In this document: in pieces, positions 1 to 64,000 of the stretch
Layout of the letters: each line of letters begins with the position of its first letter
Position numbering within the stretch: the stretch's first letter is position 1
Assembly: GCF_000974685.2 (NCBI RefSeq)
Contig: NZ_AP018738.1
Coordinates: forward strand, 2,604,001 to 2,668,000
Source of the DNA: Ferriphaselus amnicola
GTDB taxonomy: Bacteria > Pseudomonadota > Gammaproteobacteria > Burkholderiales > Gallionellaceae
Direction: 5' to 3'
DNA: 64,000 nucleotides
Notes under the pieces: generated by a model
What the model was told of the DNA's origin: nothing
Database searches by the model: none
The model's input: the letters and a program-made list of their open reading frames with translations, nothing else
Program-made: the position numbers and the translations under genes

Positions 1-762
1 GGCATTATCAGAAGCGGCCTTCATTGCTACCATACGCGCGCTTTGCTCAGAAGCCATGTTTTCGGTCACTGCGCTATAGACCAGCGATTCGATGTAACGC
101 ACCATCAACTCGTCCACGACTTGCTTAGCCTCTGGTTCATACAAATAATCCCAGTTACCAGGCTTGTCCTCAGCAGACAGTTCATCGCTGAGTGGGAGCA
201 GTTGCTCTATGCGAGGTTCCTGTTTCATCGTGTTGATGAAATGGTTATAGCTCAGATAGATTGCGTCGATCTCACCCGCAGCATAGGCATCAAGCATCAC
301 CTTCACTGCACCGATCAGCTTCTCAACGTGTGGCGTATCACCCAAGCCAATCATATGTGATTTGACTTTTGCACCTACGCGATTCATAAAGCTGAAGCCT
401 TTGTTGCCGATAGGGCACACCGAAATGCCCTTACCCTGACTTTCCAAGTCTTTCATCCGGTTCACCACCAGACGCAAGATGTTGGTATTCAGACCGCCGC
501 ACAGACCTTTGTCCGAAGTCACCACGATCACGCCGACGTTTTTGACGTCGCGCTTGACCAAGAATGGGTGCTTGTACTCTGGATTGGCGCGCGACAAGTG
601 AGCCGCCACTTGGCGAATCTTTTCCGCATAAGGCCGAGCGGCTCGCATCCGTTCTTGCGCTTTACGCATTTTGGATGCGGCCACCATTTCCATAGCACGC
701 GTGATCTTGCGCGTATTTTCAACGCTCTTGATCTTGGTGCGTATTTCCTTGCTGCCTGCCAT
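1..762 (-). CDS. atpG: ATP synthase gamma subunit, partial (3' end outside window)
   Basis: The gamma subunit is the central rotor shaft of the F1 sector, coupling ring rotation in the membrane to ATP synthesis. The minus-strand frame from an ATG at 762 opens with [20 protein letters not shown], the typical gamma N-terminal helix, and contains the conserved [11 protein letters not shown] segment at about residues 75-85. About 254 of the usual 285-290 residues are visible; the C-terminal helix lies before base 1. A GGAG ribosome site sits about 6 bases before the ATG. It follows atpA by 73 bp in the same operon, and atpD and atpC should follow outside the window. The family is certain. Confidence 0.97.
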
Positions 763-835
763 AACTTACTCCGGCTTTTAACCTACCACTAGTAAACCAT
801 CTTCTGATCAGCTAGTGGCGTGGCTAGTCGTTATA

Positions 836-2377
836 TCAGTAAACACCCGTGGACTTGAATTCCTCGATCGCTGCCGCCAAGGCCTTCTCGTTGTCACCCG
901 ACAGATCCTTAGTGGTGTCGATGGCATCCATGATCGCCTTGTGCTTAGACTTCAGGAAGGAGTGCACGGCAGATTCAAATGCCAGTGCTCTCTTTACTTC
1001 CACGTCATCGAAGTAACCCTTGTTCACTGCGAACAGTGTCACAGCCATTTCAGCAACAGATAGAGGCGCATATTGCAGCTGCTTCATCAGTTCAGTCACC
1101 AAACGACCGCGTTCCAATTGCTTGCGGGTTGCATCATCCAAGTCAGAAGCAAACTGCGCGAACGCAGCCAGTTCACGATACTGAGCCAGTGCTAGACGCA
1201 CACCGCCACCCAGCTTCTTGATGACCTTGGTCTGAGCTGCACCACCCACGCGAGATACCGACACACCGGCGTTGATCGCAGGACGGACACCGGCGTTGAA
1301 CAAGTCTGTTTCCAAGAAGATCTGACCGTCAGTGATCGAGATCACGTTGGTCGGAACGAAAGCGGACACGTCGCCAGCAGCAGTTTCGATGATCGGCAAT
1401 GCGGTCAACGAACCGGTCTTGCCCTTGACTTCGCCCTTGGTGAAGGCTTCCACGTAGTCGGCGTTCACGCGAGCTGCGCGCTCTAACAGACGGGAGTGGA
1501 TGTAGAACACATCACCTGGGTAGGCTTCGCGGCCGGGTGGACGGCGCAGCAACAGGGAGATTTGACGATAAGCCCAAGCTTGCTTGGTCAAGTCATCATA
1601 TACGATCAATGCATCTTCGCCGCGATCACGGAAGTATTCGCCCATGGTACAGCCAGCATACGGAGCCAAGAACTGCATTGCAGCAGAGTCAGAAGCCGTA
1701 GCCGCTACGACGATGGTGTAACCCATCGCGCCATGCTCTTCCAGTTTGCGCACCACGTTAGCGATAGTCGATGCCTTTTGGCCGATCGCAACGTAGATAC
1801 AGGTCATGTTCTGACCCTTCTGGTTGATGATGGCATCAACAGCAACCGCTGTCTTACCTGTCTGACGGTCACCAATGATCAGTTCGCGCTGACCGCGACC
1901 GACTGGAACCATAGAGTCGATCGACTTCAGACCAGTTTGCACAGGCTGATCGACCGACTTACGTGCGATCACGCCCGGAGCGACCTTTTCGATCTTGTCG
2001 GTCATCTTGGCATTAATCGGGCCTTTGCCGTCGATGGGCTGACCCAGCGCGTTCACCACGCGGCCACGCAACTCAGGACCAACCGGCACTTCCAGAATCT
2101 TGCCAGTACACTTAACAGTGTCGCCTTCGCTGATGTGCTCGTATTCACCCAGAACCACAGCACCCACCGAGTCACGCTCCAAGTTCAGCGCCAAGCCGTA
2201 GGTGTTGCCAGGGAATTCAAGCATTTCGCCCTGCATTACATCAGACAGGCCGTGGACGCGCACGATACCGTCAGTCACGGATACAACCGTGCCTTCGGTG
2301 CGGGCTTGAGTCAGCGCTTCGAAATTCTCGATGCGGCTGCGAATCAAATTGCTAATTTCAGAAGGATTGAGCTTCAT
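836..2377 (-). CDS. atpA: ATP synthase alpha subunit
   Basis: The alpha subunit forms the F1 hexamer with beta and carries the regulatory nucleotide sites at the alpha/beta interfaces. The 513-residue protein has the family's normal length. It shows the N-terminal [15 protein letters not shown] delta-binding segment, the Walker A loop [15 protein letters not shown] near residue 170, and the signature region around [17 protein letters not shown] at about residue 365. It starts at the ATG at 2377, 27 bp after atpH in the order atpI-B-E-F-H-A-G. There is no sign of damage. Confidence 0.98.
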
Positions 2378-2404
2378 CTTTTCCTCGTTTCGATATTTCT
2401 GTCA

Positions 2405-2938
2405 TCAAGCCAGTGCGCTTGCCATTTCGGCCAGCCGTGTACGTGCCGAGCCATCAATCACCTTGTCGCCTGCGCGAATCACGATGCCGCCCAGCAGATC
2501 TTTGTTGATCTCGCTAGAGAGACGAATTTCACGTCCCAGCTTGGTCTTCAATGCCGCTGCGATCTTCAGCTTCTGCGCGTCATTCAAGTCGAATGCCGAG
2601 CTGACCATTACGTCAACCGACTTCTCCTCTTCCGCACGCAGCGCTTCGAACTGCTCAGCGATTTCAGGCAACACTGCCAGACGATGAGCTTCAATCAGCA
2701 ATTTGATGAAGTTCTGTCCGTCAGAGCCGACCTTACCGCCACACAGTGCGATCATCAGCGACTCAACTTGTCCTGCCGCAACGCGGGGATTAGAGACCAG
2801 AGCAGCCACTTGCGCATCATTGACCGCAGCCGTAGCCGCTTCCAACAATTCGGACCAAGTTTTCAGGACTCCACCTCGCTTGGCCTGCTCAAAAGCAGCC
2901 AAAGCATATGGACGGGCAATAGTGATGGCTTCAGACAT
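2405..2938 (-). CDS. atpH: ATP synthase delta subunit
   Basis: The delta subunit (OSCP equivalent) ties the peripheral stalk to the top of the F1 head. The protein has 177 residues, normal for the family, with an all-helical N-terminal half opening ITIARPYALAAFEQAK and the conserved C-terminal GGIVIRAGDKVIDGSARTRL segment. The ATG at 2938 lies 5 bp after the atpF stop, so the two are translationally close. Its position between atpF and atpA is the standard bacterial order. Confidence 0.97.
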   Translation of the reverse strand: MSEAITIARPYALAAFEQAKRGGVLKTWSELLEAATAAVNDAQVAALVSNPRVAAGQVESLMIALCGGKVGSDGQNFIKLLIEAHRLAVLPEIAEQFEALRAEEEKSVDVMVSSAFDLNDAQKLKIAAALKTKLGREIRLSSEINKDLLGGIVIRAGDKVIDGSARTRLAEMASALA

Positions 2939-2943
2939 GGCGA

Positions 2944-3414
2944 TCAGATTTCCGCGACTAGTTTTTCAAGCAGATCGTTGTGAGCTTTGGCGTCGATTTC
3001 GCGACCCAAGATGCGAGACGCACCAGCCAGAGCGATTGCGGATACTTCATTACGCAGTTGCTCTCTAGCACGAAACACTTCCTGCTCGACTTCAGCCTTA
3101 GCACCCGTAATGATACGGTCGCCTTCGACCTTGGCCTGAGCCTTGGCTTCTTCAACAATCTCGGTACCGCGCTTCTCACCCTGAGCGATGATCTCGGCTG
3201 CCTTTTCCTTCGCTTCGCGGATGACATCCGCAGCGCGCTTGGCGGCCAACTCTTGCTCATGCTTGCCGCGCTCGGCTGCCGCCAAACCATCAGCGATGGT
3301 CTTTTGACGGGTTTCGATTGCAGACAGCAGCGGCGGCCAGACAAACTTGACCGTGAACCATATCAGAATGGCAAACGACAAAGCCTGTGCAAACAGTGTC
3401 AGGTTAATGTTCAT
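2944..3414 (-). CDS. atpF: ATP synthase b subunit
   Basis: The b subunit is the membrane-anchored peripheral stalk of the enzyme. The 156-residue protein has one N-terminal membrane helix (about residues 4-24, LTLFAQALSFAILIWFTVKF) followed by a long charged helix rich in Ala, Glu, Lys and Arg that would form the dimeric coiled coil. The conserved FVWPPLL motif follows the membrane span. It sits 43 bp after atpE and 5 bp before atpH. Length and layout match standard proteobacterial b subunits. Confidence 0.97.
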   Translation of the reverse strand: MNINLTLFAQALSFAILIWFTVKFVWPPLLSAIETRQKTIADGLAAAERGKHEQELAAKRAADVIREAKEKAAEIIAQGEKRGTEIVEEAKAQAKVEGDRIITGAKAEVEQEVFRAREQLRNEVSAIALAGASRILGREIDAKAHNDLLEKLVAEI

Positions 3415-3457
3415 TTCAGTTCCTTACGCCGATTTATGCCGCGTGGCAAAGCCAACC

Positions 3458-3763
<306 letters not shown>

Positions 3764-3796
3764 TTACAAGTTGATAAAAATTACAAACAAAACTAG

Positions 3797-4600
3797 TTAG
3801 TGGCTTTCATGCGCCATCGCGATGTACACAACCGTCAGCATCATGAAGATGAACGCTTGCAACACCACGATCAGGATGTGGAAGATTGCCCATCCAGCAC
3901 CCAGCAATGCTCCAAAAATCGTACCCGCCAGACCGGTTGCAGCCCACATACCCAATAGCAGGAAGATGATCTCACCCGCATACATATTACCGAACAGACG
4001 CAGTGAGTGCGACAGCGGCTTAGACACGTATTCGATCAGATTGAACAAGAAGTTAGCAGGCCATACCAGCACGTTAGAACCGAATGGCGCACAGAACAAC
4101 TCATGTATCCAGCCACCCAAACCCTTGACCTTGATGCTGAAGAAAATCATCAGCACCCATACCGCCAAAGCCAGCGCAAAAGTCGAGTTGATATCGGAGG
4201 TTGGAACCGCACGGAAGTGATCCTGACCAAAAACGTTGTGATAGATCCAAGCCATGATATCGACAGGCAGGAAGTCCATCGCATTCATCATCAATACCCA
4301 GACGAACACCGTCAATGCAGCTGGCGCAACGAATGCATTTCGATCACCGTGGAAAATTCCTTTAACTTGATCGTCAACGAATTCCACCAGCAACTCAACG
4401 AATGCCAAGCGCTTATTGGGCACACCGGCAGTCGCACCACGCACTACCCACCAGAGAAAACCAAAGGCGAATATGCCCAGCAACCAAGACACCACCAAGG
4501 TATCCATGTGCAAAGTCCAAAATCCACCGCCAACATCTTTGGCATTGAAAGCGAGGTGATGCTCGATATAGCTCGAAGGGGTCAGTGCGTGTTCAGACAT
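3797..4600 (-). CDS. atpB: ATP synthase a subunit
   Basis: The a subunit forms the stator half-channels that pass protons to the c ring. The 267-residue hydrophobic protein carries the signature helix [16 protein letters not shown] at about residues 195-210, including the essential arginine, and the C-terminal helix [16 protein letters not shown]. At least five membrane spans are visible. It follows atpI by 8 bp and precedes atpE. Nothing unusual was seen. Confidence 0.97.
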
Positions 4601-4608
4601 CCCGTATC

Positions 4609-5001
4609 CTACTTATTATTGTCATCATTTATAGCTCGCAACCCTATGCCAGAAACCAGCGCAGCAGCTGCCAACCCACCAATCAGGGACAAAGGAACTA
4701 TTCCCCTGTAAAACTTGAACGCCATTAACAACAATGCCGCCGTAACCATCACTTTGATCACCTCTGCCTTAAGCAAAGTAATCAGAACTCCACTTGGAGA
4801 TGAGCTGTAGCGACCTCGGGTTGCCACTACTCCAGCATAGCTGCCCACGATTACAGAAGCCCCTCCCGCTATTGCGGAGAGTGCCGCATCTAACCCTGCA
4901 AGCAGTAGAGAAGCGACCGAAATGACGACTGTTACGATTATTTGCCAGCGTGCCGCTTTGCTTACTGCGCGGCTTATGTTTTTGTTTGTTGCTTCGTCCA
5001 T
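4609..5001 (-). CDS. atpI: ATP synthase accessory protein AtpI
   Basis: AtpI is a small membrane protein encoded first in many atp operons and thought to help assemble the c ring. The 130-residue product has four hydrophobic stretches (about 21-42, 44-60, 79-95 and 102-120) and a charged N-terminus. Identification rests mainly on size, topology and position directly before atpB (8 bp). It is the first gene of the operon, and a promoter-like sequence lies about 50 bp upstream. Confidence 0.9.
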
Positions 5002-5051
5002 TGAGCACCTTGGAGCGTTAACCCTGTGCTCAGGGCGTTTTAACCGTGCGC

Positions 5052-5080
5052 ATTCTCCGATTTCCCCTCACATAAGTCAA
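5052..5080 (-). promoter_or_regulatory. Putative sigma70 promoter of the atp operon
   Basis: On the minus strand TTGACT (5075-5080) and GAGAAT (5052-5057) are separated by 17 bp and point at atpI, about 50 bp away. The pair is flanked by an 8-bp inverted repeat, AACCGTGC at 5042-5049 and GCACGGTT at 5081-5088. The promoter is inferred from consensus match and position only. Confidence 0.55.
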
Positions 5081-5086
5081 GCACGG

Positions 5087-5110
5087 TTTTCAGTGGATTT
5101 CCACTGAAAA
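5087..5110 (-). terminator. Perfect hairpin directly after parB
   Basis: TTTTCAGTGG (5087-5096) and CCACTGAAAA (5101-5110) form a perfect 10-bp stem with a 4-base loop, starting at the base after the parB stop. It could end parB transcription, but no long U tract follows on the minus strand. A role in mRNA 3' stability, or as part of the atp promoter region, is also possible. Confidence 0.5.
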
Positions 5111-5950
5111 CTATTTAAGCTTAGAAATCAGCGCATCCAGATGGTCGAGGCTGACGTATTCAAGCACCAGTTTCCCCGCACCTTTCCTGCCCACTTTGAT
5201 TTCTACGCTCGTACCGATCTGTTCCGCCAACTCTTCCTGCAAGCGCAGGATGTCGCGATCCGGCTCTGCTTCCAGTTTGGGCTGTGCCGGATTCAGAGTG
5301 TTCTGTACTAGCTTTTCAGCCTGCCTTACCGATAACTGCTCCGCCACGATCTTGTTGCCGACTACGATCTGCTGTGCGCCATCCAACGCCAACAAAGCGC
5401 GGGCATGCCCCATATCAAGACGCCCTCCCATCAACAACTCTTGTACTGGTGGGTACAGATTAAGGAGTCGCAGAAGGTTGGAGGCAGCACTGCGTGAGCG
5501 CCCCACAGCATCGGCTGCTTCCTGATGTGTCATCCCGAATTCGTCGATTAGACGCTGGATACCTTGAGCCTCCTCTAGCGAATTCAGATTCTCGCGCTGG
5601 ATGTTCTCGATCAGCGCCATCGCCAGAGCCACATTATCTGGCACTTTGCGCACCAGTACTGGAACCCGATCTAGGCCTGCACGCTGCGAAGCGCGCCAAC
5701 GACGCTCACCCGCAATGATCTCGTAGCCGCCTTCGGCTAACTCGCGCGCCAGAATCGGCTGGATCACCCCTTGCGCTTTGATCGATGCCGCCAGCTCATC
5801 CAGCGAAGCTTCATCCATGTGCGTTCGCGGCTGGTATTTGCCCGGTTTGAGCTGCCCGACCTCTAACTCGCGCAATTCGTCGCTGCCGGATACATCCCCC
5901 ATCAAAGCATCCAGCCCGCGCCCCAGCCCCTTATTCGGTTTTGCCATCAT
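5111..5950 (-). CDS. parB: Chromosome partitioning protein ParB
   Basis: ParB binds parS sites near the origin, spreads with CTP as cofactor, and works with ParA to segregate chromosomes. The chosen start is the ATG at 5950 (or its twin at 5947), because AAGGAG lies just before it and the product then opens MMAKPNKGLGRGLDALMG, the classical ParB N-terminus; an open frame extends further upstream but has no support. Box motifs are GERRWRAS and the ENIQRENLNSLEEAQG segment, followed by an HTH region (TQ/AADAVGRSRSAASNLLRLL) and a C-terminal dimer domain. About 279 residues. It overlaps the parA end by about 20 bp. Confidence 0.96.
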   Translation of the reverse strand: MMAKPNKGLGRGLDALMGDVSGSDELRELEVGQLKPGKYQPRTHMDEASLDELAASIKAQGVIQPILARELAEGGYEIIAGERRWRASQRAGLDRVPVLVRKVPDNVALAMALIENIQRENLNSLEEAQGIQRLIDEFGMTHQEAADAVGRSRSAASNLLRLLNLYPPVQELLMGGRLDMGHARALLALDGAQQIVVGNKIVAEQLSVRQAEKLVQNTLNPAQPKLEAEPDRDILRLQEELAEQIGTSVEIKVGRKGAGKLVLEYVSLDHLDALISKLK

Positions 5951-6728
5951 TTTCTCCTTGCGTCGCAGCAGATTTACCCAGCAACTCGGTCGCCAATGCC
6001 AAGTAGGCCAGCGCACCTTTGGAATTCTTGTCGTGCAGCAACACCGGCACGCCATAACTCGGCGCCTCAGCCAACCGAACATTTCGCGGGATCACCGTCT
6101 TATAGACTTTGTCCCCAAAATGCTGCTGCAACTGTGCCGACACCTGCTGCGCCAACGTGCTGCGCAGGTCGAACATGGTGCGCAACAGCCCTTCGATCTC
6201 CAGTTCAGAATTCAGGCTGGAGCGCACCCGGCGTATAGTATTCACCAGATCGCTCAGACCCTCCAGCGCGTAGTACTCGCACTGCATCGGAATCATTACA
6301 GCGCGCGCCGCACACAGTCCGTTCAGCGTCAGTAGATTCAGTGTCGGCGGGCAATCGACCAAGATGAAATCGTATTCGTCCGCGACACCGTGCAACTGGA
6401 AGCGCAGCCGCGCTTCGCGATTTTCCATATCCACCAGCTCTACTTCCGCGCCAGCAAGGTCGCGATTGGATGGCAATACATCGAACTTGCCCGCCTCGGA
6501 GCGCACCCGCGCTGCGGCCAATGTGCGTATGCCCAGCAGTACGTGATAGACCGAAGCCGACAGTTTGTGCTTATCCACGCCGCTGCCCATCGTCGCATTG
6601 CCCTGCGGATCCAGATCGACCAGCAACACGCGCTGGCCGTGCGCCGCCAGACTCGCCGCCAGATTGACCGTAGTGGTGGTCTTTCCGACCCCGCCTTTTT
6701 GATTGGCTATCGCCAGTATCTTTGCCAT
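5931..6728 (-). CDS. parA: Chromosome partitioning ATPase ParA (Soj type)
   Basis: ParA is a deviant Walker ATPase that drives ParB-parS complexes apart. The N-terminus [20 protein letters not shown] contains the deviant Walker A loop, and DCPPTLNLLTLNGL the Walker B region. The length is about 265 residues, normal for chromosomal ParA. The ATG at 6728 is preferred over an in-frame GTG at 6731; either start overlaps the rsmG stop codon, indicating coupled translation. Order rsmG-parA-parB is typical of origin-proximal regions. Confidence 0.96.
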   Translation of the reverse strand: MAKILAIANQKGGVGKTTTTVNLAASLAAHGQRVLLVDLDPQGNATMGSGVDKHKLSASVYHVLLGIRTLAAARVRSEAGKFDVLPSNRDLAGAEVELVDMENREARLRFQLHGVADEYDFILVDCPPTLNLLTLNGLCAARAVMIPMQCEYYALEGLSDLVNTIRRVRSSLNSELEIEGLLRTMFDLRSTLAQQVSAQLQQHFGDKVYKTVIPRNVRLAEAPSYGVPVLLHDKNSKGALAYLALATELLGKSAATQGENDGKTE

Positions 6729-7348
6729 CACTCCGCTTTCAATATCACTAGACTGCGCGCCGCATCCAAGCCGGGCACGCGCAGGGGTAGATTCGCCAGT
6801 ACCGCAACATCGGACGGCAGCCGCTTCAATTCTTGTGCGGGCGCACCCTTCATCGCCGCCCAGCGACCATCGTTCGCCAATAGATGACGTGTCAATGTCA
6901 CAAAATCCACCGCCTCCGCAAAGGCTCGCGAGATGATGCCATCAAATGGTTGTAGCGGCGCAAAGTCTTCCACCCGCGCACAGTGTACGCTCACATTTTG
7001 CAATCCCATCTCGATCGCCGCCTGCTGCACGAAACTGGTTTTCTTGCTGTTGCTGTCCAGCATGGCAAACGACCACTCGGGGCGCACGGCCGCAAGCACC
7101 AGCCCCGGCAAACCAGCGCCACACCCCACATCCAACCAGCGCCCTGACCAAAGATGGGGTAGCACCGCTAGGCTATCCAACAAATGGTGGCTGACCATCT
7201 GCTGTGGATCGCGGATCGCGGTCAGGTTGTATACCTTGTTCCACTTTTGCAGTAATGCCAGATATGCCAGCAGCTTCTGCTGCGCTTCCGGTGTGATATC
7301 CAACCCAAGCTGCGTGATACCGCGCGAAAGTTCTGTCGCCTGACTCAT
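6728..7348 (-). CDS. rsmG: 16S rRNA (guanine527-N7) methyltransferase
   Basis: RsmG (GidB) methylates G527 in the 530 loop of 16S rRNA using S-adenosylmethionine. The 206-residue protein has the N-terminal [19 protein letters not shown] signature and the SAM-binding loop [14 protein letters not shown] at about residue 72. Its start overlaps the mnmG stop by 4 bp and its stop overlaps the parA start, so mnmG-rsmG-parA-parB read as one operon. Confidence 0.96.
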
Positions 7349-9237
7349 GCCTGCACACCCTTATCCTTGAAACCCCGCTTCAGATGCACCAAAAGCAGCG
7401 AGATCGCCGCCGGCGTGACGCCCGAAATGCGAGAGGCTTGCCCCACCGTCTCCGGTTTGTGCTGGTTGAGCTTCTGCTGCACCTCGATAGATAGACCGCG
7501 CACCGTGCGGTAATCCAGAGTCTGCGGCAACACCGTCTCCTCTTGGCCCTGCTGGCGCGCGATCTCCTCACGCTGGCGCTCAATGTAGCCGTGGTATTTG
7601 GCTTGGATCTCCACCTGCTCCGCCACCAGCGGATCAGCCGCTGACTCGCCCGCGCCGGGCAAAGTCATCAGAGTCTGGTAAGTCACATCGGGACGACGCA
7701 ACAACTCGTGCAAACAGTATTCGTGCTCGATCGCCTTGCCCAACACACGTTCAGCATCAGCTGCTTCCAAGGTTTTGGGATTCACCCAAGTCGATTTCAA
7801 CCGTTGCTGCTCCTGTGCAATAGCTTCGCGCTTGGCCTCGAATGCCGCCCAACGCACGTCGTCCACCACGCCCAAGCGACGACCGATCTCCGTCAGGCGC
7901 AGATCGGCGTTGTCTTCGCGCAATTGCAGCCGGTATTCGGCGCGGCTGGTAAACATACGGTACGGCTCCGTTGCCCCGCGCGTAATGAGGTCGTCCACCA
8001 TCACACCAAGGTAAGCCTCATCTCGGCGCGGGCACCAGCCCTCTTCATCTCGCGCCTGCAAAGCCGCATTCACGCCTGCCAGCAAGCCTTGTGCCGCTGC
8101 CTCTTCGTAACCCGTAGTACCGTTGATCTGCCCAGCAAAGAACAACCCGGCGATGGCCTTGGTTTCCAGCGTGGACTTCAGCCCACGCGGATCGAAATAG
8201 TCGTATTCGATGGCGTAGCCGGGCCGCGTCAGATGCGCGTTCTCCAGCCCCTTGATGGAATGCACCAGCGCCAGTTGCACGTCGAACGGCAGACTGGTGG
8301 AAATACCATTGGGATAGACCTCGTGGGTGCTCAAGCCCTCTGGCTCCAGAAATATCTGGTGCGAAGTCTTGTCGGCGAAACGGGTGATCTTGTCCTCGAT
8401 GGACGGACAGTAGCGCGGGCCGATACCCTCGATCACGCCGGTGAACAGCGGCGATCGATCCAGCCCGCCCCGAATGATGTCGTGAGTTCGCTCGTTGGTG
8501 TCGGTGATCCAGCATGGCAGTTGGCGCGGATGCTGGGCCGCGTTGCCGAGGAAGGAAAACACCGGCGTCGGCGTGTCGCCCGGCTGCTCCGTCATCACCG
8601 AAAAATCGATGCTGCGCGCGTCGATGCGCGGCGGCGTGCCGGTCTTGAGTCTGCCCTGCGGCAGCTTCAGCTCGCGCAGGCGGTGCGCCAGACTGACCGA
8701 CGGCACATCGCCCATTCGTCCAGCCGGATAGTGCGCCTGCCCCACGTGGATAAGCCCAGAAAGGAATGTGCCAGTAGTGAGCACTACCGTTTTGGCCATG
8801 AAGCGCAATCCGAGTTGGGTGACCACACCGTTCACAGTGTCGTGCTCCACCAGCAGATCGTCCACCGCCTGCTGGAACAGCCACAGGTTGGGCTGATTCT
8901 CCAGCCGTGAGCGGATCGCCTGCCGGTACAGCGCGCGGTCGGCTTGGGCGCGCGTAGCGCGCACCGCTGGGCCTTTGGACCCATTCAGAATGCGGAACTG
9001 AATGCCACCCTCGTCGGTGGCCGCCGCCATCGCCCCGCCCAGCGCATCCACCTCTTTGACCAGATGCCCCTTGCCGATGCCACCGATGGACGGATTGCAC
9101 GACATCACGCCCAGCGTTTCGATGTTATGGGTGAGCAACAGCGTGGAGCGGCCCATGCGCGCCGATGCCAGCGCAGCCTCCGTCCCGGCATGGCCGCCGC
9201 CGACTACGATCACATCGAATTGTTGCGGAAAATTCAT
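7345..9237 (-). CDS. mnmG: tRNA U34 carboxymethylaminomethyl-modifying enzyme MnmG
   Basis: MnmG (GidA) is an FAD enzyme that works with MnmE to modify the wobble uridine of several tRNAs. The Rossmann FAD motif is [19 protein letters not shown] near the N-terminus. Later signatures include [20 protein letters not shown] and [16 protein letters not shown]. The ATG at 9237 ([14 protein letters not shown]) is preferred because family members begin about ten residues before the FAD loop; an in-frame ATG at 9267 would add ten residues. Neither has a strong ribosome site. About 630 residues, intact. Confidence 0.95.
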
Positions 9238-9359
9238 TGGGTTGAGATTGGAATCAGACTCATTCAAGGGCGGCGATGATACACCAAACCCAGCACAGGC
9301 CGAAGCCGCTGCCGCCGGTTCAATTAAGCCGCCTTGTGGAAAGGCTCAGACTAGCCAAC

Positions 9360-10631
9360 TTAAAGTGGCGGGCAACCTGCCAATTCATTGCGGTAGTCGG
9401 TGCAAGCCGAGTCGAAAAGGCAGACTCGATTCCGGCCTGTGGTCTTAGCTCGATACATCGCCTGATCAGCCCGCTTGAGTAGATCATCGACCGAACTATC
9501 TGTCCCACTGAACATACACAGACCGATGCTCGGGGAGCTGTGGTACGGCTGCGACTTTAACTGATACGGATTCGCCAATACCTCACGAATCTTCTCGGCC
9601 ACTTTAGAGGCACCTTGTTGTGCTACCTCCATCCCATCGCTGAGGTTCTCGACCAACACTACGAATTCATCGCCACCAAGACGAGCAACGGTATCCACCT
9701 CCCGCACGCAGGACTTAATTCGAGCGGCAACTTCGATTAGGAGCAGATCGCCGTAATCGTGCCCTAGGGTGTCATTCAGCATCTTAAATTTGTCTAAATC
9801 GAGGAACATGAGTGCACCAAACTGCCCGCTTCGGGCCGACGCCGAAACGGCAACTGACAACCGATTAAGCAATAGTCGACGATTTGGCAGGCCAGTCAGG
9901 GCATCCGCAAAGGCCATATCCCGTATTTCATCTTCGTATTTTTTTCGCGCGGAGATATCCGTGAAAATCGCCACATAATTTACGACCGCTCCATCGGGGG
10001 CTTTCACGGCAGTGATCGTCATTTGCTTCGGATAGATCTGACCATCCTTCCGTTTATCCCATATTTCCCCTGCCCACGCCCCAGTGCATTTGATTTGCCG
10101 CCACATATCTGTGAAGAATGCCGAATCATGACGTCCAGAGCTAAGGATTTTTGGATTTAATCCCCGCACCTCGGCTTCGGCATAGCCGGTGATTTGCTGA
10201 AACGTCCTATTGACGCGAACAATGTTAGCTTGCGAGTCAGTGATCATCACCGCATCCTGCGCATCAAAGGCCACGGCCAATATTTTCAAATCGGCCTCGG
10301 TCTGTCGCTGTTTCTCAACCAAAGCCGACAACTCACCATTCAGCACTCGCAACTGCTCCTCAGAGCTTGTGATCAACCGCAGCTCGCGTCTGTATCGGTT
10401 ACGAAATCGATGCATCGCTTCGATGGACAGTGAAACGATGATCCCATCACCCAGAAACACTAGGTTTGACCACAGACTGAGCTTCAGCACTTCATGGGAA
10501 AAGGAGTAATACGGCGGCGTGAAAAAGTAGGTAGCGAACACCATTCCCATCACCGTGGCGATCAGTCCTGCCCGATACCCTGCCAGAATTGCCGCAAGCG
10601 TGACAGAGGGAAAGAACGTTACATACTGCAA
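9360..10631 (-). CDS. Membrane diguanylate cyclase (DUF4118-like, PAS, GGDEF), N-terminus doubtful
   Basis: The protein should make cyclic di-GMP from two GTP. It has N-terminal membrane helices resembling the KdpD-type DUF4118 region (FFPSVTLAAILAGYRAGLIA at about 6-25), a coiled coil, a PAS domain at about 115-235, and a GGDEF domain at about 245-410. The active motif is RLGGDEF, with the RxxD inhibitory site (REVD) 5 residues before it. The only start in this frame is a TTG at 10631, without a ribosome site. The open frame continues to a TGA at 10677-10679 with plausible family-like residues, while another frame upstream starts with an ATG at about 10734. A frameshift or start error is likely. 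Confidence 0.8.
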   Translation of the reverse strand: MQYVTFFPSVTLAAILAGYRAGLIATVMGMVFATYFFTPPYYSFSHEVLKLSLWSNLVFLGDGIIVSLSIEAMHRFRNRYRRELRLITSSEEQLRVLNGELSALVEKQRQTEADLKILAVAFDAQDAVMITDSQANIVRVNRTFQQITGYAEAEVRGLNPKILSSGRHDSAFFTDMWRQIKCTGAWAGEIWDKRKDGQIYPKQMTITAVKAPDGAVVNYVAIFTDISARKKYEDEIRDMAFADALTGLPNRRLLLNRLSVAVSASARSGQFGALMFLDLDKFKMLNDTLGHDYGDLLLIEVAARIKSCVREVDTVARLGGDEFVVLVENLSDGMEVAQQGASKVAEKIREVLANPYQLKSQPYHSSPSIGLCMFSGTDSSVDDLLKRADQAMYRAKTTGRNRVCLFDSACTDYRNELAGCPPL

Positions 10632-10955
10632 ACCAGCGTCAACGGAACAAATAAACTCGCGCGCATGCCACCTTGATCACTCTCGATCAGATGACTCACA
10701 AGCCAACGCTGAAATCTGCCTTCTCCGTGCTGCATAGCCTCACCGCCTTTGCATTACATAGGATGCCGTCATTATCACTAGAAATGCTGCACAAGCAAGC
10801 AGCCTATGATCTAGCGTCGCGATTCAATTAGCTTTTAAATCTGATTGTTACAGTGGGGTCGCCTAAGGTAATCGACTGGGATCGCCCAAGTGATGCCTCC
10901 TAGGCTTTGCAGGGGCTAAGACCCGTTCGCCTTAAGCCTCTGGATAATCCAAAAG

Positions 10956-13073
10956 TTAAGTCGGCAAGTTCTTCACTCGCGAAATACGCACAACTTCTGG
11001 GATTTTGCGCAGGCTGCGCATAACGTTTGCCAGATGCAAACGGTTACTGACTTGCAAGGTGAAGTGCAAGCAGGTGTAGTCGCCTTCGTTGGTGAAGTTG
11101 ACATTCTCGATGTTGGATTCAGCTTCAGCGATAGCGGCAGCGACCTTGGCCAAGACCCCGCGCTGGTTCGCCACCAAGAGTTTGACGCTCACCTCGAACG
11201 GACGGTTGATGTTGCGATCCCAAGCGACATCGAGCCACTTATCCACGCCGCTACGCCCCTTGCGCAAAGTCGGACAGTCGTGAGTGTGGACAACTAAGCC
11301 TTGACCGCTCTTAATGACGCCGATGATAGGGTCGCCAGGAATCGGGCGGCAACACTTGGCAAATTGCACTGCCATACCTTCCGTCCCTTGGATCGTGACC
11401 ACACCGCTGGATGTGGCCTCATGACCGCCTTCTTCGCCGACGCGCATCAGCTGACGCGCAACCACCATATTCAAACGGCGCCCGAGGCCGATGTCCGCCA
11501 AAACTTCGTCACGCGACTTAACGCCGATCTCCTTAAGGAACCGGTTCCAGCTCGCTTCGTCTGCCGCCCAACTTTTCAGGCCAAGAGACGAAAGCGCCTG
11601 ATTGAGCAGACGCTCGCCCAGCTGTATCGCTTCCGAAAAATGTGCTGTGCGCAGAAAGTGGCGGATCTCACTGCGCGCTTTGCTAGTGACCACATACGAT
11701 AACCACGCCGGATTGGGCTTGGCATGCGGCGCGGTGATGATTTCGACGCGATCGCCGTTGCTCAACTCGGTACGCAATGGCACCAGCTCGAAATTGACCT
11801 GAGCAGCAACACAGCGGTTACCGATGTCAGTGTGGACGTTGTAGGCAAAATCCACCGCCGTCGCGCCACGTGGCAGCGCCATGATCTTACCCTTGGGCGT
11901 GAACACATAGACCTCATCGGGGAACAGGTCAACCTTGAGATGCTCCAGAAACTCGACCGAATCGCCACTCTGCGACAGGCTTTCCAGCAGACTTTGCAGC
12001 CATTGATGGGTTTTCTTGTGCAAGTCGTTGAACGGTGCGTCGGGTGTCTTGTATAGCCAGTGAGAAGCCACGCCCGCGTCGGCGATCTTGTGCATCTCGT
12101 GGGTACGAATCTGCACTTCGATCGGCGTACCAAAGGGGCCGAATAGTGTTGTGTGCAAGGACTGATAGCCGTTGGCCTTAGGGATGGCAATGTAATCTTT
12201 GAATTTGCCGGGAATCGGCTTGTACAAGCCATGCAGCGCACCTAACGCTACATAGCAGGATGCCACATCATCCACCAATACGCGAAAACCGTAGATATCC
12301 AGCACCTGCGAGAACGCCAGCGATTTTGTCTGCATCTTGCGATAGATGCTATGCAAATGCTTCTCGCGCCCTTGCACATCCGCTTGGATATGTTGCTCGG
12401 TCAGCCGCTGCCGGATAGCATCCAAGATCTTACCTACCACTTCACGGCGATTGCCGCGAGCCACCTTCAGCGCCTTGGTCAATACCGCATATCGGTTCGG
12501 ATGCAGATAGCGGAAGCTCAGGTCGTCCAGCTCTTGAAAGATAGCATTCAGGCCAAGACGATTAGCGATAGGCGCATAAACGTCCATCGTTTCGCGGGCG
12601 ATCCGCTCGGTCTTTTCCGCCGTCATCGACCCCAGCGTGCGCATATTGTGCAGCCGATCAGCCAGCTTGATGAGGATGACCCGCACATCGCGCGCCATCG
12701 CCAGCAGCATCTTGCGGAAATTCTCCGCTTCCGCGTCTTCGCGCGTTTCGAATTCGATCTTATCCAGCTTGGACAACCCATCCACCAGTTGCGCCACCGG
12801 CTTGCCGAATTTCTCGGCGATCTGCTCCATGGTAATGTCGGTATCTTCGATCACATCATGCAAAAGTGCCGCGATGATCGCCTGCACATCCAGATGCAAG
12901 GGCGTAAGAATGCGAGCCACCGCAATCGGGTGGCTAATGTAAGGCTCGCCGGATTTACGAAACTGCCCCAAATGCGCCGCCTCACCATACTCAAGCGCTT
13001 CGCGGACATGTTCCACGTCCTTGGGCTTGAGATAGGCGGCGACCTCTTCGATCAGTATCTCGGCGTCAGTCAT
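10956..13073 (-). CDS. spoT: Bifunctional (p)ppGpp synthetase/hydrolase SpoT/RelA
   Basis: The enzyme makes and degrades the stringent-response alarmone (p)ppGpp. The 705-residue protein has an intact HD hydrolase domain (HPIAVARIL and ALLHDVIEDT in the first 85 residues). The synthetase domain follows with GKFKDYIAIPKANGYQSLH and EVQIRT. A TGS domain (MALPRGATAVDFAYNVH, about residue 400) and a C-terminal ACT domain complete it. Both catalytic halves look functional. It follows rpoZ and gmk on the same strand, the common gmk-rpoZ-spoT cluster. Confidence 0.96.
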   Translation of the reverse strand: MTDAEILIEEVAAYLKPKDVEHVREALEYGEAAHLGQFRKSGEPYISHPIAVARILTPLHLDVQAIIAALLHDVIEDTDITMEQIAEKFGKPVAQLVDGLSKLDKIEFETREDAEAENFRKMLLAMARDVRVILIKLADRLHNMRTLGSMTAEKTERIARETMDVYAPIANRLGLNAIFQELDDLSFRYLHPNRYAVLTKALKVARGNRREVVGKILDAIRQRLTEQHIQADVQGREKHLHSIYRKMQTKSLAFSQVLDIYGFRVLVDDVASCYVALGALHGLYKPIPGKFKDYIAIPKANGYQSLHTTLFGPFGTPIEVQIRTHEMHKIADAGVASHWLYKTPDAPFNDLHKKTHQWLQSLLESLSQSGDSVEFLEHLKVDLFPDEVYVFTPKGKIMALPRGATAVDFAYNVHTDIGNRCVAAQVNFELVPLRTELSNGDRVEIITAPHAKPNPAWLSYVVTSKARSEIRHFLRTAHFSEAIQLGERLLNQALSSLGLKSWAADEASWNRFLKEIGVKSRDEVLADIGLGRRLNMVVARQLMRVGEEGGHEATSSGVVTIQGTEGMAVQFAKCCRPIPGDPIIGVIKSGQGLVVHTHDCPTLRKGRSGVDKWLDVAWDRNINRPFEVSVKLLVANQRGVLAKVAAAIAEAESNIENVNFTNEGDYTCLHFTLQVSNRLHLANVMRSLRKIPEVVRISRVKNLPT

Positions 13074-13120
13074 ACGAAAAAACAGGGGATGCGGTCACTG
13101 GAAGCGACCGCTAGACAGAA

Positions 13121-13327
13121 TCAGGCTTGACCGCGATTCAGAACTTCTAAGCCGACCTTACCTTCGCCGATTTCGCGCAAGGCAGCTACAGTCGGCTTGT
13201 CCTTATTCTCTTCCACCAAGTAGCTCGCGCCATTGGCTAGTTGGCGAGCGCGATAAGCAGCGGCCAAGGTCAATTCGAAGCGATTTGGGATATTCTTCAG
13301 ACAGTCTTCTACAGTGATACGTGCCAT
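13121..13327 (-). CDS. rpoZ: RNA polymerase omega subunit
   Basis: Omega helps fold and hold the beta' subunit and forms part of a ppGpp site in proteobacterial RNA polymerase. The 68-residue product opens [20 protein letters not shown] and contains the [11 protein letters not shown] helix. It lies 3 bp after the gmk stop and about 47 bp before spoT. The gene is short but typical. Confidence 0.96.
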
Positions 13328-13330
13328 TAT

Positions 13331-13948
13331 TTACTCCAAGGATTGCAATTGATTGATGAGGTCTTGGTATCTGACCATTTGACGCTTGCGCTGCTGCCGA
13401 GCGGCGATAACCACCGCATCCAGTTGCCGCAAAGCTTCGTCCAGCTTGTCATTGATAATAACATAATCGAATTCAGAGACATGCGAGATGTCTTCACGTG
13501 CGGCTGCCATCCGATTGGCAATGACTTCTTCACTATCCTGCCGGCGACCACTCAAGCGAGTGTGTAATGCTTCAATCGAGGGCGGCAGGATAAAAATACT
13601 AATCGCTTCCGGAAACAACCTGCGCACCTGAGCCGCACCTTGCCAGTCGATCTCCAACAGGATGTCACTCCCCTCGTGCAGCTGCGAATTTATCCACGAT
13701 TCCGATGTCCCATAAAGATTTCCGTACACTTCAGCACTTTCTAAGAAATCACCACGCTCGGACATTTGCACAAACTCGTCACGGCTAACGAAATGATATT
13801 CTCGGCCATTGACTTCGCCTGGGCGCGGTAAGCGCGTTGTGTAAGAAATCGAAAGCCTTATGCCCGAGTTTATGACCAGCAAACGCTGCACCAAGCTCGT
13901 CTTGCCCGCCCCAGATGGAGCACTGATAATGAAAAGGTTGCCTGACAT
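13331..13948 (-). CDS. gmk: Guanylate kinase
   Basis: Guanylate kinase converts GMP to GDP with ATP. The P-loop SAPSGAGKTSLVQRLL is at about residues 9-24, followed by the GMP-binding stretch TTRLPRPGEVNGREYHFVS and the DWQGAAQVRRLFP region. The length of 205 residues is standard. It heads the gmk-rpoZ-spoT cluster. Confidence 0.97.
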   Translation of the reverse strand: MSGNLFIISAPSGAGKTSLVQRLLVINSGIRLSISYTTRLPRPGEVNGREYHFVSRDEFVQMSERGDFLESAEVYGNLYGTSESWINSQLHEGSDILLEIDWQGAAQVRRLFPEAISIFILPPSIEALHTRLSGRRQDSEEVIANRMAAAREDISHVSEFDYVIINDKLDEALRQLDAVVIAARQQRKRQMVRYQDLINQLQSLE

Positions 13949-14015
13949 GAGTAATATCTGAAATATTTAAAATTTGAACTCTGGTTTCAATATACGAGCC
14001 TGGCTACCCCGGCTA

Positions 14016-14540
14016 CTAAATTTTAAGCAAATCAAGGCGCACAAAGCTGATGAATTGCGCAATCTGGTTTTGGACGGTATGGGTAACAAACACCACAGAC
14101 TGAGAAGGATCGAAGCCAGCGACTAGGGAATACAAGGCACCTACTAAAAGCGCGATCAGCCCGAATATCACAACTTCAAAGAAGTTCGGCCAGAAGAAAA
14201 TCGCAAAGATTGTTGCATTCACCAGGCCTAATGCAGCGCAAATTTTACCCATGTCTTCACTAAAATAATCGCGGTAGAACGTAGGGTCAGTGTAATTCAA
14301 TCCTGCCGCAAACACGCATGGAAAGATGACCAGAAACAAGGCCGCCGCAATTACAAATATCCCCAGTGGCACAATTGCGCCCAAGCCATGGAATATATCG
14401 AATGAAAACGCTCTCGAAATAGCCATGGATTCGCCTCTTGCAATGGCCTTTTCCCTCACCGAAGAAATCTTACGCCAGACCTTTATCACTAAAATCAGCA
14501 ATAAGACACTCAAGAGCAACACATACAAATCCTTGGACAT
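14016..14540 (-). CDS. Unknown membrane protein
   Basis: I do not recognise this 174-residue protein. It has an N-terminal membrane span (about 4-21) followed by a basic segment (VWRKISSVREKAIARGES). Two or three further hydrophobic stretches lie at about 53-80 and 100-143, and the C-terminus is polar. No catalytic motif is visible. It lies alone between gmk and yicC, 68 bp from gmk, in the same orientation. It may be an integral inner-membrane protein of a narrow family. Confidence 0.65.
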   Translation of the reverse strand: MSKDLYVLLLSVLLLILVIKVWRKISSVREKAIARGESMAISRAFSFDIFHGLGAIVPLGIFVIAAALFLVIFPCVFAAGLNYTDPTFYRDYFSEDMGKICAALGLVNATIFAIFFWPNFFEVVIFGLIALLVGALYSLVAGFDPSQSVVFVTHTVQNQIAQFISFVRLDLLKI

Positions 14541-14636
14541 CTACACTATCCCCACAATTATTAATATCCAGCAGCCTTGATCACCAGAGTGCGCCCCTCT
14601 TTACTTTGCGGCCGCGACTATACCGACTAACACCGC

Positions 14637-15503
14637 CTATTCCAAATTCTGAATCTGTTCTCGCATCTGTTCGATCAGCAGTTTCACCTCTACCGAGGCG
14701 CGTGACACTTCGCTATCGACCGCCTTAGAGCCTAACGTATTAGCCTCGCGATTCAGTTCCTGCATCAAAAAGTCTAAGCGCTTGCCAACAGCACCTCCTT
14801 TTTCCAGGATTCTCTGAACCTCGGTCAGATGGGACGACAAGCGCGACAACTCCTCGTCAACGTCGATACGCGTAGCGAATAGCACCACCTCCTGATGTAA
14901 GCGGTCACTATCCTGTCCTTGCATAGCTTCGCGGAGACGAGCAGCCAGCTTTGCTTCATAAGCTGCAATCGCAGCAGGAATTCGCGGGGCAACGGCCACG
15001 CGTATCTCCTCAATATGCGCCACTCGTTGCAGCAGAAATTGCTTGAGTTTCTCGCCTTCACGAGCACGAGCAGAGGAAAACTCCTCAATTGCCTCCTGCA
15101 TCAATCGCAAGACAGCCGTCCGCAACTCCTCCGCTGATGCAGCGGGACTTTCTAACACACCCTCCCAGAGCAACACATCCGAAACGCTCAATCCGCGCGC
15201 ATCGTGAAGCACCGTCTGAATTTGCCGACTCCAGTCAGCGAGCTGATGCAGAAGTTCAGTATTAAGCTTGGTCGTGGTTGTGGCGACGCCACGGGACGCA
15301 TAATTGATGCGGCACTCAATTTTACCGCGTTGCATTTGGGCCGACACAGCTTCGCGCAACGCCGGCTCGAGCGAGCGCAGGTCTTCCGGCATCCGCACCT
15401 GAAAATCCAGATAGCGATGGTTAACAGAGCGCAACTCCAACGTCAACGCGCCGCTCGGCAAATCTGCTGCTACAGAGGCGTAGCCTGTCATGCTATAAAT
15501 CAT
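14637..15503 (-). CDS. yicC: YicC family protein (endoribonuclease-type)
   Basis: YicC proteins are widely conserved; some have been shown to act in RNA decay. The start is the ATG at 15503 because it gives the family N-terminus MIYSMTGYASV and has AGGAG about 6 bases upstream; an open frame to 15557 adds only hydrophobic residues. The RSVNHRYLDFQVRMPEDLRSLE segment follows at about residue 28, and the C-terminus has LDFLMQELNREANTLGSKA, the other conserved block. About 288 residues. It is divergent from rph. Confidence 0.92.
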   Translation of the reverse strand: MIYSMTGYASVAADLPSGALTLELRSVNHRYLDFQVRMPEDLRSLEPALREAVSAQMQRGKIECRINYASRGVATTTTKLNTELLHQLADWSRQIQTVLHDARGLSVSDVLLWEGVLESPAASAEELRTAVLRLMQEAIEEFSSARAREGEKLKQFLLQRVAHIEEIRVAVAPRIPAAIAAYEAKLAARLREAMQGQDSDRLHQEVVLFATRIDVDEELSRLSSHLTEVQRILEKGGAVGKRLDFLMQELNREANTLGSKAVDSEVSRASVEVKLLIEQMREQIQNLE

Positions 15504-15574
15504 TACCACTCCTGCGAGAATCAAGCACGTGATTATACTCGGTATAATGGGCGACATTCTTTTGAGGAGTCACC

Positions 15575-16291
15575 ATGCGTCCCAGCCTACGTCTAGCCAA
15601 TGAACTGCGCCGAGTGCGTATCACCCGCCATTACACCAAGCACGCCGAAGGTTCAGTATTGATTGAGTTCGGCGATACGAAAGTGATCTGTACCGCTAGT
15701 GTCGAAGAGCGCGTCCCCCCGCATAAGCGTGGTAGTGGCGAAGGTTGGGTGACTGCGGAATATGGCATGTTGCCGCGCTCCACGGGTGAACGGATGCAGC
15801 GTGAAGCGGCCAAAGGCAAGCAATCTGGGCGCACACAAGAGATCCAGCGCCTGATCGGTCGCAGCTTGCGCGCCGTGGTCGATCTACAAAAGCTAGGCGA
15901 GCGCACCATTCAGGTGGATTGCGACGTGATCCAGGCCGACGGCGGCACCCGTACCGCGAGCATCACCGGCGCGTATGTGGCTCTGCACGATGCGGTGACC
16001 AAACTGATCCGCGATCAGAAGCTAACTGAAAGCCCGCTCAAGGATTTCATCGCCGCCATTTCGGTCGGCATCTATCAGGGCATACCCGTGCTGGATCTGG
16101 ACTACGTCGAAGACTCCGACTGCGACACCGACATGAACGTAGTGATGACTGGCTCAGGCGGCTTCGTCGAAGTGCAGGGAACGGCAGAAGGCGCCCCCTA
16201 CTCTCGCGCCGAAATGAATGCACTGCTGGATTTGGCGCAGGCTGGCATCGCACAGCTCGTCGAGATTCAAGGCGACGTGCTAGGCGGCTAA
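15575..16291 (+). CDS. rph: Ribonuclease PH
   Basis: RNase PH is a phosphate-dependent 3' exonuclease that trims tRNA precursors. The 238-residue protein opens [20 protein letters not shown] and has the phosphate-site [19 protein letters not shown]. The central [17 protein letters not shown] and [23 protein letters not shown] blocks are typical. The full length argues that it is active, unlike the frameshifted copy of E. coli K-12. The rdgB start follows 2 bp after its stop. Confidence 0.97.
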
Positions 16292-16292
16292 A

Positions 16293-16889
16293 ATGAACAA
16301 GCTGGTCATTGCCTCCAACAATCCTGGCAAACTGCGCGAGTTTCAACGCATGTTGGCACCGCTCGGCATAGAAGTCCTGACACAAGCCCAGCTTGGCATC
16401 AGCGAAGCAGAAGAGCCGCACTGCACCTTCGTCGAAAACGCACTGGCCAAGGCACGCCACGTCAGTCGCGCCAGCGGTTTACCCGCCTTGGCTGACGATT
16501 CTGGCATCTGCGTGGACACGCTGGGCGGTGCACCCGGCGTGATCTCGGCACGTTTTGCTGGAGATAATCCAAAGTCAGACCAGCGCAATAACGAAAAGCT
16601 ATTAGACACGATGCAAGGCGCTACTGACCGCCGCGCTCATTACTACTGCGTACTGGTAATGGTACGTCACGCCGACGACCCCCAACCTTTGATCGCTGAA
16701 GGTGAATGGCACGGCGAGATCGCCCATGAAGCGCGCGGCGATGGCGGCTTCGGCTACGATCCGTATTTCTGGCTACCCCACTACGGAAAAACGGCGGCAG
16801 AGTTGCCGCATGAGGAAAAGGCCAAGATAAGCCACCGCGCAATTGCACTAAGCAAGCTATTGGCTAGGCTAGAGATGTATGCAAGCTAA
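16293..16889 (+). CDS. rdgB: XTP/dITP pyrophosphatase
   Basis: The enzyme removes non-canonical purine nucleotides (XTP, ITP, dITP) from the pool by pyrophosphate release. The 198-residue protein has the N-terminal IASNNPGKLREF motif and the active-site stretch ADDSGICVDTLGGAPGVISARFAG. GEWHGEIAHEARGDGGFGYDPYF is at about residue 135. It is translationally close to rph, and a strong hairpin terminator follows the stop. Confidence 0.97.
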   Translation: MNKLVIASNNPGKLREFQRMLAPLGIEVLTQAQLGISEAEEPHCTFVENALAKARHVSRASGLPALADDSGICVDTLGGAPGVISARFAGDNPKSDQRNNEKLLDTMQGATDRRAHYYCVLVMVRHADDPQPLIAEGEWHGEIAHEARGDGGFGYDPYFWLPHYGKTAAELPHEEKAKISHRAIALSKLLARLEMYAS

Positions 16890-16906
16890 TTGGTAGCCAT
16901 AAAAGC

Positions 16907-16937
16907 AAAAAGCCCAGAATGAACTGGGCTTTTTGTT
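16907..16937. terminator. Bidirectional intrinsic terminator between rdgB and the rRNA operon
   Basis: AAAAAGCCCAG (16907-16917) and CTGGGCTTTTT (16924-16934) form a perfect 11-bp stem with a 6-base loop. T-rich tails occur on both strands. It can end rph-rdgB transcription on plus and rRNA transcription on minus, just after the 5S gene. Confidence 0.9.
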
Positions 16938-16945
16938 TGTAAGGA

Positions 16946-17060
16946 GTCTGACGATGACCTACTTTCACATGGGCAATCCACACTATCATTGGCGCGAAGT
17001 CGTTTCACTGTCCTGTTCGGGATGGGAAGGAGTGGGACCAACTTGCTATGGTCGTCAGAC
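16946..17060 (-). rRNA. rrf: 5S ribosomal RNA
   Basis: The minus strand reads TCTGACGACCATAGCAAG at the 5' side and ends in AGTAGGTCATCGTCAGA, so the termini pair as in 5S rRNA. The conserved CCATCCCGAACAGG loop lies in the middle. The length is about 115 bases. Ends are estimated to within a few bases. Confidence 0.95.
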
Positions 17061-17171
17061 ATAACTGTCGGCTGACTGGTGTCTCAGTTGAGAGGCCAGT
17101 CGGCCATATTCTGGATGAAGTAAAGAGGTTTTGATTGTTGCGAGCAACACCTGTTTTGTTACTTAATGTTA

Positions 17172-20062
<2,891 letters not shown>

Positions 20063-20244
20063 ACGTTAAGCCCTCCGAAGAGGTCAACATTACAAGTGTT
20101 GTTTGTCTCGCGTTTGTGACCGCATCGATACGACTAGCATCAATACGGCTTGATACAATCAAAACCCATTTAGTTTTTCCACTCACATGCGCACGGTTTC
20201 CCGCACCCACGTCAGTGAGAATCACTTTCTTTACTTCTTCCAGA

Positions 20245-20257
20245 TTTTTAAAGAACT
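20245..20257 (-). promoter_or_regulatory. boxA-like antitermination site in the 16S-23S spacer
   Basis: On the minus strand GTTCTTTAAAAAT matches the rRNA boxA element that loads NusB/NusE antitermination factors. It lies between tRNA-Ala and the 23S gene, where a second boxA is usual. The remaining spacer (20063-20332) shows only AT-rich processing sequence. Confidence 0.7.
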
Positions 20258-20332
20258 ACTTGCGCCATTAAGACTCAAGACATAAATCATCATCTCGATA
20301 ATCATTTATGTCTTGTGACTCGTACCAGGTAA

Positions 20333-20408
20333 TGGTGGAGGTTGACGGGATCGAACCGACGACCCCCTGCTTGCAAAGCAGGTGCTCTCCCAGCTGAGCT
20401 AAACCCCC
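20333..20408 (-). tRNA. tRNA-Ala (anticodon TGC)
   Basis: A full cloverleaf is readable on minus: acceptor GGGGGTT, D arm with GCTCAGCTGGGAGAGC, anticodon loop TTTGCAA, T loop GTTCGATCC, and an encoded CCA end at 20333-20335. The length is 76 bases. It is the second spacer tRNA, in the normal Ile-Ala order. Confidence 0.97.
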
Positions 20409-20416
20409 TCTTTACT

Positions 20417-20493
20417 TGGTGGGTCTAGTTGGACTCGAACCAACGACCCCCGCGTTATCAACACGGTGCTCTAACCAGCTGAGCTACAGACCC
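20417..20493 (-). tRNA. tRNA-Ile (anticodon GAT)
   Basis: The minus strand gives GGGTCTGTAGCTCAGCTGG at the 5' end, anticodon loop TTGATAA and T loop GGTTCGAGTCC. An encoded CCA lies at 20417-20419. The length is 77 bases. It lies between the 16S gene and tRNA-Ala in the rRNA operon. Confidence 0.97.
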
Positions 20494-20623
20494 AAACGCA
20501 GCCGTTAGCAACAACTCATTCGCTGTCAGTTAAAGCATTCACTGTTTTAACTAACGGCTAACGACTCATAACTAACAACTTCTTAAACAACCGATGAGTG
20601 TAGGCACTCGGATCAAGATACTC

Positions 20624-22164
<1,541 letters not shown>

Positions 22165-22333
22165 AATCCTACTTTTGATCAGCTTTCGCCAATCGGTCTC
22201 ACTCAAAATAAATCGACTTGCGTCTTTTCATATATAAGCGAGGTACTTCAGTTTTTTTATAGTATGTGCCAATAGCCTAAACTATCAACACCACTCAACC
22301 CAAGCACCTACACTCATCAGTTGTTTCTTCTAT

Positions 22334-22345
22334 CTTTTAAGGAAC
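22334..22345 (-). promoter_or_regulatory. boxA-like site in the rRNA leader
   Basis: The minus strand reads GTTCCTTAAAAG about 170 bases before the 16S gene, close to the boxA consensus used for rRNA antitermination. It is slightly off consensus compared with the spacer copy at 20245-20257. Confidence 0.5.
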
Positions 22346-22380
22346 TTTCCTGCTCCGCTTTCGCTTCGCATCCACTGCCT

Positions 22381-22562
22381 CAGCAGCGAAGAGGTGCGCA
22401 TTATAGGGACTCAAAATTTCTTGTCAACCTTAATTTCGCTTACCGTTTTTTCTTCATGCTGAACTTGAAAAACAAGAATCAATTTTTTGATTCTTAATCG
22501 CTTTTACCCTCAGGTATCGCTTTGTTTTTCGCCCTGCAGCAGCGAAGAGGTGCGCATTATAG
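22381..22562 (-). repeat. 26-bp direct repeat covering both rRNA transcription starts
   Basis: The same 26 bases occur at 22381-22406 and 22537-22562. Each copy contains the -10 hexamer TATAAT and the first transcribed bases GCGCACCTCTTCGC. The 155-bp spacing suggests promoter duplication, followed by divergence outside the core. The GC-rich start region is the kind of discriminator linked to ppGpp/DksA control. Confidence 0.85.
22400..22427 (-). promoter_or_regulatory. rRNA operon promoter, proximal
   Basis: On minus, consensus TTGACA (22422-22427) and consensus TATAAT (22400-22405) are spaced 16 bp apart and point toward the 16S gene. The discriminator GCGCACC is GC-rich. Both hexamers are perfect matches, giving strong support. 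Confidence 0.88.
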
Positions 22563-22583
22563 CGATGAAACTTTTTGCGTCAA
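22556..22583 (-). promoter_or_regulatory. rRNA operon promoter, distal
   Basis: On minus, TTGACG (22578-22583) and TATAAT (22556-22561) are 16 bp apart. The sequence upstream of the -35 is AT-rich and may act as an UP element. It lies about 60 bp from the divergent tsaD start. Confidence 0.85.
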
Positions 22584-22645
22584 GTGAATTACTACACTTT
22601 CTTTACCAACCCCACGCAAGCCCCTGAAAACGTACAATACGCGCC

Positions 22646-23674
22646 ATGAAAAATCTTATCCCCCAGCTGGTTCTCGGCATCGAAAGCTCTTGCGACGAGA
22701 CCGGTATCGCTCTTTATCACCAAGAACGCAGGCTGCTTGCCCATGCCTTATTCACACAGGCCGCCATGCACAGCGAGTATGGCGGCGTCGTTCCTGAACT
22801 TGCTTCACGCGATCATGTGCGCCGTGCACTACCGCTAATACGACAAACGTTGGAGCAAGCCGACTGCCAACTCACCGATCTCGATGCCATCGCCTATACA
22901 CGCGGCCCCGGTCTCTCCGGCGCGCTATTGGTAGGAGCCAGCATCGGCTGCGCTCTAGGTTATGCGCTCGACATCCCGGTTATTGGCGTTCATCACCTCG
23001 AAGGCCATTTGCTTTCGCCGCTACTTGCCGATCCCGCACCCGAATTTCCCTTCATCGCCCTGCTCGTCTCCGGCGGGCATACTCAGTTGATGCGCGTGGA
23101 CGGCATCGGGCAATACACTTTATTGGGGGAAACACTGGACGACGCCGCTGGCGAGGCTTTCGACAAGAGCGCCAAACTGCTGGGGCTGAGCTACCCCGGC
23201 GGCCCTGAGTTGGCAAACCTGGCCGCACTTGGGATGCCCGGACGATTCAAGCTGCCGCGTCCGATGCTGCACAGCGGCGACTTGGAGTTCAGCTTCAGTG
23301 GACTTAAGACTGCCGTACTGACACTGACCAAGCAACACGAGCTAGATGAACAGACGCGCGCTGACATCGCCCACGCTGCACAAGCAGCCATCGTGGAAGT
23401 GCTAGTCAGCAAAGCACTTTTCGCACTCAAACAGACCGGACTAAAGCAACTAGTGATTGCGGGCGGGGTCGGGGCCAATCAGCTCTTGCGCAGCCAGCTT
23501 AACGCAGCCGCCACACGTAAAGGAATTCAGGTGTTCTATCCTGCGCTGGAATTCTGCACGGATAACGGTGCGATGATCGCTTTCGCCGGAGCCTTACGTC
23601 TGCGCCAGCAAGAACCGCAAGTGGGATACGCCTTCGACATCAAACCACGCTGGGATCTACAGCAGATTTCTTAG
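22646..23674 (+). CDS. tsaD: tRNA N6-threonylcarbamoyladenosine transferase subunit
   Basis: TsaD transfers threonylcarbamoyl to A37 of ANN-decoding tRNAs; its partner gene tsaB lies at 50813 in this window. The 342-residue protein opens [17 protein letters not shown], has the metal-binding HHLEGH motif at about residues 113-118 and [10 protein letters not shown] next. [10 protein letters not shown] is near the C-terminus. It is divergent from the rRNA promoters, and its stop overlaps the convergent mpl stop by 4 bp. Confidence 0.97.
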
Positions 23675-25011
23675 GCCAACCGCTCCAATAGCTTGCCATG
23701 GATGCCGCCGAAGCCGCCGTTACTCATCACCAGAATCTGATCACCGGGGCGTGCAGCGGCGACAATAGCCTCAATCAACTCGTTCAGGTCATCCTTCACC
23801 ACCGCCTTGTCACCCAAGGGAGATAGTGCGCCGCGCGCATCCCAGCCAAGGTTGCCCGCGTAACAGAACACCAGATCGGCATCCTTCAGACTAACCGGCA
23901 ACGCATCCTTCATCACCCCAAGCTTCATGGTGTTAGAGCGCGGTTCCAGCACAGCTAGGATGCGCGCGTCGCCGACCTTACGACGCAGCCCAGCAACGGT
24001 AGTGTCGATTGCCGTAGGATGATGGGCGAAGTCGTCATAGACAGTGATGTCATTGACCGTTCCGCGCACTTCCATGCGTCGCTTGACGTTCTTGAACTCA
24101 GCCAGTGCGGCCAAGCCCTGCACCACCGGCACACCAACGTGGCGCGCAGCGGCCAGTGCGGCCAGCGCGTTCATGCGATTGTGTTCACCGAGCAACTCCC
24201 AGCGCAAGTTACCTTGCACCTCGCCATTGAGCGTCACCACATCGGCATCGTCGATGTTCCAGCCATCGTCACTACCGAAGCGCTCCACCGCAGTCCAGCA
24301 GCCGCGCTGAATAACGCGCGCCAATGACGTCTCGCGCCCGTTACTCACCACCAAGCCATTGCCCGGCACGCTGCGAACAAGATGATGGAACTGCGTCTCG
24401 ATGGCGGCGAGGTCGGCAAAGATGTCGGCATGATCGAACTCAAGATTATTGAGGATGGCCGTGCGCGGACGGTAATGGACAAACTTGGAGCGCTTGTCGA
24501 AGAAAGCGGTGTCGTATTCGTCGGCTTCGATGACAAAGAACGGCGACTCAGTGATACGGGCAGAAACGCCGAAATTCTGCGGTACGCCGCCGATCAGGAA
24601 TCCGGGATTCAACCCGGCATACTCCAAGATCCAAGCCAGCATCGAGGTTGTCGTCGTCTTGCCATGCGTACCCGCCACCGCCAGCACCCACTTGTCGCGC
24701 AACAAGGTATCGGCCAGCCATTGCGGGCCGGAGGTGTAGGGCAGGCCGCGATTGAGTATCTCCTCCATCAACGGATTGCCGCGCGACACGACGTTGCCGA
24801 CCACGAACACGTCGGGATCAAGCGACAACTGCTCGACACCAAAGCCCTCGATCAACTCGATGCCTTGTTCTTCGAGTTGGGTGCTCATCGGCGGATAGAC
24901 GTTGGCATCGCAGCCGGTGACGCGGTAGCCCGCCTGTTTGGCCAGCACGGCGATGCCGCCCATGAAGGTGCCGCAAATGCCGAGGATGTGAATATGTTTG
25001 CTTTGGCTCAT
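23671..25011 (-). CDS. mpl: UDP-N-acetylmuramate tripeptide ligase (murein recycling)
   Basis: Mpl joins the recycled tripeptide L-Ala-gamma-D-Glu-meso-Dap to UDP-MurNAc. The start at 25011 gives [21 protein letters not shown], the conserved N-terminal dinucleotide-like loop; the open frame upstream to 25275 is the wrong frame of the neighbouring DUF486 remnant. The Mur ligase P-loop [17 protein letters not shown] is at about residue 110, with DFAHHPTAI further on. About 446 residues. Only 5 bp separate it from the broken DUF486 gene, so it probably formed an operon with that gene before the island inserted. Confidence 0.95.
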
Positions 25012-25016
25012 TTGAA

Positions 25017-25211
25017 TCACGCACGAAAGATAAAGTACACCGCGCCCATCAGGCACAGCCCCGCATATATATAGTCCATCTTGAGTGGCTGCCCCATATA
25101 TAGGACAGCGAACGGCACGAACACCGACAAGGTGATGACTTCCTGCAAAATCTTCAGTTGCCCGAGGTCGAGTACGTTGTAGCCGATGCGATTCGCCGGC
25201 ACCTGCAACAG
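25017..25211 (-). pseudogene. DUF486 family small membrane protein, 3' half
   Basis: This reading frame encodes LLQVPANRIGYNVLDLGQLK and ends MDYIYAGLCLMGAVYFIFRA, the C-terminal half of the DUF486 family (about 115 residues, four membrane helices). The N-terminal half is on the same strand at 38053-38202. Together they give about 114 residues in frame. The gene was split by the island at 25212-38052. The apparent start at 25220 uses island bases and is probably not used. The family's function is unknown to me; the fold resembles small drug/metabolite transporters. Confidence 0.9.
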
Positions 25212-25232
25212 TACATGCAAGTTTTACATGAC

Positions 25233-25261
25233 TTGACTTACTGTGCAAGTATTTCCAAAAT
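25233..25261 (+). promoter_or_regulatory. Putative promoter of the recombinase operon at the island's left end
   Basis: TTGACT (25233-25238) and CAAAAT (25256-25261) are spaced 17 bp apart and lie 37 bp before the first recombinase start. The -10 overlaps the inverted repeat at 25247-25266, so recombinase binding could repress its own operon. This is inferred from consensus and position. Confidence 0.45.
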
Positions 25262-25266
25262 GGACA
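25247..25266 (+). repeat. Island left subterminal inverted repeat
   Basis: This 20-base stretch (AAGTATTTCCAAAATGGACA) matches the inverted right-end copy at 38020-38039 at 14 of 20 positions, including AAGT, AAAA and TGGAC. It lies 36 bp inside the inferred left border. A recombinase binding site is the simplest reading. Confidence 0.55.
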
Positions 25267-25297
25267 CATTCCCATCGGATAGCTAGAAAGTCAGTCA

Positions 25298-26776
25298 ATG
25301 AAGGAATTGCGGCGCAAAGTAATTTTGCCAGTTTTCCAACTGTCGGAGTTGACGACAGAAGACGATCCTCAGGCGTTCAAACGGGTTATTGACCAGGGCA
25401 AGGGACATCTTGATCTAATCTACCACTACCGCTTTGTCTGGGATGAGCAAGTTGGGCGTGGCTTCAACTACAATCTGTTTCCTGTTGTCCTTAGCCGAGA
25501 GGGGATGCCTTGGCACCTTGGCACTCTCTACATCTTGTCGCAGTTGGAGGGGGAAACTTCCCCCGTCATGACGTCTTACCAGAGCAAGGCTGACGATCTG
25601 GGAGCTTATAAAGAATGGCTGGACACTCAGATTCGACCTGATGAATTGATTTTCCAGTTTCCCAAGATCAAGTTGCGACGGCCAACGTATCGCTATCACG
25701 GCCATCTTCAGAAGCAGATACAAGCCGGAGAGATTGCGCCTTCAACTGGTAGGAGGCGCATGGGAACCGTGGTTGCTTTCTACCGCTGGTTGATTGAAAA
25801 CAATTACTTCCAACCTGAGTACCCGCCGTGGGAGGAAAAGAAATTCCAACTTGTATTCAAAACGACCGAGGGACGCGCAATATCGAAGAGGGTAATTTCA
25901 ACTGACGTTAGTATTCGTACACCAAAGTCGGAAGATCCTTTCGCAGGGGCCATCCAAGACGGCGGCAAGCTGCGACCGCTTACCGGCAAGGAACAGGATT
26001 GGATTCTTGAGGCCACCCTGGCCAAAGGTAACACCGAGTGCTACCTGTTCCAACTCTTTGTGTTGGCCACTGGCGCCCGTATCCAGACAGCCGGCACGCT
26101 CCGTCTGCGGCACTTCATTCAATCCAACCCACATTATTCCAAGTCGCTAACAGGGGAAGGAGAGGTCTTCAAACTGAAGGCAGGACCAGGCACGGGCATC
26201 GACACCAAGAACGACAAGAACGGCGTTTTACAGGTTCCACGACCCATTTATGAACTGCTTCACACCTATGCCACGTCCGAGCGCGCCAAAGTACGGAGGG
26301 GCCGGTTCGAGGTCAAGCACGGTGAGCACCCCGACCCCTACTTGTTCCTTACGCAGCAGGGTAGCCCCTATTTCACGGCAAGGGATGAGGCCCTGCGCTT
26401 CAACCCCGAACTCGACCGCCGTCACGAGAAGACAGGGCAAACAGTGCGACAGTTCCTCAATGAGCAAGTGATTCCCTACGTGCGCGAGCACCACAATAAA
26501 AACTTCCACTATCGAATTCACGACCTCCGTGCCAGCTTTGGAATGAACATGACGGAGCTTCTGATGAAATTAGTTCAAGCAAAAACCATCACCCTGCATC
26601 GGGCGCGGATGACCGTAAAGGATCTGCTATGGCATGAGAGCTTAACCACCACAGACCTGTATCTGAACTATCGCAATCAGATGGATGCTATCTACGAAGC
26701 AGTGAATGGCTATGGAAATCAGTTGAAAAAGTGGACCGAGCGAGCGATGAAGGGCATAGAGGTGATTGATGAATAA
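25298..26776 (+). CDS. Tyrosine recombinase, first of three
   Basis: This is likely the site-specific DNA strand-exchange enzyme of the island. In the 492-residue protein the catalytic set is visible: Arg in LATGARIQT (about 261), His and Arg in YRIHDLRASFG (about 408 and 411), His in LLWHESLTTTDLYLNY (about 445) and the Tyr shortly after (about 453). The first 230 residues should hold the arm/core-binding region, including a helical segment ending AFYRWLIENNYF. It starts close to the island's left end; its stop overlaps the next gene's ATG by 8 bp, so the operon is translationally coupled. It resembles the first gene of recombinase-trio operons in layout, not in any checked alignment. Confidence 0.85.
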   Translation: MKELRRKVILPVFQLSELTTEDDPQAFKRVIDQGKGHLDLIYHYRFVWDEQVGRGFNYNLFPVVLSREGMPWHLGTLYILSQLEGETSPVMTSYQSKADDLGAYKEWLDTQIRPDELIFQFPKIKLRRPTYRYHGHLQKQIQAGEIAPSTGRRRMGTVVAFYRWLIENNYFQPEYPPWEEKKFQLVFKTTEGRAISKRVISTDVSIRTPKSEDPFAGAIQDGGKLRPLTGKEQDWILEATLAKGNTECYLFQLFVLATGARIQTAGTLRLRHFIQSNPHYSKSLTGEGEVFKLKAGPGTGIDTKNDKNGVLQVPRPIYELLHTYATSERAKVRRGRFEVKHGEHPDPYLFLTQQGSPYFTARDEALRFNPELDRRHEKTGQTVRQFLNEQVIPYVREHHNKNFHYRIHDLRASFGMNMTELLMKLVQAKTITLHRARMTVKDLLWHESLTTTDLYLNYRNQMDAIYEAVNGYGNQLKKWTERAMKGIEVIDE

Positions 26777-28709
26777 ATCGGCTGCGCCCATTTTCTCCAC
26801 GCGTTTGACTGTCACCATCAAACTACCTCTGGACAAGAACGTTCGCATTCTGAACCCGGAACAGGTCATTCTGAAAATCGGCTCTAATACCTATGACTTC
26901 GGCGCTTTCTGCTACGCCTTGCGCTCGCGCAAGAAACGCAACATACACAAGCCTGGCGAGGTTGTGCTCGGCTCCTTCCTTAGGCAGCGCCCCCGCCAAA
27001 TCTTGCAACTCATCAGGGCACTCTCCCATCTCATCACCGACGGCGGCAAACGCATGGCGACAGTCAATGCCTATGCTCAGAGCCTGAAGGCATTCCTTGA
27101 CTGGGCTGATACTAACGAGAAGAGCGACTGCCTGTCTGGGGGCGATGCCACCCGCGATACCTATCTAGCTTGGGCAAAGGACACCGGCGAACGCTACCGT
27201 CGGCAAGAGTTTGGTGCTGTGTGGCACAACCATCGACTTCAATATATCGAAGAGCTTCTCGAAGCCTCGACTGGGGGCGAAAACCTTCATCGCGGCGTCC
27301 GCAAAGTCAAGTACAGCAGGAGCTCCAATGGTGGCACCGACCCCTTGGCTCCGCTCGATTTTGCTCATGCGATAGCGCTCAACCAAGCACTGTTCGACGG
27401 GCTGTGCGACTTAGTGCTAAAGCAAATGACTTTCCCCTACAAGCTGATGTTGCCAGCCACCCTTGGCTGGTCAGAAAATCACCTCTGGGTTTTTCCCTCG
27501 CAAACTTGGCGTATGGTCCCGTACCAATGGGATGCCGAACGGGGAAAGCGTACCAAAAACTGTTGGGCATATGACTATGCCGCTGGCCGTCTCGCCACCA
27601 CTGATGAGATTGAGCATCGCTATGCCGGGCGCTTCCGTTCAGAGCGACGCAAAGTGGCAAAGAGGCTAATTGCACAAGCACAGGCCCGTATTGACTCCGC
27701 CAATGCAAATGCACGGGATCGCGTACGAATCATGCTCGGAATGTACGCCCACAATGCGTTCCTGTTCCTCTTCTATTGCAACACCGGAGCCAATGAGTCA
27801 GTCGTGCGAGAAATCGAGACGGATGGCGAAATCGACACAACCACCCTCAACCAAAAATTCCGATCAATCAAGTTTCGGGCTGGAAGTAAGCCGATTACTC
27901 TAACTGTACCGGCCGCCTTTATGCCGTCTTTGCGCCGCTTCATGGAATTACGACGCTTCCTGCTTGGTGACAAGCCGTTTCCGTATCTATTTTTCACTTT
28001 GGGATTCTTGAACGCAAAGCCGGCAGGGCAGATCGGTTCGAATTCTCTATATTCGCTTTACAAAAGTCTGCTGCGTGTCATAGATCCGAAGTTACCGCGA
28101 ATGGGGTCACGAAAGCTCCGTGCCAGTGTGGCAGACTGGTACCAGCGTCACCACGACGCATCGGTCACCGCCAAGGTGCTGCAAAATTCGGAGCAGACCA
28201 CGCAGAAGCGCTACGACGCCGGGTCAGCAACTGATCACCGCGAGGAACTATCGCTGTTCATGAATTCGGTCTCAGAGTCTGCAAAAAAGCTGCGCGTTCT
28301 TCCGATCACGGCGGTAGTGGATACCAGACCGTTGGAAGAAGGCGGACGCTGCGATAACTTCGGCCATCCCGACGCTATGGCGAATCACGTACCGGTCAAG
28401 CCGAATTGCAAGGACAGCCAGGGTTGCCTGTTTTGCACACACAGGGTTCTGATCGCCTGCGAGGAGGACGCGCGTAAGGTGGCGTCCGCTGCCTTCGTCA
28501 TGGAACAAGTGATTCTCGGCCCAAAACACGAGGAAGCTCTACGTCCGCTTATCGCTAAGTGCGACCAAGACCTCGAAAAAATAGCCGCCTTTGGCAACTG
28601 CCGCGCGATGACTGATCGGGTACTCAAGGATGTGTTTGAGAACGGCAATCTCACACCCTTCTTCGCCGACAAGTACCAGTTGTTTCTCGAATTGGGAGTC
28701 ATTGCATGA
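26769..28709 (+). CDS. Tyrosine-recombinase-like protein, second of three, degenerate active site
   Basis: The 646-residue protein has the C-terminal recombinase fold but altered key residues. The first catalytic Arg position reads TGANESVVREIE (Asn, about residue 341), the HxLR box reads SRKLRASVADW (His replaced), and the last box reads LQNSEQTTQKRYD with the Tyr (about 481) kept but the GH pair lost. A Cys/His cluster follows (CDNFGHPDA, then NCKDSQGCLFCTHR, about residues 520-560), probably zinc-binding. The ATG at 26769 is preferred over a TTG at 26766. It overlaps its neighbours by 8 bp and 4 bp. A structural or DNA-bridging partner role is inferred. Confidence 0.75.
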   Translation: MNKSAAPIFSTRLTVTIKLPLDKNVRILNPEQVILKIGSNTYDFGAFCYALRSRKKRNIHKPGEVVLGSFLRQRPRQILQLIRALSHLITDGGKRMATVNAYAQSLKAFLDWADTNEKSDCLSGGDATRDTYLAWAKDTGERYRRQEFGAVWHNHRLQYIEELLEASTGGENLHRGVRKVKYSRSSNGGTDPLAPLDFAHAIALNQALFDGLCDLVLKQMTFPYKLMLPATLGWSENHLWVFPSQTWRMVPYQWDAERGKRTKNCWAYDYAAGRLATTDEIEHRYAGRFRSERRKVAKRLIAQAQARIDSANANARDRVRIMLGMYAHNAFLFLFYCNTGANESVVREIETDGEIDTTTLNQKFRSIKFRAGSKPITLTVPAAFMPSLRRFMELRRFLLGDKPFPYLFFTLGFLNAKPAGQIGSNSLYSLYKSLLRVIDPKLPRMGSRKLRASVADWYQRHHDASVTAKVLQNSEQTTQKRYDAGSATDHREELSLFMNSVSESAKKLRVLPITAVVDTRPLEEGGRCDNFGHPDAMANHVPVKPNCKDSQGCLFCTHRVLIACEEDARKVASAAFVMEQVILGPKHEEALRPLIAKCDQDLEKIAAFGNCRAMTDRVLKDVFENGNLTPFFADKYQLFLELGVIA

Positions 28710-30754
28710 AGATTGAGGCACGTATCTATCTGAACGGAGTCACCAAAGGCCCCGACCCTTGGGACGAAAACAAAGGCATCTACCTGCCACTGGACCACAT
28801 CATCTGCCGCGACGTGGATGGCACCCCACATACGGTTGGCGAGTTCGTCTGGCCATGGACGGCCTACACAGCCCACCAAAAACGGTTCCTGTTGCATTTT
28901 TATTACTGGAAGCAAAAAGCGAACAAGATCAACGCCAACATGATGGATATCACGGTAGAGCGCGAAGCCCGTATGCGTGAGTTGCAGTTCCTGATGACAC
29001 GGCAAATTTACTACGGCAATGAGAGCGCGCCAAATACGCTAAAAAATAAACTCGCTGTTCTGCGTAAACTCGCTCGCTTTTCCGAATCGCAAGGTTGCGC
29101 GGTGCGCGATGTGCTGACGCAGACGGCTCTGCTGGATGCCTTCGGCGCAAGCTTGCCCAATCAAATCATGGCTGACTGGATAACTTGGATCACGTTCCTT
29201 CGCCAACTCGATCCACAAATGCAACTGGGTTTCACGCTAGCAACTCCGAAGTGCTGGAAAGAAGTGGAGCGGCGCGCAAAGGAGTATCGTGACAACGTTC
29301 ACCAGTTTGCGCCTCTACCGACTCGAATCTACGCCGCACTGATCAATAACCTCTCAGCGGAACTTGATGACATCGAGGTACACAAGAGCCGACTGATGGC
29401 CGCGTTGCGGGAAGCTTTTGACTTGTATCACCATGCTAAGGCAACCGAGACGGAGCATGGTCTGAGAATTGGTGGCGCCCTGATCAAGAAACACAACCTC
29501 GGAGCCTATCTCGAAAGACGCGGCTACGGCAGCAATCAGTTGAGGAGCATTGGAGGAGCGTTGCGCGAGATTTTCCAGGTGTGCAAGCTGCAGATTCATG
29601 TGTTCAGCGGAATGCGGGATACGGAGGCGCGCCATTTACCGTTCCACTGCATGGCCTCGGAAGAGAGTAATCACGGACGCAAGCACTGCTTGATCATCGG
29701 TTCCACGACAAAGTTCAACAAAGGGCGGCGTCTTAGAACGAAGTGGGTCACCACCGAGCGTGACGGATTCCGAGCAATTCGGCTAGCTCAGGAATTTGCG
29801 GCTATGTACTACAAGGTACTCGGTGTCACGCCGAGCAAAGCCGACGACATCAAGGACAACTATCCGCTGTTTCCTTCAACCGCCTACCTGCCCTGGATGA
29901 TGGGACAACCTGTTCTGCCGGGTGTGCGCATTTCTGCTTGTGGAACAAAGCTTTCTCATACGGATGCTATGGATTCGATGCTGTCCCGCCTGTGTGCGAC
30001 CATCGATGAGCAGGACATCGCTGAGCTTGAGGATATCGACCCCTTCCGCGCTTGGCACGAGGAGTCCGAATTCATGGTTGGCCAGCGCTGGCCTTTGACA
30101 ACCCACCAGTTACGCCGGAGCCTTGCGGTGTATGCCAACGCAAGCGGCTTGGTCAGGCTCTCGTCCCTGCGTCGGCAGCTACAGCACATGACACGGGAGA
30201 TGGCCCTGTACTATGGGCGCGGCAGCACCTTCTGCAAGAACTTCATTGCGGACGATCCTGCTGGATTCAAGAAGCACATTGCGGTCGACTGGCAGGACGG
30301 TGCTGAGGAGGCTGAGATGCTAGCCTTCGTGCGAGACGTTCTGAACAGCGCCGAGCCCATGTTCGGTGGAGCCGGCAACTTCTACGAGCGACAGCGCGAG
30401 CGCGGTGAGGTCATGTCGCGCGAGGAGGTTGGTAAGCAGATGAAGGCAGGGCTGCTCGCCTACCGCGACGGGCCTCTGGGCGGATGCACGCGACCTGGCA
30501 TGTGTGAAACCCGCAAGGGCTTGAACCTCATTGACACCGTTTGCGCCACCAATGGGTGCAAACACCTGATTGGCAAGCACTCGAAGATTGTGCAGACAAT
30601 TCGACTCAAGCGTGCGGCGATTGCCCACATCACACCTGGCTCGATAACTGAAGTGATGGAGCGGGAGGAGTTGGAGACACTAGAACGTGTGGAACGCGAA
30701 TGGCGACTGCAGGAACACCCTGCGGCGCACTCTACGGGAGATGGAAATGCCTGA
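28706..30754 (+). CDS. Tyrosine-recombinase-like protein, third of three
   Basis: This is a large 682-residue protein with a recombinase C-terminal half. Visible catalytic residues are Arg in FSGMRDTEARHL (about 303), a Lys-rich beta turn TTKFNKGRRLRTKW (about 335), His/Arg in PLTTHQLRRSLAVYA (about 466-469), and His and Tyr in QLQHMTREMALYYGRG (about 493 and 501). So, unlike the second protein, it could be active. A C-terminal cysteine cluster (GGCTRPGMCETRKG and CATNGCKHLIGK, about 592-625) suggests a zinc site. It overlaps the second gene by ATGA and the next small gene by 8 bp. Confidence 0.78.
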   Translation: MKIEARIYLNGVTKGPDPWDENKGIYLPLDHIICRDVDGTPHTVGEFVWPWTAYTAHQKRFLLHFYYWKQKANKINANMMDITVEREARMRELQFLMTRQIYYGNESAPNTLKNKLAVLRKLARFSESQGCAVRDVLTQTALLDAFGASLPNQIMADWITWITFLRQLDPQMQLGFTLATPKCWKEVERRAKEYRDNVHQFAPLPTRIYAALINNLSAELDDIEVHKSRLMAALREAFDLYHHAKATETEHGLRIGGALIKKHNLGAYLERRGYGSNQLRSIGGALREIFQVCKLQIHVFSGMRDTEARHLPFHCMASEESNHGRKHCLIIGSTTKFNKGRRLRTKWVTTERDGFRAIRLAQEFAAMYYKVLGVTPSKADDIKDNYPLFPSTAYLPWMMGQPVLPGVRISACGTKLSHTDAMDSMLSRLCATIDEQDIAELEDIDPFRAWHEESEFMVGQRWPLTTHQLRRSLAVYANASGLVRLSSLRRQLQHMTREMALYYGRGSTFCKNFIADDPAGFKKHIAVDWQDGAEEAEMLAFVRDVLNSAEPMFGGAGNFYERQRERGEVMSREEVGKQMKAGLLAYRDGPLGGCTRPGMCETRKGLNLIDTVCATNGCKHLIGKHSKIVQTIRLKRAAIAHITPGSITEVMEREELETLERVEREWRLQEHPAAHSTGDGNA

Positions 30755-31169
30755 CATCCTAAATGACTACTTCGAGGCTCTAAATCGTTTAATAAGGGGT
30801 AAGCCGGTCAATGTTCCTAAAGGAACCAAGATCACCAACGACTCGGTATCTCTGGAAGCAGGGCGCAAGAAAGGAACTATAAAGAAGTCTCGCCCAATAT
30901 TCAGCGACCTCATCGAAGCTATTGATGCGGCTGCTAAGGCCGAGACAAAGCCAGGTAATGAATTACAGTCAAAACTGGACAAGGTTAAGGCCCAAGCTGC
31001 CCACTACCGAGGACTCTGGGAAGAGGCGTTGGCAAGGGAGATGTCACTGGTTAAGCAGTTATGGGACGAGCGAGAGGCTTGGGCAAAGGAACGTGCTGCG
31101 CTTTCGGATGGCAAGGTCATTTCCATGAGGAAGCCTAGTCGTGTCTTGAATCCTAAACGAGATAGCTAA
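30747..31169 (+). CDS. Small helical accessory protein of the recombinase operon
   Basis: The ATG at 30747 (MPDILNDYFEALNRLIRGK) is chosen because GGGAG lies about 7 bases upstream; longer frames only overlap the third recombinase. The product has about 140 residues: a basic central segment (GTKITNDSVSLEAGRKKGTIKKS), a helical region, then a likely coiled coil (about 70-120, ELQSKLDKVKAQAAHYRGLWEEAL) and a basic tail. No enzyme motif is visible. Position and coiled coil recall TnpC of Tn554, a small partner of two recombinases; similarity was not tested. It may bind DNA or hold the recombinases together. Confidence 0.65.
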   Translation: MPDILNDYFEALNRLIRGKPVNVPKGTKITNDSVSLEAGRKKGTIKKSRPIFSDLIEAIDAAAKAETKPGNELQSKLDKVKAQAAHYRGLWEEALAREMSLVKQLWDEREAWAKERAALSDGKVISMRKPSRVLNPKRDS

Positions 31170-31202
31170 TCGCCAGCTCCGGATGCTTCACTTACAATCT
31201 GC

Positions 31203-33752
31203 TCAATCTATTGCCACCACAGTGTCGTATAGACCATAGTTAGACAAGCCTTGGTGGCTCTCTATGCCGGTATAGCGTAGCGACGCGTCTTCATAGCGAC
31301 GGAAGGCGAAGACCGCCTGATTCATCTGCTCGGTATTGAACACCTTGAGCCGAACGAGCAAGTAAAAATCCGCTACGGTCAGGCCGGTGACGGTCAGGAA
31401 CAAGTCTGGTTCCAGCTTGGTGATTACATCCTGCAAGGTGTTCTCGCGGAAGTCGGTCAGGTACATGAACGCCGGGATGCGGGTGGCGAACTTGATCAGC
31501 TTTTCCTGAATCTGTTTGCGCTTGGATTTGTACTCTTTCTCCTCCTCGGTCAGCTCTTTCTTCTCCTTCTCCGTCAATTCGCCGGTTTTTGCCTTGCCCT
31601 TGAGTTCCTTCACCTTCTCGCTCTTGTTGATGATGGTCTCGATGATATTGTCGCCCAGCGCGCGCCAGCCTTCGATGCGCTCCACGGCAGCCATCGCCTC
31701 GGCGTTTTCCATGATGCGCCGCAGCGTGTCGTTGTCCACATTCACCAGCAGCGCGCTCTCCCACTTGCGCGCCAGCAGCGTGGCAGAAGTGCCCGCCATC
31801 GCGATATCGAGGATGCCGCCCGCGTCGATCTGCGTCATGTTCGCGCCGTCGTAGGCCAGCACGGGCAAGAAGGACACCAGCTCCTTGACGGCATTTTCTG
31901 GATTCGATTCGTTGGGTGACAGGCCGATGCCGTACTCCGAAAGTTGCCGCAGCGCGCGCGTGGGTGCGAAGTCGAACACGAAGCAGACGGGCTTGAGTAT
32001 CTCCTCCTCGTTCGGGTTGTCGCCGTTGGGATTCTTGATCCACCACGGCGACTGCACGCGGAACGCCGCCTGAAAATAGGTCTCGGGCGATTTGAGATTG
32101 CGCAGCATCAGGATGGATGACCACTGCGCCACGGTAACGCCGGTAGTGAGCTTGCCGCATGAGAGCGTGATGCTCTTGGTGTCGAATCCGCTGCCGATGG
32201 CTTTGCGTACCGGCGGCAACGCTTCCAGTCCGATCCCCGCCGCAGCGCCCGCTGCGACGGCCACTGTGTAGTCGCGCCAGAACACATTGTGTTTTTCGGC
32301 CAGCAGGTTCGCCATCGCATGGCAAGCCGCGACGTTAGGCAGAAACCAGAACGAGTGTTGCAGGTAAGGTAGCAGGCGCACATCGGAATACGGGAACGGC
32401 GGTCGCGCGCCGGTCTTCAGGTGCTCGACCGATTTCTGTGTATAGCCGCCACGGATGATGTCCAGCCACTTCTGCACATCACTCTTGTGCTTAAACTTTG
32501 CCGCCTTGCCTGTGCCCGATGCCTCGAAAAATGAGTTGAGATCGAACTCGTCAAACTCGCCGCCGCTGGCAATCGCCAGCAGTTCATCCGGCATCTGATA
32601 AGTCAGCAGCCGCATCTGTGGCAGCGCCCCATAGGGGTTACGCTTACTTGGGTGATCGGCGGCGAACACCTCCTTGGCGCGTTGCTCGTCGGTGTAGGTC
32701 CAGTTGAAAATCTGTTCCTCTATGAATTCGCCGGTCGCCAGCGCCTTGAATGGTGTGCCGGAGAGGTACAGATACGCCTTGGTGGTGATCGGCAGGAACT
32801 CGGTTTCCTTCTCCGAGAGCACGGTGAAATCCTCGTTCATATCCTCCAGTCCAGCGGCGTATTCGAGCTTGGCCTCCTTCTTTGCGACGGCCTCCTCTTC
32901 GCCCTCAAACAGTTCCTTCGCGGTGTCACGCCACGCCCCGAAGTGGTATTCGTCGAACACCACCAGATCCCAATTCACCGTGTGCAGCCACTCGTTCTTG
33001 GGCTTGATGTTCCCGACCACATCACGACCGAGCAGATCCTGAAAGGAGCCGAAATAGACGACCGGCTGCTTGCGGTCGATCTGCGTCGGGTCGCTACCGG
33101 ATGAGCGCGAGAGATACTGCCAGCCGTTGAAGTCCACATGGTTTTCTAGGTCGGTCTGCCAGGCATCTTCCACCGCCGGTTTGAAGGTGAGCACCAGTAC
33201 CCGCTTTGCGACTAGCTTCTTGGCCAACTGGTAAGCGGTGAAGGTCTTGCCGAAGCGCATCTTCGCGTTCCACAAAAAGCGCGGGGCGGCGTTTTTGTTT
33301 TCCGCCCAGATCGAGCGGTAGTAGTCGAAGGTCTTGTCCACCGCTTCGGCCTGCTCCCGACGCATTGGAAAGGTTTCGTGATGCGTTCCCGAGAAGCGCT
33401 GGCCGGTGCGCAGCTCGGTGAGCACGGTCTTCACATCCTTGAGCGAACAGCGCATCCACTCCAGCTTGACCTTCTCGAAACCTTTCTTCTGGAGTGCTGC
33501 ACGCACCTCATGGTCGCTGAAGATACTGCCATCGTCGCGCTCGGCGGATTCGTTCAGTTCGATCTTGTAGTTTTCAATGGCAGCAGTCTTCAACTGCTCG
33601 GCGATGCGCTGCTTCACGTCGCGCGTAGTTTGCCCCACTTTGAGCAGCCCCTTGTGCGCCACATCGGCGATCGAATAGGCGTAGATGCGCGGCCGGGCTT
33701 CCGGCTTGGGTGCGAGGATTTCGTCGATGGTGGGCTTACTCATCTGCTTCAT
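31203..33752 (-). CDS. GIY-YIG-type nuclease fused to DEAH helicase (restriction subunit)
   Basis: The 849-residue protein probably cleaves unmodified DNA after ATP-driven translocation. Residues 20-110 look like a GIY-YIG/T5orf172-type nuclease (RIYAYSIADVAHKGLLKVGQTTRDVKQRI). The helicase follows: Walker A AKMRFGKTFTAYQLA (about 165-180), DEAH-like VVFDEYHFGAWRD (about 265), and a motif VI-like QAAFRVQSPW (about 575). A charged helical stretch with many Lys and Glu lies at about 690-740. The start at 33752 overlaps the methyltransferase stop by 17 bp; an ATG at 33743 is an alternative. It is the last gene of a minus-strand operon with two methyltransferase-like genes. Confidence 0.82.
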   Translation of the reverse strand: MKQMSKPTIDEILAPKPEARPRIYAYSIADVAHKGLLKVGQTTRDVKQRIAEQLKTAAIENYKIELNESAERDDGSIFSDHEVRAALQKKGFEKVKLEWMRCSLKDVKTVLTELRTGQRFSGTHHETFPMRREQAEAVDKTFDYYRSIWAENKNAAPRFLWNAKMRFGKTFTAYQLAKKLVAKRVLVLTFKPAVEDAWQTDLENHVDFNGWQYLSRSSGSDPTQIDRKQPVVYFGSFQDLLGRDVVGNIKPKNEWLHTVNWDLVVFDEYHFGAWRDTAKELFEGEEEAVAKKEAKLEYAAGLEDMNEDFTVLSEKETEFLPITTKAYLYLSGTPFKALATGEFIEEQIFNWTYTDEQRAKEVFAADHPSKRNPYGALPQMRLLTYQMPDELLAIASGGEFDEFDLNSFFEASGTGKAAKFKHKSDVQKWLDIIRGGYTQKSVEHLKTGARPPFPYSDVRLLPYLQHSFWFLPNVAACHAMANLLAEKHNVFWRDYTVAVAAGAAAGIGLEALPPVRKAIGSGFDTKSITLSCGKLTTGVTVAQWSSILMLRNLKSPETYFQAAFRVQSPWWIKNPNGDNPNEEEILKPVCFVFDFAPTRALRQLSEYGIGLSPNESNPENAVKELVSFLPVLAYDGANMTQIDAGGILDIAMAGTSATLLARKWESALLVNVDNDTLRRIMENAEAMAAVERIEGWRALGDNIIETIINKSEKVKELKGKAKTGELTEKEKKELTEEEKEYKSKRKQIQEKLIKFATRIPAFMYLTDFRENTLQDVITKLEPDLFLTVTGLTVADFYLLVRLKVFNTEQMNQAVFAFRRYEDASLRYTGIESHQGLSNYGLYDTVVAID

Positions 33753-35319
33753 TGTCTAGACTCAACGCCCTGACTTGAGACTCGATGTACGCCTGCTCCT
33801 GCTTGGTGATTCCATATTTCTCGTAGAGCGCTTCGTCCGTCCAAGTGCGGTTCCACTTCTGGATCGGAACCCAAGTGTAAGTTGAGTGCGTTGCGTGCTG
33901 CGTGATTTTGCGTACCGAAACTAGGAAACGAAAGAACCGGGTTGTGTAGTACGTCTGGAGACTCTTGGCCGCTTTTTCCGAATCGACGGAAAAGAACAGG
34001 AACGACTGCGTACAGACAGAAGGCGATGGAGCGATCAGCGGCTTTCCCACAATTTGATGCGGCAACGCATCACCACCATTGAATGCCTGTGGGACAAGAA
34101 CTTTCCATGTGTCGATGAGATGTGCGCTCTTGGTTACTTCCTTGCGCCCGATATAGCCCACGCTGCGTTTCATCGTGCGGATGTAATAGAGCGGCAAATC
34201 GCCGGCACGCTCCTTTTCGTGGAAACCGTCGAAATTCGATGTCCAGCCAAACTCCTTGTCGCGGGCGAGTATGGTGTTGATGGATGGCTCTGCCTGCTTC
34301 TGCACTTTTCGCAGAATCGACATGGCGCGACCATCCCGCACAAACACGTCGTACTCGCCAAGGTTGCGCGCCATCGGCCCGATAACCTCTCCGCCCCGAC
34401 TGGTCGTCACACTGCAATCGCCGTTGTGCGCCGCATCCCACAAGAAATAGCAAACGCCCGCCTTGACCTCGACCCCAGGAAACACATCGCTTGCCGCCGG
34501 ATAGTCGACAAGTTCGCGCATCCGTCGATCCCCGAGCATCGTCTGCCGGAACTCGCTAAGCCCAAGACCAGAAGCCATCCAGCGCGAAGGAATAATCATC
34601 GAGAGATAGCGTGGTTCCAGCTTCTTCGCCTGTTCAACGAAATGCTGGTAGATCGGCACGTCGCGCGTACCGCCGTCCGAGCCAAGTTGATACGGAGGAT
34701 TCCCGATAATCACATCAAATTGCATGTCATCTCCAAACAGCTCGGCCAGCCGAGCTTTAATGTTGTCCGCGTGGATGAAGGCATAAGCATGGGTTTCCAG
34801 CTCATTACCCCTGTCATAGGTCGTTTGGCCCGCGCCACAAAACACGCATTTACCATGGGACCAGGTATGTTCTAAGCGCTCAAACCAGATGTTGCCTGCA
34901 TCATTCGTGAATGAACCGGCAATTGAGTGCGGGCCATCGGCGTGCTTGGAGCAATACACACTGCGCCGTGCCAGCAAGCTGGTGAGATGCGTGATGCCGA
35001 TGCCGAACACCTGCCGGGTCAGGATGTGATCGACGCGTTCGTCAAGATTCGGTATCTCATCTGCCAGCCCCTGTGTGAGGCGGCTGGTGATCTCGCGCAG
35101 GAACACACCCGACTTTGTGCACGGGTCGAGGAACGTCACTGTGCTGTCAGACCAGAGGTTAGCCCCGTCGTGGCTGGCCGCCCACGCCTCGGCTAGGGTA
35201 TCCAGCATCCGATTGGCGAACTCCGGCGGAGTGAATACTTCATCGTTGGAAAGGTTCGCGATGCAGGTCAGCACATCGGGATTGCGCCCGCGCAGGGTGA
35301 AGGATGCCTGACCGTTCAT
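33736..35319 (-). CDS. Adenine-specific DNA methyltransferase (Eco57I-like)
   Basis: This 527-residue protein should methylate adenine in the recognition site of the restriction system. The SAM-binding motif I is FLDPCTKSGVFLREI (about residue 68-82), and motif IV, the catalytic NPPY, is in FDVIIGNPPYQLGSD (about 205). The C-terminal half has SMIIPSRWMASGLG and other features of Eco57I-type enzymes and may contain target recognition. A CVFCGAG segment suggests an extra metal site. It overlaps the upstream small methyltransferase gene by 4 bp and the helicase gene by 17 bp, so all three appear coupled. Confidence 0.85.
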   Translation of the reverse strand: MNGQASFTLRGRNPDVLTCIANLSNDEVFTPPEFANRMLDTLAEAWAASHDGANLWSDSTVTFLDPCTKSGVFLREITSRLTQGLADEIPNLDERVDHILTRQVFGIGITHLTSLLARRSVYCSKHADGPHSIAGSFTNDAGNIWFERLEHTWSHGKCVFCGAGQTTYDRGNELETHAYAFIHADNIKARLAELFGDDMQFDVIIGNPPYQLGSDGGTRDVPIYQHFVEQAKKLEPRYLSMIIPSRWMASGLGLSEFRQTMLGDRRMRELVDYPAASDVFPGVEVKAGVCYFLWDAAHNGDCSVTTSRGGEVIGPMARNLGEYDVFVRDGRAMSILRKVQKQAEPSINTILARDKEFGWTSNFDGFHEKERAGDLPLYYIRTMKRSVGYIGRKEVTKSAHLIDTWKVLVPQAFNGGDALPHQIVGKPLIAPSPSVCTQSFLFFSVDSEKAAKSLQTYYTTRFFRFLVSVRKITQHATHSTYTWVPIQKWNRTWTDEALYEKYGITKQEQAYIESQVRALSLDNEADE

Positions 35320-36032
35320 GCAGCTTCCTTCGTAGTATTATCGGGCGTCATGCTAGCAAGCTCCCGAATGGTCATCGGAGGGTAGGTCTTCACTGGCGTA
35401 AAGATTTCATGCTTGGCAAACAGCGAGCCCTGTTCGGTATGGGAGGACATGCCAGTGAGCGTATCAAAGCGGAAGTCGCGGCGCTGAAACTTCCCCTTGC
35501 CCAGATAGCCCCATTCGGCAAAAGTAATCGGCTCTCCGCTGCCGACGCACATGCTCAAGGCGTCACCATGAACCAGATTCTGCGACAACACGTAAAAAGC
35601 AGCACAGTAGAGATCGTCTGATTCGTCGATGTTCAGATATCCAGAAAAGATTTCCAGCATGTTCTCGCGGCACTCGGCGATGTTATCTACCAGCAGCTCG
35701 ATGCCGTAAATGCACATCAGCGCAAAGAGCGCATAGTGCTGCGTTTCAAAGTCAGATTTGCCGAACTTGCTTTCTACAACCGCGAGCTTGCGCTGCAAAA
35801 CCTTCACAATGAAGTTACCGCTTCCACATGCCGGTTCCAGAAAACGCGCATCAATGCGCTCCGACTCGTCTTTCACAAGGTCGAGCATGGCGTCAACCAT
35901 CCATGCAGGGGTAAATACCTCACCATGGTCAGCGACACGTTTTCGAGATTTGATCAGACTCATGGGTGGCAGATTCAGGCTATAGCGTTCTGGCATTGTA
36001 CCTAATACCTCCATCTGAGTAACTTGATGCAA
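35316..36032 (-). CDS. Second DNA methyltransferase-like protein, without NPPY
   Basis: The 238-residue protein has EVFTPAWMVDAMLDLV and motif I FLEPACGSGNFIVKVLQRKL, the N-terminal part of N6-adenine DNA methyltransferases, and later YGIELLVDNIAECRENML. It ends soon after the NLVHGDAL segment, and no NPPY/DPPY catalytic motif is seen. It may be a SAM-binding helper or a remnant; the tight 4-bp overlap with the larger methyltransferase argues for a maintained gene. The start could be at 36032 or at an internal ATG near 35996 (MPERYSLNLPPMSLIK). It is the first gene of the minus-strand operon. Confidence 0.7.
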   Translation of the reverse strand: MHQVTQMEVLGTMPERYSLNLPPMSLIKSRKRVADHGEVFTPAWMVDAMLDLVKDESERIDARFLEPACGSGNFIVKVLQRKLAVVESKFGKSDFETQHYALFALMCIYGIELLVDNIAECRENMLEIFSGYLNIDESDDLYCAAFYVLSQNLVHGDALSMCVGSGEPITFAEWGYLGKGKFQRRDFRFDTLTGMSSHTEQGSLFAKHEIFTPVKTYPPMTIRELASMTPDNTTKEAA

Positions 36033-36148
36033 ATTCCTAGAAGGATGTTTTCGGTTTACTCAATGCCGGCAATTAGCGGAGCAACATGTACAATTGACGC
36101 ACACTCGGGTATATATTCCCAAAATGAATTTCGACTGAGAAAGATCCT

Positions 36149-36604
36149 GTGCGAACGATTGGCATAAGAGTTGCCCCCAAGGCCGTTACCTTTGTTGTGT
36201 TTGATGCGGACGGACAGATTGTGTTGAACACAGAAGATATTCGCATACCGATCGCATTCCGTACTCCCGACGCGCTCAAATATATCCGGAATAACTTGCT
36301 GGACATTCTGCGTGAGTACAGCATCGAGCGTGCGGGCATTCGAACAACAGAGCCAAATGCACAATCGCCAAGTATCGCTAGAATTCAGATTGAGGGGGTT
36401 GTGCAGGAAGCGTTTGCAAGCAGCCAGCTTAATTCCTACTACATCGGGCAGATTTCCTCCATTTCGGCTCGCCTCAATATCGACCGGGTCGATTTCAAAC
36501 GGTACGTTGATGGTCAGCTCGACTGGCCGGTGGAGAATTGGGCCGATCTGAGTAAGGAACAGCGTGAAGCGCTGCTCTGTGCGATTGGGGCAAGCCGTGC
36601 TTAA
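36149..36604 (+). CDS. Unknown protein, possible RNase H/RuvC-like fold, paired with a kinase
   Basis: The product of 151 residues starts at a GTG at 36149. It opens RTIGIRVAPKAVTFVVFDADGQ, a strand-turn-strand pattern like the first beta hairpin of RNase H/RuvC-fold proteins, but the usual catalytic Asp after GI is absent. A later IQIEGVVQEAF segment recalls the RuvC helix with Glu. I do not recognise a named family, and a catalytic role is doubtful. It is divergent from the methyltransferase operon (116 bp apart), and its stop overlaps the probable GTG start of the kinase gene by 8 bp, so the two are coupled. Confidence 0.6.
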   Translation: MRTIGIRVAPKAVTFVVFDADGQIVLNTEDIRIPIAFRTPDALKYIRNNLLDILREYSIERAGIRTTEPNAQSPSIARIQIEGVVQEAFASSQLNSYYIGQISSISARLNIDRVDFKRYVDGQLDWPVENWADLSKEQREALLCAIGASRA

Positions 36605-37640
36605 ACCTTATAGCAAAGCTGAGATTTCCTTTGATCTTCGCCAGGAGATCGGACAGGCAGGTGCAAATTCAAATACTCATGTTGCTCATGACCATCAACT
36701 GGACGCTGAGATCGTCATAAAAAAAATCCCGAAGGACTCGCTCGATTCAGTTCATATGTTTTTCGAGGAGTCGAGGGTTCTGTATCTAAGTAGCCATCCG
36801 AATGTGGTTCAGATATTTTATGCATGCCAAGATGCTGACAGCATCTATATTGCGATGCCATACTACCGGTGCGGATCGCTCAATGATCTGATCAACAGTC
36901 GCTATCTCACCGTCCGTGAGATTGTTGTGTTGGGTTGCCAAATTGCTAGTGGGCTACACAACATTCACTCGAAGCGACTTGTGCACTTTGACATTAAGCC
37001 GGACAACGTTCTTTTGTCTGATCGCGGCGAGGCATTGATTTCCGACTTCGGACTTTCTCGGCGATTGACCACAGCGGGAACGGCTGGGCAAGACCGCTTG
37101 TACTACAAGATGATGCCACCAGAGGCATACCAAACTTCAGATTTCACAAGCGCCTTCGACATTTATCAACTTGGCCTTACCTTGTATCGTATGTGCGGCG
37201 GCAATGTCGCTTTCGAAGAACAATTTGCGCAATTCGGCGCGACTTCGACGACCTTCGATCGAGATGGATTCAAGTTCGCAGTAAGGAACGGGCGTTTTCC
37301 AAACCGAGATGCCTTTGAAGACCATATTCCCGATCGTCTTCGACGGCTTGTGCGGAAGTGCATAGAGCCACACGCTCCCGATCGCTTCAAGGCGGCAATC
37401 GACGTTGCCAACGAGTTAGCTCAAATCGAGGATCGTTTGGACTGGCAGTTCGAGAAACAAGGGACAACACGCGTATGGACTAGAAGTGACGATGACAAGC
37501 ATTTCCGACTTTCCGTCGATGCGAGCGGCTCCTCACTTGCCGAGAAGACGAGTGCGTCAGGACGCAAATCACGAATCACGGGCTATTGCAAAACCGGCAT
37601 TTCCAGTCGTGAGATAAGACGTTTTTTGGGGGAAACCTAA
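36597..37640 (+). CDS. Ser/Thr-type protein kinase
   Basis: The protein is a Hanks-type kinase. Visible motifs are the Lys of beta 3 in EIVIKKIPKD, a helix C Glu in FFEESRVLYLSSHPNVV, the catalytic loop LVHFDIKPDNVLLSD, the metal-binding SDFGLSRRL, and MMPPEAY in place of APE. The catalytic loop reads HFD rather than HRD, so it is a non-RD kinase. The glycine-rich loop is irregular. About 347 residues; a tail after the kinase domain (from about 285) has no membrane span, so it should be cytosolic. The GTG at 36597 overlaps the upstream stop; an ATG at 36564 in the same frame is an alternative. Confidence 0.82.
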   Translation: MLKPYSKAEISFDLRQEIGQAGANSNTHVAHDHQLDAEIVIKKIPKDSLDSVHMFFEESRVLYLSSHPNVVQIFYACQDADSIYIAMPYYRCGSLNDLINSRYLTVREIVVLGCQIASGLHNIHSKRLVHFDIKPDNVLLSDRGEALISDFGLSRRLTTAGTAGQDRLYYKMMPPEAYQTSDFTSAFDIYQLGLTLYRMCGGNVAFEEQFAQFGATSTTFDRDGFKFAVRNGRFPNRDAFEDHIPDRLRRLVRKCIEPHAPDRFKAAIDVANELAQIEDRLDWQFEKQGTTRVWTRSDDDKHFRLSVDASGSSLAEKTSASGRKSRITGYCKTGISSREIRRFLGET

Positions 37641-37822
37641 TGTCTTCAACAATTAAGAACGACGCATCGCGATACTTAACTCGCGCAACGTTGGCGAGCG
37701 CGTGCCCAATCCCAAATAACGACAACCTTTCCCGCCCAACAGAGGACGCTAGAGCAGAGCAACGTGAAGCTAAGGGAGTCATAGATCGTCGGTGGTACAT
37801 CCAACTCCCCCTAAGACAATAA
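37640..37822 (+). CDS. Possible small protein after the kinase
   Basis: A 60-residue frame starts at an ATG that overlaps the kinase stop (TAATG). The sequence is polar with no recognised domain. The overlap suggests coupling, but a chance frame cannot be excluded. From 37823 to the island border I see no gene, only the repeats listed below. Confidence 0.25.
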   Translation: MSSTIKNDASRYLTRATLASACPIPNNDNLSRPTEDARAEQREAKGVIDRRWYIQLPLRQ

Positions 37823-37927
37823 GGGGGCATCTTTCTGGCTAGAATGAGTGAGGTGTCGGTTGCGAATAACCTCCGACGTCAGTAAGAGTACATGTTACGG
37901 CGACTTGAAATTTGAGCACGGCAGAAA

Positions 37928-37977
37928 TGGACAAAAGGGACTCAACTTGTCCATCAATCTTCGAAATTTGATGGACA
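37928..37977. repeat. Cluster of inverted TGGACA motifs near the island's right end
   Basis: TGGACA occurs at 37928-37933, its complement TGTCCA at 37948-37953, and TGGACA again at 37972-37977. The last two are the tips of a perfect 10-bp inverted repeat, TGTCCATCAA (37948-37957) and TTGATGGACA (37968-37977), around a 10-base loop. The first two form a 7-bp inverted repeat (TGGACAA/TTGTCCA). The same hexamer occurs at the left end (25261-25266). Recombinase or accessory binding sites are likely; a hairpin RNA is possible. Confidence 0.6.
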
Positions 37978-38019
37978 CGAAGAAAATTGTTATGTCACTG
38001 ATTCTATGGCAAAGCCACT

Positions 38020-38039
38020 AGTCCATTTTTGGCTAACTT
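38020..38039 (-). repeat. Island right subterminal inverted repeat
   Basis: On minus this reads AAGTTAGCCAAAAATGGACT, matching the left copy (25247-25266) at 14 of 20 positions. It lies about 13 bp inside the inferred right border at 38052. Confidence 0.55.
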
Positions 38040-38052
38040 GGGTGTCGAAGCA

Positions 38053-38202
38053 ATATTCGAACAGCGCGATGCCCCAACTCACCAGAGCCGCCACGTACCA
38101 CGGCGATTGCGCAAAGTTCTTCAGATGACCATACCACGCGAACGTCATGAACACGTTGGAAGCGATCAGTAACAAGGTGGTGAGAATCAGCGGGGACGTC
38201 AT
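38053..38202 (-). pseudogene. DUF486 family small membrane protein, 5' half
   Basis: The frame from the ATG at 38202 encodes SNVFMTFAWYGHLKNF and AALVSWGIALFEY, the N-terminal half of DUF486 proteins (two membrane helices), and then runs into island bases (CFDTQVSQKW and on) to a stop at 37990. The chromosomal part ends at the FEY codons (38053). The C-terminal half is at 25017-25211. The island-derived tail makes a 70-residue product that is probably nonfunctional. The gene's promoter should lie in the 59-bp gap shared with the divergent YqaA-like gene. Confidence 0.9.
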
Positions 38203-38261
38203 GGCGCGGATGGTAACGGTAAGCGCGCCGCCGTGCCAGTGGATTGCGCTACACTTGGCGC

Positions 38262-38675
38262 ATGGAAGCCCTCAACCAATTCTTTTCCAGCGACCTCAGC
38301 CTATGGGGACTGTTCCTGTCCAGCCTGCTCGGCGCGACCTTACTGCCGGGCGGCTCGGAAGTGGTGCTCGTTGGCGTACTGAAAATACATCCCGAACTAC
38401 TCTGGCCCGCTTTACTGCTTGGCACGTTGGGCAACACCTTAGGCGGCATGATCTCGTTCGGGATGGGTTGGGCGCTGCCCATGACCCAGCAACTCAAGCA
38501 TGTGGATAAGGTGCGAAACTACGGCACACCGGCCTTACTGTTGGCTTGGGCGCCCCTGATCGGCGACGCGCTGTGCGTAGCTGCGGGCTGGCTGCGACTT
38601 AACCCGTGGCACGCGGCACTGTTCATGGCAGCGGGAAAGTTTGGCCGCTACGGACTAGTCGCGCTGGCAGTTTGA
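38262..38675 (+). CDS. YqaA/DedA-like membrane protein
   Basis: The ATG at 38262 (MEALNQFFSSDLSLWGLF) gives a 137-residue membrane protein of the SNARE-associated (VTT) group. The conserved LLPGGSEVVL segment and GNTLGGMISFGMGW are visible, with a C-terminal Gly/Arg motif [13 protein letters not shown]. Such proteins are linked to lipid handling at the inner membrane; this one has no tested substrate. It converges on the aminopeptidase gene, with 28 bp of overlap at the 3' ends. Confidence 0.8.
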   Translation: MEALNQFFSSDLSLWGLFLSSLLGATLLPGGSEVVLVGVLKIHPELLWPALLLGTLGNTLGGMISFGMGWALPMTQQLKHVDKVRNYGTPALLLAWAPLIGDALCVAAGWLRLNPWHAALFMAAGKFGRYGLVALAV

Positions 38676-40114
38676 GCCCATCCGTCGCGCAACATCGCCA
38701 ACCCCCAGCCCACGCCGAAGCCGTTCACATCCGCAGCGACCATGCCCAGTCCGCCCTCACAGCGGCTAGCCGACAAGTCCACATGCAACCAAGGCGTGTC
38801 GTGCTCGACGAAGCGTTTGAGGAAGCGCGTCGCCAGAATGTGGTCGGCCTCGCCCGCTAGGGTGCATTGCTTGATGTCGGCGATCTTGGAATCCAGCTCG
38901 GCCTCGTAGTCTTCATCCAGCGGAAAAGCGCATAGCCGCTCGCCGGTCTCTTTGCCGACATGCACAGCACGCCGCACCAGCTCATCGAGATTGCCAAGCA
39001 CACCAGAGTAACGCGCGCCCAGCGCAGTGGCCATGCTACCGGTCAGCGTGGCGAAGTCGATCATCAGGTCGGGCTTGGCGCGCGAGGCCAGCGTCAGCGT
39101 ATCCGCCAGAACCATGCGACCTTCGGCATCGGTGTGGATGATCTCGATGGTCGTGCCGTTCAACGCCGTCACCACATCGTTCTGCTTGTAGGCTTTCGGG
39201 CTGATGTGGTTCTGCGCGATGGCCAGCCAGCAATCAATATTCACCGGCAGCTTGCTTTCGCTGGCAGCGAGTAGGATGCCTAGTGCCACCGCCGAGCCGT
39301 TCATGTCCTCGTGCATATTGTGCATGTAGCGCGAGGGCTTGAGGTTGTGGCCGCCAGTGTCGAAGCAAATGCCCTTGCCCACCAGCGCGACGGTCTGTTT
39401 CGCTTTGGGATGTTGGTAGCGGAGATACACGATGGCCGCGTCTTCGGGATCGCTGCCCTGTGCCACCGCGACAAAGGCACCTGCGCCCAACTTGCGCAGC
39501 GCCTTCACGTCGAATTCCTCATGCGCCCATCCCTGCGCGGCAGCCAACTTCTGCACCCGCTCGCGGTACAGCCCCGGTGTCAGCTCGTTGGGCGGCAATA
39601 TGGTCAATTCGCGGCACAGCAAATTACCTGCCGCTTGCGCCTTAATTGGCGCGAAGGATTTTTTATCGGCTACGCCATACAGCTCGATCTTCTTCAACGG
39701 CTTGCGCTCGTCCTTCTTCTTGCGTTGCGGCAGCAGCGCCGCGTTCACCCAGGCGCCATAGACAGCCAATTCAGCGGCTTGCTGGCGTTGCGCCTCATCC
39801 CCCGATACGACGATGCCGAGGTTTTTCGGCTGCTCTTCCAGCAGGATCGCGAGCGCCTTGCGCATCTGCTCCTGCTGCGCAAAAGTATCCTTAGCAAAAT
39901 CGATCATCGACCAAACCACCAAACCACCGGTAGGTGAGTTCGCGCTCACTGGCGATTTTTCCAGTTCATCGGCTTTCATATCGCGTCGCGATAGCACGGT
40001 GGTAAGCAAGTCGGCATACGGCAAATCGGCAGGCAGAGCCTTGGCCTTTGGCAACACCACCAACAAGTGCGGACAAGTCGGCAAGTCAGGGGAAACTACG
40101 AGTTGTGCTAACAT
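38648..40114 (-). CDS. M17 leucyl aminopeptidase family protein
   Basis: This metallopeptidase removes N-terminal residues from peptides in the cytosol. The start at 40114 ([12 protein letters not shown]) gives about 488 residues; the longer frame overlaps thyA. Metal and catalytic residues are present: Lys and Asp in [11 protein letters not shown], Lys in HNLKP, Asp in HEDMNGSA, and Asp/Glu/Arg in [14 protein letters not shown], the family signature with His for the usual Asn. It is divergent from thyA with only 39 bp between starts. It is a PepA relative rather than a certain PepA. Confidence 0.9.
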
Positions 40115-40153
40115 TCGCGCCTCAAAATTATTCAACGCCGAGATTATACGTCC

Positions 40154-40948
40154 ATGCGCGCCTACCTCGACCTGATGCAGCACGTGCTGGAGCACGGCAG
40201 CAAGAAATCTGACCGCACCGGCACGGGCACCACCAGCGTGTTCGGATATCAGATGCGCTTCGACCTAGCGCAAGGCTTTCCGCTGGTCACCACCAAGAAG
40301 TGCCATCTGAAGTCCATCATCCATGAACTGCTGTGGTTCTTGCAGGGCGACACCAATATCAACTACCTGAAAAAAAACGGCGTCAAGATCTGGGATGAGT
40401 GGGCGAACGAAAACGGTGATCTTGGCCCCGTGTATGGCAAGCAGTGGCGCTCTTGGGGGGCTGCCGATGGCCGAACCATCGACCAGATCAAGATCGCCGT
40501 CGATCAGCTCAAACACAACCCCGATTCGCGCCGCATCATCGTCTCCGCTTGGAACGTGGGCGAACTCAATCAGATGGCGCTCGCGCCCTGCCACGCCTTC
40601 TTCCAGTTTTACGTGGCCGATGGAAAACTGTCCTGCCAGTTGTATCAGCGTAGCGCAGACATCTTCCTAGGCGTGCCGTTCAACATCGCCAGCTACGCAT
40701 TGCTGACCATGATGATGGCGAAAGTGTGCGGCCTCGAATACGGTGATTTCGTGCATACATTCGGCGATGCGCACCTGTACTCGAACCACATGGAACAGAC
40801 CGCGCTGCAACTGTCGCGCGAGCCGCGCGCGCTGCCGACGATGAAACTCAACCCGGAAGTGAAAGACATCTTTGGCTTCAAGTTCGAGGACTTCACGCTG
40901 GAAGGCTACGACCCGCACCCTGCGATCAAAGCGCCCGTCGCCGTTTAA
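40154..40948 (+). CDS. thyA: Thymidylate synthase
   Basis: ThyA converts dUMP to dTMP with methylenetetrahydrofolate. The 264-residue protein has the family size. It shows [18 protein letters not shown] at the N-terminus, the nucleophile in [13 protein letters not shown] (about residue 146), the phosphate-binding [17 protein letters not shown], and [12 protein letters not shown]. uppP follows 15 bp later. Confidence 0.98.
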
Positions 40949-40963
40949 CTCAAGAAAGTCACT

Positions 40964-41785
40964 ATGGACATCATCCTGCTACTCAAAGCCGCCATTCTTG
41001 GCGTGGTCGAAGGTTTCACCGAATTCCTACCTATTTCCTCTACCGGCCATCTGATTCTGGTTGGCGACCTCCTCAACTTCAACGACGAGCGCGGCAAGGT
41101 GTTCGAGATCATCATCCAGTTCGCCGCGATCCTCGCAGTTTGCTGGGAATACCGCACCCGCATCAGCGCGGTCATCATCGACCTACCACACGACAGACAC
41201 GCGCAGCGCTTCGCCACCAATGTAATGGTCGCCTTCTTGCCCGCCGCAATCTTGGGTTTCCTATTCGCTAAGAGCATCAAGGCGCATCTGTTCGCGCCGG
41301 TGCCGGTAGCGCTGGCCTTTATCGTCGGTGGCTTCATCATTCTTTGGGCGGAAAAGCGCGACCACCAAACGACCATACACTCTATCGAAGACATGAGCTG
41401 GCAAGATGCGCTCAAGGTCGGTCTGGCACAGTCGCTGGCGCTGATTCCCGGTACCTCACGTTCGGGCGCAACAATCATCGGCGGCTTGTTCTTTGGCTTG
41501 TCACGCAAAGCCGCGACAGAGTTCTCCTTTTTCCTCGCCATCCCGACACTGTTCGCCGCCACCCTCTACGAAGTGGTGAAATACCGTGACCTTTTCCACA
41601 TCAGCGATCTGCCTATGTTCGCGGTCGGTGGCGTCGCCTCGTTCATCAGCGCCTTCCTGTGCGTGCGCTGGCTGCTTCGCTACATCAGCAATCACGATTT
41701 CACGCTGTTCGCTTGGTATCGCATCGCCTTTGGATTGGTGGTACTCGCTACCGCGTGGAGTGGAGCAGTAAGCTGGTCGGCCTGA
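40964..41785 (+). CDS. uppP: Undecaprenyl-diphosphatase
   Basis: UppP (BacA) recycles the undecaprenyl carrier lipid for cell-wall synthesis by removing a phosphate. The 273-residue membrane protein carries both signatures: [16 protein letters not shown] at about residues 17-32 and [13 protein letters not shown] at about 165-177. About eight membrane spans are seen. It probably forms an operon with thyA. The 149 bases that follow, to the cytochrome gene, hold nothing recognised. Confidence 0.97.
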
Positions 41786-41934
41786 TTTCAAGGATGGCTG
41801 TCAACTTCAGCCACCGCAAAGCGTTACTGCACAAGCCTCATCTGGAAAAATCATTCGCAGATGGAGTTGATTGGAGTGACGGCGTTGGCGATTGCCACGC
41901 TGTTTATCAAGGCACTACTTAATTTGGAGAGAAC

Positions 41935-42255
41935 ATGAAATCTATCATTGCAAGCATGATCGCAGCAGCCGGTTTGATGGTTGCCGGTTCCGCCGCCGCC
42001 GTCGATATGCCAGCCACGGCCAAGAAGCTCAACTGCACCGCCTGTCACGCGATTGACAAAAAGGTAGTCGGCCCGGGCTGGAAGGCAGTTTCCGACAAAT
42101 ACAAGGGTGACGCTGGCGCTGAAGCCAAACTGATCACCAAAGTAACCAAGGGCGGCGGCGGTGTTTGGGGTTCGATGCCTATGCCTGCCAATGATCCAAG
42201 TGGCACGAAGCAAACCGAGATCAAAGAATTGGTCAAATTCATCCTAGCCCTGTAA
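41935..42255 (+). CDS. Periplasmic cytochrome c551/c552-type protein
   Basis: This is a small electron carrier of class I cytochrome c. The 106-residue precursor has a signal peptide (cleavage about 22-24, after GSAAA) and a single haem site CTACH at about residues 36-40. The axial Met ligand lies in WGSMPMPAND. A GGAGAG ribosome site precedes the ATG. A hairpin terminator follows, so it is probably monocistronic. The partner is not known; it could serve a terminal oxidase or peroxidase. Confidence 0.93.
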   Translation: MKSIIASMIAAAGLMVAGSAAAVDMPATAKKLNCTACHAIDKKVVGPGWKAVSDKYKGDAGAEAKLITKVTKGGGGVWGSMPMPANDPSGTKQTEIKELVKFILAL

Positions 42256-42276
42256 TTCAGGCTTGATGAGAGAAGA

Positions 42277-42299
42277 GGCCGGGGGGACCCGGCTTTTTC
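42277..42299 (+). terminator. Intrinsic terminator after the cytochrome c gene
   Basis: GCCGGG (42278-42283) pairs with CCCGGC (42288-42293) and is followed by five T. It lies 22 bp after the cytochrome stop. Confidence 0.8.
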
Positions 42300-42375
42300 T
42301 TGTCTGCAAAATTGACAAGGGCGGGAAGCGCTCCGCATAATCCGCGCGTTCACTCCCTCATTCCTTGATTCCGCC

Positions 42376-43551
42376 ATGTTGCCTAAATTTCCCGCTCTGA
42401 CGCTCGCCCTGCTTCTATCCGCCACCCTCGCCGCCTGCGGCAAATCTGAAACACCCGCCAACGCAGCCGCAACAGGCGAGATGATCGTGAAGATCGGCTC
42501 CATCGCACCACTGACTGGCCCGCAGGCGCACCTCGGCAAGGACAATGAGAACGGCGCGCGGCTGGCGATCGAAGATGCCAACGCCAAGGGCATCACCCTC
42601 GCCGGGCAAAAAGTGCGTTTCGAGCTGGTGAGTGAGGATGATCAAGCCGACCCCAAGACTGCCACCATCGTGGCGCAGAAGCTGGTGGATGACAAGGTGA
42701 ATGGCGTCATCGGCCACCTCAACTCCGGCACCTCTATCCCCGCCTCACGCATCTATCACGACAGCGGCATCCCGCAGATCTCGCCCTCGGCCACGGCCAT
42801 CACCTACACGGCGCAGAATTTCAACACCACCTTCCGCGTGATGGCCAATGATGGCCAGCAGGGCAAAGCATTGGGCGAATTCGCCGCCAGCAACCTGAGC
42901 GCGAAGAAGATCGCGGTGATCGACGATCGCACCGCCTACGGCCAAGGTTTGGCAGACGAATTCATCAAGGCGGCGCAAGCCAGCGGCGCACAGATCATCG
43001 CTCACGAATACACCAACGACAAAGCCGTGGACTTCACCGCCGTGCTGACTTCGATCAAAGGCAAGCAACCTGACCTAGTGTTCTTCGGCGGCATGGACCC
43101 GCAAGGTGTGCCGCTGGTCAAACAGCTCAAAGCACTGGGACTGAGCGCCAAATTCATGATGGGAGATGGCGGCTTTACGCCCAAGCTGATCGAGCTGGCG
43201 GGCGCGTCCGCCGAAGGTGTGTATGCCTCACTACCCGGCGTGCCGCTGGCGCAAGCGCCCGCAGGCAAAGATTTCACCCAGCGCTACGAAGCCCGCTTCA
43301 AGCAGCCCATCCAGCAATACGCGCCCTATTGCTACGATGCGGTCAACGTGATGATCGCCGCCATGCAGCGCGCCAATTCCGCCGAACCGGCCAAGTATCT
43401 GCCGGAACTGGCCAAGACCAACCATGACGGCGTGACCGCCAAGATCGCCTTCGATGCCAAGGGTGATCTGACCGGCGGCGCAGTGACGCTGTACCAAGTG
43501 CAACAAGGCAAGTGGCAGCCGGTGCTGACCATGGGCGGCGCAGCCAGGTAA
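42376..43551 (+). CDS. Branched-chain amino-acid-type ABC transporter binding lipoprotein
   Basis: The 391-residue protein is a Leu/Ile/Val-type periplasmic binding protein (LivK family). It has a lipoprotein signal with lipobox LAAC (Cys about 21), then VKIGSIAPLTGPQAHLGKDNENGARLA, the family N-terminus. The later GVIGHLNSGTSIPAS and VFFGGMDPQGVPLVKQL segments are typical. It is followed by a permease gene 12 bp downstream. The ligand cannot be told from sequence; members bind amino acids, amides or urea. Confidence 0.9.
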   Translation: MLPKFPALTLALLLSATLAACGKSETPANAAATGEMIVKIGSIAPLTGPQAHLGKDNENGARLAIEDANAKGITLAGQKVRFELVSEDDQADPKTATIVAQKLVDDKVNGVIGHLNSGTSIPASRIYHDSGIPQISPSATAITYTAQNFNTTFRVMANDGQQGKALGEFAASNLSAKKIAVIDDRTAYGQGLADEFIKAAQASGAQIIAHEYTNDKAVDFTAVLTSIKGKQPDLVFFGGMDPQGVPLVKQLKALGLSAKFMMGDGGFTPKLIELAGASAEGVYASLPGVPLAQAPAGKDFTQRYEARFKQPIQQYAPYCYDAVNVMIAAMQRANSAEPAKYLPELAKTNHDGVTAKIAFDAKGDLTGGAVTLYQVQQGKWQPVLTMGGAAR

Positions 43552-43563
43552 CGCCTCCATTCG

Positions 43564-44487
43564 ATGGAAATCCTCCTCCAGCAAATCCTCAACGGCCTCG
43601 TCCAAGGCAGCGTGTATGCCTTGGTCGCGCTTGGCTACACCATGGTCTATGGCATTCTTGGGCTGATCAACTTCGCCCACGGCGAGGTGTTGATGGTCGG
43701 CGCGATGGTGGCGCTGTCGGTGATGCTCAAGCTCATCGCCGTCGGGCTGGCCGCGCCGCTGGTGCTGCTGTTCGGCTTGCTAGTCGCCGTCCTCGTCTGC
43801 ATGGCGCTCGGCTACAGCATCGAGCGCATCGCATACCGCCCGCTGCGTAACGCGCCTCGCCTCGCCCCGCTCATCACCGCCATCGGCGTGTCCATCGTGT
43901 TGCAAAATCTGGCGATGATCTTCTGGGGACGCGAATACCGCGCCTTCCCCGCTCTGCTGCCCAGCGGCTCGCATACCATAGCCGGTGCAGTCATCAACGA
44001 CACGCAGCTCATCATCATTTTCGTTTCCCTGCTGGTGATGGCCGGGCTAATGGCGCTGGTACACCGCACTCGGCTGGGACGCGCCATGCGTGCCGTGGCT
44101 GAAAACCCCGCCGCTGCGCAACTGATGGGCGTGGACACCAACCGCGTCATCTCCGTCACTTTCATGCTCGGCTCCGCACTGGCTGCCGTGGCCGGACTCA
44201 TGGTTAGCGCCAACTACGGCATCGTGCATTACTACATGGGCTTCATCCTCGGCCTGAAAGCCTTCACCGCCGCCGTGCTGGGCGGCATCGGCAACCTGCG
44301 CGGCGCCATGCTGGGCGGGGTATTGCTAGGATTGATCGAGAGCCTAGGAGCAGGCTACATCGGCGGACTCACCGGCGGCTTCCTCGGCAGCAACTACCAA
44401 GACGTGTTCGCCTTCTTCGTCCTCATCGCCGTGCTGGTATTTAGGCCTTCAGGATTGCTGGGGGAGCGGGTGGCTGAACGGGCTTGA
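43564..44487 (+). CDS. LivH-type ABC transporter permease
   Basis: The 307-residue permease has about eight membrane spans. It opens MEILLQQILNGLVQGSVYALVALGYTMVYGILGLINFAHGE, the LivH signature, and carries the cytoplasmic ENPAAAQLMGVD loop that contacts the ATPase. The partner permease LivM and ATPases LivG/LivF are not next to it; a different gene pair starts on the other strand at 44919. The transporter would need subunits from elsewhere. Confidence 0.92.
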   Translation: MEILLQQILNGLVQGSVYALVALGYTMVYGILGLINFAHGEVLMVGAMVALSVMLKLIAVGLAAPLVLLFGLLVAVLVCMALGYSIERIAYRPLRNAPRLAPLITAIGVSIVLQNLAMIFWGREYRAFPALLPSGSHTIAGAVINDTQLIIIFVSLLVMAGLMALVHRTRLGRAMRAVAENPAAAQLMGVDTNRVISVTFMLGSALAAVAGLMVSANYGIVHYYMGFILGLKAFTAAVLGGIGNLRGAMLGGVLLGLIESLGAGYIGGLTGGFLGSNYQDVFAFFVLIAVLVFRPSGLLGERVAERA

Positions 44488-44526
44488 TATTTCCGACAAT
44501 GCAAACTAGGTAAGCGCGCACTTGCT

Positions 44527-44919
44527 CTAAAGGCGGTAGGTGTGAGTGTTAGAAAGTATGCGGGACTGCCCAACAAGCTCGTTCACTGAATAGCCAGTCT
44601 CGACATACTCCTCCGTCCTCAGCACCCTACCGTCAGCAAACATCGCAGCAAGCTGATACTCACCCTCTCCGCAAACAGAAAAACGGAAGGTGTGCTCCTG
44701 CCTGGGCAGGAGAGTAGCTACCGAAAAGATGCTTGTTGATCCACAGCTAGTGATGCTCAAGCTGATGGAACGAATTTCTGCCGCAGTAGTGTTCTGCACC
44801 ATGACGAATACGAGCGGAGAACCCCAACCTCGAAGAGCCGAAGTAAGCGCACCAACAGCGAATGCCACAAGTGCTAGGGCTAGCACGCCAGAAAATTTAA
44901 GTGCAGTAGAGCGAGCCAT
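44527..44919 (-). CDS. Unknown membrane-anchored protein
   Basis: The ATG at 44919 gives 130 residues starting MARSTALKFSGVLALALVAFAVGALTSALRGW, one N-terminal membrane anchor or signal. A beta-rich domain follows, with cysteines (SITSCGSTS, FSVCGEGEYQ) that could form a disulphide in the periplasm. The longer upstream frame overlaps folB in another frame and is ignored. I recognise no family. It lies 14 bp after the folB stop and could be co-transcribed with it. Confidence 0.55.
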   Translation of the reverse strand: MARSTALKFSGVLALALVAFAVGALTSALRGWGSPLVFVMVQNTTAAEIRSISLSITSCGSTSIFSVATLLPRQEHTFRFSVCGEGEYQLAAMFADGRVLRTEEYVETGYSVNELVGQSRILSNTHTYRL

Positions 44920-44933
44920 GTGCTTTAACGAAT

Positions 44934-45296
44934 TTATCTCGCAATCTTCGCACCCCGCTCCACACAAATCCCCACCATCTTGCTTCCCCGTATCGCCTGG
45001 AGTTTGGCGACGCTGACTTTCACCCAAGGGGCTTTGAAGTCGTCGAGGATGATGCGGGCGATGTGTTCGGCCAGGGCTTCGAGCAGGTTGAAGTGGCGGC
45101 TGGTGAGCACGTTCTGGATGTGGCGGACGATCTCGGAGTAGTCGAGGGCATCGTTGATGTCGTCGGTCTCGCAGGCGCGGCTGTTGGGCAGGGCGATCTC
45201 GAGGTCGATCTGCAAGGTTTGCGGTACGCGTTTTTCCCATTCGTACACGCCGATGAGCATGTCAACCTTGAGTTCGCGAAGAAAGATGATGTCCAT
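44934..45296 (-). CDS. folB: Dihydroneopterin aldolase
   Basis: FolB cleaves dihydroneopterin to hydroxymethyldihydropterin in folate synthesis. The ATG at 45296 (MDIIFLRELKVDMLIGVYEWEKR) gives 120 residues, the family length. The Glu-containing NLLEALAEHIARIIL helix and C-terminal VSVAKLQAIRGSKMVGICVER with the conserved Lys are present. It is divergent from plsY, as in many proteobacteria. Confidence 0.94.
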   Translation of the reverse strand: MDIIFLRELKVDMLIGVYEWEKRVPQTLQIDLEIALPNSRACETDDINDALDYSEIVRHIQNVLTSRHFNLLEALAEHIARIILDDFKAPWVKVSVAKLQAIRGSKMVGICVERGAKIAR

Positions 45297-45372
45297 GTAA
45301 TGCTGCCGTCGTTTGGTGGTCGCAGGGAGTTGGCGTAGAATCCGCCAACCAACGCATTTTAAGTCATTCCCG

Positions 45373-45975
45373 ATGCCCAACCTGTTTTTTGTTGTCTCTG
45401 CCTACCTAATCGGCTCCATTTCCTTCGCCGTCATCACCAGCAAAGCCTTCGGCCTACCCGACCCGCGCAGCTACGGTTCCGGCAACCCCGGCGCGACCAA
45501 CGTGCTGCGTACCGGCAAGAAAGCCGCCGCCGCGCTGACCCTGCTGGGCGATGCCGCCAAAGGCTGGCTAGCGGTATTCCTGACGCTGAAATTCGCCCCG
45601 CAGGATGCGCAACTGGTGGGTCTAGTGGCCTCGGTTTCCATCGCCGTGTTCCTCGGCCATTTGTTCCCGATCTTCTTCAAGTTTCAAGGCGGCAAGGGCG
45701 TGGCCACCGCGCTGGGCATCTTGTTAGCGCTGAATCCTTGGTTGGGGCTGGCCGCTTTCGGCACTTGGTTGATCGTCGCGAAGGTGTTCAAAGTGTCATC
45801 GTTGGCTGCACTCATCGCCGCCGCCAGCGCGCCGATCTTCACTTGGCTGCTCAACGAGCCGATGGAATACACCGCCGTCGCTTTCACCCTCGCCGTGCTG
45901 TTGGTATGGCGACACAAGAGCAACATCCAGAAGCTACTTTCCGGCCAAGAAGGCAAGATCGGCGGCAAGGCGTAG
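45373..45975 (+). CDS. plsY: Acyl-phosphate:glycerol-3-phosphate acyltransferase
   Basis: PlsY makes lysophosphatidate from acyl-phosphate and glycerol-3-phosphate in the inner membrane. The ATG at 45373 gives a 200-residue membrane protein opening MPNLFFVVSAYLIGSISFAV. The active-site loops GSGNPGATNVLRTGKK (about 37-52) and GHLFPIFFKFQGGKGVAT are intact. The upstream frame start at 45313 overlaps the folB promoter region and was rejected. Confidence 0.96.
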   Translation: MPNLFFVVSAYLIGSISFAVITSKAFGLPDPRSYGSGNPGATNVLRTGKKAAAALTLLGDAAKGWLAVFLTLKFAPQDAQLVGLVASVSIAVFLGHLFPIFFKFQGGKGVATALGILLALNPWLGLAAFGTWLIVAKVFKVSSLAALIAAASAPIFTWLLNEPMEYTAVAFTLAVLLVWRHKSNIQKLLSGQEGKIGGKA

Positions 45976-45996
45976 TCCGCCCACCGCCGAGTTTTC

Positions 45997-46563
45997 TCAA
46001 CTCCTCCGTCCCGCCACAAACTGCGCTGCCACCTCGGCCACGCGCTGACCGAACAGTCGCCCGGTTTCCAAATCGCCGGGCCACACTTCATCGGGCGAGG
46101 CATCGGACGGCGTGCTCGCCATCGCGCCCGCAAACGAGCCGACGTAGTTCACATCGTTACGCTGCGCCGCTTTGGCGTTGGACGGCATCATGCCGGTGCC
46201 GACCCAAATCATGCTCTGTTGCATCGCCAAGGTGATGAAGTAATGCAAGGTCGAGTGCTTGTCGCCATTCATGGTGGCGGAATTGGTGAATCCTGCTGCG
46301 ACCTTGTTCTTCCACTTCTGGTGAAACCACGCCTTGGATGATGCGTCGGCGAATTTCTTGAACTGCCAGCTTACCGATCCCATGTAGGTCGGCGAACCGA
46401 ACACAATGGCATCGACGGCATCCAGCGTCGCCCATTGCGCTTCGGTCAGATTGCCTTCGGCATCAATGGCGACCAAAGTCGCTTGAGCACCCTCCGCCAC
46501 CGATTGCGCCAGCTTTGCCGTATGTCCATAACCGCTGTGATACACCACTGCCACTGTTGCCAT
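45997..46563 (-). CDS. Flavodoxin family / NAD(P)H-dependent oxidoreductase (WrbA-like)
   Basis: The 188-residue protein has an N-terminal FMN phosphate-binding loop in VVYHSGYGHTAKLAQSVAEGA. The isoalloxazine-binding SPTYMGSVSWQFKKFAD is at about residue 75, and GFTNSATMNGDKHSTLHYF at about 105. It is similar in layout to WrbA and to other flavodoxin-fold reductases, so quinone reduction or FMN reduction is inferred. It converges on plsY. Confidence 0.85.
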   Translation of the reverse strand: MATVAVVYHSGYGHTAKLAQSVAEGAQATLVAIDAEGNLTEAQWATLDAVDAIVFGSPTYMGSVSWQFKKFADASSKAWFHQKWKNKVAAGFTNSATMNGDKHSTLHYFITLAMQQSMIWVGTGMMPSNAKAAQRNDVNYVGSFAGAMASTPSDASPDEVWPGDLETGRLFGQRVAEVAAQFVAGRRS

Positions 46564-46604
46564 CTACGTCTCCTAAAGGGTTAAGAAAAAATTGCGCAGC
46601 CGAT

Positions 46605-47471
46605 TTAGGCTGAATCCTTGAGTGCTAGAGCGCGCTGATACAACTCGTTGCGTCCCAATCCAGTGATGCGGGTGGCAAGCTGAACCGCCTGCTTGAGCGG
46701 CAGCTCTTCGAGTAACAAACTCAGTGTGCGCTCGGCTTCAGCACTCAAGCCTTCAGGTTGTGGCGTTGCGCCAGACACAAGCAGCACGAATTCGCCGCGC
46801 TGCTTGTTAGGGTCGCTGTTCAGCCAATCCAGCGCGTCGGCGAGTTTGCAACGATGGATGCTCTCGAACAGCTTGGTGATCTCGCGCGCCAATACCAGTT
46901 CGCGCTCGCCGCCAAATACAGCGTGCAGATCAGCGACGCATTCGAGGATGCGATGTGGCGCTTCATAAAACACCAGAGAATAGGGATGCTCAATCAACGC
47001 TTGCAGCGCCGAGCTACGCGCCGACGATTTGTTGGGCAGGAAGCCGTAGAACAGGAAATGTGGATTAGCTAAGCCGGACGCTGACAGCGCGGCAACAGCT
47101 GCACTCGCCCCGGGAATAGGAATGACACGAAAACCTGCCGCGCGCACGGCATCCACCAGCAATGCGCCGGGGTCGCTCACGGCGGGCGTTCCCGCATCCG
47201 TCACCAAGGCGACGCTTAGACCTTGCGCCAATTGCGCGATGATCTTCTCCGCCGCGCCCCGTTCGTTATGTTGGTGCAGCGCCAGTAAGCGTACATCGCT
47301 GATGCCGTGGGCATTGAGTAGATGGCGGGTATTGCGGGTGTCTTCAGCAGCAATGGTGTCAGCGGCACCCAATGTGTCGAGCGCGCGCAAGCTGATGTCG
47401 CGCAGGTTCCCGATGGGGGTGGCGACGACATACAATGCGGCTTCGAGTTTAAGGGGGGCAGAGGTATGCAC
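46605..47471 (-). CDS. rsmI: 16S rRNA (cytidine1402-2'-O)-methyltransferase
   Basis: RsmI methylates the ribose of C1402 in the 16S decoding centre. The 288-residue protein shows ALYVVATPIGNLRDISLRAL near the N-terminus and the SAM-binding VALVTDAGTPAVSDPGALL at about residue 90. It is divergent from yraN, 80 bp apart, the same order as in E. coli without lpoA. Confidence 0.95.
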   Translation of the reverse strand: MHTSAPLKLEAALYVVATPIGNLRDISLRALDTLGAADTIAAEDTRNTRHLLNAHGISDVRLLALHQHNERGAAEKIIAQLAQGLSVALVTDAGTPAVSDPGALLVDAVRAAGFRVIPIPGASAAVAALSASGLANPHFLFYGFLPNKSSARSSALQALIEHPYSLVFYEAPHRILECVADLHAVFGGERELVLAREITKLFESIHRCKLADALDWLNSDPNKQRGEFVLLVSGATPQPEGLSAEAERTLSLLLEELPLKQAVQLATRITGLGRNELYQRALALKDSA

Positions 47472-47551
47472 AGGCCGAGGATTCCAGAGATGATTTGCCG
47501 CGTACTATACGTGAGCACCTGCACCTGCGCCACTTCGCCGGAAAGTCAGCG

Positions 47552-47896
47552 ATGAGCAACCGTGGCACGCAGGCCGAACAACTCGCTGCCGAGTTTCTAG
47601 TCAGGCAAGGCCTGAAGCTAACGGTTCGCAACTACCGTTGCCGTTACGGGGAAATCGATTTGATCCTGCAAGACGGCGATACGCTGGTGTTCACCGAAGT
47701 AAGGCTCCGCTCACGCAGCGATTTCGGCGGTGCGGCCGCCAGCATCGACAGCCACAAGCAACGTAAACTTATCCTCGCCGCTCAGCATTATCTGACGCAA
47801 CTACCGCGCACGCCGCCCTGCCGCTTCGATGCCGTACTTTTGCAGAACACTGGCGAGTCGCTTGAATGGATTAAGAATGCTTTCAGTGCATGGTAA
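47552..47896 (+). CDS. yraN: UPF0102 (YraN) family protein
   Basis: The ATG at 47552 (MSNRGTQAEQLAAEFLVRQGL) gives 114 residues, standard for the family. The nuclease-like core RYGEIDLILQDGDTLVFTEVRLRSR is intact and resembles the restriction-endonuclease fold, though activity is unproven. It is the first gene of a long plus-strand cluster running to 52676. Confidence 0.93.
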   Translation: MSNRGTQAEQLAAEFLVRQGLKLTVRNYRCRYGEIDLILQDGDTLVFTEVRLRSRSDFGGAAASIDSHKQRKLILAAQHYLTQLPRTPPCRFDAVLLQNTGESLEWIKNAFSAW

Positions 47897-48519
<623 letters not shown>

Positions 48520-48520
<1 letters not shown>

Positions 48521-49113
48521 TGCGATCGATGAAAATTTCCCTGTTGGCTCTTGCCTTGGTCGGCGCCCTGCAAGGCTGCGTTGCCCCTGTGATCGTCGGT
48601 GCTGGCGCATTGATGGTGGCGGATCGCCGCACCTCCGGCGCTTATGTTGAGGACGAGGCTATCGAGAACAAAGCGTTGAACGAGATCCTGACCAAATACA
48701 AAAAGAACCAAAACATCCACGTCAATGTCACCAGCTACAACCGCCACGTGCTGATCACGGGGGAAGTGCCGGACGAGGCGATCAAAGCCGATATTGGCCG
48801 CATCGTGGCTAACCAGCAGAACGTGAAGGGCTCGACCAATGAGTTGACCATCTCCGGGCTAAGCAGCTTGACTTCACGTAGCAGTGATGCGCTCGTGACT
48901 TCAAATGTGAAGGCTCGCTTCGTCGGCAGCCAAGCTTTCCATACCAACCATGTGAAAGTGATCACCGAGAACGGCACCGTGTTCCTGATGGGCTTGGTCT
49001 GTCAGCCTGAGGCCGATGCCGCCACCGAGATCGCCAGCACCACCGGCGGTGCGCAGCGCGTAGTCAAAGTATTCGAATACATCGAGTGCCCGCTGCCTCC
49101 AGCCAAACACTGA
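48520..49113 (+). CDS. BON-domain outer-membrane lipoprotein (YraP/DolP-like)
   Basis: The ATG at 48520 overlaps the upstream stop by one base and has AGGAG before it. The 197-residue product has a lipobox LQGC (Cys about 23) and two BON domains (about 50-115 and 125-190, the second with [11 protein letters not shown]). DolP-type proteins guard outer-membrane integrity. Synteny with yraN and the SIS gene supports this call. Confidence 0.88.
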
Positions 49114-49610
49114 TGAGCCTGTCGTACTCCGCACCCGTATTCGAACAAAAGCTGTGCGCGCCCGCTGATTTTGCGGCGCGGGCGGCGCAGTTGCCGCATC
49201 CCGTTGTCTTCACCAATGGCTGTTTCGACGTGCTACATCTCGGCCACGTCACCTATCTGGCGCAAGCTCGCGCACTAGGTGCATCGCTCATCGTTGGGGT
49301 CAATAGTGATGCCTCGGTCAAGCGTCAAGGTAAAGGTGACGACCGACCGGTCAACCACGAGGACGACCGTCTCGCCGTGCTGGCTGCGCTGGAGTCGGTC
49401 AGCCTGGTGGTGGTATTCGACGAAGATACGCCGCTCAATCTCATTCTCGCCTGTCAGCCGAACGTGTTGGTCAAGGGCGGCGACTGGACGCCGGAAAACA
49501 TCGTCGGCGCACCAGAAGTGCTAGCACGCGGCGGCAGTGTCCACAGCATCCCGTTCGAACACCAGCGCTCCACCACCGCGCTGCTGAAGAAGATCCGCGC
49601 ACATGGCTGA
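49113..49610 (+). CDS. hldE2: Heptose 1-phosphate adenylyltransferase (HldE C-terminal domain type)
   Basis: This enzyme attaches AMP to D-glycero-beta-D-manno-heptose 1-phosphate for LPS core synthesis. The 165-residue protein has [19 protein letters not shown] (nucleotidyl-transfer HLGH at about 43-46), and VLVKGGDW later. Length equals the stand-alone domain, not the fused HldE with kinase. The ATG at 49113 overlaps the upstream stop (TGATG). A matching kinase gene is not in the window. Confidence 0.93.
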
Positions 49611-50277
49611 GTTCCACGCCCTCGTCCCCGCCGCCGGTTCCGGATCGCGCATGGGCAGCGAATTGCCCAAGCAATACTTGCCGTTGGCTGGACACCCGCT
49701 GATCTACCACGCGCTGGCAACCCTATGCGCCTGTCCGCAATTGACCACCGTGTTCGTGGTGCTGTCGCCGCAGGACGAATGGTTCAAAGGCTACGACTGG
49801 TCGTGCTTGGGTGATAAGTTGCAGCTACTGTATTGCGGCGGTGCGACCCGCGCCGAAAGCGTACTCAACGGCCTCCTGATGTCGGAACTGGAGCCGGACG
49901 ATTGGGTGCTGGTACATGACGCCGCCCGGCCTTGCCTGACCCAGGCGCATCTGGAAAAACTGATAACCGAGCTGCGCGACGACCCGGTCGGCGGCATCCT
50001 CGCTGCGCCGGTGGCCGACACCCTCAAGCGCGCCGGTGAGAGCAACCGCATCGCCCGCACCGAAGACCGCAACGGCCTGTGGGGTGCGCAGACGCCGCAG
50101 ATGTTCCGCGCCGGACTGCTGGCGCAGGCGCTCAATAGCGCAATCGAGGTCACCGACGAAGCCTCCGCCATCGAAGCGCTGGGCTTGTCGCCCAAATTGG
50201 TCGCCAGCGACTCGACCAATTTTAAAGTGACTTACCCGCAGGATTTGCGGTTGGCGGAATTACTTTTGAACGGGTAG
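49603..50277 (+). CDS. ispD: 2-C-methyl-D-erythritol 4-phosphate cytidylyltransferase
   Basis: IspD makes CDP-methylerythritol in the MEP isoprenoid pathway. The 224-residue protein shows the CTP-binding [20 protein letters not shown] motif, then [10 protein letters not shown] and the C-terminal [13 protein letters not shown]. It overlaps the previous gene by 8 bp. ispF follows 62 bp later. Confidence 0.97.
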
Positions 50278-50339
50278 GGTGTGCTTGCGCACCAGAACCA
50301 TACAGGTGCGTAAACGCGCCAACCGGAGTTAAGGAAAAC

Positions 50340-50813
50340 ATGCGTATCGGCCAAGGTTTTGACGTTCACCAACTGGTAACAGGGCGCAAGCTCATCATCG
50401 GCGGGGTGGACATCCCCTACGAAAAAGGCCTGCTCGGCCATTCTGATGCGGACGTGTTGCTGCACGCCATCTGCGACGCGCTATTGGGCGCGGCCGCGCT
50501 GGGCGACATCGGACGACATTTCGCCGACACCGACGCGCAATTCAAAGACATCGACAGCCGCATCTTGCTACGCGACGTGGCGCGCAAGATCGAAGCGCAA
50601 GGCTTCCGCATCGGCAATGTGGATGCCACCATCATCGCCCAAGCCCCCAAAATGGCCCCGCATATTCCCACGATGACCGCCAACATCGCCGCCGATCTGG
50701 GCGTAGCGATGAAAGCGGTGAACGTGAAAGCCACCACCACCGAAAAACTGGGCTACACCGGACGCGGCGAAGGCATCGCGGCGCAGGCGGTAGCGTTGTT
50801 GCTGGTGGCGTAA
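50340..50813 (+). CDS. ispF: 2-C-methyl-D-erythritol 2,4-cyclodiphosphate synthase
   Basis: IspF forms the cyclodiphosphate in the step after IspE. The 157-residue protein has the metal-binding FDVHQLV (Asp8, His10) and [21 protein letters not shown] (His about 42). [21 protein letters not shown] closes it. Its last base is the first base of the tsaB ATG. Confidence 0.97.
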
Positions 50814-51505
50814 TGCGCCTGCTCGCCCTCGAAACCTCCACCGAATATTGCTCCGTCGCCCTGTGGCAGGACGGTGCGCTGACATCGCGCTGTGAGCTGG
50901 TGGGGCAGAAGCACTCCGAGTTGCTGATGCCCATGCTGGATGGCGTGCTGCGCGAGGCGGACGTAAAGCTGGGCGAGCTGGACGGCATCGCCTTCGGCTC
51001 CGGCCCCGGCTCATTCACCGGCGTGCGTATCGCTTGCGGGGTAACACAAGGACTGGCGCTAGGAGCGAATCTGCCCGTGGTGAGCATCTGCACTTTGCTA
51101 GCATTGGCCGAGGCCAGCGGCAAGGACAAGGTGATCGCAGCGCTCGATGCGCGGATGGGCGAGATCTACCACGCGGCTTACGAACAGCGCGACGGCGGCT
51201 GGATGACGGTGATTGAGCCAAATCTTTGTAAGGCAGAAGTCGCGCCGTTGTTGGTTGGTTCCGACTGGTTCGGCGTGGGCAGCGGCTTTGCCGCGCACAG
51301 TGAGGCACTAACCAACCGCTATGCCGGACAGCTGGCAAGCAGCGATGGCACCGCCATTCCACAAGCCGCCGCCATCGCCCGTCTGGCTGCGCCTTTATTC
51401 GCCACCGGTGCTGGAATGGATGCTGCGTTGGCCGCGCCCTTTTACCTGCGTGACAAAGTGGCGCTGACCACGCAGGAGCGCCTAGATCGCGGAGCAGCGG
51501 CGTGA
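50813..51505 (+). CDS. tsaB: tRNA threonylcarbamoyladenosine biosynthesis protein TsaB
   Basis: TsaB is the inactive paralogue that partners TsaD (22646-23674) and TsaE in making t6A37. The 230-residue protein opens LLALETSTEYCSVALW, has LGELDGIAFGSGPGSFTGVRI at about residue 60 and LDARMGEIYHAAYE later. The stop overlaps the rimI start by 4 bp. Confidence 0.95.
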   Translation: MRLLALETSTEYCSVALWQDGALTSRCELVGQKHSELLMPMLDGVLREADVKLGELDGIAFGSGPGSFTGVRIACGVTQGLALGANLPVVSICTLLALAEASGKDKVIAALDARMGEIYHAAYEQRDGGWMTVIEPNLCKAEVAPLLVGSDWFGVGSGFAAHSEALTNRYAGQLASSDGTAIPQAAAIARLAAPLFATGAGMDAALAAPFYLRDKVALTTQERLDRGAAA

Positions 51506-51936
51506 TCCGAGCCATGACGCTAGCGGATGTGGATGCGGTGTTGGCCATCGAGCAAGCCGTGCACGCCCATCCGTGGACACGCGGCAATTTCGCGGATGCT
51601 CTAGCATCCGGTTACTCAGGCTGGGTGGACGAACTTGACGGAGTGCTGCGCGGCTATGCCGTGCTGATGCTGGGCGTGGGCGAAGCGGAATTACTGACCA
51701 TAGGCGTGGCGACAAGCAGCCAACGCCTAGGCTTGGCGACCCATTTGATGCAATGGCTGGAGTCGCAAGCTCAGTCGTACAACTTTGAACGGCTGTGCTT
51801 GGAAGTGCGTCCATCCAACACCGCTGGGCTGGCGCTGTACTGCAAGACTGGATTCATCGAGATCGGCCGACGCCGAGGTTACTATCCGGCAGCGAACGGG
51901 CGCGAAGACGCGATTCTGATGGAGAAACGGCTGTGA
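51502..51936 (+). CDS. rimI: Ribosomal-protein-type N-acetyltransferase RimI
   Basis: RimI acetylates the N-terminal Ala of ribosomal protein S18. The 144-residue GNAT protein has the acetyl-CoA motif ATSSQRLGLATHLMQWL (about 73-90, QRLGLA), and EVRPSNTAGLALYCKTGFIEIGRRRGYY at about 112-140. The order tsaB-rimI is common. The next gene starts at a GTG overlapping its stop. Confidence 0.93.
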   Translation: MIRAMTLADVDAVLAIEQAVHAHPWTRGNFADALASGYSGWVDELDGVLRGYAVLMLGVGEAELLTIGVATSSQRLGLATHLMQWLESQAQSYNFERLCLEVRPSNTAGLALYCKTGFIEIGRRRGYYPAANGREDAILMEKRL

Positions 51937-52676
51937 GCCACGACAACGCGCTGTTGCGCGAATTGAACCTTTATCCCCTGTGGGTACGCCGCGATGCGGA
52001 GGCAGTAACGTCCTCCGTCGCCGTCGCACCGCAACAGCCTACACCGCCGGAATCCGAGATGAAACGGCTCACCGCCCCAGTTTCAACCGCCAATCAGCCT
52101 TCGCCTTATGCCAATCTGGGCTGGGAAGAATTGAAGGAAAAAGTAAAAGACTGCACCGACTGCAAGCTACGCCCGACCTGCACCCAGACCGTGTTCGGCG
52201 TCGGCGACGAGCAAGCCGACTGGATGATCGTGGGCGAAGGCCCCGGCGCGGACGAGGACATCAAAGGCGAGCCCTTCGTCGGCCAAGCAGGAAAGCTGCT
52301 CGACAACATGCTGGCCGCCATCAAACTCAAACGCAGCAATAACGTCTATATCGGCAACATCGTGAAATGCCGCCCCCCCGCCAACCGCACACCGGAAGCC
52401 GACGAGGTTACGCAATGTCTGCCTTATTTGCGGCGCCAGATCGAGTTGATACAGCCCAAGCTCATCGTCGCGCTGGGTAAAACTGCCGCCACATCTCTGC
52501 TTGGGCGCGACGCGGCACTAGGCTCCTTGCGCGGTCAATTACATGAGTTCAACGGAGTCCCTCTCATCATCACATATCACCCCGCCTATCTGCTGCGCTC
52601 GCCTACCGAAAAGGCCAAAGCTTGGCAAGACCTGTGCCTAGCCGTAGCAACCATGGAAAAACTCATTCAGCCTTAG
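51933..52676 (+). CDS. Type-4 uracil-DNA glycosylase
   Basis: The enzyme removes uracil from DNA and carries an iron-sulphur cluster. The GTG at 51933 overlaps the rimI stop by GTGA and gives 247 residues opening SHDNALLRELNLYPLW. Family features are the cysteine pairs CTDCKLRPTC and NIVKCRPPANR with a later Cys in EVTQCLPYL, and the catalytic GEGPGADEDIKGEPFVGQAG. An N-terminal linker of about 60 residues precedes the catalytic core. Confidence 0.92.
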   Translation: MSHDNALLRELNLYPLWVRRDAEAVTSSVAVAPQQPTPPESEMKRLTAPVSTANQPSPYANLGWEELKEKVKDCTDCKLRPTCTQTVFGVGDEQADWMIVGEGPGADEDIKGEPFVGQAGKLLDNMLAAIKLKRSNNVYIGNIVKCRPPANRTPEADEVTQCLPYLRRQIELIQPKLIVALGKTAATSLLGRDAALGSLRGQLHEFNGVPLIITYHPAYLLRSPTEKAKAWQDLCLAVATMEKLIQP

Positions 52677-53214
52677 CTGACTTCTCATGCGAAATCATCG
52701 GGCGTTGTATGTGCCGCAATCAACTTATCGATCGCATGCCGCTTGCACTCTCGTGTAGCCATACGCACCAAACTATAACTACCGCCCGCACTGACAGCGC
52801 TTCGCGATTGTTTTTGATGGTTTTCGCCGGAACACTCCGGCTAACAGTAGCAAAAGGCCGTAGAAGGAAAATGGCAGTGCGTCGTAAAGATGCATTCCGC
52901 TCGTCACAGGTAGCCATCCCACCAGCACATGAGACAAAAGCTTAAGCACTTCGTACAGGGCAAACCTCACGATGACATTGAGCAAAAAAAGCTTGCGAAT
53001 TTATTGCAGTGAAGACGAATGAATCTGCAAAGGGATGCAGGGATGCGGTGATTATTTTAGTAATGCAGATTTGTATCGAGGGGGAGCGTCCCAGAAGCGG
53101 TCAGCAGGATTGACACAAAGTCATTTGGCGCGTTAAATGACCCTGCCTACTAAATTCAGATTTGCCTTTGCGCCACTAGCCAGTGGTGTATTTGATAATT
53201 CGAATGGCAGTTAA
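52677..53214. other. Intergenic region, mostly without recognised content
   Basis: Between the glycosylase and the sensor cyclase I see no RNA gene or repeat. A weak minus-strand membrane-protein frame (52779-52985) is listed separately. An AT-rich stretch before 53215 probably holds the promoter of the cyclase gene. Confidence 0.5.
52779..52985 (-). CDS. Possible small membrane protein
   Basis: A 68-residue frame starts at a TTG and reads VIVRFALYEVLKLLSHVLVGWL and YGLLLLLAGVFRRKPSK, two likely membrane helices ending in a basic tail, which looks more protein-like than chance. There is no ribosome site and no better start; a stop at 53001-53003 closes the frame upstream. It could be a real small gene or a remnant. 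Confidence 0.3.
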   Translation of the reverse strand: MLNVIVRFALYEVLKLLSHVLVGWLPVTSGMHLYDALPFSFYGLLLLLAGVFRRKPSKTIAKRCQCGR

Positions 53215-55989
53215 ATGAACATTTCTCCATTCAGCTTTCTTCGGCTTTATTTGCCAATTGTTTTGTTGGTATTAGTAGGCTCAGCCTTCTATAGCAATCA
53301 AGCGATTGAGTACGAGCTGACACAAATACGCAATCAAGAATCGGCATATATCAAGCTAGGCGCAGGTGCGCTGTCTAACAAGATTGGATTTGTTAGTCAT
53401 GACTTGATGTTTCTATCTAGGCACACCGCCCTGCGCGCTGCGATAGAGCAGCCTACTCAAAAGAATCTCGCGCATTTAGCTGAAGATTTCTCGATATTTT
53501 CTGCAAGCCTAGGGCATTACGATCAGATACGTTGGATTGACCAGCACGGAATGGAGAAGGTGCGGGTCGATTATTTGCAAGGCAAAGCAGTGGTGATCCC
53601 GACCGAAAAGCTGCAAAACAAAGGTCAGCGCTATTACTTCTCCGACACCATCAAACTCAAACCAAACGAAGTATTCGTTTCGCCACTCGACCTCAATATC
53701 GAACAAAACAGCATCGAGGTACCTTACAAACCAATGCTGCGTATTGCCACCCCCGTTTCCGATCGGCAAGGAAACAAACGCGGCATTGTCATACTTAATT
53801 ACTTTGGCAATGAATTGCTAACAGCATACTCAGATGCGACCGCCAGAATCGCCGATCACAGCATGATCATCAATGGAGAGGGCTATTGGCTTAAGAGCCC
53901 CAATCCGAACGACGAGTGGGGGTTCATGTTCAAACGGCCCGAACTCAGCATGAAAACACGTGCACCATTAGCGTGGGAGCATATCAGTAACGCCGAAACC
54001 GGCCAATTGGAGCTCGAAGATGGTTTGTGGACATGGGAGACGACATATCCGCTTAAGGTCACTGAAAAATCCAGCACTGGTGCTGTCGATGCGTTCACTC
54101 CAAGCAGCGGAGAAGTGGGGGCACGGCAATATGTATGGAAATCCGTTGCACATTTCCCTAAGAGTTCGTTGAACGCCATTCGGCATGGACTTTGGCTCAA
54201 GGTTGTATGGATTACAGGAGTTTTGTTGATTTTGTTCGCCTTAGTCATCTGGCAATTAGTGCGCTCTTGGAAAACTCTTGCCGCTGAAAAATTAAAATTC
54301 AGTACGGTCGCAGATTTCGCCTATGACTGGGAAACCTGGCTTGACTCAAATGGGCGCTATCTCTACTGCTCGCCCTCCTGCGAGCGCATCACGGGGCGGC
54401 CAGCAGAAGCGTTCATGGCTGACCCGAATCTCTTGCTTAACATCTGCCATCCAGATGACCAGGCTCGACTGAAATCCCACTTGCAGCTTCATCAAGCATC
54501 GGATCCGCCTTGCGAGTTTGATTTCCGCATCGTCCTACCCGATGGAAAAGTCCGATGGTTGGAGCATGCCTGTCAATCAGTGTTTGGCCAAGCGGGGGAG
54601 TTCCTCGGTCGTAGAGCATCAAATCGTGATATCAGTGAGCGCCAGCTTTCAGAGGAAAAGGTTCGTTACAGCGAACAGCGCTTCCAAGATGTGAGTAATG
54701 CTGCTGGGGAATATCTGTGGGAAATCGATACCAAAATGAGGTACACCTATGTGTCTAACCGTTCTACAAACGTGAAGGGATACTCGCCAGAAGAGTTGCT
54801 TGGACATACGCCGATGGAATTTATGCACCCCGATGATATTGCTGGTGTGGGTGAAATCGTCAATCGGGCGATCGCGGACAAAGCGCCATTCAATTTGCAG
54901 CACCGCGACATTACAAAATCGGGCGCGATCGTTTGGGAGGAAGTCAATGGAACTCCCATCCACGACAGTCAAGGTAATGTAATTGGGTTACGCGGAGCTG
55001 GGCTAAACATCACCGAGCGAAAACTATCTGAGTTGGCTCTACAAGAATCACATCAGAAAATGCATTCGTTGCTCAACTCGATGGCTGAGGGGGCATATGG
55101 TGTCGATATGAATGGTAACTGCACGTTTGTGAATCGATCATTTTTACGCATTCTAGGATATGGACATGCTGATGAAATTATCGGCAAGCATGTACATGAA
55201 CTCATTCATCACTCACACCCTGATGGCACCGTCTACCCAGCTTCGGAGTGCAAAATGTACAACGCGTTTCTACACGGTCAGGAAATCCACGTCTCAGATG
55301 AGGTGTTCTGGAATAAGAATGGCATTGCTATTCCCGTAGAGTACAGGTCACAACCAATCATAAGTAACGGCATAATGCTAGGGGCAGTTGCAACATTCGT
55401 TGACATAACTAATCGCAAGTTGGCTGAAGACCAAATACGTAATCTTGCCTTTTATGATGCATTGACGCTCCTCCCAAATCGTCGCTTGTTATACGATCGA
55501 TTGACTCATGCAATGGCGGCCAGTAAGCGCAGTGGACATTATTGCGCTCTGATGTTCTTGGATTTGGATAATTTCAAGCCGCTTAATGATACGTATGGAC
55601 ATGTTGTTGGCGACTCGCTATTGGTGGAAGTAGCACACCGAATAAACGGTTGTGTGCGTGAAATAGATACCGTTGCGCGATTCGGTGGTGATGAGTTTGT
55701 GGTAATGATCAATGAACTGGATGTGAATAAATCCGAATCCGCAGTACATGCTGGCATCATTGCGGAAAATATTCGCCTTGCTCTAGCAAAGCCGTATCTG
55801 CTGAAAAACAAGCGATTGGGCAATGCGGAAAGCCTAGTGGTGCACCAATGCACTTCGAGTGTAGGTGTAGTGTTGTTTATTGGTCATGAGCAACATCCGG
55901 ACGACATCTTGAAGGGGGCAGACAACGCAATGTATAAGGCAAAGGAATTGGGGCGCAATCAGATTTACTTCAGCGACACGAGTCATTGA
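53215..55989 (+). CDS. Membrane sensor diguanylate cyclase (Cache-like, three PAS, GGDEF)
   Basis: This 924-residue protein should make cyclic di-GMP in response to an outside signal. It has membrane helix 1 (about 9-28), a periplasmic Cache-like sensor (about 30-320), helix 2 (about 327-348), three PAS domains (about 365-475, 485-605, 615-735), and a GGDEF domain (about 745-920). The active motif is RFGGDEFVVMI, and the RxxD inhibitory site (REID) is 5 residues before it. No EAL domain is present. It stands alone. Confidence 0.92.
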   Translation: MNISPFSFLRLYLPIVLLVLVGSAFYSNQAIEYELTQIRNQESAYIKLGAGALSNKIGFVSHDLMFLSRHTALRAAIEQPTQKNLAHLAEDFSIFSASLGHYDQIRWIDQHGMEKVRVDYLQGKAVVIPTEKLQNKGQRYYFSDTIKLKPNEVFVSPLDLNIEQNSIEVPYKPMLRIATPVSDRQGNKRGIVILNYFGNELLTAYSDATARIADHSMIINGEGYWLKSPNPNDEWGFMFKRPELSMKTRAPLAWEHISNAETGQLELEDGLWTWETTYPLKVTEKSSTGAVDAFTPSSGEVGARQYVWKSVAHFPKSSLNAIRHGLWLKVVWITGVLLILFALVIWQLVRSWKTLAAEKLKFSTVADFAYDWETWLDSNGRYLYCSPSCERITGRPAEAFMADPNLLLNICHPDDQARLKSHLQLHQASDPPCEFDFRIVLPDGKVRWLEHACQSVFGQAGEFLGRRASNRDISERQLSEEKVRYSEQRFQDVSNAAGEYLWEIDTKMRYTYVSNRSTNVKGYSPEELLGHTPMEFMHPDDIAGVGEIVNRAIADKAPFNLQHRDITKSGAIVWEEVNGTPIHDSQGNVIGLRGAGLNITERKLSELALQESHQKMHSLLNSMAEGAYGVDMNGNCTFVNRSFLRILGYGHADEIIGKHVHELIHHSHPDGTVYPASECKMYNAFLHGQEIHVSDEVFWNKNGIAIPVEYRSQPIISNGIMLGAVATFVDITNRKLAEDQIRNLAFYDALTLLPNRRLLYDRLTHAMAASKRSGHYCALMFLDLDNFKPLNDTYGHVVGDSLLVEVAHRINGCVREIDTVARFGGDEFVVMINELDVNKSESAVHAGIIAENIRLALAKPYLLKNKRLGNAESLVVHQCTSSVGVVLFIGHEQHPDDILKGADNAMYKAKELGRNQIYFSDTSH

Positions 55990-56343
55990 GAAGCCCATTC
56001 ATATCGAAAACTGCACAACTAACGCGAGCTATTTAGAGAGTAATGAATACCGCCCCGTCCACTTTGCGGAAGCTTTGGATCATAATTTTGAATGGTCAAA
56101 CCTCGGACGATGCCTCACAACTAATGTCCAAACTACTCAAGATTATTTGCTTGGTACGTGTCCAGCCACACACAGGCATTACCGGACTGCAAAAGTCCGC
56201 CTCTGACACATGGCTTTGACGAAAGCTTCCCGGAGCAAGTCTTCCGTCGCATGAGGATCACTCATACGGCTGGATCAGATGCCGCGCAGTTCACTTTCAT
56301 TCGCACGCCATGATTGAGGACACAGGAAAATTACTTGGCCATA
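55990..56343. other. Intergenic region, nothing recognised
   Basis: This 354-base gap separates the plus-strand cyclase from the minus-strand acr3 gene. I see no gene, RNA or clear terminator. Confidence 0.5.
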
Positions 56344-57366
56344 TCAACGTTCGGATTGGTACCACCCCTGACTCCGTTTCACGAGATACACCACACTCAA
56401 CATCACCGGTACTTCGATTAGCACACCCACCACGGTAGCTAGGGCCGCACCCGACTCAAACCCGAACAAACTGATGGCAGCTGCGACCGCCAATTCGAAG
56501 AAGTTGGATGCGCCAATCAAGGCTGAAGGGCCTGCCACGCAATGTACTTCGCCTACCCGACGATTCAACCAGTAGGCCAATCCCGAGGTGAAGTAGACCT
56601 GGATGGTGATAGGCACGGCCAGCATCAGAATGATGAGCGGCTGCTCAACGATAGCTTTACCTTGAAATGCGAACAACAACACCAAGGTCAACAACAGCGC
56701 AGAGATTGAGATAGGGCCCAGTTTCTCTAAAGTGGTTTGAAGCTCTTGTTCGCCGCGCGACAACAACCATTTGCGCCATATTTGCGCAATGAACACAGGC
56801 AAAACGATGTAGAGCAACACAGACACCAGCAAGGTGTCCCACGGCACGATGATGGCAGACATGCCGAGCAACAAGGCTACCAATGGTGCGAAGGCGAACA
56901 CCATGATGGCATCGTTGAGTGCCACCTGGCTCAAGGTGAACAAAGGCTCACCATTCACCAACCTGCTCCACACGAAGACCATCGCGGTGCACGGCGCTGC
57001 CGCAAGCAAGATCAATCCTGCGATGTAGCTATCGAGTTGTTCGGCAGGCAGATACGGTGCGAATAGATGGCGAATGAACAACCAGCCTAGCAGTGCCATC
57101 GAGAACGGTTTGACCGCCCAGTTGATGAACAAGGTGACACCGATACCGCGCCAGTGTTTCTTCACCTCATGCAACGCGCCGAAGTCGATACGCAACAACA
57201 TGGGGATGATCATCACCCAGATCAACAAACCGACGGGGATGTTGACCTTGGCGACCTCCAAGGTGCCGAGCCAATGGAACGGCTCAGGGATGGCCTGCCC
57301 TAACACCACACCGACGATGATGCAGAGGAAGACCCAGAGGGTGAGGTAACGTTCAAAGATGCTCAT
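56344..57366 (-). CDS. acr3: ACR3-family arsenite efflux permease
   Basis: The protein exports arsenite across the inner membrane. The 340-residue permease has ten likely spans and the ACR3 signatures VGLLIWVMIIPMLLRIDFG and AAPCTAMVFVWSRLVNG, with the conserved Cys. It opens MSIFERYLTLWVFLCIIVG. It is the last gene of the minus-strand ars operon, 19 bp after the arsA remnant. It is an ACR3 and not an ArsB antiporter. Confidence 0.95.
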   Translation of the reverse strand: MSIFERYLTLWVFLCIIVGVVLGQAIPEPFHWLGTLEVAKVNIPVGLLIWVMIIPMLLRIDFGALHEVKKHWRGIGVTLFINWAVKPFSMALLGWLFIRHLFAPYLPAEQLDSYIAGLILLAAAPCTAMVFVWSRLVNGEPLFTLSQVALNDAIMVFAFAPLVALLLGMSAIIVPWDTLLVSVLLYIVLPVFIAQIWRKWLLSRGEQELQTTLEKLGPISISALLLTLVLLFAFQGKAIVEQPLIILMLAVPITIQVYFTSGLAYWLNRRVGEVHCVAGPSALIGASNFFELAVAAAISLFGFESGAALATVVGVLIEVPVMLSVVYLVKRSQGWYQSER

Positions 57367-57385
57367 GATTATTCCTAAGTTTGGT

Positions 57386-57805
57386 TCAGTCAGATTCAGC
57401 TAGTGCACGCAAAGCATCAATACCAACAGGCTCCTCAGCCTGCACAGGGACGACTGCGATGCGGCTCGCGTATTCCTGCTGGACTGATTCAAGCTGTTTC
57501 CATTCCTGTTCAGCTCTCAACGCCAACAGTCTAGAAGCAGGATGGGCTGCTGCAAGACTTTGGTTGACGATCCATGCCCACGGCTCGATGCCTGCACGGC
57601 GCAGATCCTCTTGCAGGTTCGCAGCCTCCAATACGGGCGTGGTTTCAGCCAGCGTCACGATGAGTATCCGCGTGTGTTCCTGATTTTGGAGTTGCATCAT
57701 CGGTGTGGTGAAACGCGTGCTGTCTTTCATGTTGCGCGCGACTTCGCGGTGGTAGGCACCTGTCGCATCCAATAGCAACAAGGTATGTCCGGTGGGTGCG
57801 GTAAG
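57386..57805 (-). pseudogene. arsA: ArsA arsenite ATPase, C-terminal remnant
   Basis: The frame reads TAPTGHTLLLLDATGAYHREV, matching the second DTAP signature region of ArsA, and continues to an ArsA-like C-terminus (about 138 residues of some 580). A TGA at 57809-57811 closes the frame upstream, and both P-loops are missing. The break lies directly next to the end of arsD, so a deletion of about 1.3 kb probably joined arsD and arsA. Without its P-loops the fragment cannot power efflux; acr3 works alone. Confidence 0.85.
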
Positions 57806-58113
57806 GATTCAGACAATCCAGCGAAGCGTGCCAACTCTTTGCGAGTGGGATAACGTCCAGCCATCGCGATTTCTCCGTCGAGCAAAATCAACGGCAGTCC
57901 TTCCGCCCCGGAATGCTCCAAGAATCCTTTGACCACTGCGCTGTCGGCAAAGGCCATCGGTTGCTGCGCGAGGTTGAAGCGTTCAATCTGACCACCGGCA
58001 TGTTTAAGCCAATCCACATCAGCGCTGAAATCCACCAATGCCTGATCCACTTCAGTTCCACACACACCGGTACTACAACAAAGTGCTGGATCGAATATTT
58101 GTAGCTTCTTCAT
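57727..58113 (-). CDS. arsD: ArsD arsenic metallochaperone, C-terminus altered
   Basis: ArsD delivers As(III) to ArsA. The ATG at 58113 (MKKLQIFDPALCCSTGVCGTEVDQ) shows the essential Cys12-Cys13-Cys18 set. About 102 residues look native, up to RKELARFAGLSES; the remaining 26 come from reading the arsA remnant in another frame. The native C-terminal end is lost. With ArsA gone, its known partner is absent. It starts 11 bp after arsC. Confidence 0.85.
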   Translation of the reverse strand: MKKLQIFDPALCCSTGVCGTEVDQALVDFSADVDWLKHAGGQIERFNLAQQPMAFADSAVVKGFLEHSGAEGLPLILLDGEIAMAGRYPTRKELARFAGLSESLPHPPDIPCCYWMRQVPTTAKSRAT

Positions 58114-58124
58114 GGCAGCCTCTA

Positions 58125-58622
58125 TCAATCTTTAGTGCGACCGATTTCGCTCAAGTGGTCTTTCAAGGCCAGTTTGTCGAGTTTCTCGATAGGTAATGCC
58201 ATGAACAAACCGATACGACGCGCCAACTGCTCCGCAGCTTTATTGAATGCCGCACGACGCGCCTCGTCGCCTTCGATATGTGCGGGATCTGGAATGCCCC
58301 AATGCGCAGTCATCGGAGCGCCGTACCACACAGGGCATACCTCGCCCGCTGCGTTATCGCAAACGGTGAATACGAAATCGAATTCAGGCGCTCCCGGAGC
58401 GGCGAACTCGTCCCAACTCTTGCTGCGCAGACCTTCGGTACTGTGACCATGTTCCTGCAACCACTCGATAGCACCAGGATTGACCTTGCCTGCAGGTTTG
58501 CTCCCAGCGCTGTACGCCTTGAATTTACCTTTGCCCAACACATTGAACAGCACTTCGCCCAACACACTGCGGGCGGAGTTACCTGTGCATAGAATCAGTA
58601 CGTTGTATTGTTTATCACTCAT
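58125..58622 (-). CDS. arsC: Arsenate reductase, low-molecular-weight phosphatase type
   Basis: ArsC reduces arsenate to arsenite. The 165-residue protein has the P-loop-like LCTGNSARSVLGE (Cys about 12), and the later pair FTVCDNAAGEVCP (Cys about 88 and 95) used for the disulphide relay to thioredoxin. It is therefore the thioredoxin-linked class. It sits between arsR and arsD. Confidence 0.95.
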   Translation of the reverse strand: MSDKQYNVLILCTGNSARSVLGEVLFNVLGKGKFKAYSAGSKPAGKVNPGAIEWLQEHGHSTEGLRSKSWDEFAAPGAPEFDFVFTVCDNAAGEVCPVWYGAPMTAHWGIPDPAHIEGDEARRAAFNKAAEQLARRIGLFMALPIEKLDKLALKDHLSEIGRTKD

Positions 58623-58643
58623 TCCATTCTTCCTTTGAAGTTA

Positions 58644-58967
58644 TCAACATTTCTTAAGGGGTGTCCTGCATACCGCATCGTTACCACCACAACAGTTCTC
58701 GGTCAGATAATCCACCATGCCATTCATCACCGTAAAATTTGCGGCGTAGTAGACGAAGCGGCCATCCTGCTTACTTTCCACCAGCCCAGCATGACTGAGC
58801 GTCTTGAAGTGGAACGACATATTGGCAGGCGACACTTTCAGCTTCTCCGCGATCTGCCCTGCCGCCAATCCTTCTGGCCCGCTTACCACCAGTAGTCGGT
58901 AAATTGCCAAACGCGTCGGCTGCGCTAGTGCCGCTAACGCTTTCACTACCTGTTCTGGTTCCATCAT
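58644..58967 (-). CDS. arsR: ArsR family arsenic-responsive repressor
   Basis: The 107-residue winged-helix protein opens MMEPEQVVKALAALAQPTRLAIYRLL and has the HTH SPANMSFHFKTLSHAGLV. Near the C-terminus the cysteines ENCCGGNDAVC probably bind As(III), as in type 2 ArsR proteins. The usual CVC in the recognition helix is not seen. It begins at 58967 or 58964 with no clear ribosome site. It is first in the ars operon; an operator-like repeat lies directly upstream. Confidence 0.92.
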   Translation of the reverse strand: MMEPEQVVKALAALAQPTRLAIYRLLVVSGPEGLAAGQIAEKLKVSPANMSFHFKTLSHAGLVESKQDGRFVYYAANFTVMNGMVDYLTENCCGGNDAVCRTPLKKC

Positions 58968-58974
58968 TTTAGAT

Positions 58975-58998
58975 TTAAATTGTTAAACGATTATTTAA
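58975..58998. promoter_or_regulatory. Putative ArsR operator
   Basis: TTAAAT (58975-58980) and ATTTAA (58993-58998) form the outer arms of a 24-bp imperfect palindrome, just before arsR. An AT-rich inverted repeat at this place is typical of ArsR operators. It also faces the phosphatase gene on the plus strand. Confidence 0.5.
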
Positions 58999-59147
58999 GT
59001 GTTATGGTATTTAATCACAAGGGATGCACTTGTTCAACAACAAATCAGTTTGTGTGGATACAAGCTGAAGACCGACCATCACCATCCCTCAACTGCCGTG
59101 GAATAACTGAATCTATGGCGCTTGATCAACAAATGCGAATGAATAAC

Positions 59148-59591
59148 ATGACACTAGACAAAACATATCAAGCACTGATCGCCGACCGAATCTACCTAGG
59201 AGGCGCAAAGGATGTACCTGCAATGGTCGAGAACGAAGGGGTTCAGATCGTGGTGGACTTGCGCGAGGAATCTCAAGGCTGTGAGTCGTCCGATCCATCG
59301 GTGACTTGGGTCAAAATCCCACTCGGCGACAATGCGACAGAGGCCGAAGATAAACTCTTTGCGCAGGCGATTCAAGCAGTCGTTTCGGCATATCACCAGA
59401 AAAAGAAAGTGGCATTCCACTGTGGTGGCGGTAAAGGGAGGACGGGCACTGTCGCAGTCGGCGTGCTACTTGAACTTGGCCTTTGCAAGTCCATAGAAGA
59501 GGCCGAAGCATTGGCTAAAAGTATCCGCCCAGTGATCAACGTTAAGCCTAATCAGCGCGCTTCCTTGGTGAAACTGCACCATGGTGTGTAG
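59148..59591 (+). CDS. Cys-based protein phosphatase (dual-specificity type)
   Basis: The ATG at 59148 (MTLDKTYQALIADRIYLGGAKDVPAM) gives 147 residues; earlier in-frame ATGs exist, but their residues look non-coding. The active site is VAFHCGGGKGRTGTVAVGV with Cys and Arg of the HCxxGxxRT loop (about 105), and the upstream VVDLREESQG segment holds the candidate acid region. It is divergent from arsR, so it may share the ArsR operator. Its substrate is unknown. Confidence 0.75.
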   Translation: MTLDKTYQALIADRIYLGGAKDVPAMVENEGVQIVVDLREESQGCESSDPSVTWVKIPLGDNATEAEDKLFAQAIQAVVSAYHQKKKVAFHCGGGKGRTGTVAVGVLLELGLCKSIEEAEALAKSIRPVINVKPNQRASLVKLHHGV

Positions 59592-59762
59592 CAAGCGCCA
59601 CACATCGGTGAACAACATGGGGAAGAGTGCGACCGTAATTGGCCCCCATTTTTTACATGTTCGAAGTTATTGATGCAGGACAATCGAAAGGGAATTTATT
59701 GCCTGCGGCAACAGGTGAGTATTAACCAAGCCTTTCTATCGATATGGTTTCTTGATGTTTTC

Positions 59763-59807
59763 TGGTGCTGATGAGGTGAATCGAACACCCGACCTACTGA
59801 TTACGAA
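59763..59807 (-). other. tRNA-Thr(CGT) 3' fragment, integration scar
   Basis: On minus, the 45 bases run from the anticodon loop TTCGTAA through the T arm (GGGTGTTCGATTCACCT) to an encoded CCA. The 5' half of the tRNA, including the 5' side of the anticodon stem, is replaced by unrelated sequence. A truncated 3' end is what an element leaves when it integrates in a tRNA gene; the full tRNA should lie at the other end, to the right of this window. The rest of 59592-59963 shows nothing else. Confidence 0.75.
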
Positions 59808-59963
59808 TGCCAGCAAGGGAAATTAGTTTTTATATTTAATCAGTCACTTAAAGCGCTTGCCAGCATCCAATACCCACTCAGAGCCACCTCGGTTGTGCCA
59901 TTTCCAACCCAGTCATGGCACAAAATAGTCACCGTCGGCTATCGACCCAAAGCGGACAGAGGC

Positions 59964-61079
59964 CTACTCCTTAACCTGAACAGACGCTTTAGCGACAAAG
60001 CCAGATGATGTCGGTGGATATCTGCGGTTTACTGTCTCGTTTATTATGCATTGAGCTACACTGCCTTCAGGAGTTACTGTGACCTGCTCTTGCCTCCCTT
60101 GGCTATCTATCACAATGAATGCAGTAATATTTCCAGAGAACTTTTTCGATATGCATGTTTGTAGGACCCTCCCATTATCAAAGAAGCTCGTTACAACATC
60201 CCTCTCGTAGGACTTTCCCTCGGGCGATGAAGAGTCATGGGCATTCCTAGTCAACAACCTCTCAATTCGGCTTGGCTCGTACAGCTTATAAAACATGGCA
60301 GTGTTATCTTCTTGCCACTCAAATCGGTAGATTGGACGAATATCGTTTGAAGTCTCCAAATTTGTTGCCGGACGCAATGTGACCTTTCCTGATTCTGAGT
60401 CATCAAACAAAACTGGAATCCCAGGCACCACTCCAGCGCCCACATTCATTTTGGCAGTTTGAGGGAAGTCTGGGGCATGACCAGCAAATGCAAACGACAA
60501 ACCTTTTGGCTTTGGTTCCTCTTGAATATCAACATTATCCGAAACGAATGTATAAGACAGTAGTATCGATCTGAATGCTTCAAGTGATCTGTCGAAGTCG
60601 GCTTTGTTCTTCGCGCTAAGTACTACGAAATTGATTGTCTTCTTTTCTTCAATGTAACCTGCCACTTCGTAATTGCCCCACTTATCGCCGGTGTAATAAT
60701 AAACCTCTGCCTTTCTTCCATTTGGCAATTTAAGCGATTCTGAAAAGCTAGCTGAGATGTTCGGGCTTTCAGTTCTGAAGTCGTCAAGAGTTGCCGCCAC
60801 TTGAGCTTTTACAGTTGAGACTTGTGGTGTTTTCGTTCTGGCTATCGTGTAAGCAAAAACACTGCTCTTTTGGAAAGATTCCCCCTCTGGATAGAAGACT
60901 TGGTGTAATCCCATAGAAACGCCACTCTTATTGTCTAAAATCCACCCTCTCGGGGCCGTCAGCGCAAAAGCATGATCTTTCCCATAAAGAATGCAGGTTC
61001 CACACCCTTCTTCTGAGTAAACCGGCTGAGCTACTGCCAAGAAAAACACAATGGTGGCAATGTTCCTTAGGTATTTCAT
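59964..61079 (-). CDS. Unknown exported protein
   Basis: The ATG at 61079 has GGAAG before it and gives about 371 residues opening MKYLRNIATIVFFLAVAQPVYSEE, a clear signal peptide (cleavage after about residue 21). The longer frame to 61247 is less likely. The mature part is polar with few aromatic clusters; no named domain is recognised. Two cysteines at the start (EEGCGTC) may form a disulphide. It lies next to the tRNA scar, as cargo of the element. Confidence 0.6.
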   Translation of the reverse strand: MKYLRNIATIVFFLAVAQPVYSEEGCGTCILYGKDHAFALTAPRGWILDNKSGVSMGLHQVFYPEGESFQKSSVFAYTIARTKTPQVSTVKAQVAATLDDFRTESPNISASFSESLKLPNGRKAEVYYYTGDKWGNYEVAGYIEEKKTINFVVLSAKNKADFDRSLEAFRSILLSYTFVSDNVDIQEEPKPKGLSFAFAGHAPDFPQTAKMNVGAGVVPGIPVLFDDSESGKVTLRPATNLETSNDIRPIYRFEWQEDNTAMFYKLYEPSRIERLLTRNAHDSSSPEGKSYERDVVTSFFDNGRVLQTCISKKFSGNITAFIVIDSQGRQEQVTVTPEGSVAQCIINETVNRRYPPTSSGFVAKASVQVKE

Positions 61080-61304
61080 ATATCTTCCGACTGCGATTGC
61101 TGACCCCAGCGGACATTGAACCATATTGCCTTGATTGCGTACATAGGCCGAAGTATCTAGATACTCTATTCGGTGTCTCTGTGAAGAAAGGGGAACGCCC
61201 ACTTCTGGCACGTAGGAGCCATACACTCGGATGTGCTTCAATTCCAAAGATCCCTCGGTGATAATACCCCTTGAGCTGATCTACACACAAAGGCGTACTG
61301 GCAC

Positions 61305-62405
61305 ATGAACAGGCTGTTCAAGGTTTTTACACGCAATTCAAAATCCAGCTCAGTGGACATTGTTGCTCAGCGATTTATACAGGCATTTGCCGATCACGGC
61401 ATTCAGCCTGCGCAAATCTCGCGTTTCTTGCCACAAATCGGGCTAGATTCTCTCCGGTCGAATGCCGCGCTACTTTCAGTCTTAACCCCCGAAATCCTCG
61501 AACACACCGCCAAGCTCTTTGGCATTAGTCTCAAGTGGCTAGAGGGTGCAGATAGCAAAATCTACGAGTATCAGTATTGTTATAAGCAGCCCGAGATATT
61601 TATTGAGCAGCTTGCCGCTATCCAAGCTCGCATGTGGGATGACGATATTGGGATTCCCTTTCGAGTGCTCACCACGAGCAAGGCGCTGAGTAACGCCAGT
61701 GCTGCGTATCAGCCGTTGATTCCTGTCCTTGTCGAGAAAATCGCCAACGTGGGCGATGAGCCTATCTACCGTTACACGGTTTTCAATGATGGTTTCGATT
61801 GGAGTCATCCCCCTGCACGTATTCAGCTCAAGGCAATGGCAAGAATTGCTTTCACCCTTGGTACGACTGTCGTACCTTTGCTTGTGGTCAAACCCAATGT
61901 CCTAGAGCGTACTCTTGAGCGTGAATTAATTCCCCTTGATTATTTGCATCGTGGCTTAGTCTCCAATCCGTCATTGGAGGACTATGCTCTTTCGGAAGAT
62001 CGCCTAATTGCCAAAGAAACTGAAGAGCTACCGCTAGTCATGGACTATATCGAGCAGCATGATCTAGTTCGATTGTTTGTGGAGGCAAAGCGTCGGCTTA
62101 GCACACTAGATTTGGAGGCCAAGGCTGTGCCTGAAGTGGGCGCGACTGTTCCAGCACCTCCGAAGATAGGAAAGCGAGAGCAAAACAAAAAACTCCTCTG
62201 GGAGCCAGTAGTAGCAACTGCTCAGGCGTTATGGGCTGAGCATGGCGATTCGCTGCATATTGCAGAGGCTATTCGTCGCATTAAGAGAATGCCACACCTT
62301 CCGGCGGCAAAACTTTCTGATAGTGCTATTCGTAAGCACATCGCCCCACACGCACCCGATGAAGTGAGTGGGAAATCAGGACGTAAACCAAATAAATCAA
62401 CCTAA
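61305..62405 (+). CDS. Unknown protein, possible DNA-binding
   Basis: The 366-residue product opens MNRLFKVFTRNSKSSSVDIVAQRF. The section IQPAQISRFLPQIGLDSL and the following LFGISLKWLEG resemble a helix-turn-helix of the regulator type (about 30-80). The C-terminal 100 residues are basic and helical (IAEAIRRIKRMPHLPAAKLSDSAIRKHI), which could bind DNA. No family recognised. It precedes the replication-type gene by about 150 bp, and a regulatory role in the element is a guess. Confidence 0.55.
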   Translation: MNRLFKVFTRNSKSSSVDIVAQRFIQAFADHGIQPAQISRFLPQIGLDSLRSNAALLSVLTPEILEHTAKLFGISLKWLEGADSKIYEYQYCYKQPEIFIEQLAAIQARMWDDDIGIPFRVLTTSKALSNASAAYQPLIPVLVEKIANVGDEPIYRYTVFNDGFDWSHPPARIQLKAMARIAFTLGTTVVPLLVVKPNVLERTLERELIPLDYLHRGLVSNPSLEDYALSEDRLIAKETEELPLVMDYIEQHDLVRLFVEAKRRLSTLDLEAKAVPEVGATVPAPPKIGKREQNKKLLWEPVVATAQALWAEHGDSLHIAEAIRRIKRMPHLPAAKLSDSAIRKHIAPHAPDEVSGKSGRKPNKST

Positions 62406-62524
62406 ATATTCATCTCGGATGTTCCTAACCTAATGTAGTAGTTGAAAAAAGAATTGGGACGAATTTCTTGTCGTCTCAATTGCGACATTCCAATTTTATC
62501 CGCCGTTTCTGTGCAAGATTATTC

Positions 62525-62550
62525 GTGCTCCCTTAACTCAACAGGAGCAC
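62525..62550 (+). promoter_or_regulatory. Hairpin covering the ribosome site of the Rep-like gene
   Basis: GTGCTCC (62525-62531) pairs with GGAGCAC (62544-62550), a 7-bp stem with a 12-base loop. The 3' arm contains the Shine-Dalgarno GGAG, about 6 bases before the ATG at 62554. Folding would hide the ribosome site, suggesting translational control of the initiator. Confidence 0.55.
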
Positions 62551-62553
62551 AGC

Positions 62554-63948
62554 ATGAAACAAAAGACCCAAGGTTTTACCGGAGCCGCCGAGGCCGCGTT
62601 TCCAAAATTCGGCACGGATGGGCGCGCAAGCGACCGCCGTGACGGATTTAGGGAATGCGGGGAGGTGGCAAATACGCCCGTTCATACTTCGCAGGCCGTA
62701 GAAGGAGGCGCAGCCCCCAAGGGTACGCCGCCTAGTAACACAGTACCCGTTAATTACAACCCGCTAACCTTTCAGTCCCTGCGGTACGGGGTTGATAGTT
62801 TGTATCTGTCATATCCGGGCATCTTGTCCGAAGAGTGGGACGCGAAGCTGTCCGAGCTTAAAGAGCTGGCAAAGTCGGAAATTGAATCCGAACAGGCTTT
62901 GGCTCAAGTCGTCATCGGTGAACATATTTTCGAGGTCAAAGATCGTGGGCGCGGCAAGTTTGCCTATGTGCTGGCGGACAACTGCTACCACCTACAGGCC
63001 AGCAATAAAAACTCTAAGTCTATGCCGATGGCCTATGTCCAGATTTCGAGCGGCTACCTTGCCTCTGTCGGTGTGGAACAGGCGGAGAAATCGCTATCCT
63101 TCATCGTTAAAACGCTAGGCTTGGTTAAGGAGCCTGCCAACATCAGCCGTGTTGATCTGTTCGTGGATTTTGTCGCTGAGTTACGAATGGATTCATTCAC
63201 CCCCTTGGAAGATTGGGTGACGCGCACTGAAAGTATAGATTTGCACTATCGCCACAACCAATTTTCCGGCTGGAGTTTCGGCATGGGCGGTGATGTGGGT
63301 GCGCGACTCTATAACAAGTGCTTGGAGGTCGAGCATAAGTCTCATGCCTACTATCTTCACGATCTGTGGCGCGAGGCCGGATGGGATGGTTCGTCTAAGG
63401 TCTGGCGCATGGAGTTTGAGGCCAAGCGCGAAGTTCTGAAGCAGCTCGGGATTTGCAAGCTGAATGACCTGCTGCAACTGAAGAACGCGCTCTGGGTTTA
63501 TCTCACCGAGGATTGGCTGCGTCTGGCTGTGCCTAGTATCACCGACACGAATCAAACCCGCTGGCCTACGCATCCGCTATGGAGCCAGATTTCCTCGGTC
63601 TTTGTTATTGAGGCCGATCAGCCAAGAGTGGTGCGATTTAACCCCGCCAGAATGCCAGACGATCATCGCTTGTTTGTACACGGCATGGGAAGCCTTACCT
63701 CATTCATGGCAAGTCGCGGGATTACCGATGTATGGGAGGCCGCTGGCGAATATCTCGGCGAGGCTCTGGAATATCACAAGCGGAAGGGCGGTGATCTTTA
63801 CCCCTATGTGGATGGGAAGGTGAAACTCAAAAACAGGAAATTCAATTCCACAAAAAACCAAGTCAACCTTGAGGGATCGGCGCATCGTTTGCAGGAAGAG
63901 GTCGAGGCGCTCAATTCTGCGAAGAGTGACAAAAATGGAGACGCTTAA
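62554..63948 (+). CDS. Replication-initiation-factor-like protein
   Basis: The 464-residue protein resembles replication initiators of the Rep_trans type found in small plasmids, phages and integrative elements. Segments such as SRVDLFVDFV, GARLYNKCLEVEHKSHAYY and WRMEFEAKREVLKQLG (about 195-295) are the characteristic parts, including a Tyr that could be catalytic. Residues 1-70 look like a disordered linker. The next gene's ATG overlaps its end by 14 bp. Confidence 0.7.
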   Translation: MKQKTQGFTGAAEAAFPKFGTDGRASDRRDGFRECGEVANTPVHTSQAVEGGAAPKGTPPSNTVPVNYNPLTFQSLRYGVDSLYLSYPGILSEEWDAKLSELKELAKSEIESEQALAQVVIGEHIFEVKDRGRGKFAYVLADNCYHLQASNKNSKSMPMAYVQISSGYLASVGVEQAEKSLSFIVKTLGLVKEPANISRVDLFVDFVAELRMDSFTPLEDWVTRTESIDLHYRHNQFSGWSFGMGGDVGARLYNKCLEVEHKSHAYYLHDLWREAGWDGSSKVWRMEFEAKREVLKQLGICKLNDLLQLKNALWVYLTEDWLRLAVPSITDTNQTRWPTHPLWSQISSVFVIEADQPRVVRFNPARMPDDHRLFVHGMGSLTSFMASRGITDVWEAAGEYLGEALEYHKRKGGDLYPYVDGKVKLKNRKFNSTKNQVNLEGSAHRLQEEVEALNSAKSDKNGDA

Positions 63949-64000
63949 TCTTGAACAAGCTGCCCAATTTCTCAAGCTGTCGCCCGAAGAGTTGCGCCGC
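63935..64000 (+). CDS. Excisionase-like HTH protein, start only
   Basis: The visible 22 codons read METLNLEQAAQFLKLSPEELRR, typical of small winged-helix excisionase/AlpA-type DNA-binding proteins. It overlaps the Rep-like gene and is cut by the window end. Such a protein often controls excision of the element. Confidence 0.6.
   Translation, partial: METLNLEQAAQFLKLSPEELRR

Follow-up and report, generated by a model that had tools for sequence, protein, structure and literature searches.

A four-gene recombinase operon of Ferriphaselus amnicola as the probable engine of an SE-class element inserted in a DUF486 gene

SEs (strand-biased circularizing integrative elements) are a recently described kind of mobile element, defined experimentally by their movement, by a circle formed from one strand with no empty donor site, and by strand bias. 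They carry four colinear core genes, intA-tfp-intB-srap, at their left end, with the R-H-R-Y active site present in IntA and IntB and missing from Tfp. Their ends begin with TACA and form imperfect inverted repeats of 13-19 bp, and they insert at a few selected sites through a 6-bp spacer, so that the 6 bp of the target are found at attL and those of the donor at attR. In the published accounts used here SE hosts are Gammaproteobacteria only, and an SE survey (PMC10214605) reports no Tfp or Srap homologues in the Betaproteobacteria. Other described systems also combine several recombinases. RIT elements, as presented in that survey, encode three neighbouring tyrosine recombinases of 315-410 aa, all with a catalytic Tyr, with no fourth gene and with 34-bp inverted repeats, and Tn554, in the same description, encodes two catalytic recombinases and a small third protein (tnpA, tnpB, tnpC) and leaves a 6-bp footprint. 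GInts (genomic islands with three integrases, ginABCD) carry restriction cargo and encode, at one end, three recombinase-fold proteins along with a small one.

We analysed a 64,000-nucleotide stretch of the F. amnicola genome (contig NZ_AP018738.1), hereafter the window, for which a sequence-only reading had reported three overlapping genes encoding proteins of 492, 646 and 682 residues, followed by a small coiled-coil protein. The corresponding open reading frames are found there on the forward strand, adjacent genes overlapping in each case. Open reading frame calls and operon comparison define gene A (intA-type tyrosine recombinase; 25298-26776, 492 aa), followed by gene B (tfp-type recombinase-fold protein; 26769-28709, 646 aa counted from the ATG at 26769), gene C (intB-type large tyrosine recombinase; 28706-30754, 682 aa) and gene D (srap-type small protein; 30741-31169, 142 aa). 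The start of gene D is most likely the ATG at 30741 rather than the GTG at 30687, which would yield 160 aa, given that its homologues measure 120-165 aa. Of 80 genome loci retrieved for their similarity to protein C, 61 keep homologues of all four genes in the same order and strand, so the arrangement goes beyond chance; in defining the 68-operon set used below, 19 of the 80 loci were excluded because a gene was absent, short or out of place, or lay at the edge of a contig. Scans for consensus promoters and terminators returned counts no higher than in shuffled sequence.

Single-protein searches were of limited reach. In Pfam, the top match for protein A had an E-value of only 0.0086, and PHROG integrase matches were obtained for proteins A (2.9e-10) and B (0.0019), with none of any kind for protein C. 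Sequence searches against the PDB likewise returned no match for protein C, and for protein B nothing beyond weak Xer matches (best 5.7e-6), and a viral-contig scan with protein C produced five pattern matches, none of them a relative. The sequence-only reading had staked its interpretation on a recombinase fold in the second and third proteins, and the top structural matches of both predictions are solved tyrosine recombinases (VIA-align): XerA (Z 15.8, rmsd 13.0, 266 aligned) and XerH (Z 15.0, rmsd 5.5, 279 aligned) for protein B, and an integron integrase (Z 13.4, rmsd 4.4, 279 aligned) and Cre (Z 12.4, rmsd 4.9, 275 aligned) for protein C. Proteins A, B and C all have the tyrosine-recombinase fold.

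The active sites of the three proteins are not equivalent. Protein A presents a complete set of residues (R261-H408-R411-H446-Y455), which is complete in all 68 operons, and so does protein C (R304-H467-R470-H494-Y503), where a single operon of the 68 has Gln in place of the third basic residue in an otherwise complete site. Protein B has neither Arg-I nor the His in any of the 68 related operons and, because of these absences, is judged by its residues to be no working recombinase, contrary to what had been proposed for the second protein. Its second Arg (R451) and Tyr (Y482) are nonetheless retained in every one of the 68 operons; such conservation in a 'dead' subunit is unexpected and provides an experimental handle. 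The Cys-rich tails pointed out beforehand are real, with four Cys each in protein B (528/547/553/556, each kept in 68/68 operons) and protein C (594/600/613/618, kept in 68, 68, 68 and 66 of 68), and constitute a feature of the class instead of an extra.

Profiles built from the 68 operons were run against the proteins of three published SEs, one of which, SE-PaeBT2436, was linked to its publication through protein id WP_034039553.1. The four profiles match all four proteins of these elements, gene for gene. E-values for SE-PaeBT2436, SE-6945 and SE-6283, respectively, were 1.3e-61, 1.6e-40 and 4.6e-36 with the protein A profile, 8e-38, 8.6e-8 and 4.5e-6 with protein B, 6.4e-55, 1.4e-39 and 3.4e-35 with protein C, and 5.4e-23, 9.8e-6 and 3.2e-5 with protein D. 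Pairwise blastp at E<=1 fails to connect B and D with SE-6283 or SE-6945, and their kinship with these two elements is detected by profile only; in the phylogenetic tree, the branches that carry the type SEs are very long and weakly supported. The order of the core genes and the alternation of complete (A, C) and incomplete (B) active sites are those of SEs, with B and D homologous by profile to Tfp and Srap. Together with the target site and ends described below, we estimate a probability of about 0.87 that the operon is the engine of an SE-class element inserted in a DUF486 gene.

The remaining multi-recombinase classes fit less well. RIT elements differ from an operon of 492-, 646- and 682-aa proteins with a fourth core gene, and were rejected by gene number, sizes and active sites as given in the survey description (PMC10214605). 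Tn554, rejected on the same three traits from the description in that source, has no counterpart of protein B, which is conserved in 61 complete operons. The earlier view of a trio of recombinase-fold proteins with a small fourth partner, distinct from classical RIT and exceeding Tn554, is thus upheld, with the qualification that the class already has a name, SE. Models for the gamma-mobile-trio are contained in NCBIfam, and a scan of that collection at E<=1 gave no match to GmtX, GmtY or GmtZ.

A GInt, a sister class already reported from Betaproteobacteria, would account for the four-gene operon at one end, the restriction cargo, the short 3' end, the 6-bp staggered exchange and the beta hosts. 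We nevertheless regard this assignment as highly improbable. GInts target ssb or ABC-transporter genes, and in the controls below their B and C proteins are not recognisably related to those described here. In an E. coli GInt (L135), located by searching insertions at the ssb 3' end, B and C are unrelated to the 68-operon profiles (E>=1 with the corresponding profile), with weak matches in A (3.5e-7) and D (0.028). Furthermore, the third GInt protein is described as non-catalytic, whereas in this operon it is the second one, and the active site of protein C is complete. With one E. coli island and two Pseudomonas operons failing to match as controls, GInt membership was rejected. As a separate observation, E. 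coli GinC retains, by eye, residues in the positions of the Arg, the His-x-x-Arg and the Tyr, and the published description of a non-catalytic GinC may therefore not be valid for every GInt.

The operon makes up no more than the left end of an island of 12,835 bp (25212-38046), for which both the target gene and the two ends can be located. The island interrupts a conserved membrane-protein gene of the DUF486/DMT_6 family (PF04342) on the reverse strand, leaving its C-terminal part at 25017-25211 (profile positions 33-104, E 5.7e-22, aligned with the intact genes of relatives) and its N-terminal part at 38053-38202 (profile positions 2-45, E 7.8e-19). As for the empty site, the DUF486 domain is whole and uninterrupted in 52 of 59 other Gallionellaceae genomes. 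A partial match in one genome (G070) corresponds to a diverged copy that runs through the insertion codons with no insertion. As cargo, the island encodes on the reverse strand a protein with T5orf172 (GIY-YIG-like) and ResIII helicase domains (31203-33752; Pfam, PADLOC), which belongs to a split restriction system resembling type IIG, an Eco57I-type DNA methyltransferase (33736-35319; PF07669, E 2.1e-35) and an N-6 DNA methylase-like protein (35316-36032; PF02384, E 1.8e-4; PADLOC methyltransferases), and on the forward strand a serine/threonine protein kinase (36564-37640; PF00069, E 7.9e-38; PADLOC mad6 model, E 6.6e-48). As in SEs, no mobilization gene was seen in the cargo.

Comparison with relatives in Sulfuritalea and Gallionellaceae CG11, inserted at identical DUF486 codons (three elements in three hosts), delimited the ends and agrees with the selective targeting of SEs. 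At the left, attL (CAACAG, 25206-25211) is native target sequence spanning Leu-Leu codons, and its gene-sense form CTGTTG is present in 4 of 30 intact relatives. It is followed by the left terminal motif C, TACATGCAAGTTT (25212-25224); the Sulfuritalea element similarly starts with TACATGCAAGT after a native 6 bp, and SE-6945 also begins with TACA directly after its 6 bp. At the right, comparison of the three elements identifies the terminal motif C', TAACTTGGGTGTC (38034-38046), and in all three ACTTGGGTGT followed by C or G lies at an equal distance from the host gene. The 13-bp ends, TACATGCAAGTTT and GACACCCAAGTTA, match by eye at 9 of 13 positions as terminal inverted repeats, within the size range of SEs.

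The attR 6 bp (GAAGCA, 38047-38052) constitute a foreign footprint, in accordance with the SE pattern. In gene sense, TGCTTC occurs in none of the 30 intact relatives and differs from every one by at least four mismatches, and a DNA pattern search found it at the DUF486 insertion codon in none of 369 genomes of the class. An origin of the footprint in a DUF486 gene with Cys-Phe codons was rejected on this count. Overall, attL is native in both readable left junctions (a third, L144, is masked by N) and attR is exactly native in none of three. An element of SE descent could instead undergo ordinary excision and integration via a Holliday junction, with the 6-bp difference arising by heteroduplex repair, as proposed for GInts. 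The junction sample is small, the available GInt work includes mixed repair outcomes, and the Sulfuritalea attR may reflect native drift, being one base from a native variant. Repair would scatter both ways, however, and the junctions follow the published SE direction, which makes this route unlikely.

The island could also be a dead remnant that is no longer mobile. It is present as a single copy in its host genome, and a homologue of protein C is found in just 5 of 158 Gallionellaceae genomes, the window's own included. Against this stand four open frames, two complete active sites and ends that are both intact when compared with two other elements. In addition, the island is absent from both other genomes of the host genus, so that its insertion is probably recent. 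We hence consider loss of mobility improbable.

Besides its own terminal sequences, host and target, a feature that sets the island apart from described SEs is a right-end array of four ATGGAC boxes (37927-38026), placed in alternating orientation at 37927(+), 37949(-), 37971(+) and 38021(-) with a spacing of 22/22/50 bp. No other stretch of the window has at least three such boxes within 100 nt, and a motif search located a single box at the left end (25260-25265, forward strand). ATGGAC occurs within 200 nt upstream of gene A in 12 of 61 complete operons, and is hence non-universal; the controls gave 0/61 inside gene A and 0/61 on the opposite strand. The array was absent at up to four mismatches from the stretches of SE-6283, SE-6945 and SE-PaeBT2436 examined, and a word search of the main text of the SE survey (PMC10214605) found no mention of it. 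Array matches with three or four mismatches were discarded, shuffled loci yielding 3-15 per set at up to four mismatches. The four right-end boxes are most likely candidate binding sites for an element protein.

Movement, circle and strand bias would be expected in the SE-class element by analogy with published SEs, and experiments on SEs (Nonaka 2022; Idola 2023) suggest the following steps. IntA (A) and IntB (C) would nick attL and attR and exchange one strand between them. Within the synapse, the non-catalytic Tfp (B) would be a structural subunit, and Srap (D) would contribute as an accessory factor. Replication would then release a nicked double-stranded circle that takes along the 6 bp formerly flanking the element on the left, and the donor copy would remain in place. 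On entry of the circle into DUF486 at the Leu-Leu codons, the 6 bp of the target would remain at attL and those of the previous location would persist at attR as a footprint. The restriction-type cassette and the protein kinase probably pay for the element's keep. More tentatively, and with considerable doubt, a betaproteobacterial SE branch might have asymmetric ends, with a single ATGGAC box on the left and four alternating ones at 22/22/50 bp on the right, to which the non-catalytic Tfp or Srap would bind; this asymmetry would allow only one strand exchange and thereby lead to copy-out transposition by tyrosine recombinases. If that were true, the attR footprint would be a readable record of the element's previous address.

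The host belongs to the Gallionellaceae, in the NCBI class Betaproteobacteria, and thus lies outside the reported range of SEs, which is a matter of range and not of definition. No betaproteobacterial SE was found in print in the open-access literature, and 30 of the 61 complete operons are betaproteobacterial; the host range of SEs and the marine gammaproteobacterial origin proposed for them therefore need revision. For what is a known class, this correction and the right-end ATGGAC array are what is added here. SEs belong to a very small number of tyrosine-recombinase elements that are believed to copy out, not cut out, and some of them carry antibiotic-resistance genes. Because the target of this clade is fixed, the element compact and the box array at one end precisely spaced, the origin of strand bias becomes directly testable in it.

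A four-gene operon, placed at 25298-31169 by the sequence-only reading, was borne out by the ORFs found at these positions. The genes encode proteins A (intA-type, 492 aa), B (tfp-type, 646 aa; gene at 26769-28709), C (intB-type, 682 aa) and D (srap-type, about 142 aa), and adjacent genes share overlaps of a few bases. In library scans these proteins were barely matched by curated libraries, and their identity was therefore sought through kinship. A profile search for relatives of C in 84,980 species genomes returned 100, and the best 80 of these were retained; 61 of the best 80 loci presented a complete, colinear A-B-C-D operon. Adding the operon of the window and six from plasmids gives a set of 68 operons.

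The complete tyrosine-recombinase active site is conserved in A in all 68 operons and in C in 67, the remaining C protein presenting Gln at the third basic position. Protein B lacks Arg-I and His throughout the set (68/68), and retains two active-site residues in every case, the second Arg (R451) and Tyr (Y482); the published description of Tfp portrays it as lacking the catalytic motif. The best solved-structure matches of the AlphaFold models of B and C (mean pLDDT 83.6 and 80.9) were tyrosine recombinases with both Foldseek (XerA for B, E 3.5e-3; Cre for C, E 3.0e-3) and VIA-align (for B, XerA with Z 15.8, rmsd 13.0 and 266 aligned residues, and XerH with Z 15.0, rmsd 5.5 and 279 aligned; for C, an integron integrase with Z 13.4, rmsd 4.4 and 279 aligned). 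The gene B frame of an Acinetobacter operon (L071, 6879-9986) spans 1036 aa, about 400 above the usual length. On a Paraburkholderia plasmid (L010, 11398-13530), the A-B-C-D operon is directly followed by a gene for one more large protein, which carries a phage integrase family annotation.

Two sister classes were considered for this module: strand-biased circularizing integrative elements (SEs) and genomic islands with three integrases (GInts). Reference SEs were drawn from literature-named plasmids (SE-6283 in pSEA1, SE-6945 in pSEA2). SE-PaeBT2436 was recognised as the tmexCD element in pHNAH8I-1, whose second protein is annotated as WP_034039553.1, the identifier of the SE-PaeBT2436 Tfp. 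Profiles from the 68 operons matched all four proteins of the three reference SEs, each in its own slot, and no such slot-for-slot match was obtained for a GInt control located at the 3' end of E. coli ssb. That this control is a genuine GInt follows from its homology with an operon of Pseudomonas; the latter lies beside a gene recognised by eye, on its sequence, as encoding an ABC transporter, and such a gene is a published GInt site. Because the profiles match all four SE proteins in slot and the true-GInt control does not, a GInt identity was rejected, and by sequence kinship the window element is very probably an SE, a kind of element already known. The control GInt (L135, 12922-22995) carries an avs4 defence gene. 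An ssb match was present in 5376 E. coli records; in 430 of them less than 80% of the ssb-end region was covered in one place, and the two of these that were inspected contained the same island.

The insertion splits a DUF486/DMT_6 (PF04342) gene, with its C-terminal part upstream of the operon and its N-terminal part 12.8 kb to the right. This gene was matched in 53 of 59 other genomes of the host family, Gallionellaceae, with essentially the whole domain present in 52 and a diverged copy in the exception (G070). Alignment of both fragments to intact genes fixed the junctions: native sequence extends up to 25211, the element spans 25212-38046, six foreign bases occupy 38047-38052 and native sequence resumes at 38053. 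Two further elements of the same clade occupy the same DUF486 codons, one in a Sulfuritalea draft genome, where its left and right ends lie on contigs C17 and C59, respectively, and one in Gallionellaceae CG11, on one contig with about 19.1 kb separating the two DUF486 parts. Other clade members seem by eye to start within redoxin-like (L060, 6503), nuclease-like (L057, 395), dndC-like (L065, 6431) and comM-like (L073, 6455) genes.

In gene sense, the left junctions of the window (CTGTTG) and Sulfuritalea (CTGCTG) elements are both native 6 bp sequences, these being the two readable left junctions, with the third masked by N. The right-junction 6 bp of the three elements (TGCTTC, ATAGTT and TTGATC) present respectively at least 4, 3 and 1 mismatches against any of 30 native sequences. 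An asymmetric fingerprint and footprint at SE ends has been described in PMC10214605, and the asymmetry apparent in these alignments matches it, clearly at two right junctions and ambiguously at the third. The footprint at the right junction (attR) should point to the previous insertion site; none of the 369 genomes searched yielded a match to it. Both element ends open with a related motif (TACATGCAAGTTT vs GACACCCAAGTTA, 9/13 identical). Module, ends, target and footprint asymmetry can be read in the aligned sequences. We infer that the element would be copied out via exchange of one strand, and infer likewise the roles of B and D.

The right ends of the three elements align without gaps. 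The window and CG11 elements present four ATGGAC boxes in alternating direction, spaced 22, 22 and 50 bp, and the Sulfuritalea right end has one mismatch in the third box. Across 91 loci (80 genome loci and 11 others; 1.65 Mb), the first three boxes were detected at the array spacing with zero mismatches in L062, L063 and L065 and with one mismatch in L010, L013, L081, L089, L091 and L094, several of these loci being close relatives of one another; the arithmetic chance expectation for 18 fixed bases in 1.65 Mb is ~5e-5. No array with up to four mismatches was found in the SE-6283, SE-6945 and SE-PaeBT2436 stretches, some of which may stop before the right end.

The cargo (31203-37640) includes a split type IIG-like restriction system, composed of a helicase with a T5orf172 domain, an Eco57I methyltransferase and an N6-methylase-like protein, and a serine/threonine kinase matching PADLOC mad6 (6.6e-48); no relaxase or transfer gene was detected among the scanned cargo proteins. 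Weak mad2 matches were also observed for the cargo methylases. The restriction-methylation set and the kinase may be a simplified system related to MADS defence. Elsewhere in the window (59964-63948), Pfam gave no match for three ORFs encoding 427, 366 and 464 aa. They adjoin a Phage_integrase gene that lies just past the end of the window (genome position 2668615), and are perhaps another mobile element.

The 61 complete genome operons derive from Betaproteobacteria (30), Gammaproteobacteria (29), an Alphaproteobacteria MAG and one genome without class. In the tree of C, the window falls together with elements from Gallionellaceae, Sulfuritalea and Azoarcus (sets containing the window have SH-aLRT 97-100), in a clade nested within a group that is mostly betaproteobacterial. 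The type SEs fall on long branches with weak placement. The published survey (PMC10214605) reports Tfp and Srap homologues as absent from Betaproteobacteria, and cautions that distant members may escape PSI-BLAST. As far as the open-access literature shows, three things are new: the right-end array, the use of DUF486 as a target, seen in three insertions, and the presence of SEs in the Betaproteobacteria.

Follow-up and report, generated by a model that had tools for sequence, protein, structure and literature searches.

A conserved gene pair encoding a RuvC-fold pseudo-resolvase and an Stk-type kinase on a genomic island of Ferriphaselus amnicola is a candidate abortive-infection module

The window (the whole stretch of DNA that was analyzed, 64,000 nucleotides of F. 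amnicola contig NZ_AP018738.1) carries a small gene, here called P1, followed directly by a gene for a eukaryotic-like kinase. Both lie on a genomic island, next to a divergent restriction-modification (R-M) operon. The features of the locus, in window coordinates, are as follows.

25212..38048, no strand assigned: genomic island of 12.8 kb, inserted in a DUF486 (DMT_6) gene, with the pair as cargo
25298..31169, forward strand: mobility genes, three large consecutive ORFs and a short ORF, with a weak PF00589 tyrosine-recombinase match in the first ORF only
31203..36032, reverse strand: R-M operon, recognized by Pfam and PADLOC, context outside the module
36149..36604, forward strand: P1, small gene with a GTG start, 151 aa; RuvC-fold pseudo-resolvase in which catalytic Asp7 is replaced by Arg
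36597..36604, forward strand: 8 bp frame overlap between P1 and the kinase gene, GTGCTTAA, read from the sequence
36597..37640, forward strand: Stk-type eukaryotic-like kinase gene with a GTG start, 347 aa, HFD for HRD
37446..37637, forward strand: beta-rich domain at the kinase C-terminus (residues 284-347), delimited by DSSP on the model, with no Pfam family

The overlap between the two reading frames is exactly 8 bp. An in-frame GTG upstream, at 36564, is a possible alternative start for the kinase; the start at 36597 was preferred because it agrees with the homologues (e.g. ATGCTTAAGCC). Most homologous pairs, across phyla, have the identical 8 bp overlap, and from this arrangement translational coupling of P1 and the kinase is probable. 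Promoter and terminator scans around the pair gave no yield above chance. A preliminary description of this DNA had reported a 151-residue protein overlapping a kinase by 8 bp, the kinase having HFD in place of HRD and the pair being divergent from the R-M operon within one island; the ORFs and the sequence bear out each of these points, with HFD at residues 130-132 and a gap to the operon of 116 bp.

Comparison with a second genome of the genus defined the island. BLAST of the window against the corresponding stretch (L188) broke at 25,211 and 38,049, joining at L188 positions 2352/2356. The genes that flank the island in the window are contiguous in that genome: aminopeptidase (PF00883), VTT, DUF486/DMT_6 and Mur ligase. 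Because the breakpoints meet inside the DUF486 gene of L188, we conclude that the 12.8-kb island interrupted DUF486. A 9-bp inverted repeat (AAAATGGAC) was seen near both island ends. The Mur ligase (Mpl-like) ORF at 23674-25275 (534 aa) has an N-terminal stretch that most of the corresponding genes in relatives lack; the ORF probably runs through what is left of the truncated DUF486, with the real start near residue 86-93. A search of 99 further genomes in the relatives set and of 273 further genomes in the class did not find the pair, which was therefore probably gained horizontally. For the recombinase genes of the island, a literature search on a Gamma-Mobile-Trio identity gave no usable match. 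The products of the R-M operon are a ResIII-type helicase, whose N-terminus is of the T5orf172 (GIY-YIG-like) kind, an Eco57I-type methylase and a short N6-methylase. The upstream methylase gene of the operon (238 aa) has its own methylase motif, and the operon is not an obvious named R-M type.

Generic family searches of Pfam, NCBIfam and PADLOC with the P1 sequence alone were uninformative. The protein was modeled with AlphaFold2 from 53 natural sequences (pLDDT 95.5). The model aligned with RuvC 7xhj over 147 residues (VIA-align; Z 18.9, rmsd 2.6). Its eight top structural matches were all bacterial RuvC (Z 17.7-18.9, 140-149 of the 151 residues), followed by a group at Z about 13 made up mostly of plant and phage RuvC-like resolvases, and Foldseek also matched it to RuvC (E 5.6e-8). 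P1 further matched PHROG 3875, 'RuvC-like Holliday junction resolvase' (E 1.6e-36), weak matches to Pfam RuvC (PF02075) were found in 7 of 53 family members (best 1.8e-4), and a P1-RuvC profile comparison gave a partial alignment over residues 3-64 at 50% probability. Sequence profiles of P1 against the PDB did not find RuvC; the basis for assigning the fold is thus the predicted model, the weak Pfam matches, PHROG 3875 and the partial profile. As modeled, P1 is a complete RuvC fold. The preliminary description had suggested a possible RNase H/RuvC-like N-terminus and had proposed structure prediction as a check; the predicted fold is indeed RuvC/RNase H, while its restriction to the N-terminus does not hold, as the fold spans the whole of P1.

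In the profile alignment IGIR of P1 lies on LGID of RuvC, placing an Arg at the position of Asp7, and this Arg is present in 91 of 91 distinct sequences covering the position. R47, R78, E68, E82, E87 and E140 are invariant as well. Glu68 and Glu140 are invariant and residue 137 is not; these were equated with RuvC E66, D141 and D138, respectively, by motif and fold register, an assignment made by reading since residues past 64 lie outside the profile alignment. Because the first catalytic Asp is invariably Arg, the label 'RNase H-like' should not be taken to mean nuclease, and the automatic name of a Holliday junction resolvase is probably misleading. The active-site region is conserved but altered, which suggests that P1 may retain a binding role rather than cutting, and the RuvC fold alone is not proof that P1 binds DNA. 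Degenerate RuvC-like domains occur in Tex, Spt6 and TEFM, where the fold has a non-nuclease use, and P1 probably resembles them in this. Compared with RuvC resolvase itself (PF02075), P1 shares the complete fold and a length of about 150 aa, but it has the invariant Arg and always adjoins a kinase.

The kinase domain was matched by PF00069 (7e-38) and the protein by PHROG 2361 (1e-70). K42, E58, D132, N137 and the DFG motif are conserved (92 distinct homologues), and the Arg of HRD is replaced by Phe in 87 of these 92. In the model, a standard kinase fold precedes a beta-rich domain made up of about 64 C-terminal residues, to which structural fold matches of the kinase did not extend and for which a lenient Pfam scan gave no match above cut-off. 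This domain is confined to this kinase clade and has a mean identity to homologues of 28%, vs 55% for the kinase domain; it is a candidate docking or sensing domain. It is fast-evolving and has a conserved Trp and Cys in the window copy and the homologues.

Searches from both sides showed that the two genes travel together. With P1 as the tblastn query, 5 plasmids and 14 phage records were recovered, each with the kinase directly downstream, and the kinase query returned the same 5 plasmids and, above 36% identity, the same 14 phages. A profile scan of bacterial genomes with P1 gave 53 loci, spread over alpha-, beta- and gammaproteobacteria, a cyanobacterium and Firmicutes; the kinase was immediately 3' of the P1 gene in 53/53, with gene order and spacing kept in all. 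The cyanobacterial P1 (L018) is 64% identical to that of the window. Among viral contigs (IMG/VR) a single P1 sequence gave no match, whereas the P1 alignment gave 51 loci and the kinase, independently, 59, with identical order in both sets; the only exceptions to pairing were at contig edges (L087, L171) or had a broken kinase (L101/L187). Pairwise distances of P1 and kinase were correlated (r 0.845), a value reached by none of 9,999 permutations. Neighboring gene families showed no third gene travelling with the pair, none being common to more than 4 of the loci, and two genes thus appear sufficient. P1 and the kinase are a real conserved module, as the preliminary description had supposed in proposing a two-gene unit that should recur in other genomes. 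Its further expectation of R-M or recombinase genes nearby failed, neither family being conserved beside the pair.

Several individual loci deserve mention. The kinase is broken by an IS insertion on a K. variicola plasmid (L004, from 9001), and its frame is interrupted in the L101/L187 viral contig; the P1 gene is retained in both. The same pair occurs in the SPbeta-like Bacillus phages SPbetaL6/L7 (L009, 8001-9553), surrounded by unnamed genes. On a Mesorhizobium plasmid (L002, 7221-8941), DarT/DarG lie directly upstream of the pair.

Across the loci the commonest flanking families were LexA/CI-like repressors (HTH_3, Peptidase_S24), and many pairs lie among ordinary genes. Defence genes beside the pair in individual loci included DarTG, SAVED-HNH CBASS effectors, ShosA and SduA, with dCTPase/dGTPase, methylase and R-M genes as further flanks outside prophages. 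These neighbors, observed in individual loci, point to defence as supportive evidence only.

The kinase proved to have a studied relative. It is about 37-40% identical over its full length to Stk of the Stx phages 933W and phi24B (phi24B Stk: 36.6%, including the C-terminal domain, E 6e-67). In the phage loci L007 and L008 a RuvC-like gene lies immediately upstream of stk, as in the window, overlapping it by 7 bp in phi24B, and the gene order in Stx-type phages is cI - DUF3024 - RuvC-like - stk, then N. Among 5,426 complete E. coli genomes, 223 gave a match to the phi24B-type pair, and in 221 the match covered 80% or more of the query. Stk has been described, in papers citing the exclusion work of Tyler and Friedman (2004) and Friedman (2011), as a tyrosine kinase with little activity in uninfected cells that is activated by HK97 and aborts HK97 growth (PMC6356687, PMC3681748, PMC3564112, PMC8008677). 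The statement in the preliminary description that no named system has this form therefore falls, since the kinase is related to the HK97-exclusion kinase of 933W and the phi24B copy has a P1 homologue upstream. Neither this type of kinase nor its part in exclusion is new; the window pair adds a new member, located on a chromosomal island.

For the P1 homologue of phi24B the mass calculates to 17,096 Da, an exact match to protein P2, seen on 2D gels by Riley 2012; P2 is reported there to be restricted to stable lysogens, like cI, and its gene to be downstream of cI (PMC3342100). By this mass match, a P1 family member has been seen as a protein in the lysogen, where Stk acts. The DUF3024 gene that separates cI from the RuvC-like gene (L007 about 1075-1413, L008 4592-4933) encodes a protein of 13,472 Da, the mass of the likewise lysogen-restricted protein P3 of the same study (Riley 2012, PMC3342100). 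In the accessible literature we found neither a link between P2 and Stk nor a description of the RuvC-like gene as an obligate Stk partner with a family-wide altered nuclease site; there Stk is treated as a single gene. The Stx and window copies differ in setting, as the Stx copies lie downstream of cI and the window copy beside an R-M operon on a chromosomal island. The cI transcription unit of the lambdoid immunity region is a feature of the phage copies that the window copy, in its recombinase/R-M island, lacks, and such a location is probably not defining for the Stk family.

Other named systems were compared with the pair. PD-T4-6 and staphylococcal Stk2 are also eukaryotic-like kinases linked to phage defence, but both are described as single-gene systems, and the likeness of PD-T4-6 to the window kinase that was seen is generic kinase-domain similarity. 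Several PADLOC kinase models, PD-T4-6 among them, matched the window kinase with E-values of 1e-35 or poorer, a level that any kinase of this sort should reach. The best PADLOC kinase match was Mad6 of MADS (6.6e-48), which scored 108.7 against an NCBIfam equivalog cut-off of 460 bits and came with no full Mad gene set; BREX PglW scored 31.9 against a cut-off of 990 bits. The Mad6 and BREX matches were set aside as generic kinase similarity, and the PD-T4-6 match as probably of the same nature. KKP is likewise a prophage-borne kinase module with anti-phage action, but it consists of two kinases and a phosphatase; the window pair has no phosphatase, no ORF for a second kinase or phosphatase of this kind follows the window kinase, and no third gene is conserved across loci. 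CapK/CapS, an anti-sigma-factor-type kinase with a STAS-like repressor (PMC13373217), was rejected, the window kinase being PF00069 and its partner a RuvC fold.

We propose, with a probability of roughly 0.6, that the pair is a self-contained abortive-infection module of two genes, carried on a mobile island, with the kinase as effector and the pseudo-resolvase as a regulator that senses infection, restrains the kinase, or does both. P1 and the kinase would be made in a coupled manner from their overlapping genes, and the kinase would stay quiet in healthy cells. Once triggered by an infecting phage, it would phosphorylate cell proteins and halt growth before the phage multiplies. P1, lacking the key nuclease residue, would serve as obligate regulator of the kinase, most likely sensing a product of infection (phage DNA in branched form, or a recombination/replication protein of the phage), and this sensing would release the kinase or switch it on. 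We infer that the two proteins act jointly, with P1 as sensor or restraint and with such a trigger and substrates, and that the window copy would defend its host; a defence role now has much better grounds than position alone. If stk alone were enough for HK97 exclusion, P1 might be unnecessary or act only as a modulator.

The strongest rival, a simple toxin-antitoxin pair, we judge rather unlikely. The kinase would then be a growth-stopping toxin, P1 would inhibit it directly or be its sacrificial substrate without sensing nucleic acids, and phage takeover would unbalance the two. Antitoxin-toxin operons typically have the partner upstream and the two genes translated in a coupled, overlapping manner, P1 and the kinase are co-inherited, and kinase toxin-antitoxin modules of the KKP (PMC11341870) and HipA-like (DS-6, PMC13092281) kinds have an anti-phage effect. 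Against this, the RuvC fold and conserved charged residues of P1 (R7, R47, R78, E68, E82, E87, E140) resemble a retained binding site more than a mere inhibitor. This reading overlaps the abortive-infection reading, and the main difference is what P1 senses. We give low odds to a role in lysogeny or maintenance of the element, with the kinase phosphorylating repressors or host proteins to steer the prophage or island and exclusion arising as a side effect. The Stx-phage pair does belong to the cI transcription unit in the immunity region, LexA/CI-like repressors (HTH_3, Peptidase_S24) are the commonest flanks, and KKP does both jobs (PMC11341870); but in the window and in many genomes the pair lies outside any immunity region of a prophage and lacks a repressor partner, and no third gene is conserved near it.

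That P1 is an active RuvC-type resolvase feeding a DNA signal to the kinase is very unlikely: the position of RuvC Asp7 is an invariant Arg and that equated with D138 is not conserved, even though the fold, the PHROG 3875 name and Glu68 and Glu140, at the positions equated with E66 and D141, would fit such an activity. Control of the adjacent R-M operon, raised in the preliminary description, is the least probable reading of all. The genes are divergent, 116 bp apart and on one island, but R-M genes are not neighbors of the pair elsewhere, and neither P1 nor the kinase has a recognizable DNA-binding regulator domain; we reject it because the neighborhood is not conserved.

Within the abortive-infection reading, the specific idea that an obligate, catalytically dead RuvC-fold sensor of branched DNA arising in infection, or of phage recombination machinery, switches on Stk-type kinases is tentative, and we would bet against it at present. 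If true, it would tie DNA structure directly to an abortive response driven by a kinase, in Proteobacteria, Firmicutes and Cyanobacteria alike. Stk of 933W is cited as an example of prophage kinases that abort superinfection. P1 names a missing partner of Stk relatives in several phyla and makes the question of how HK97 is sensed testable, with the pair of Bacillus SPbetaL6/L7 as a Gram-positive test system. The module extends beyond Stx prophages to mobile islands and plasmids of environmental bacteria.
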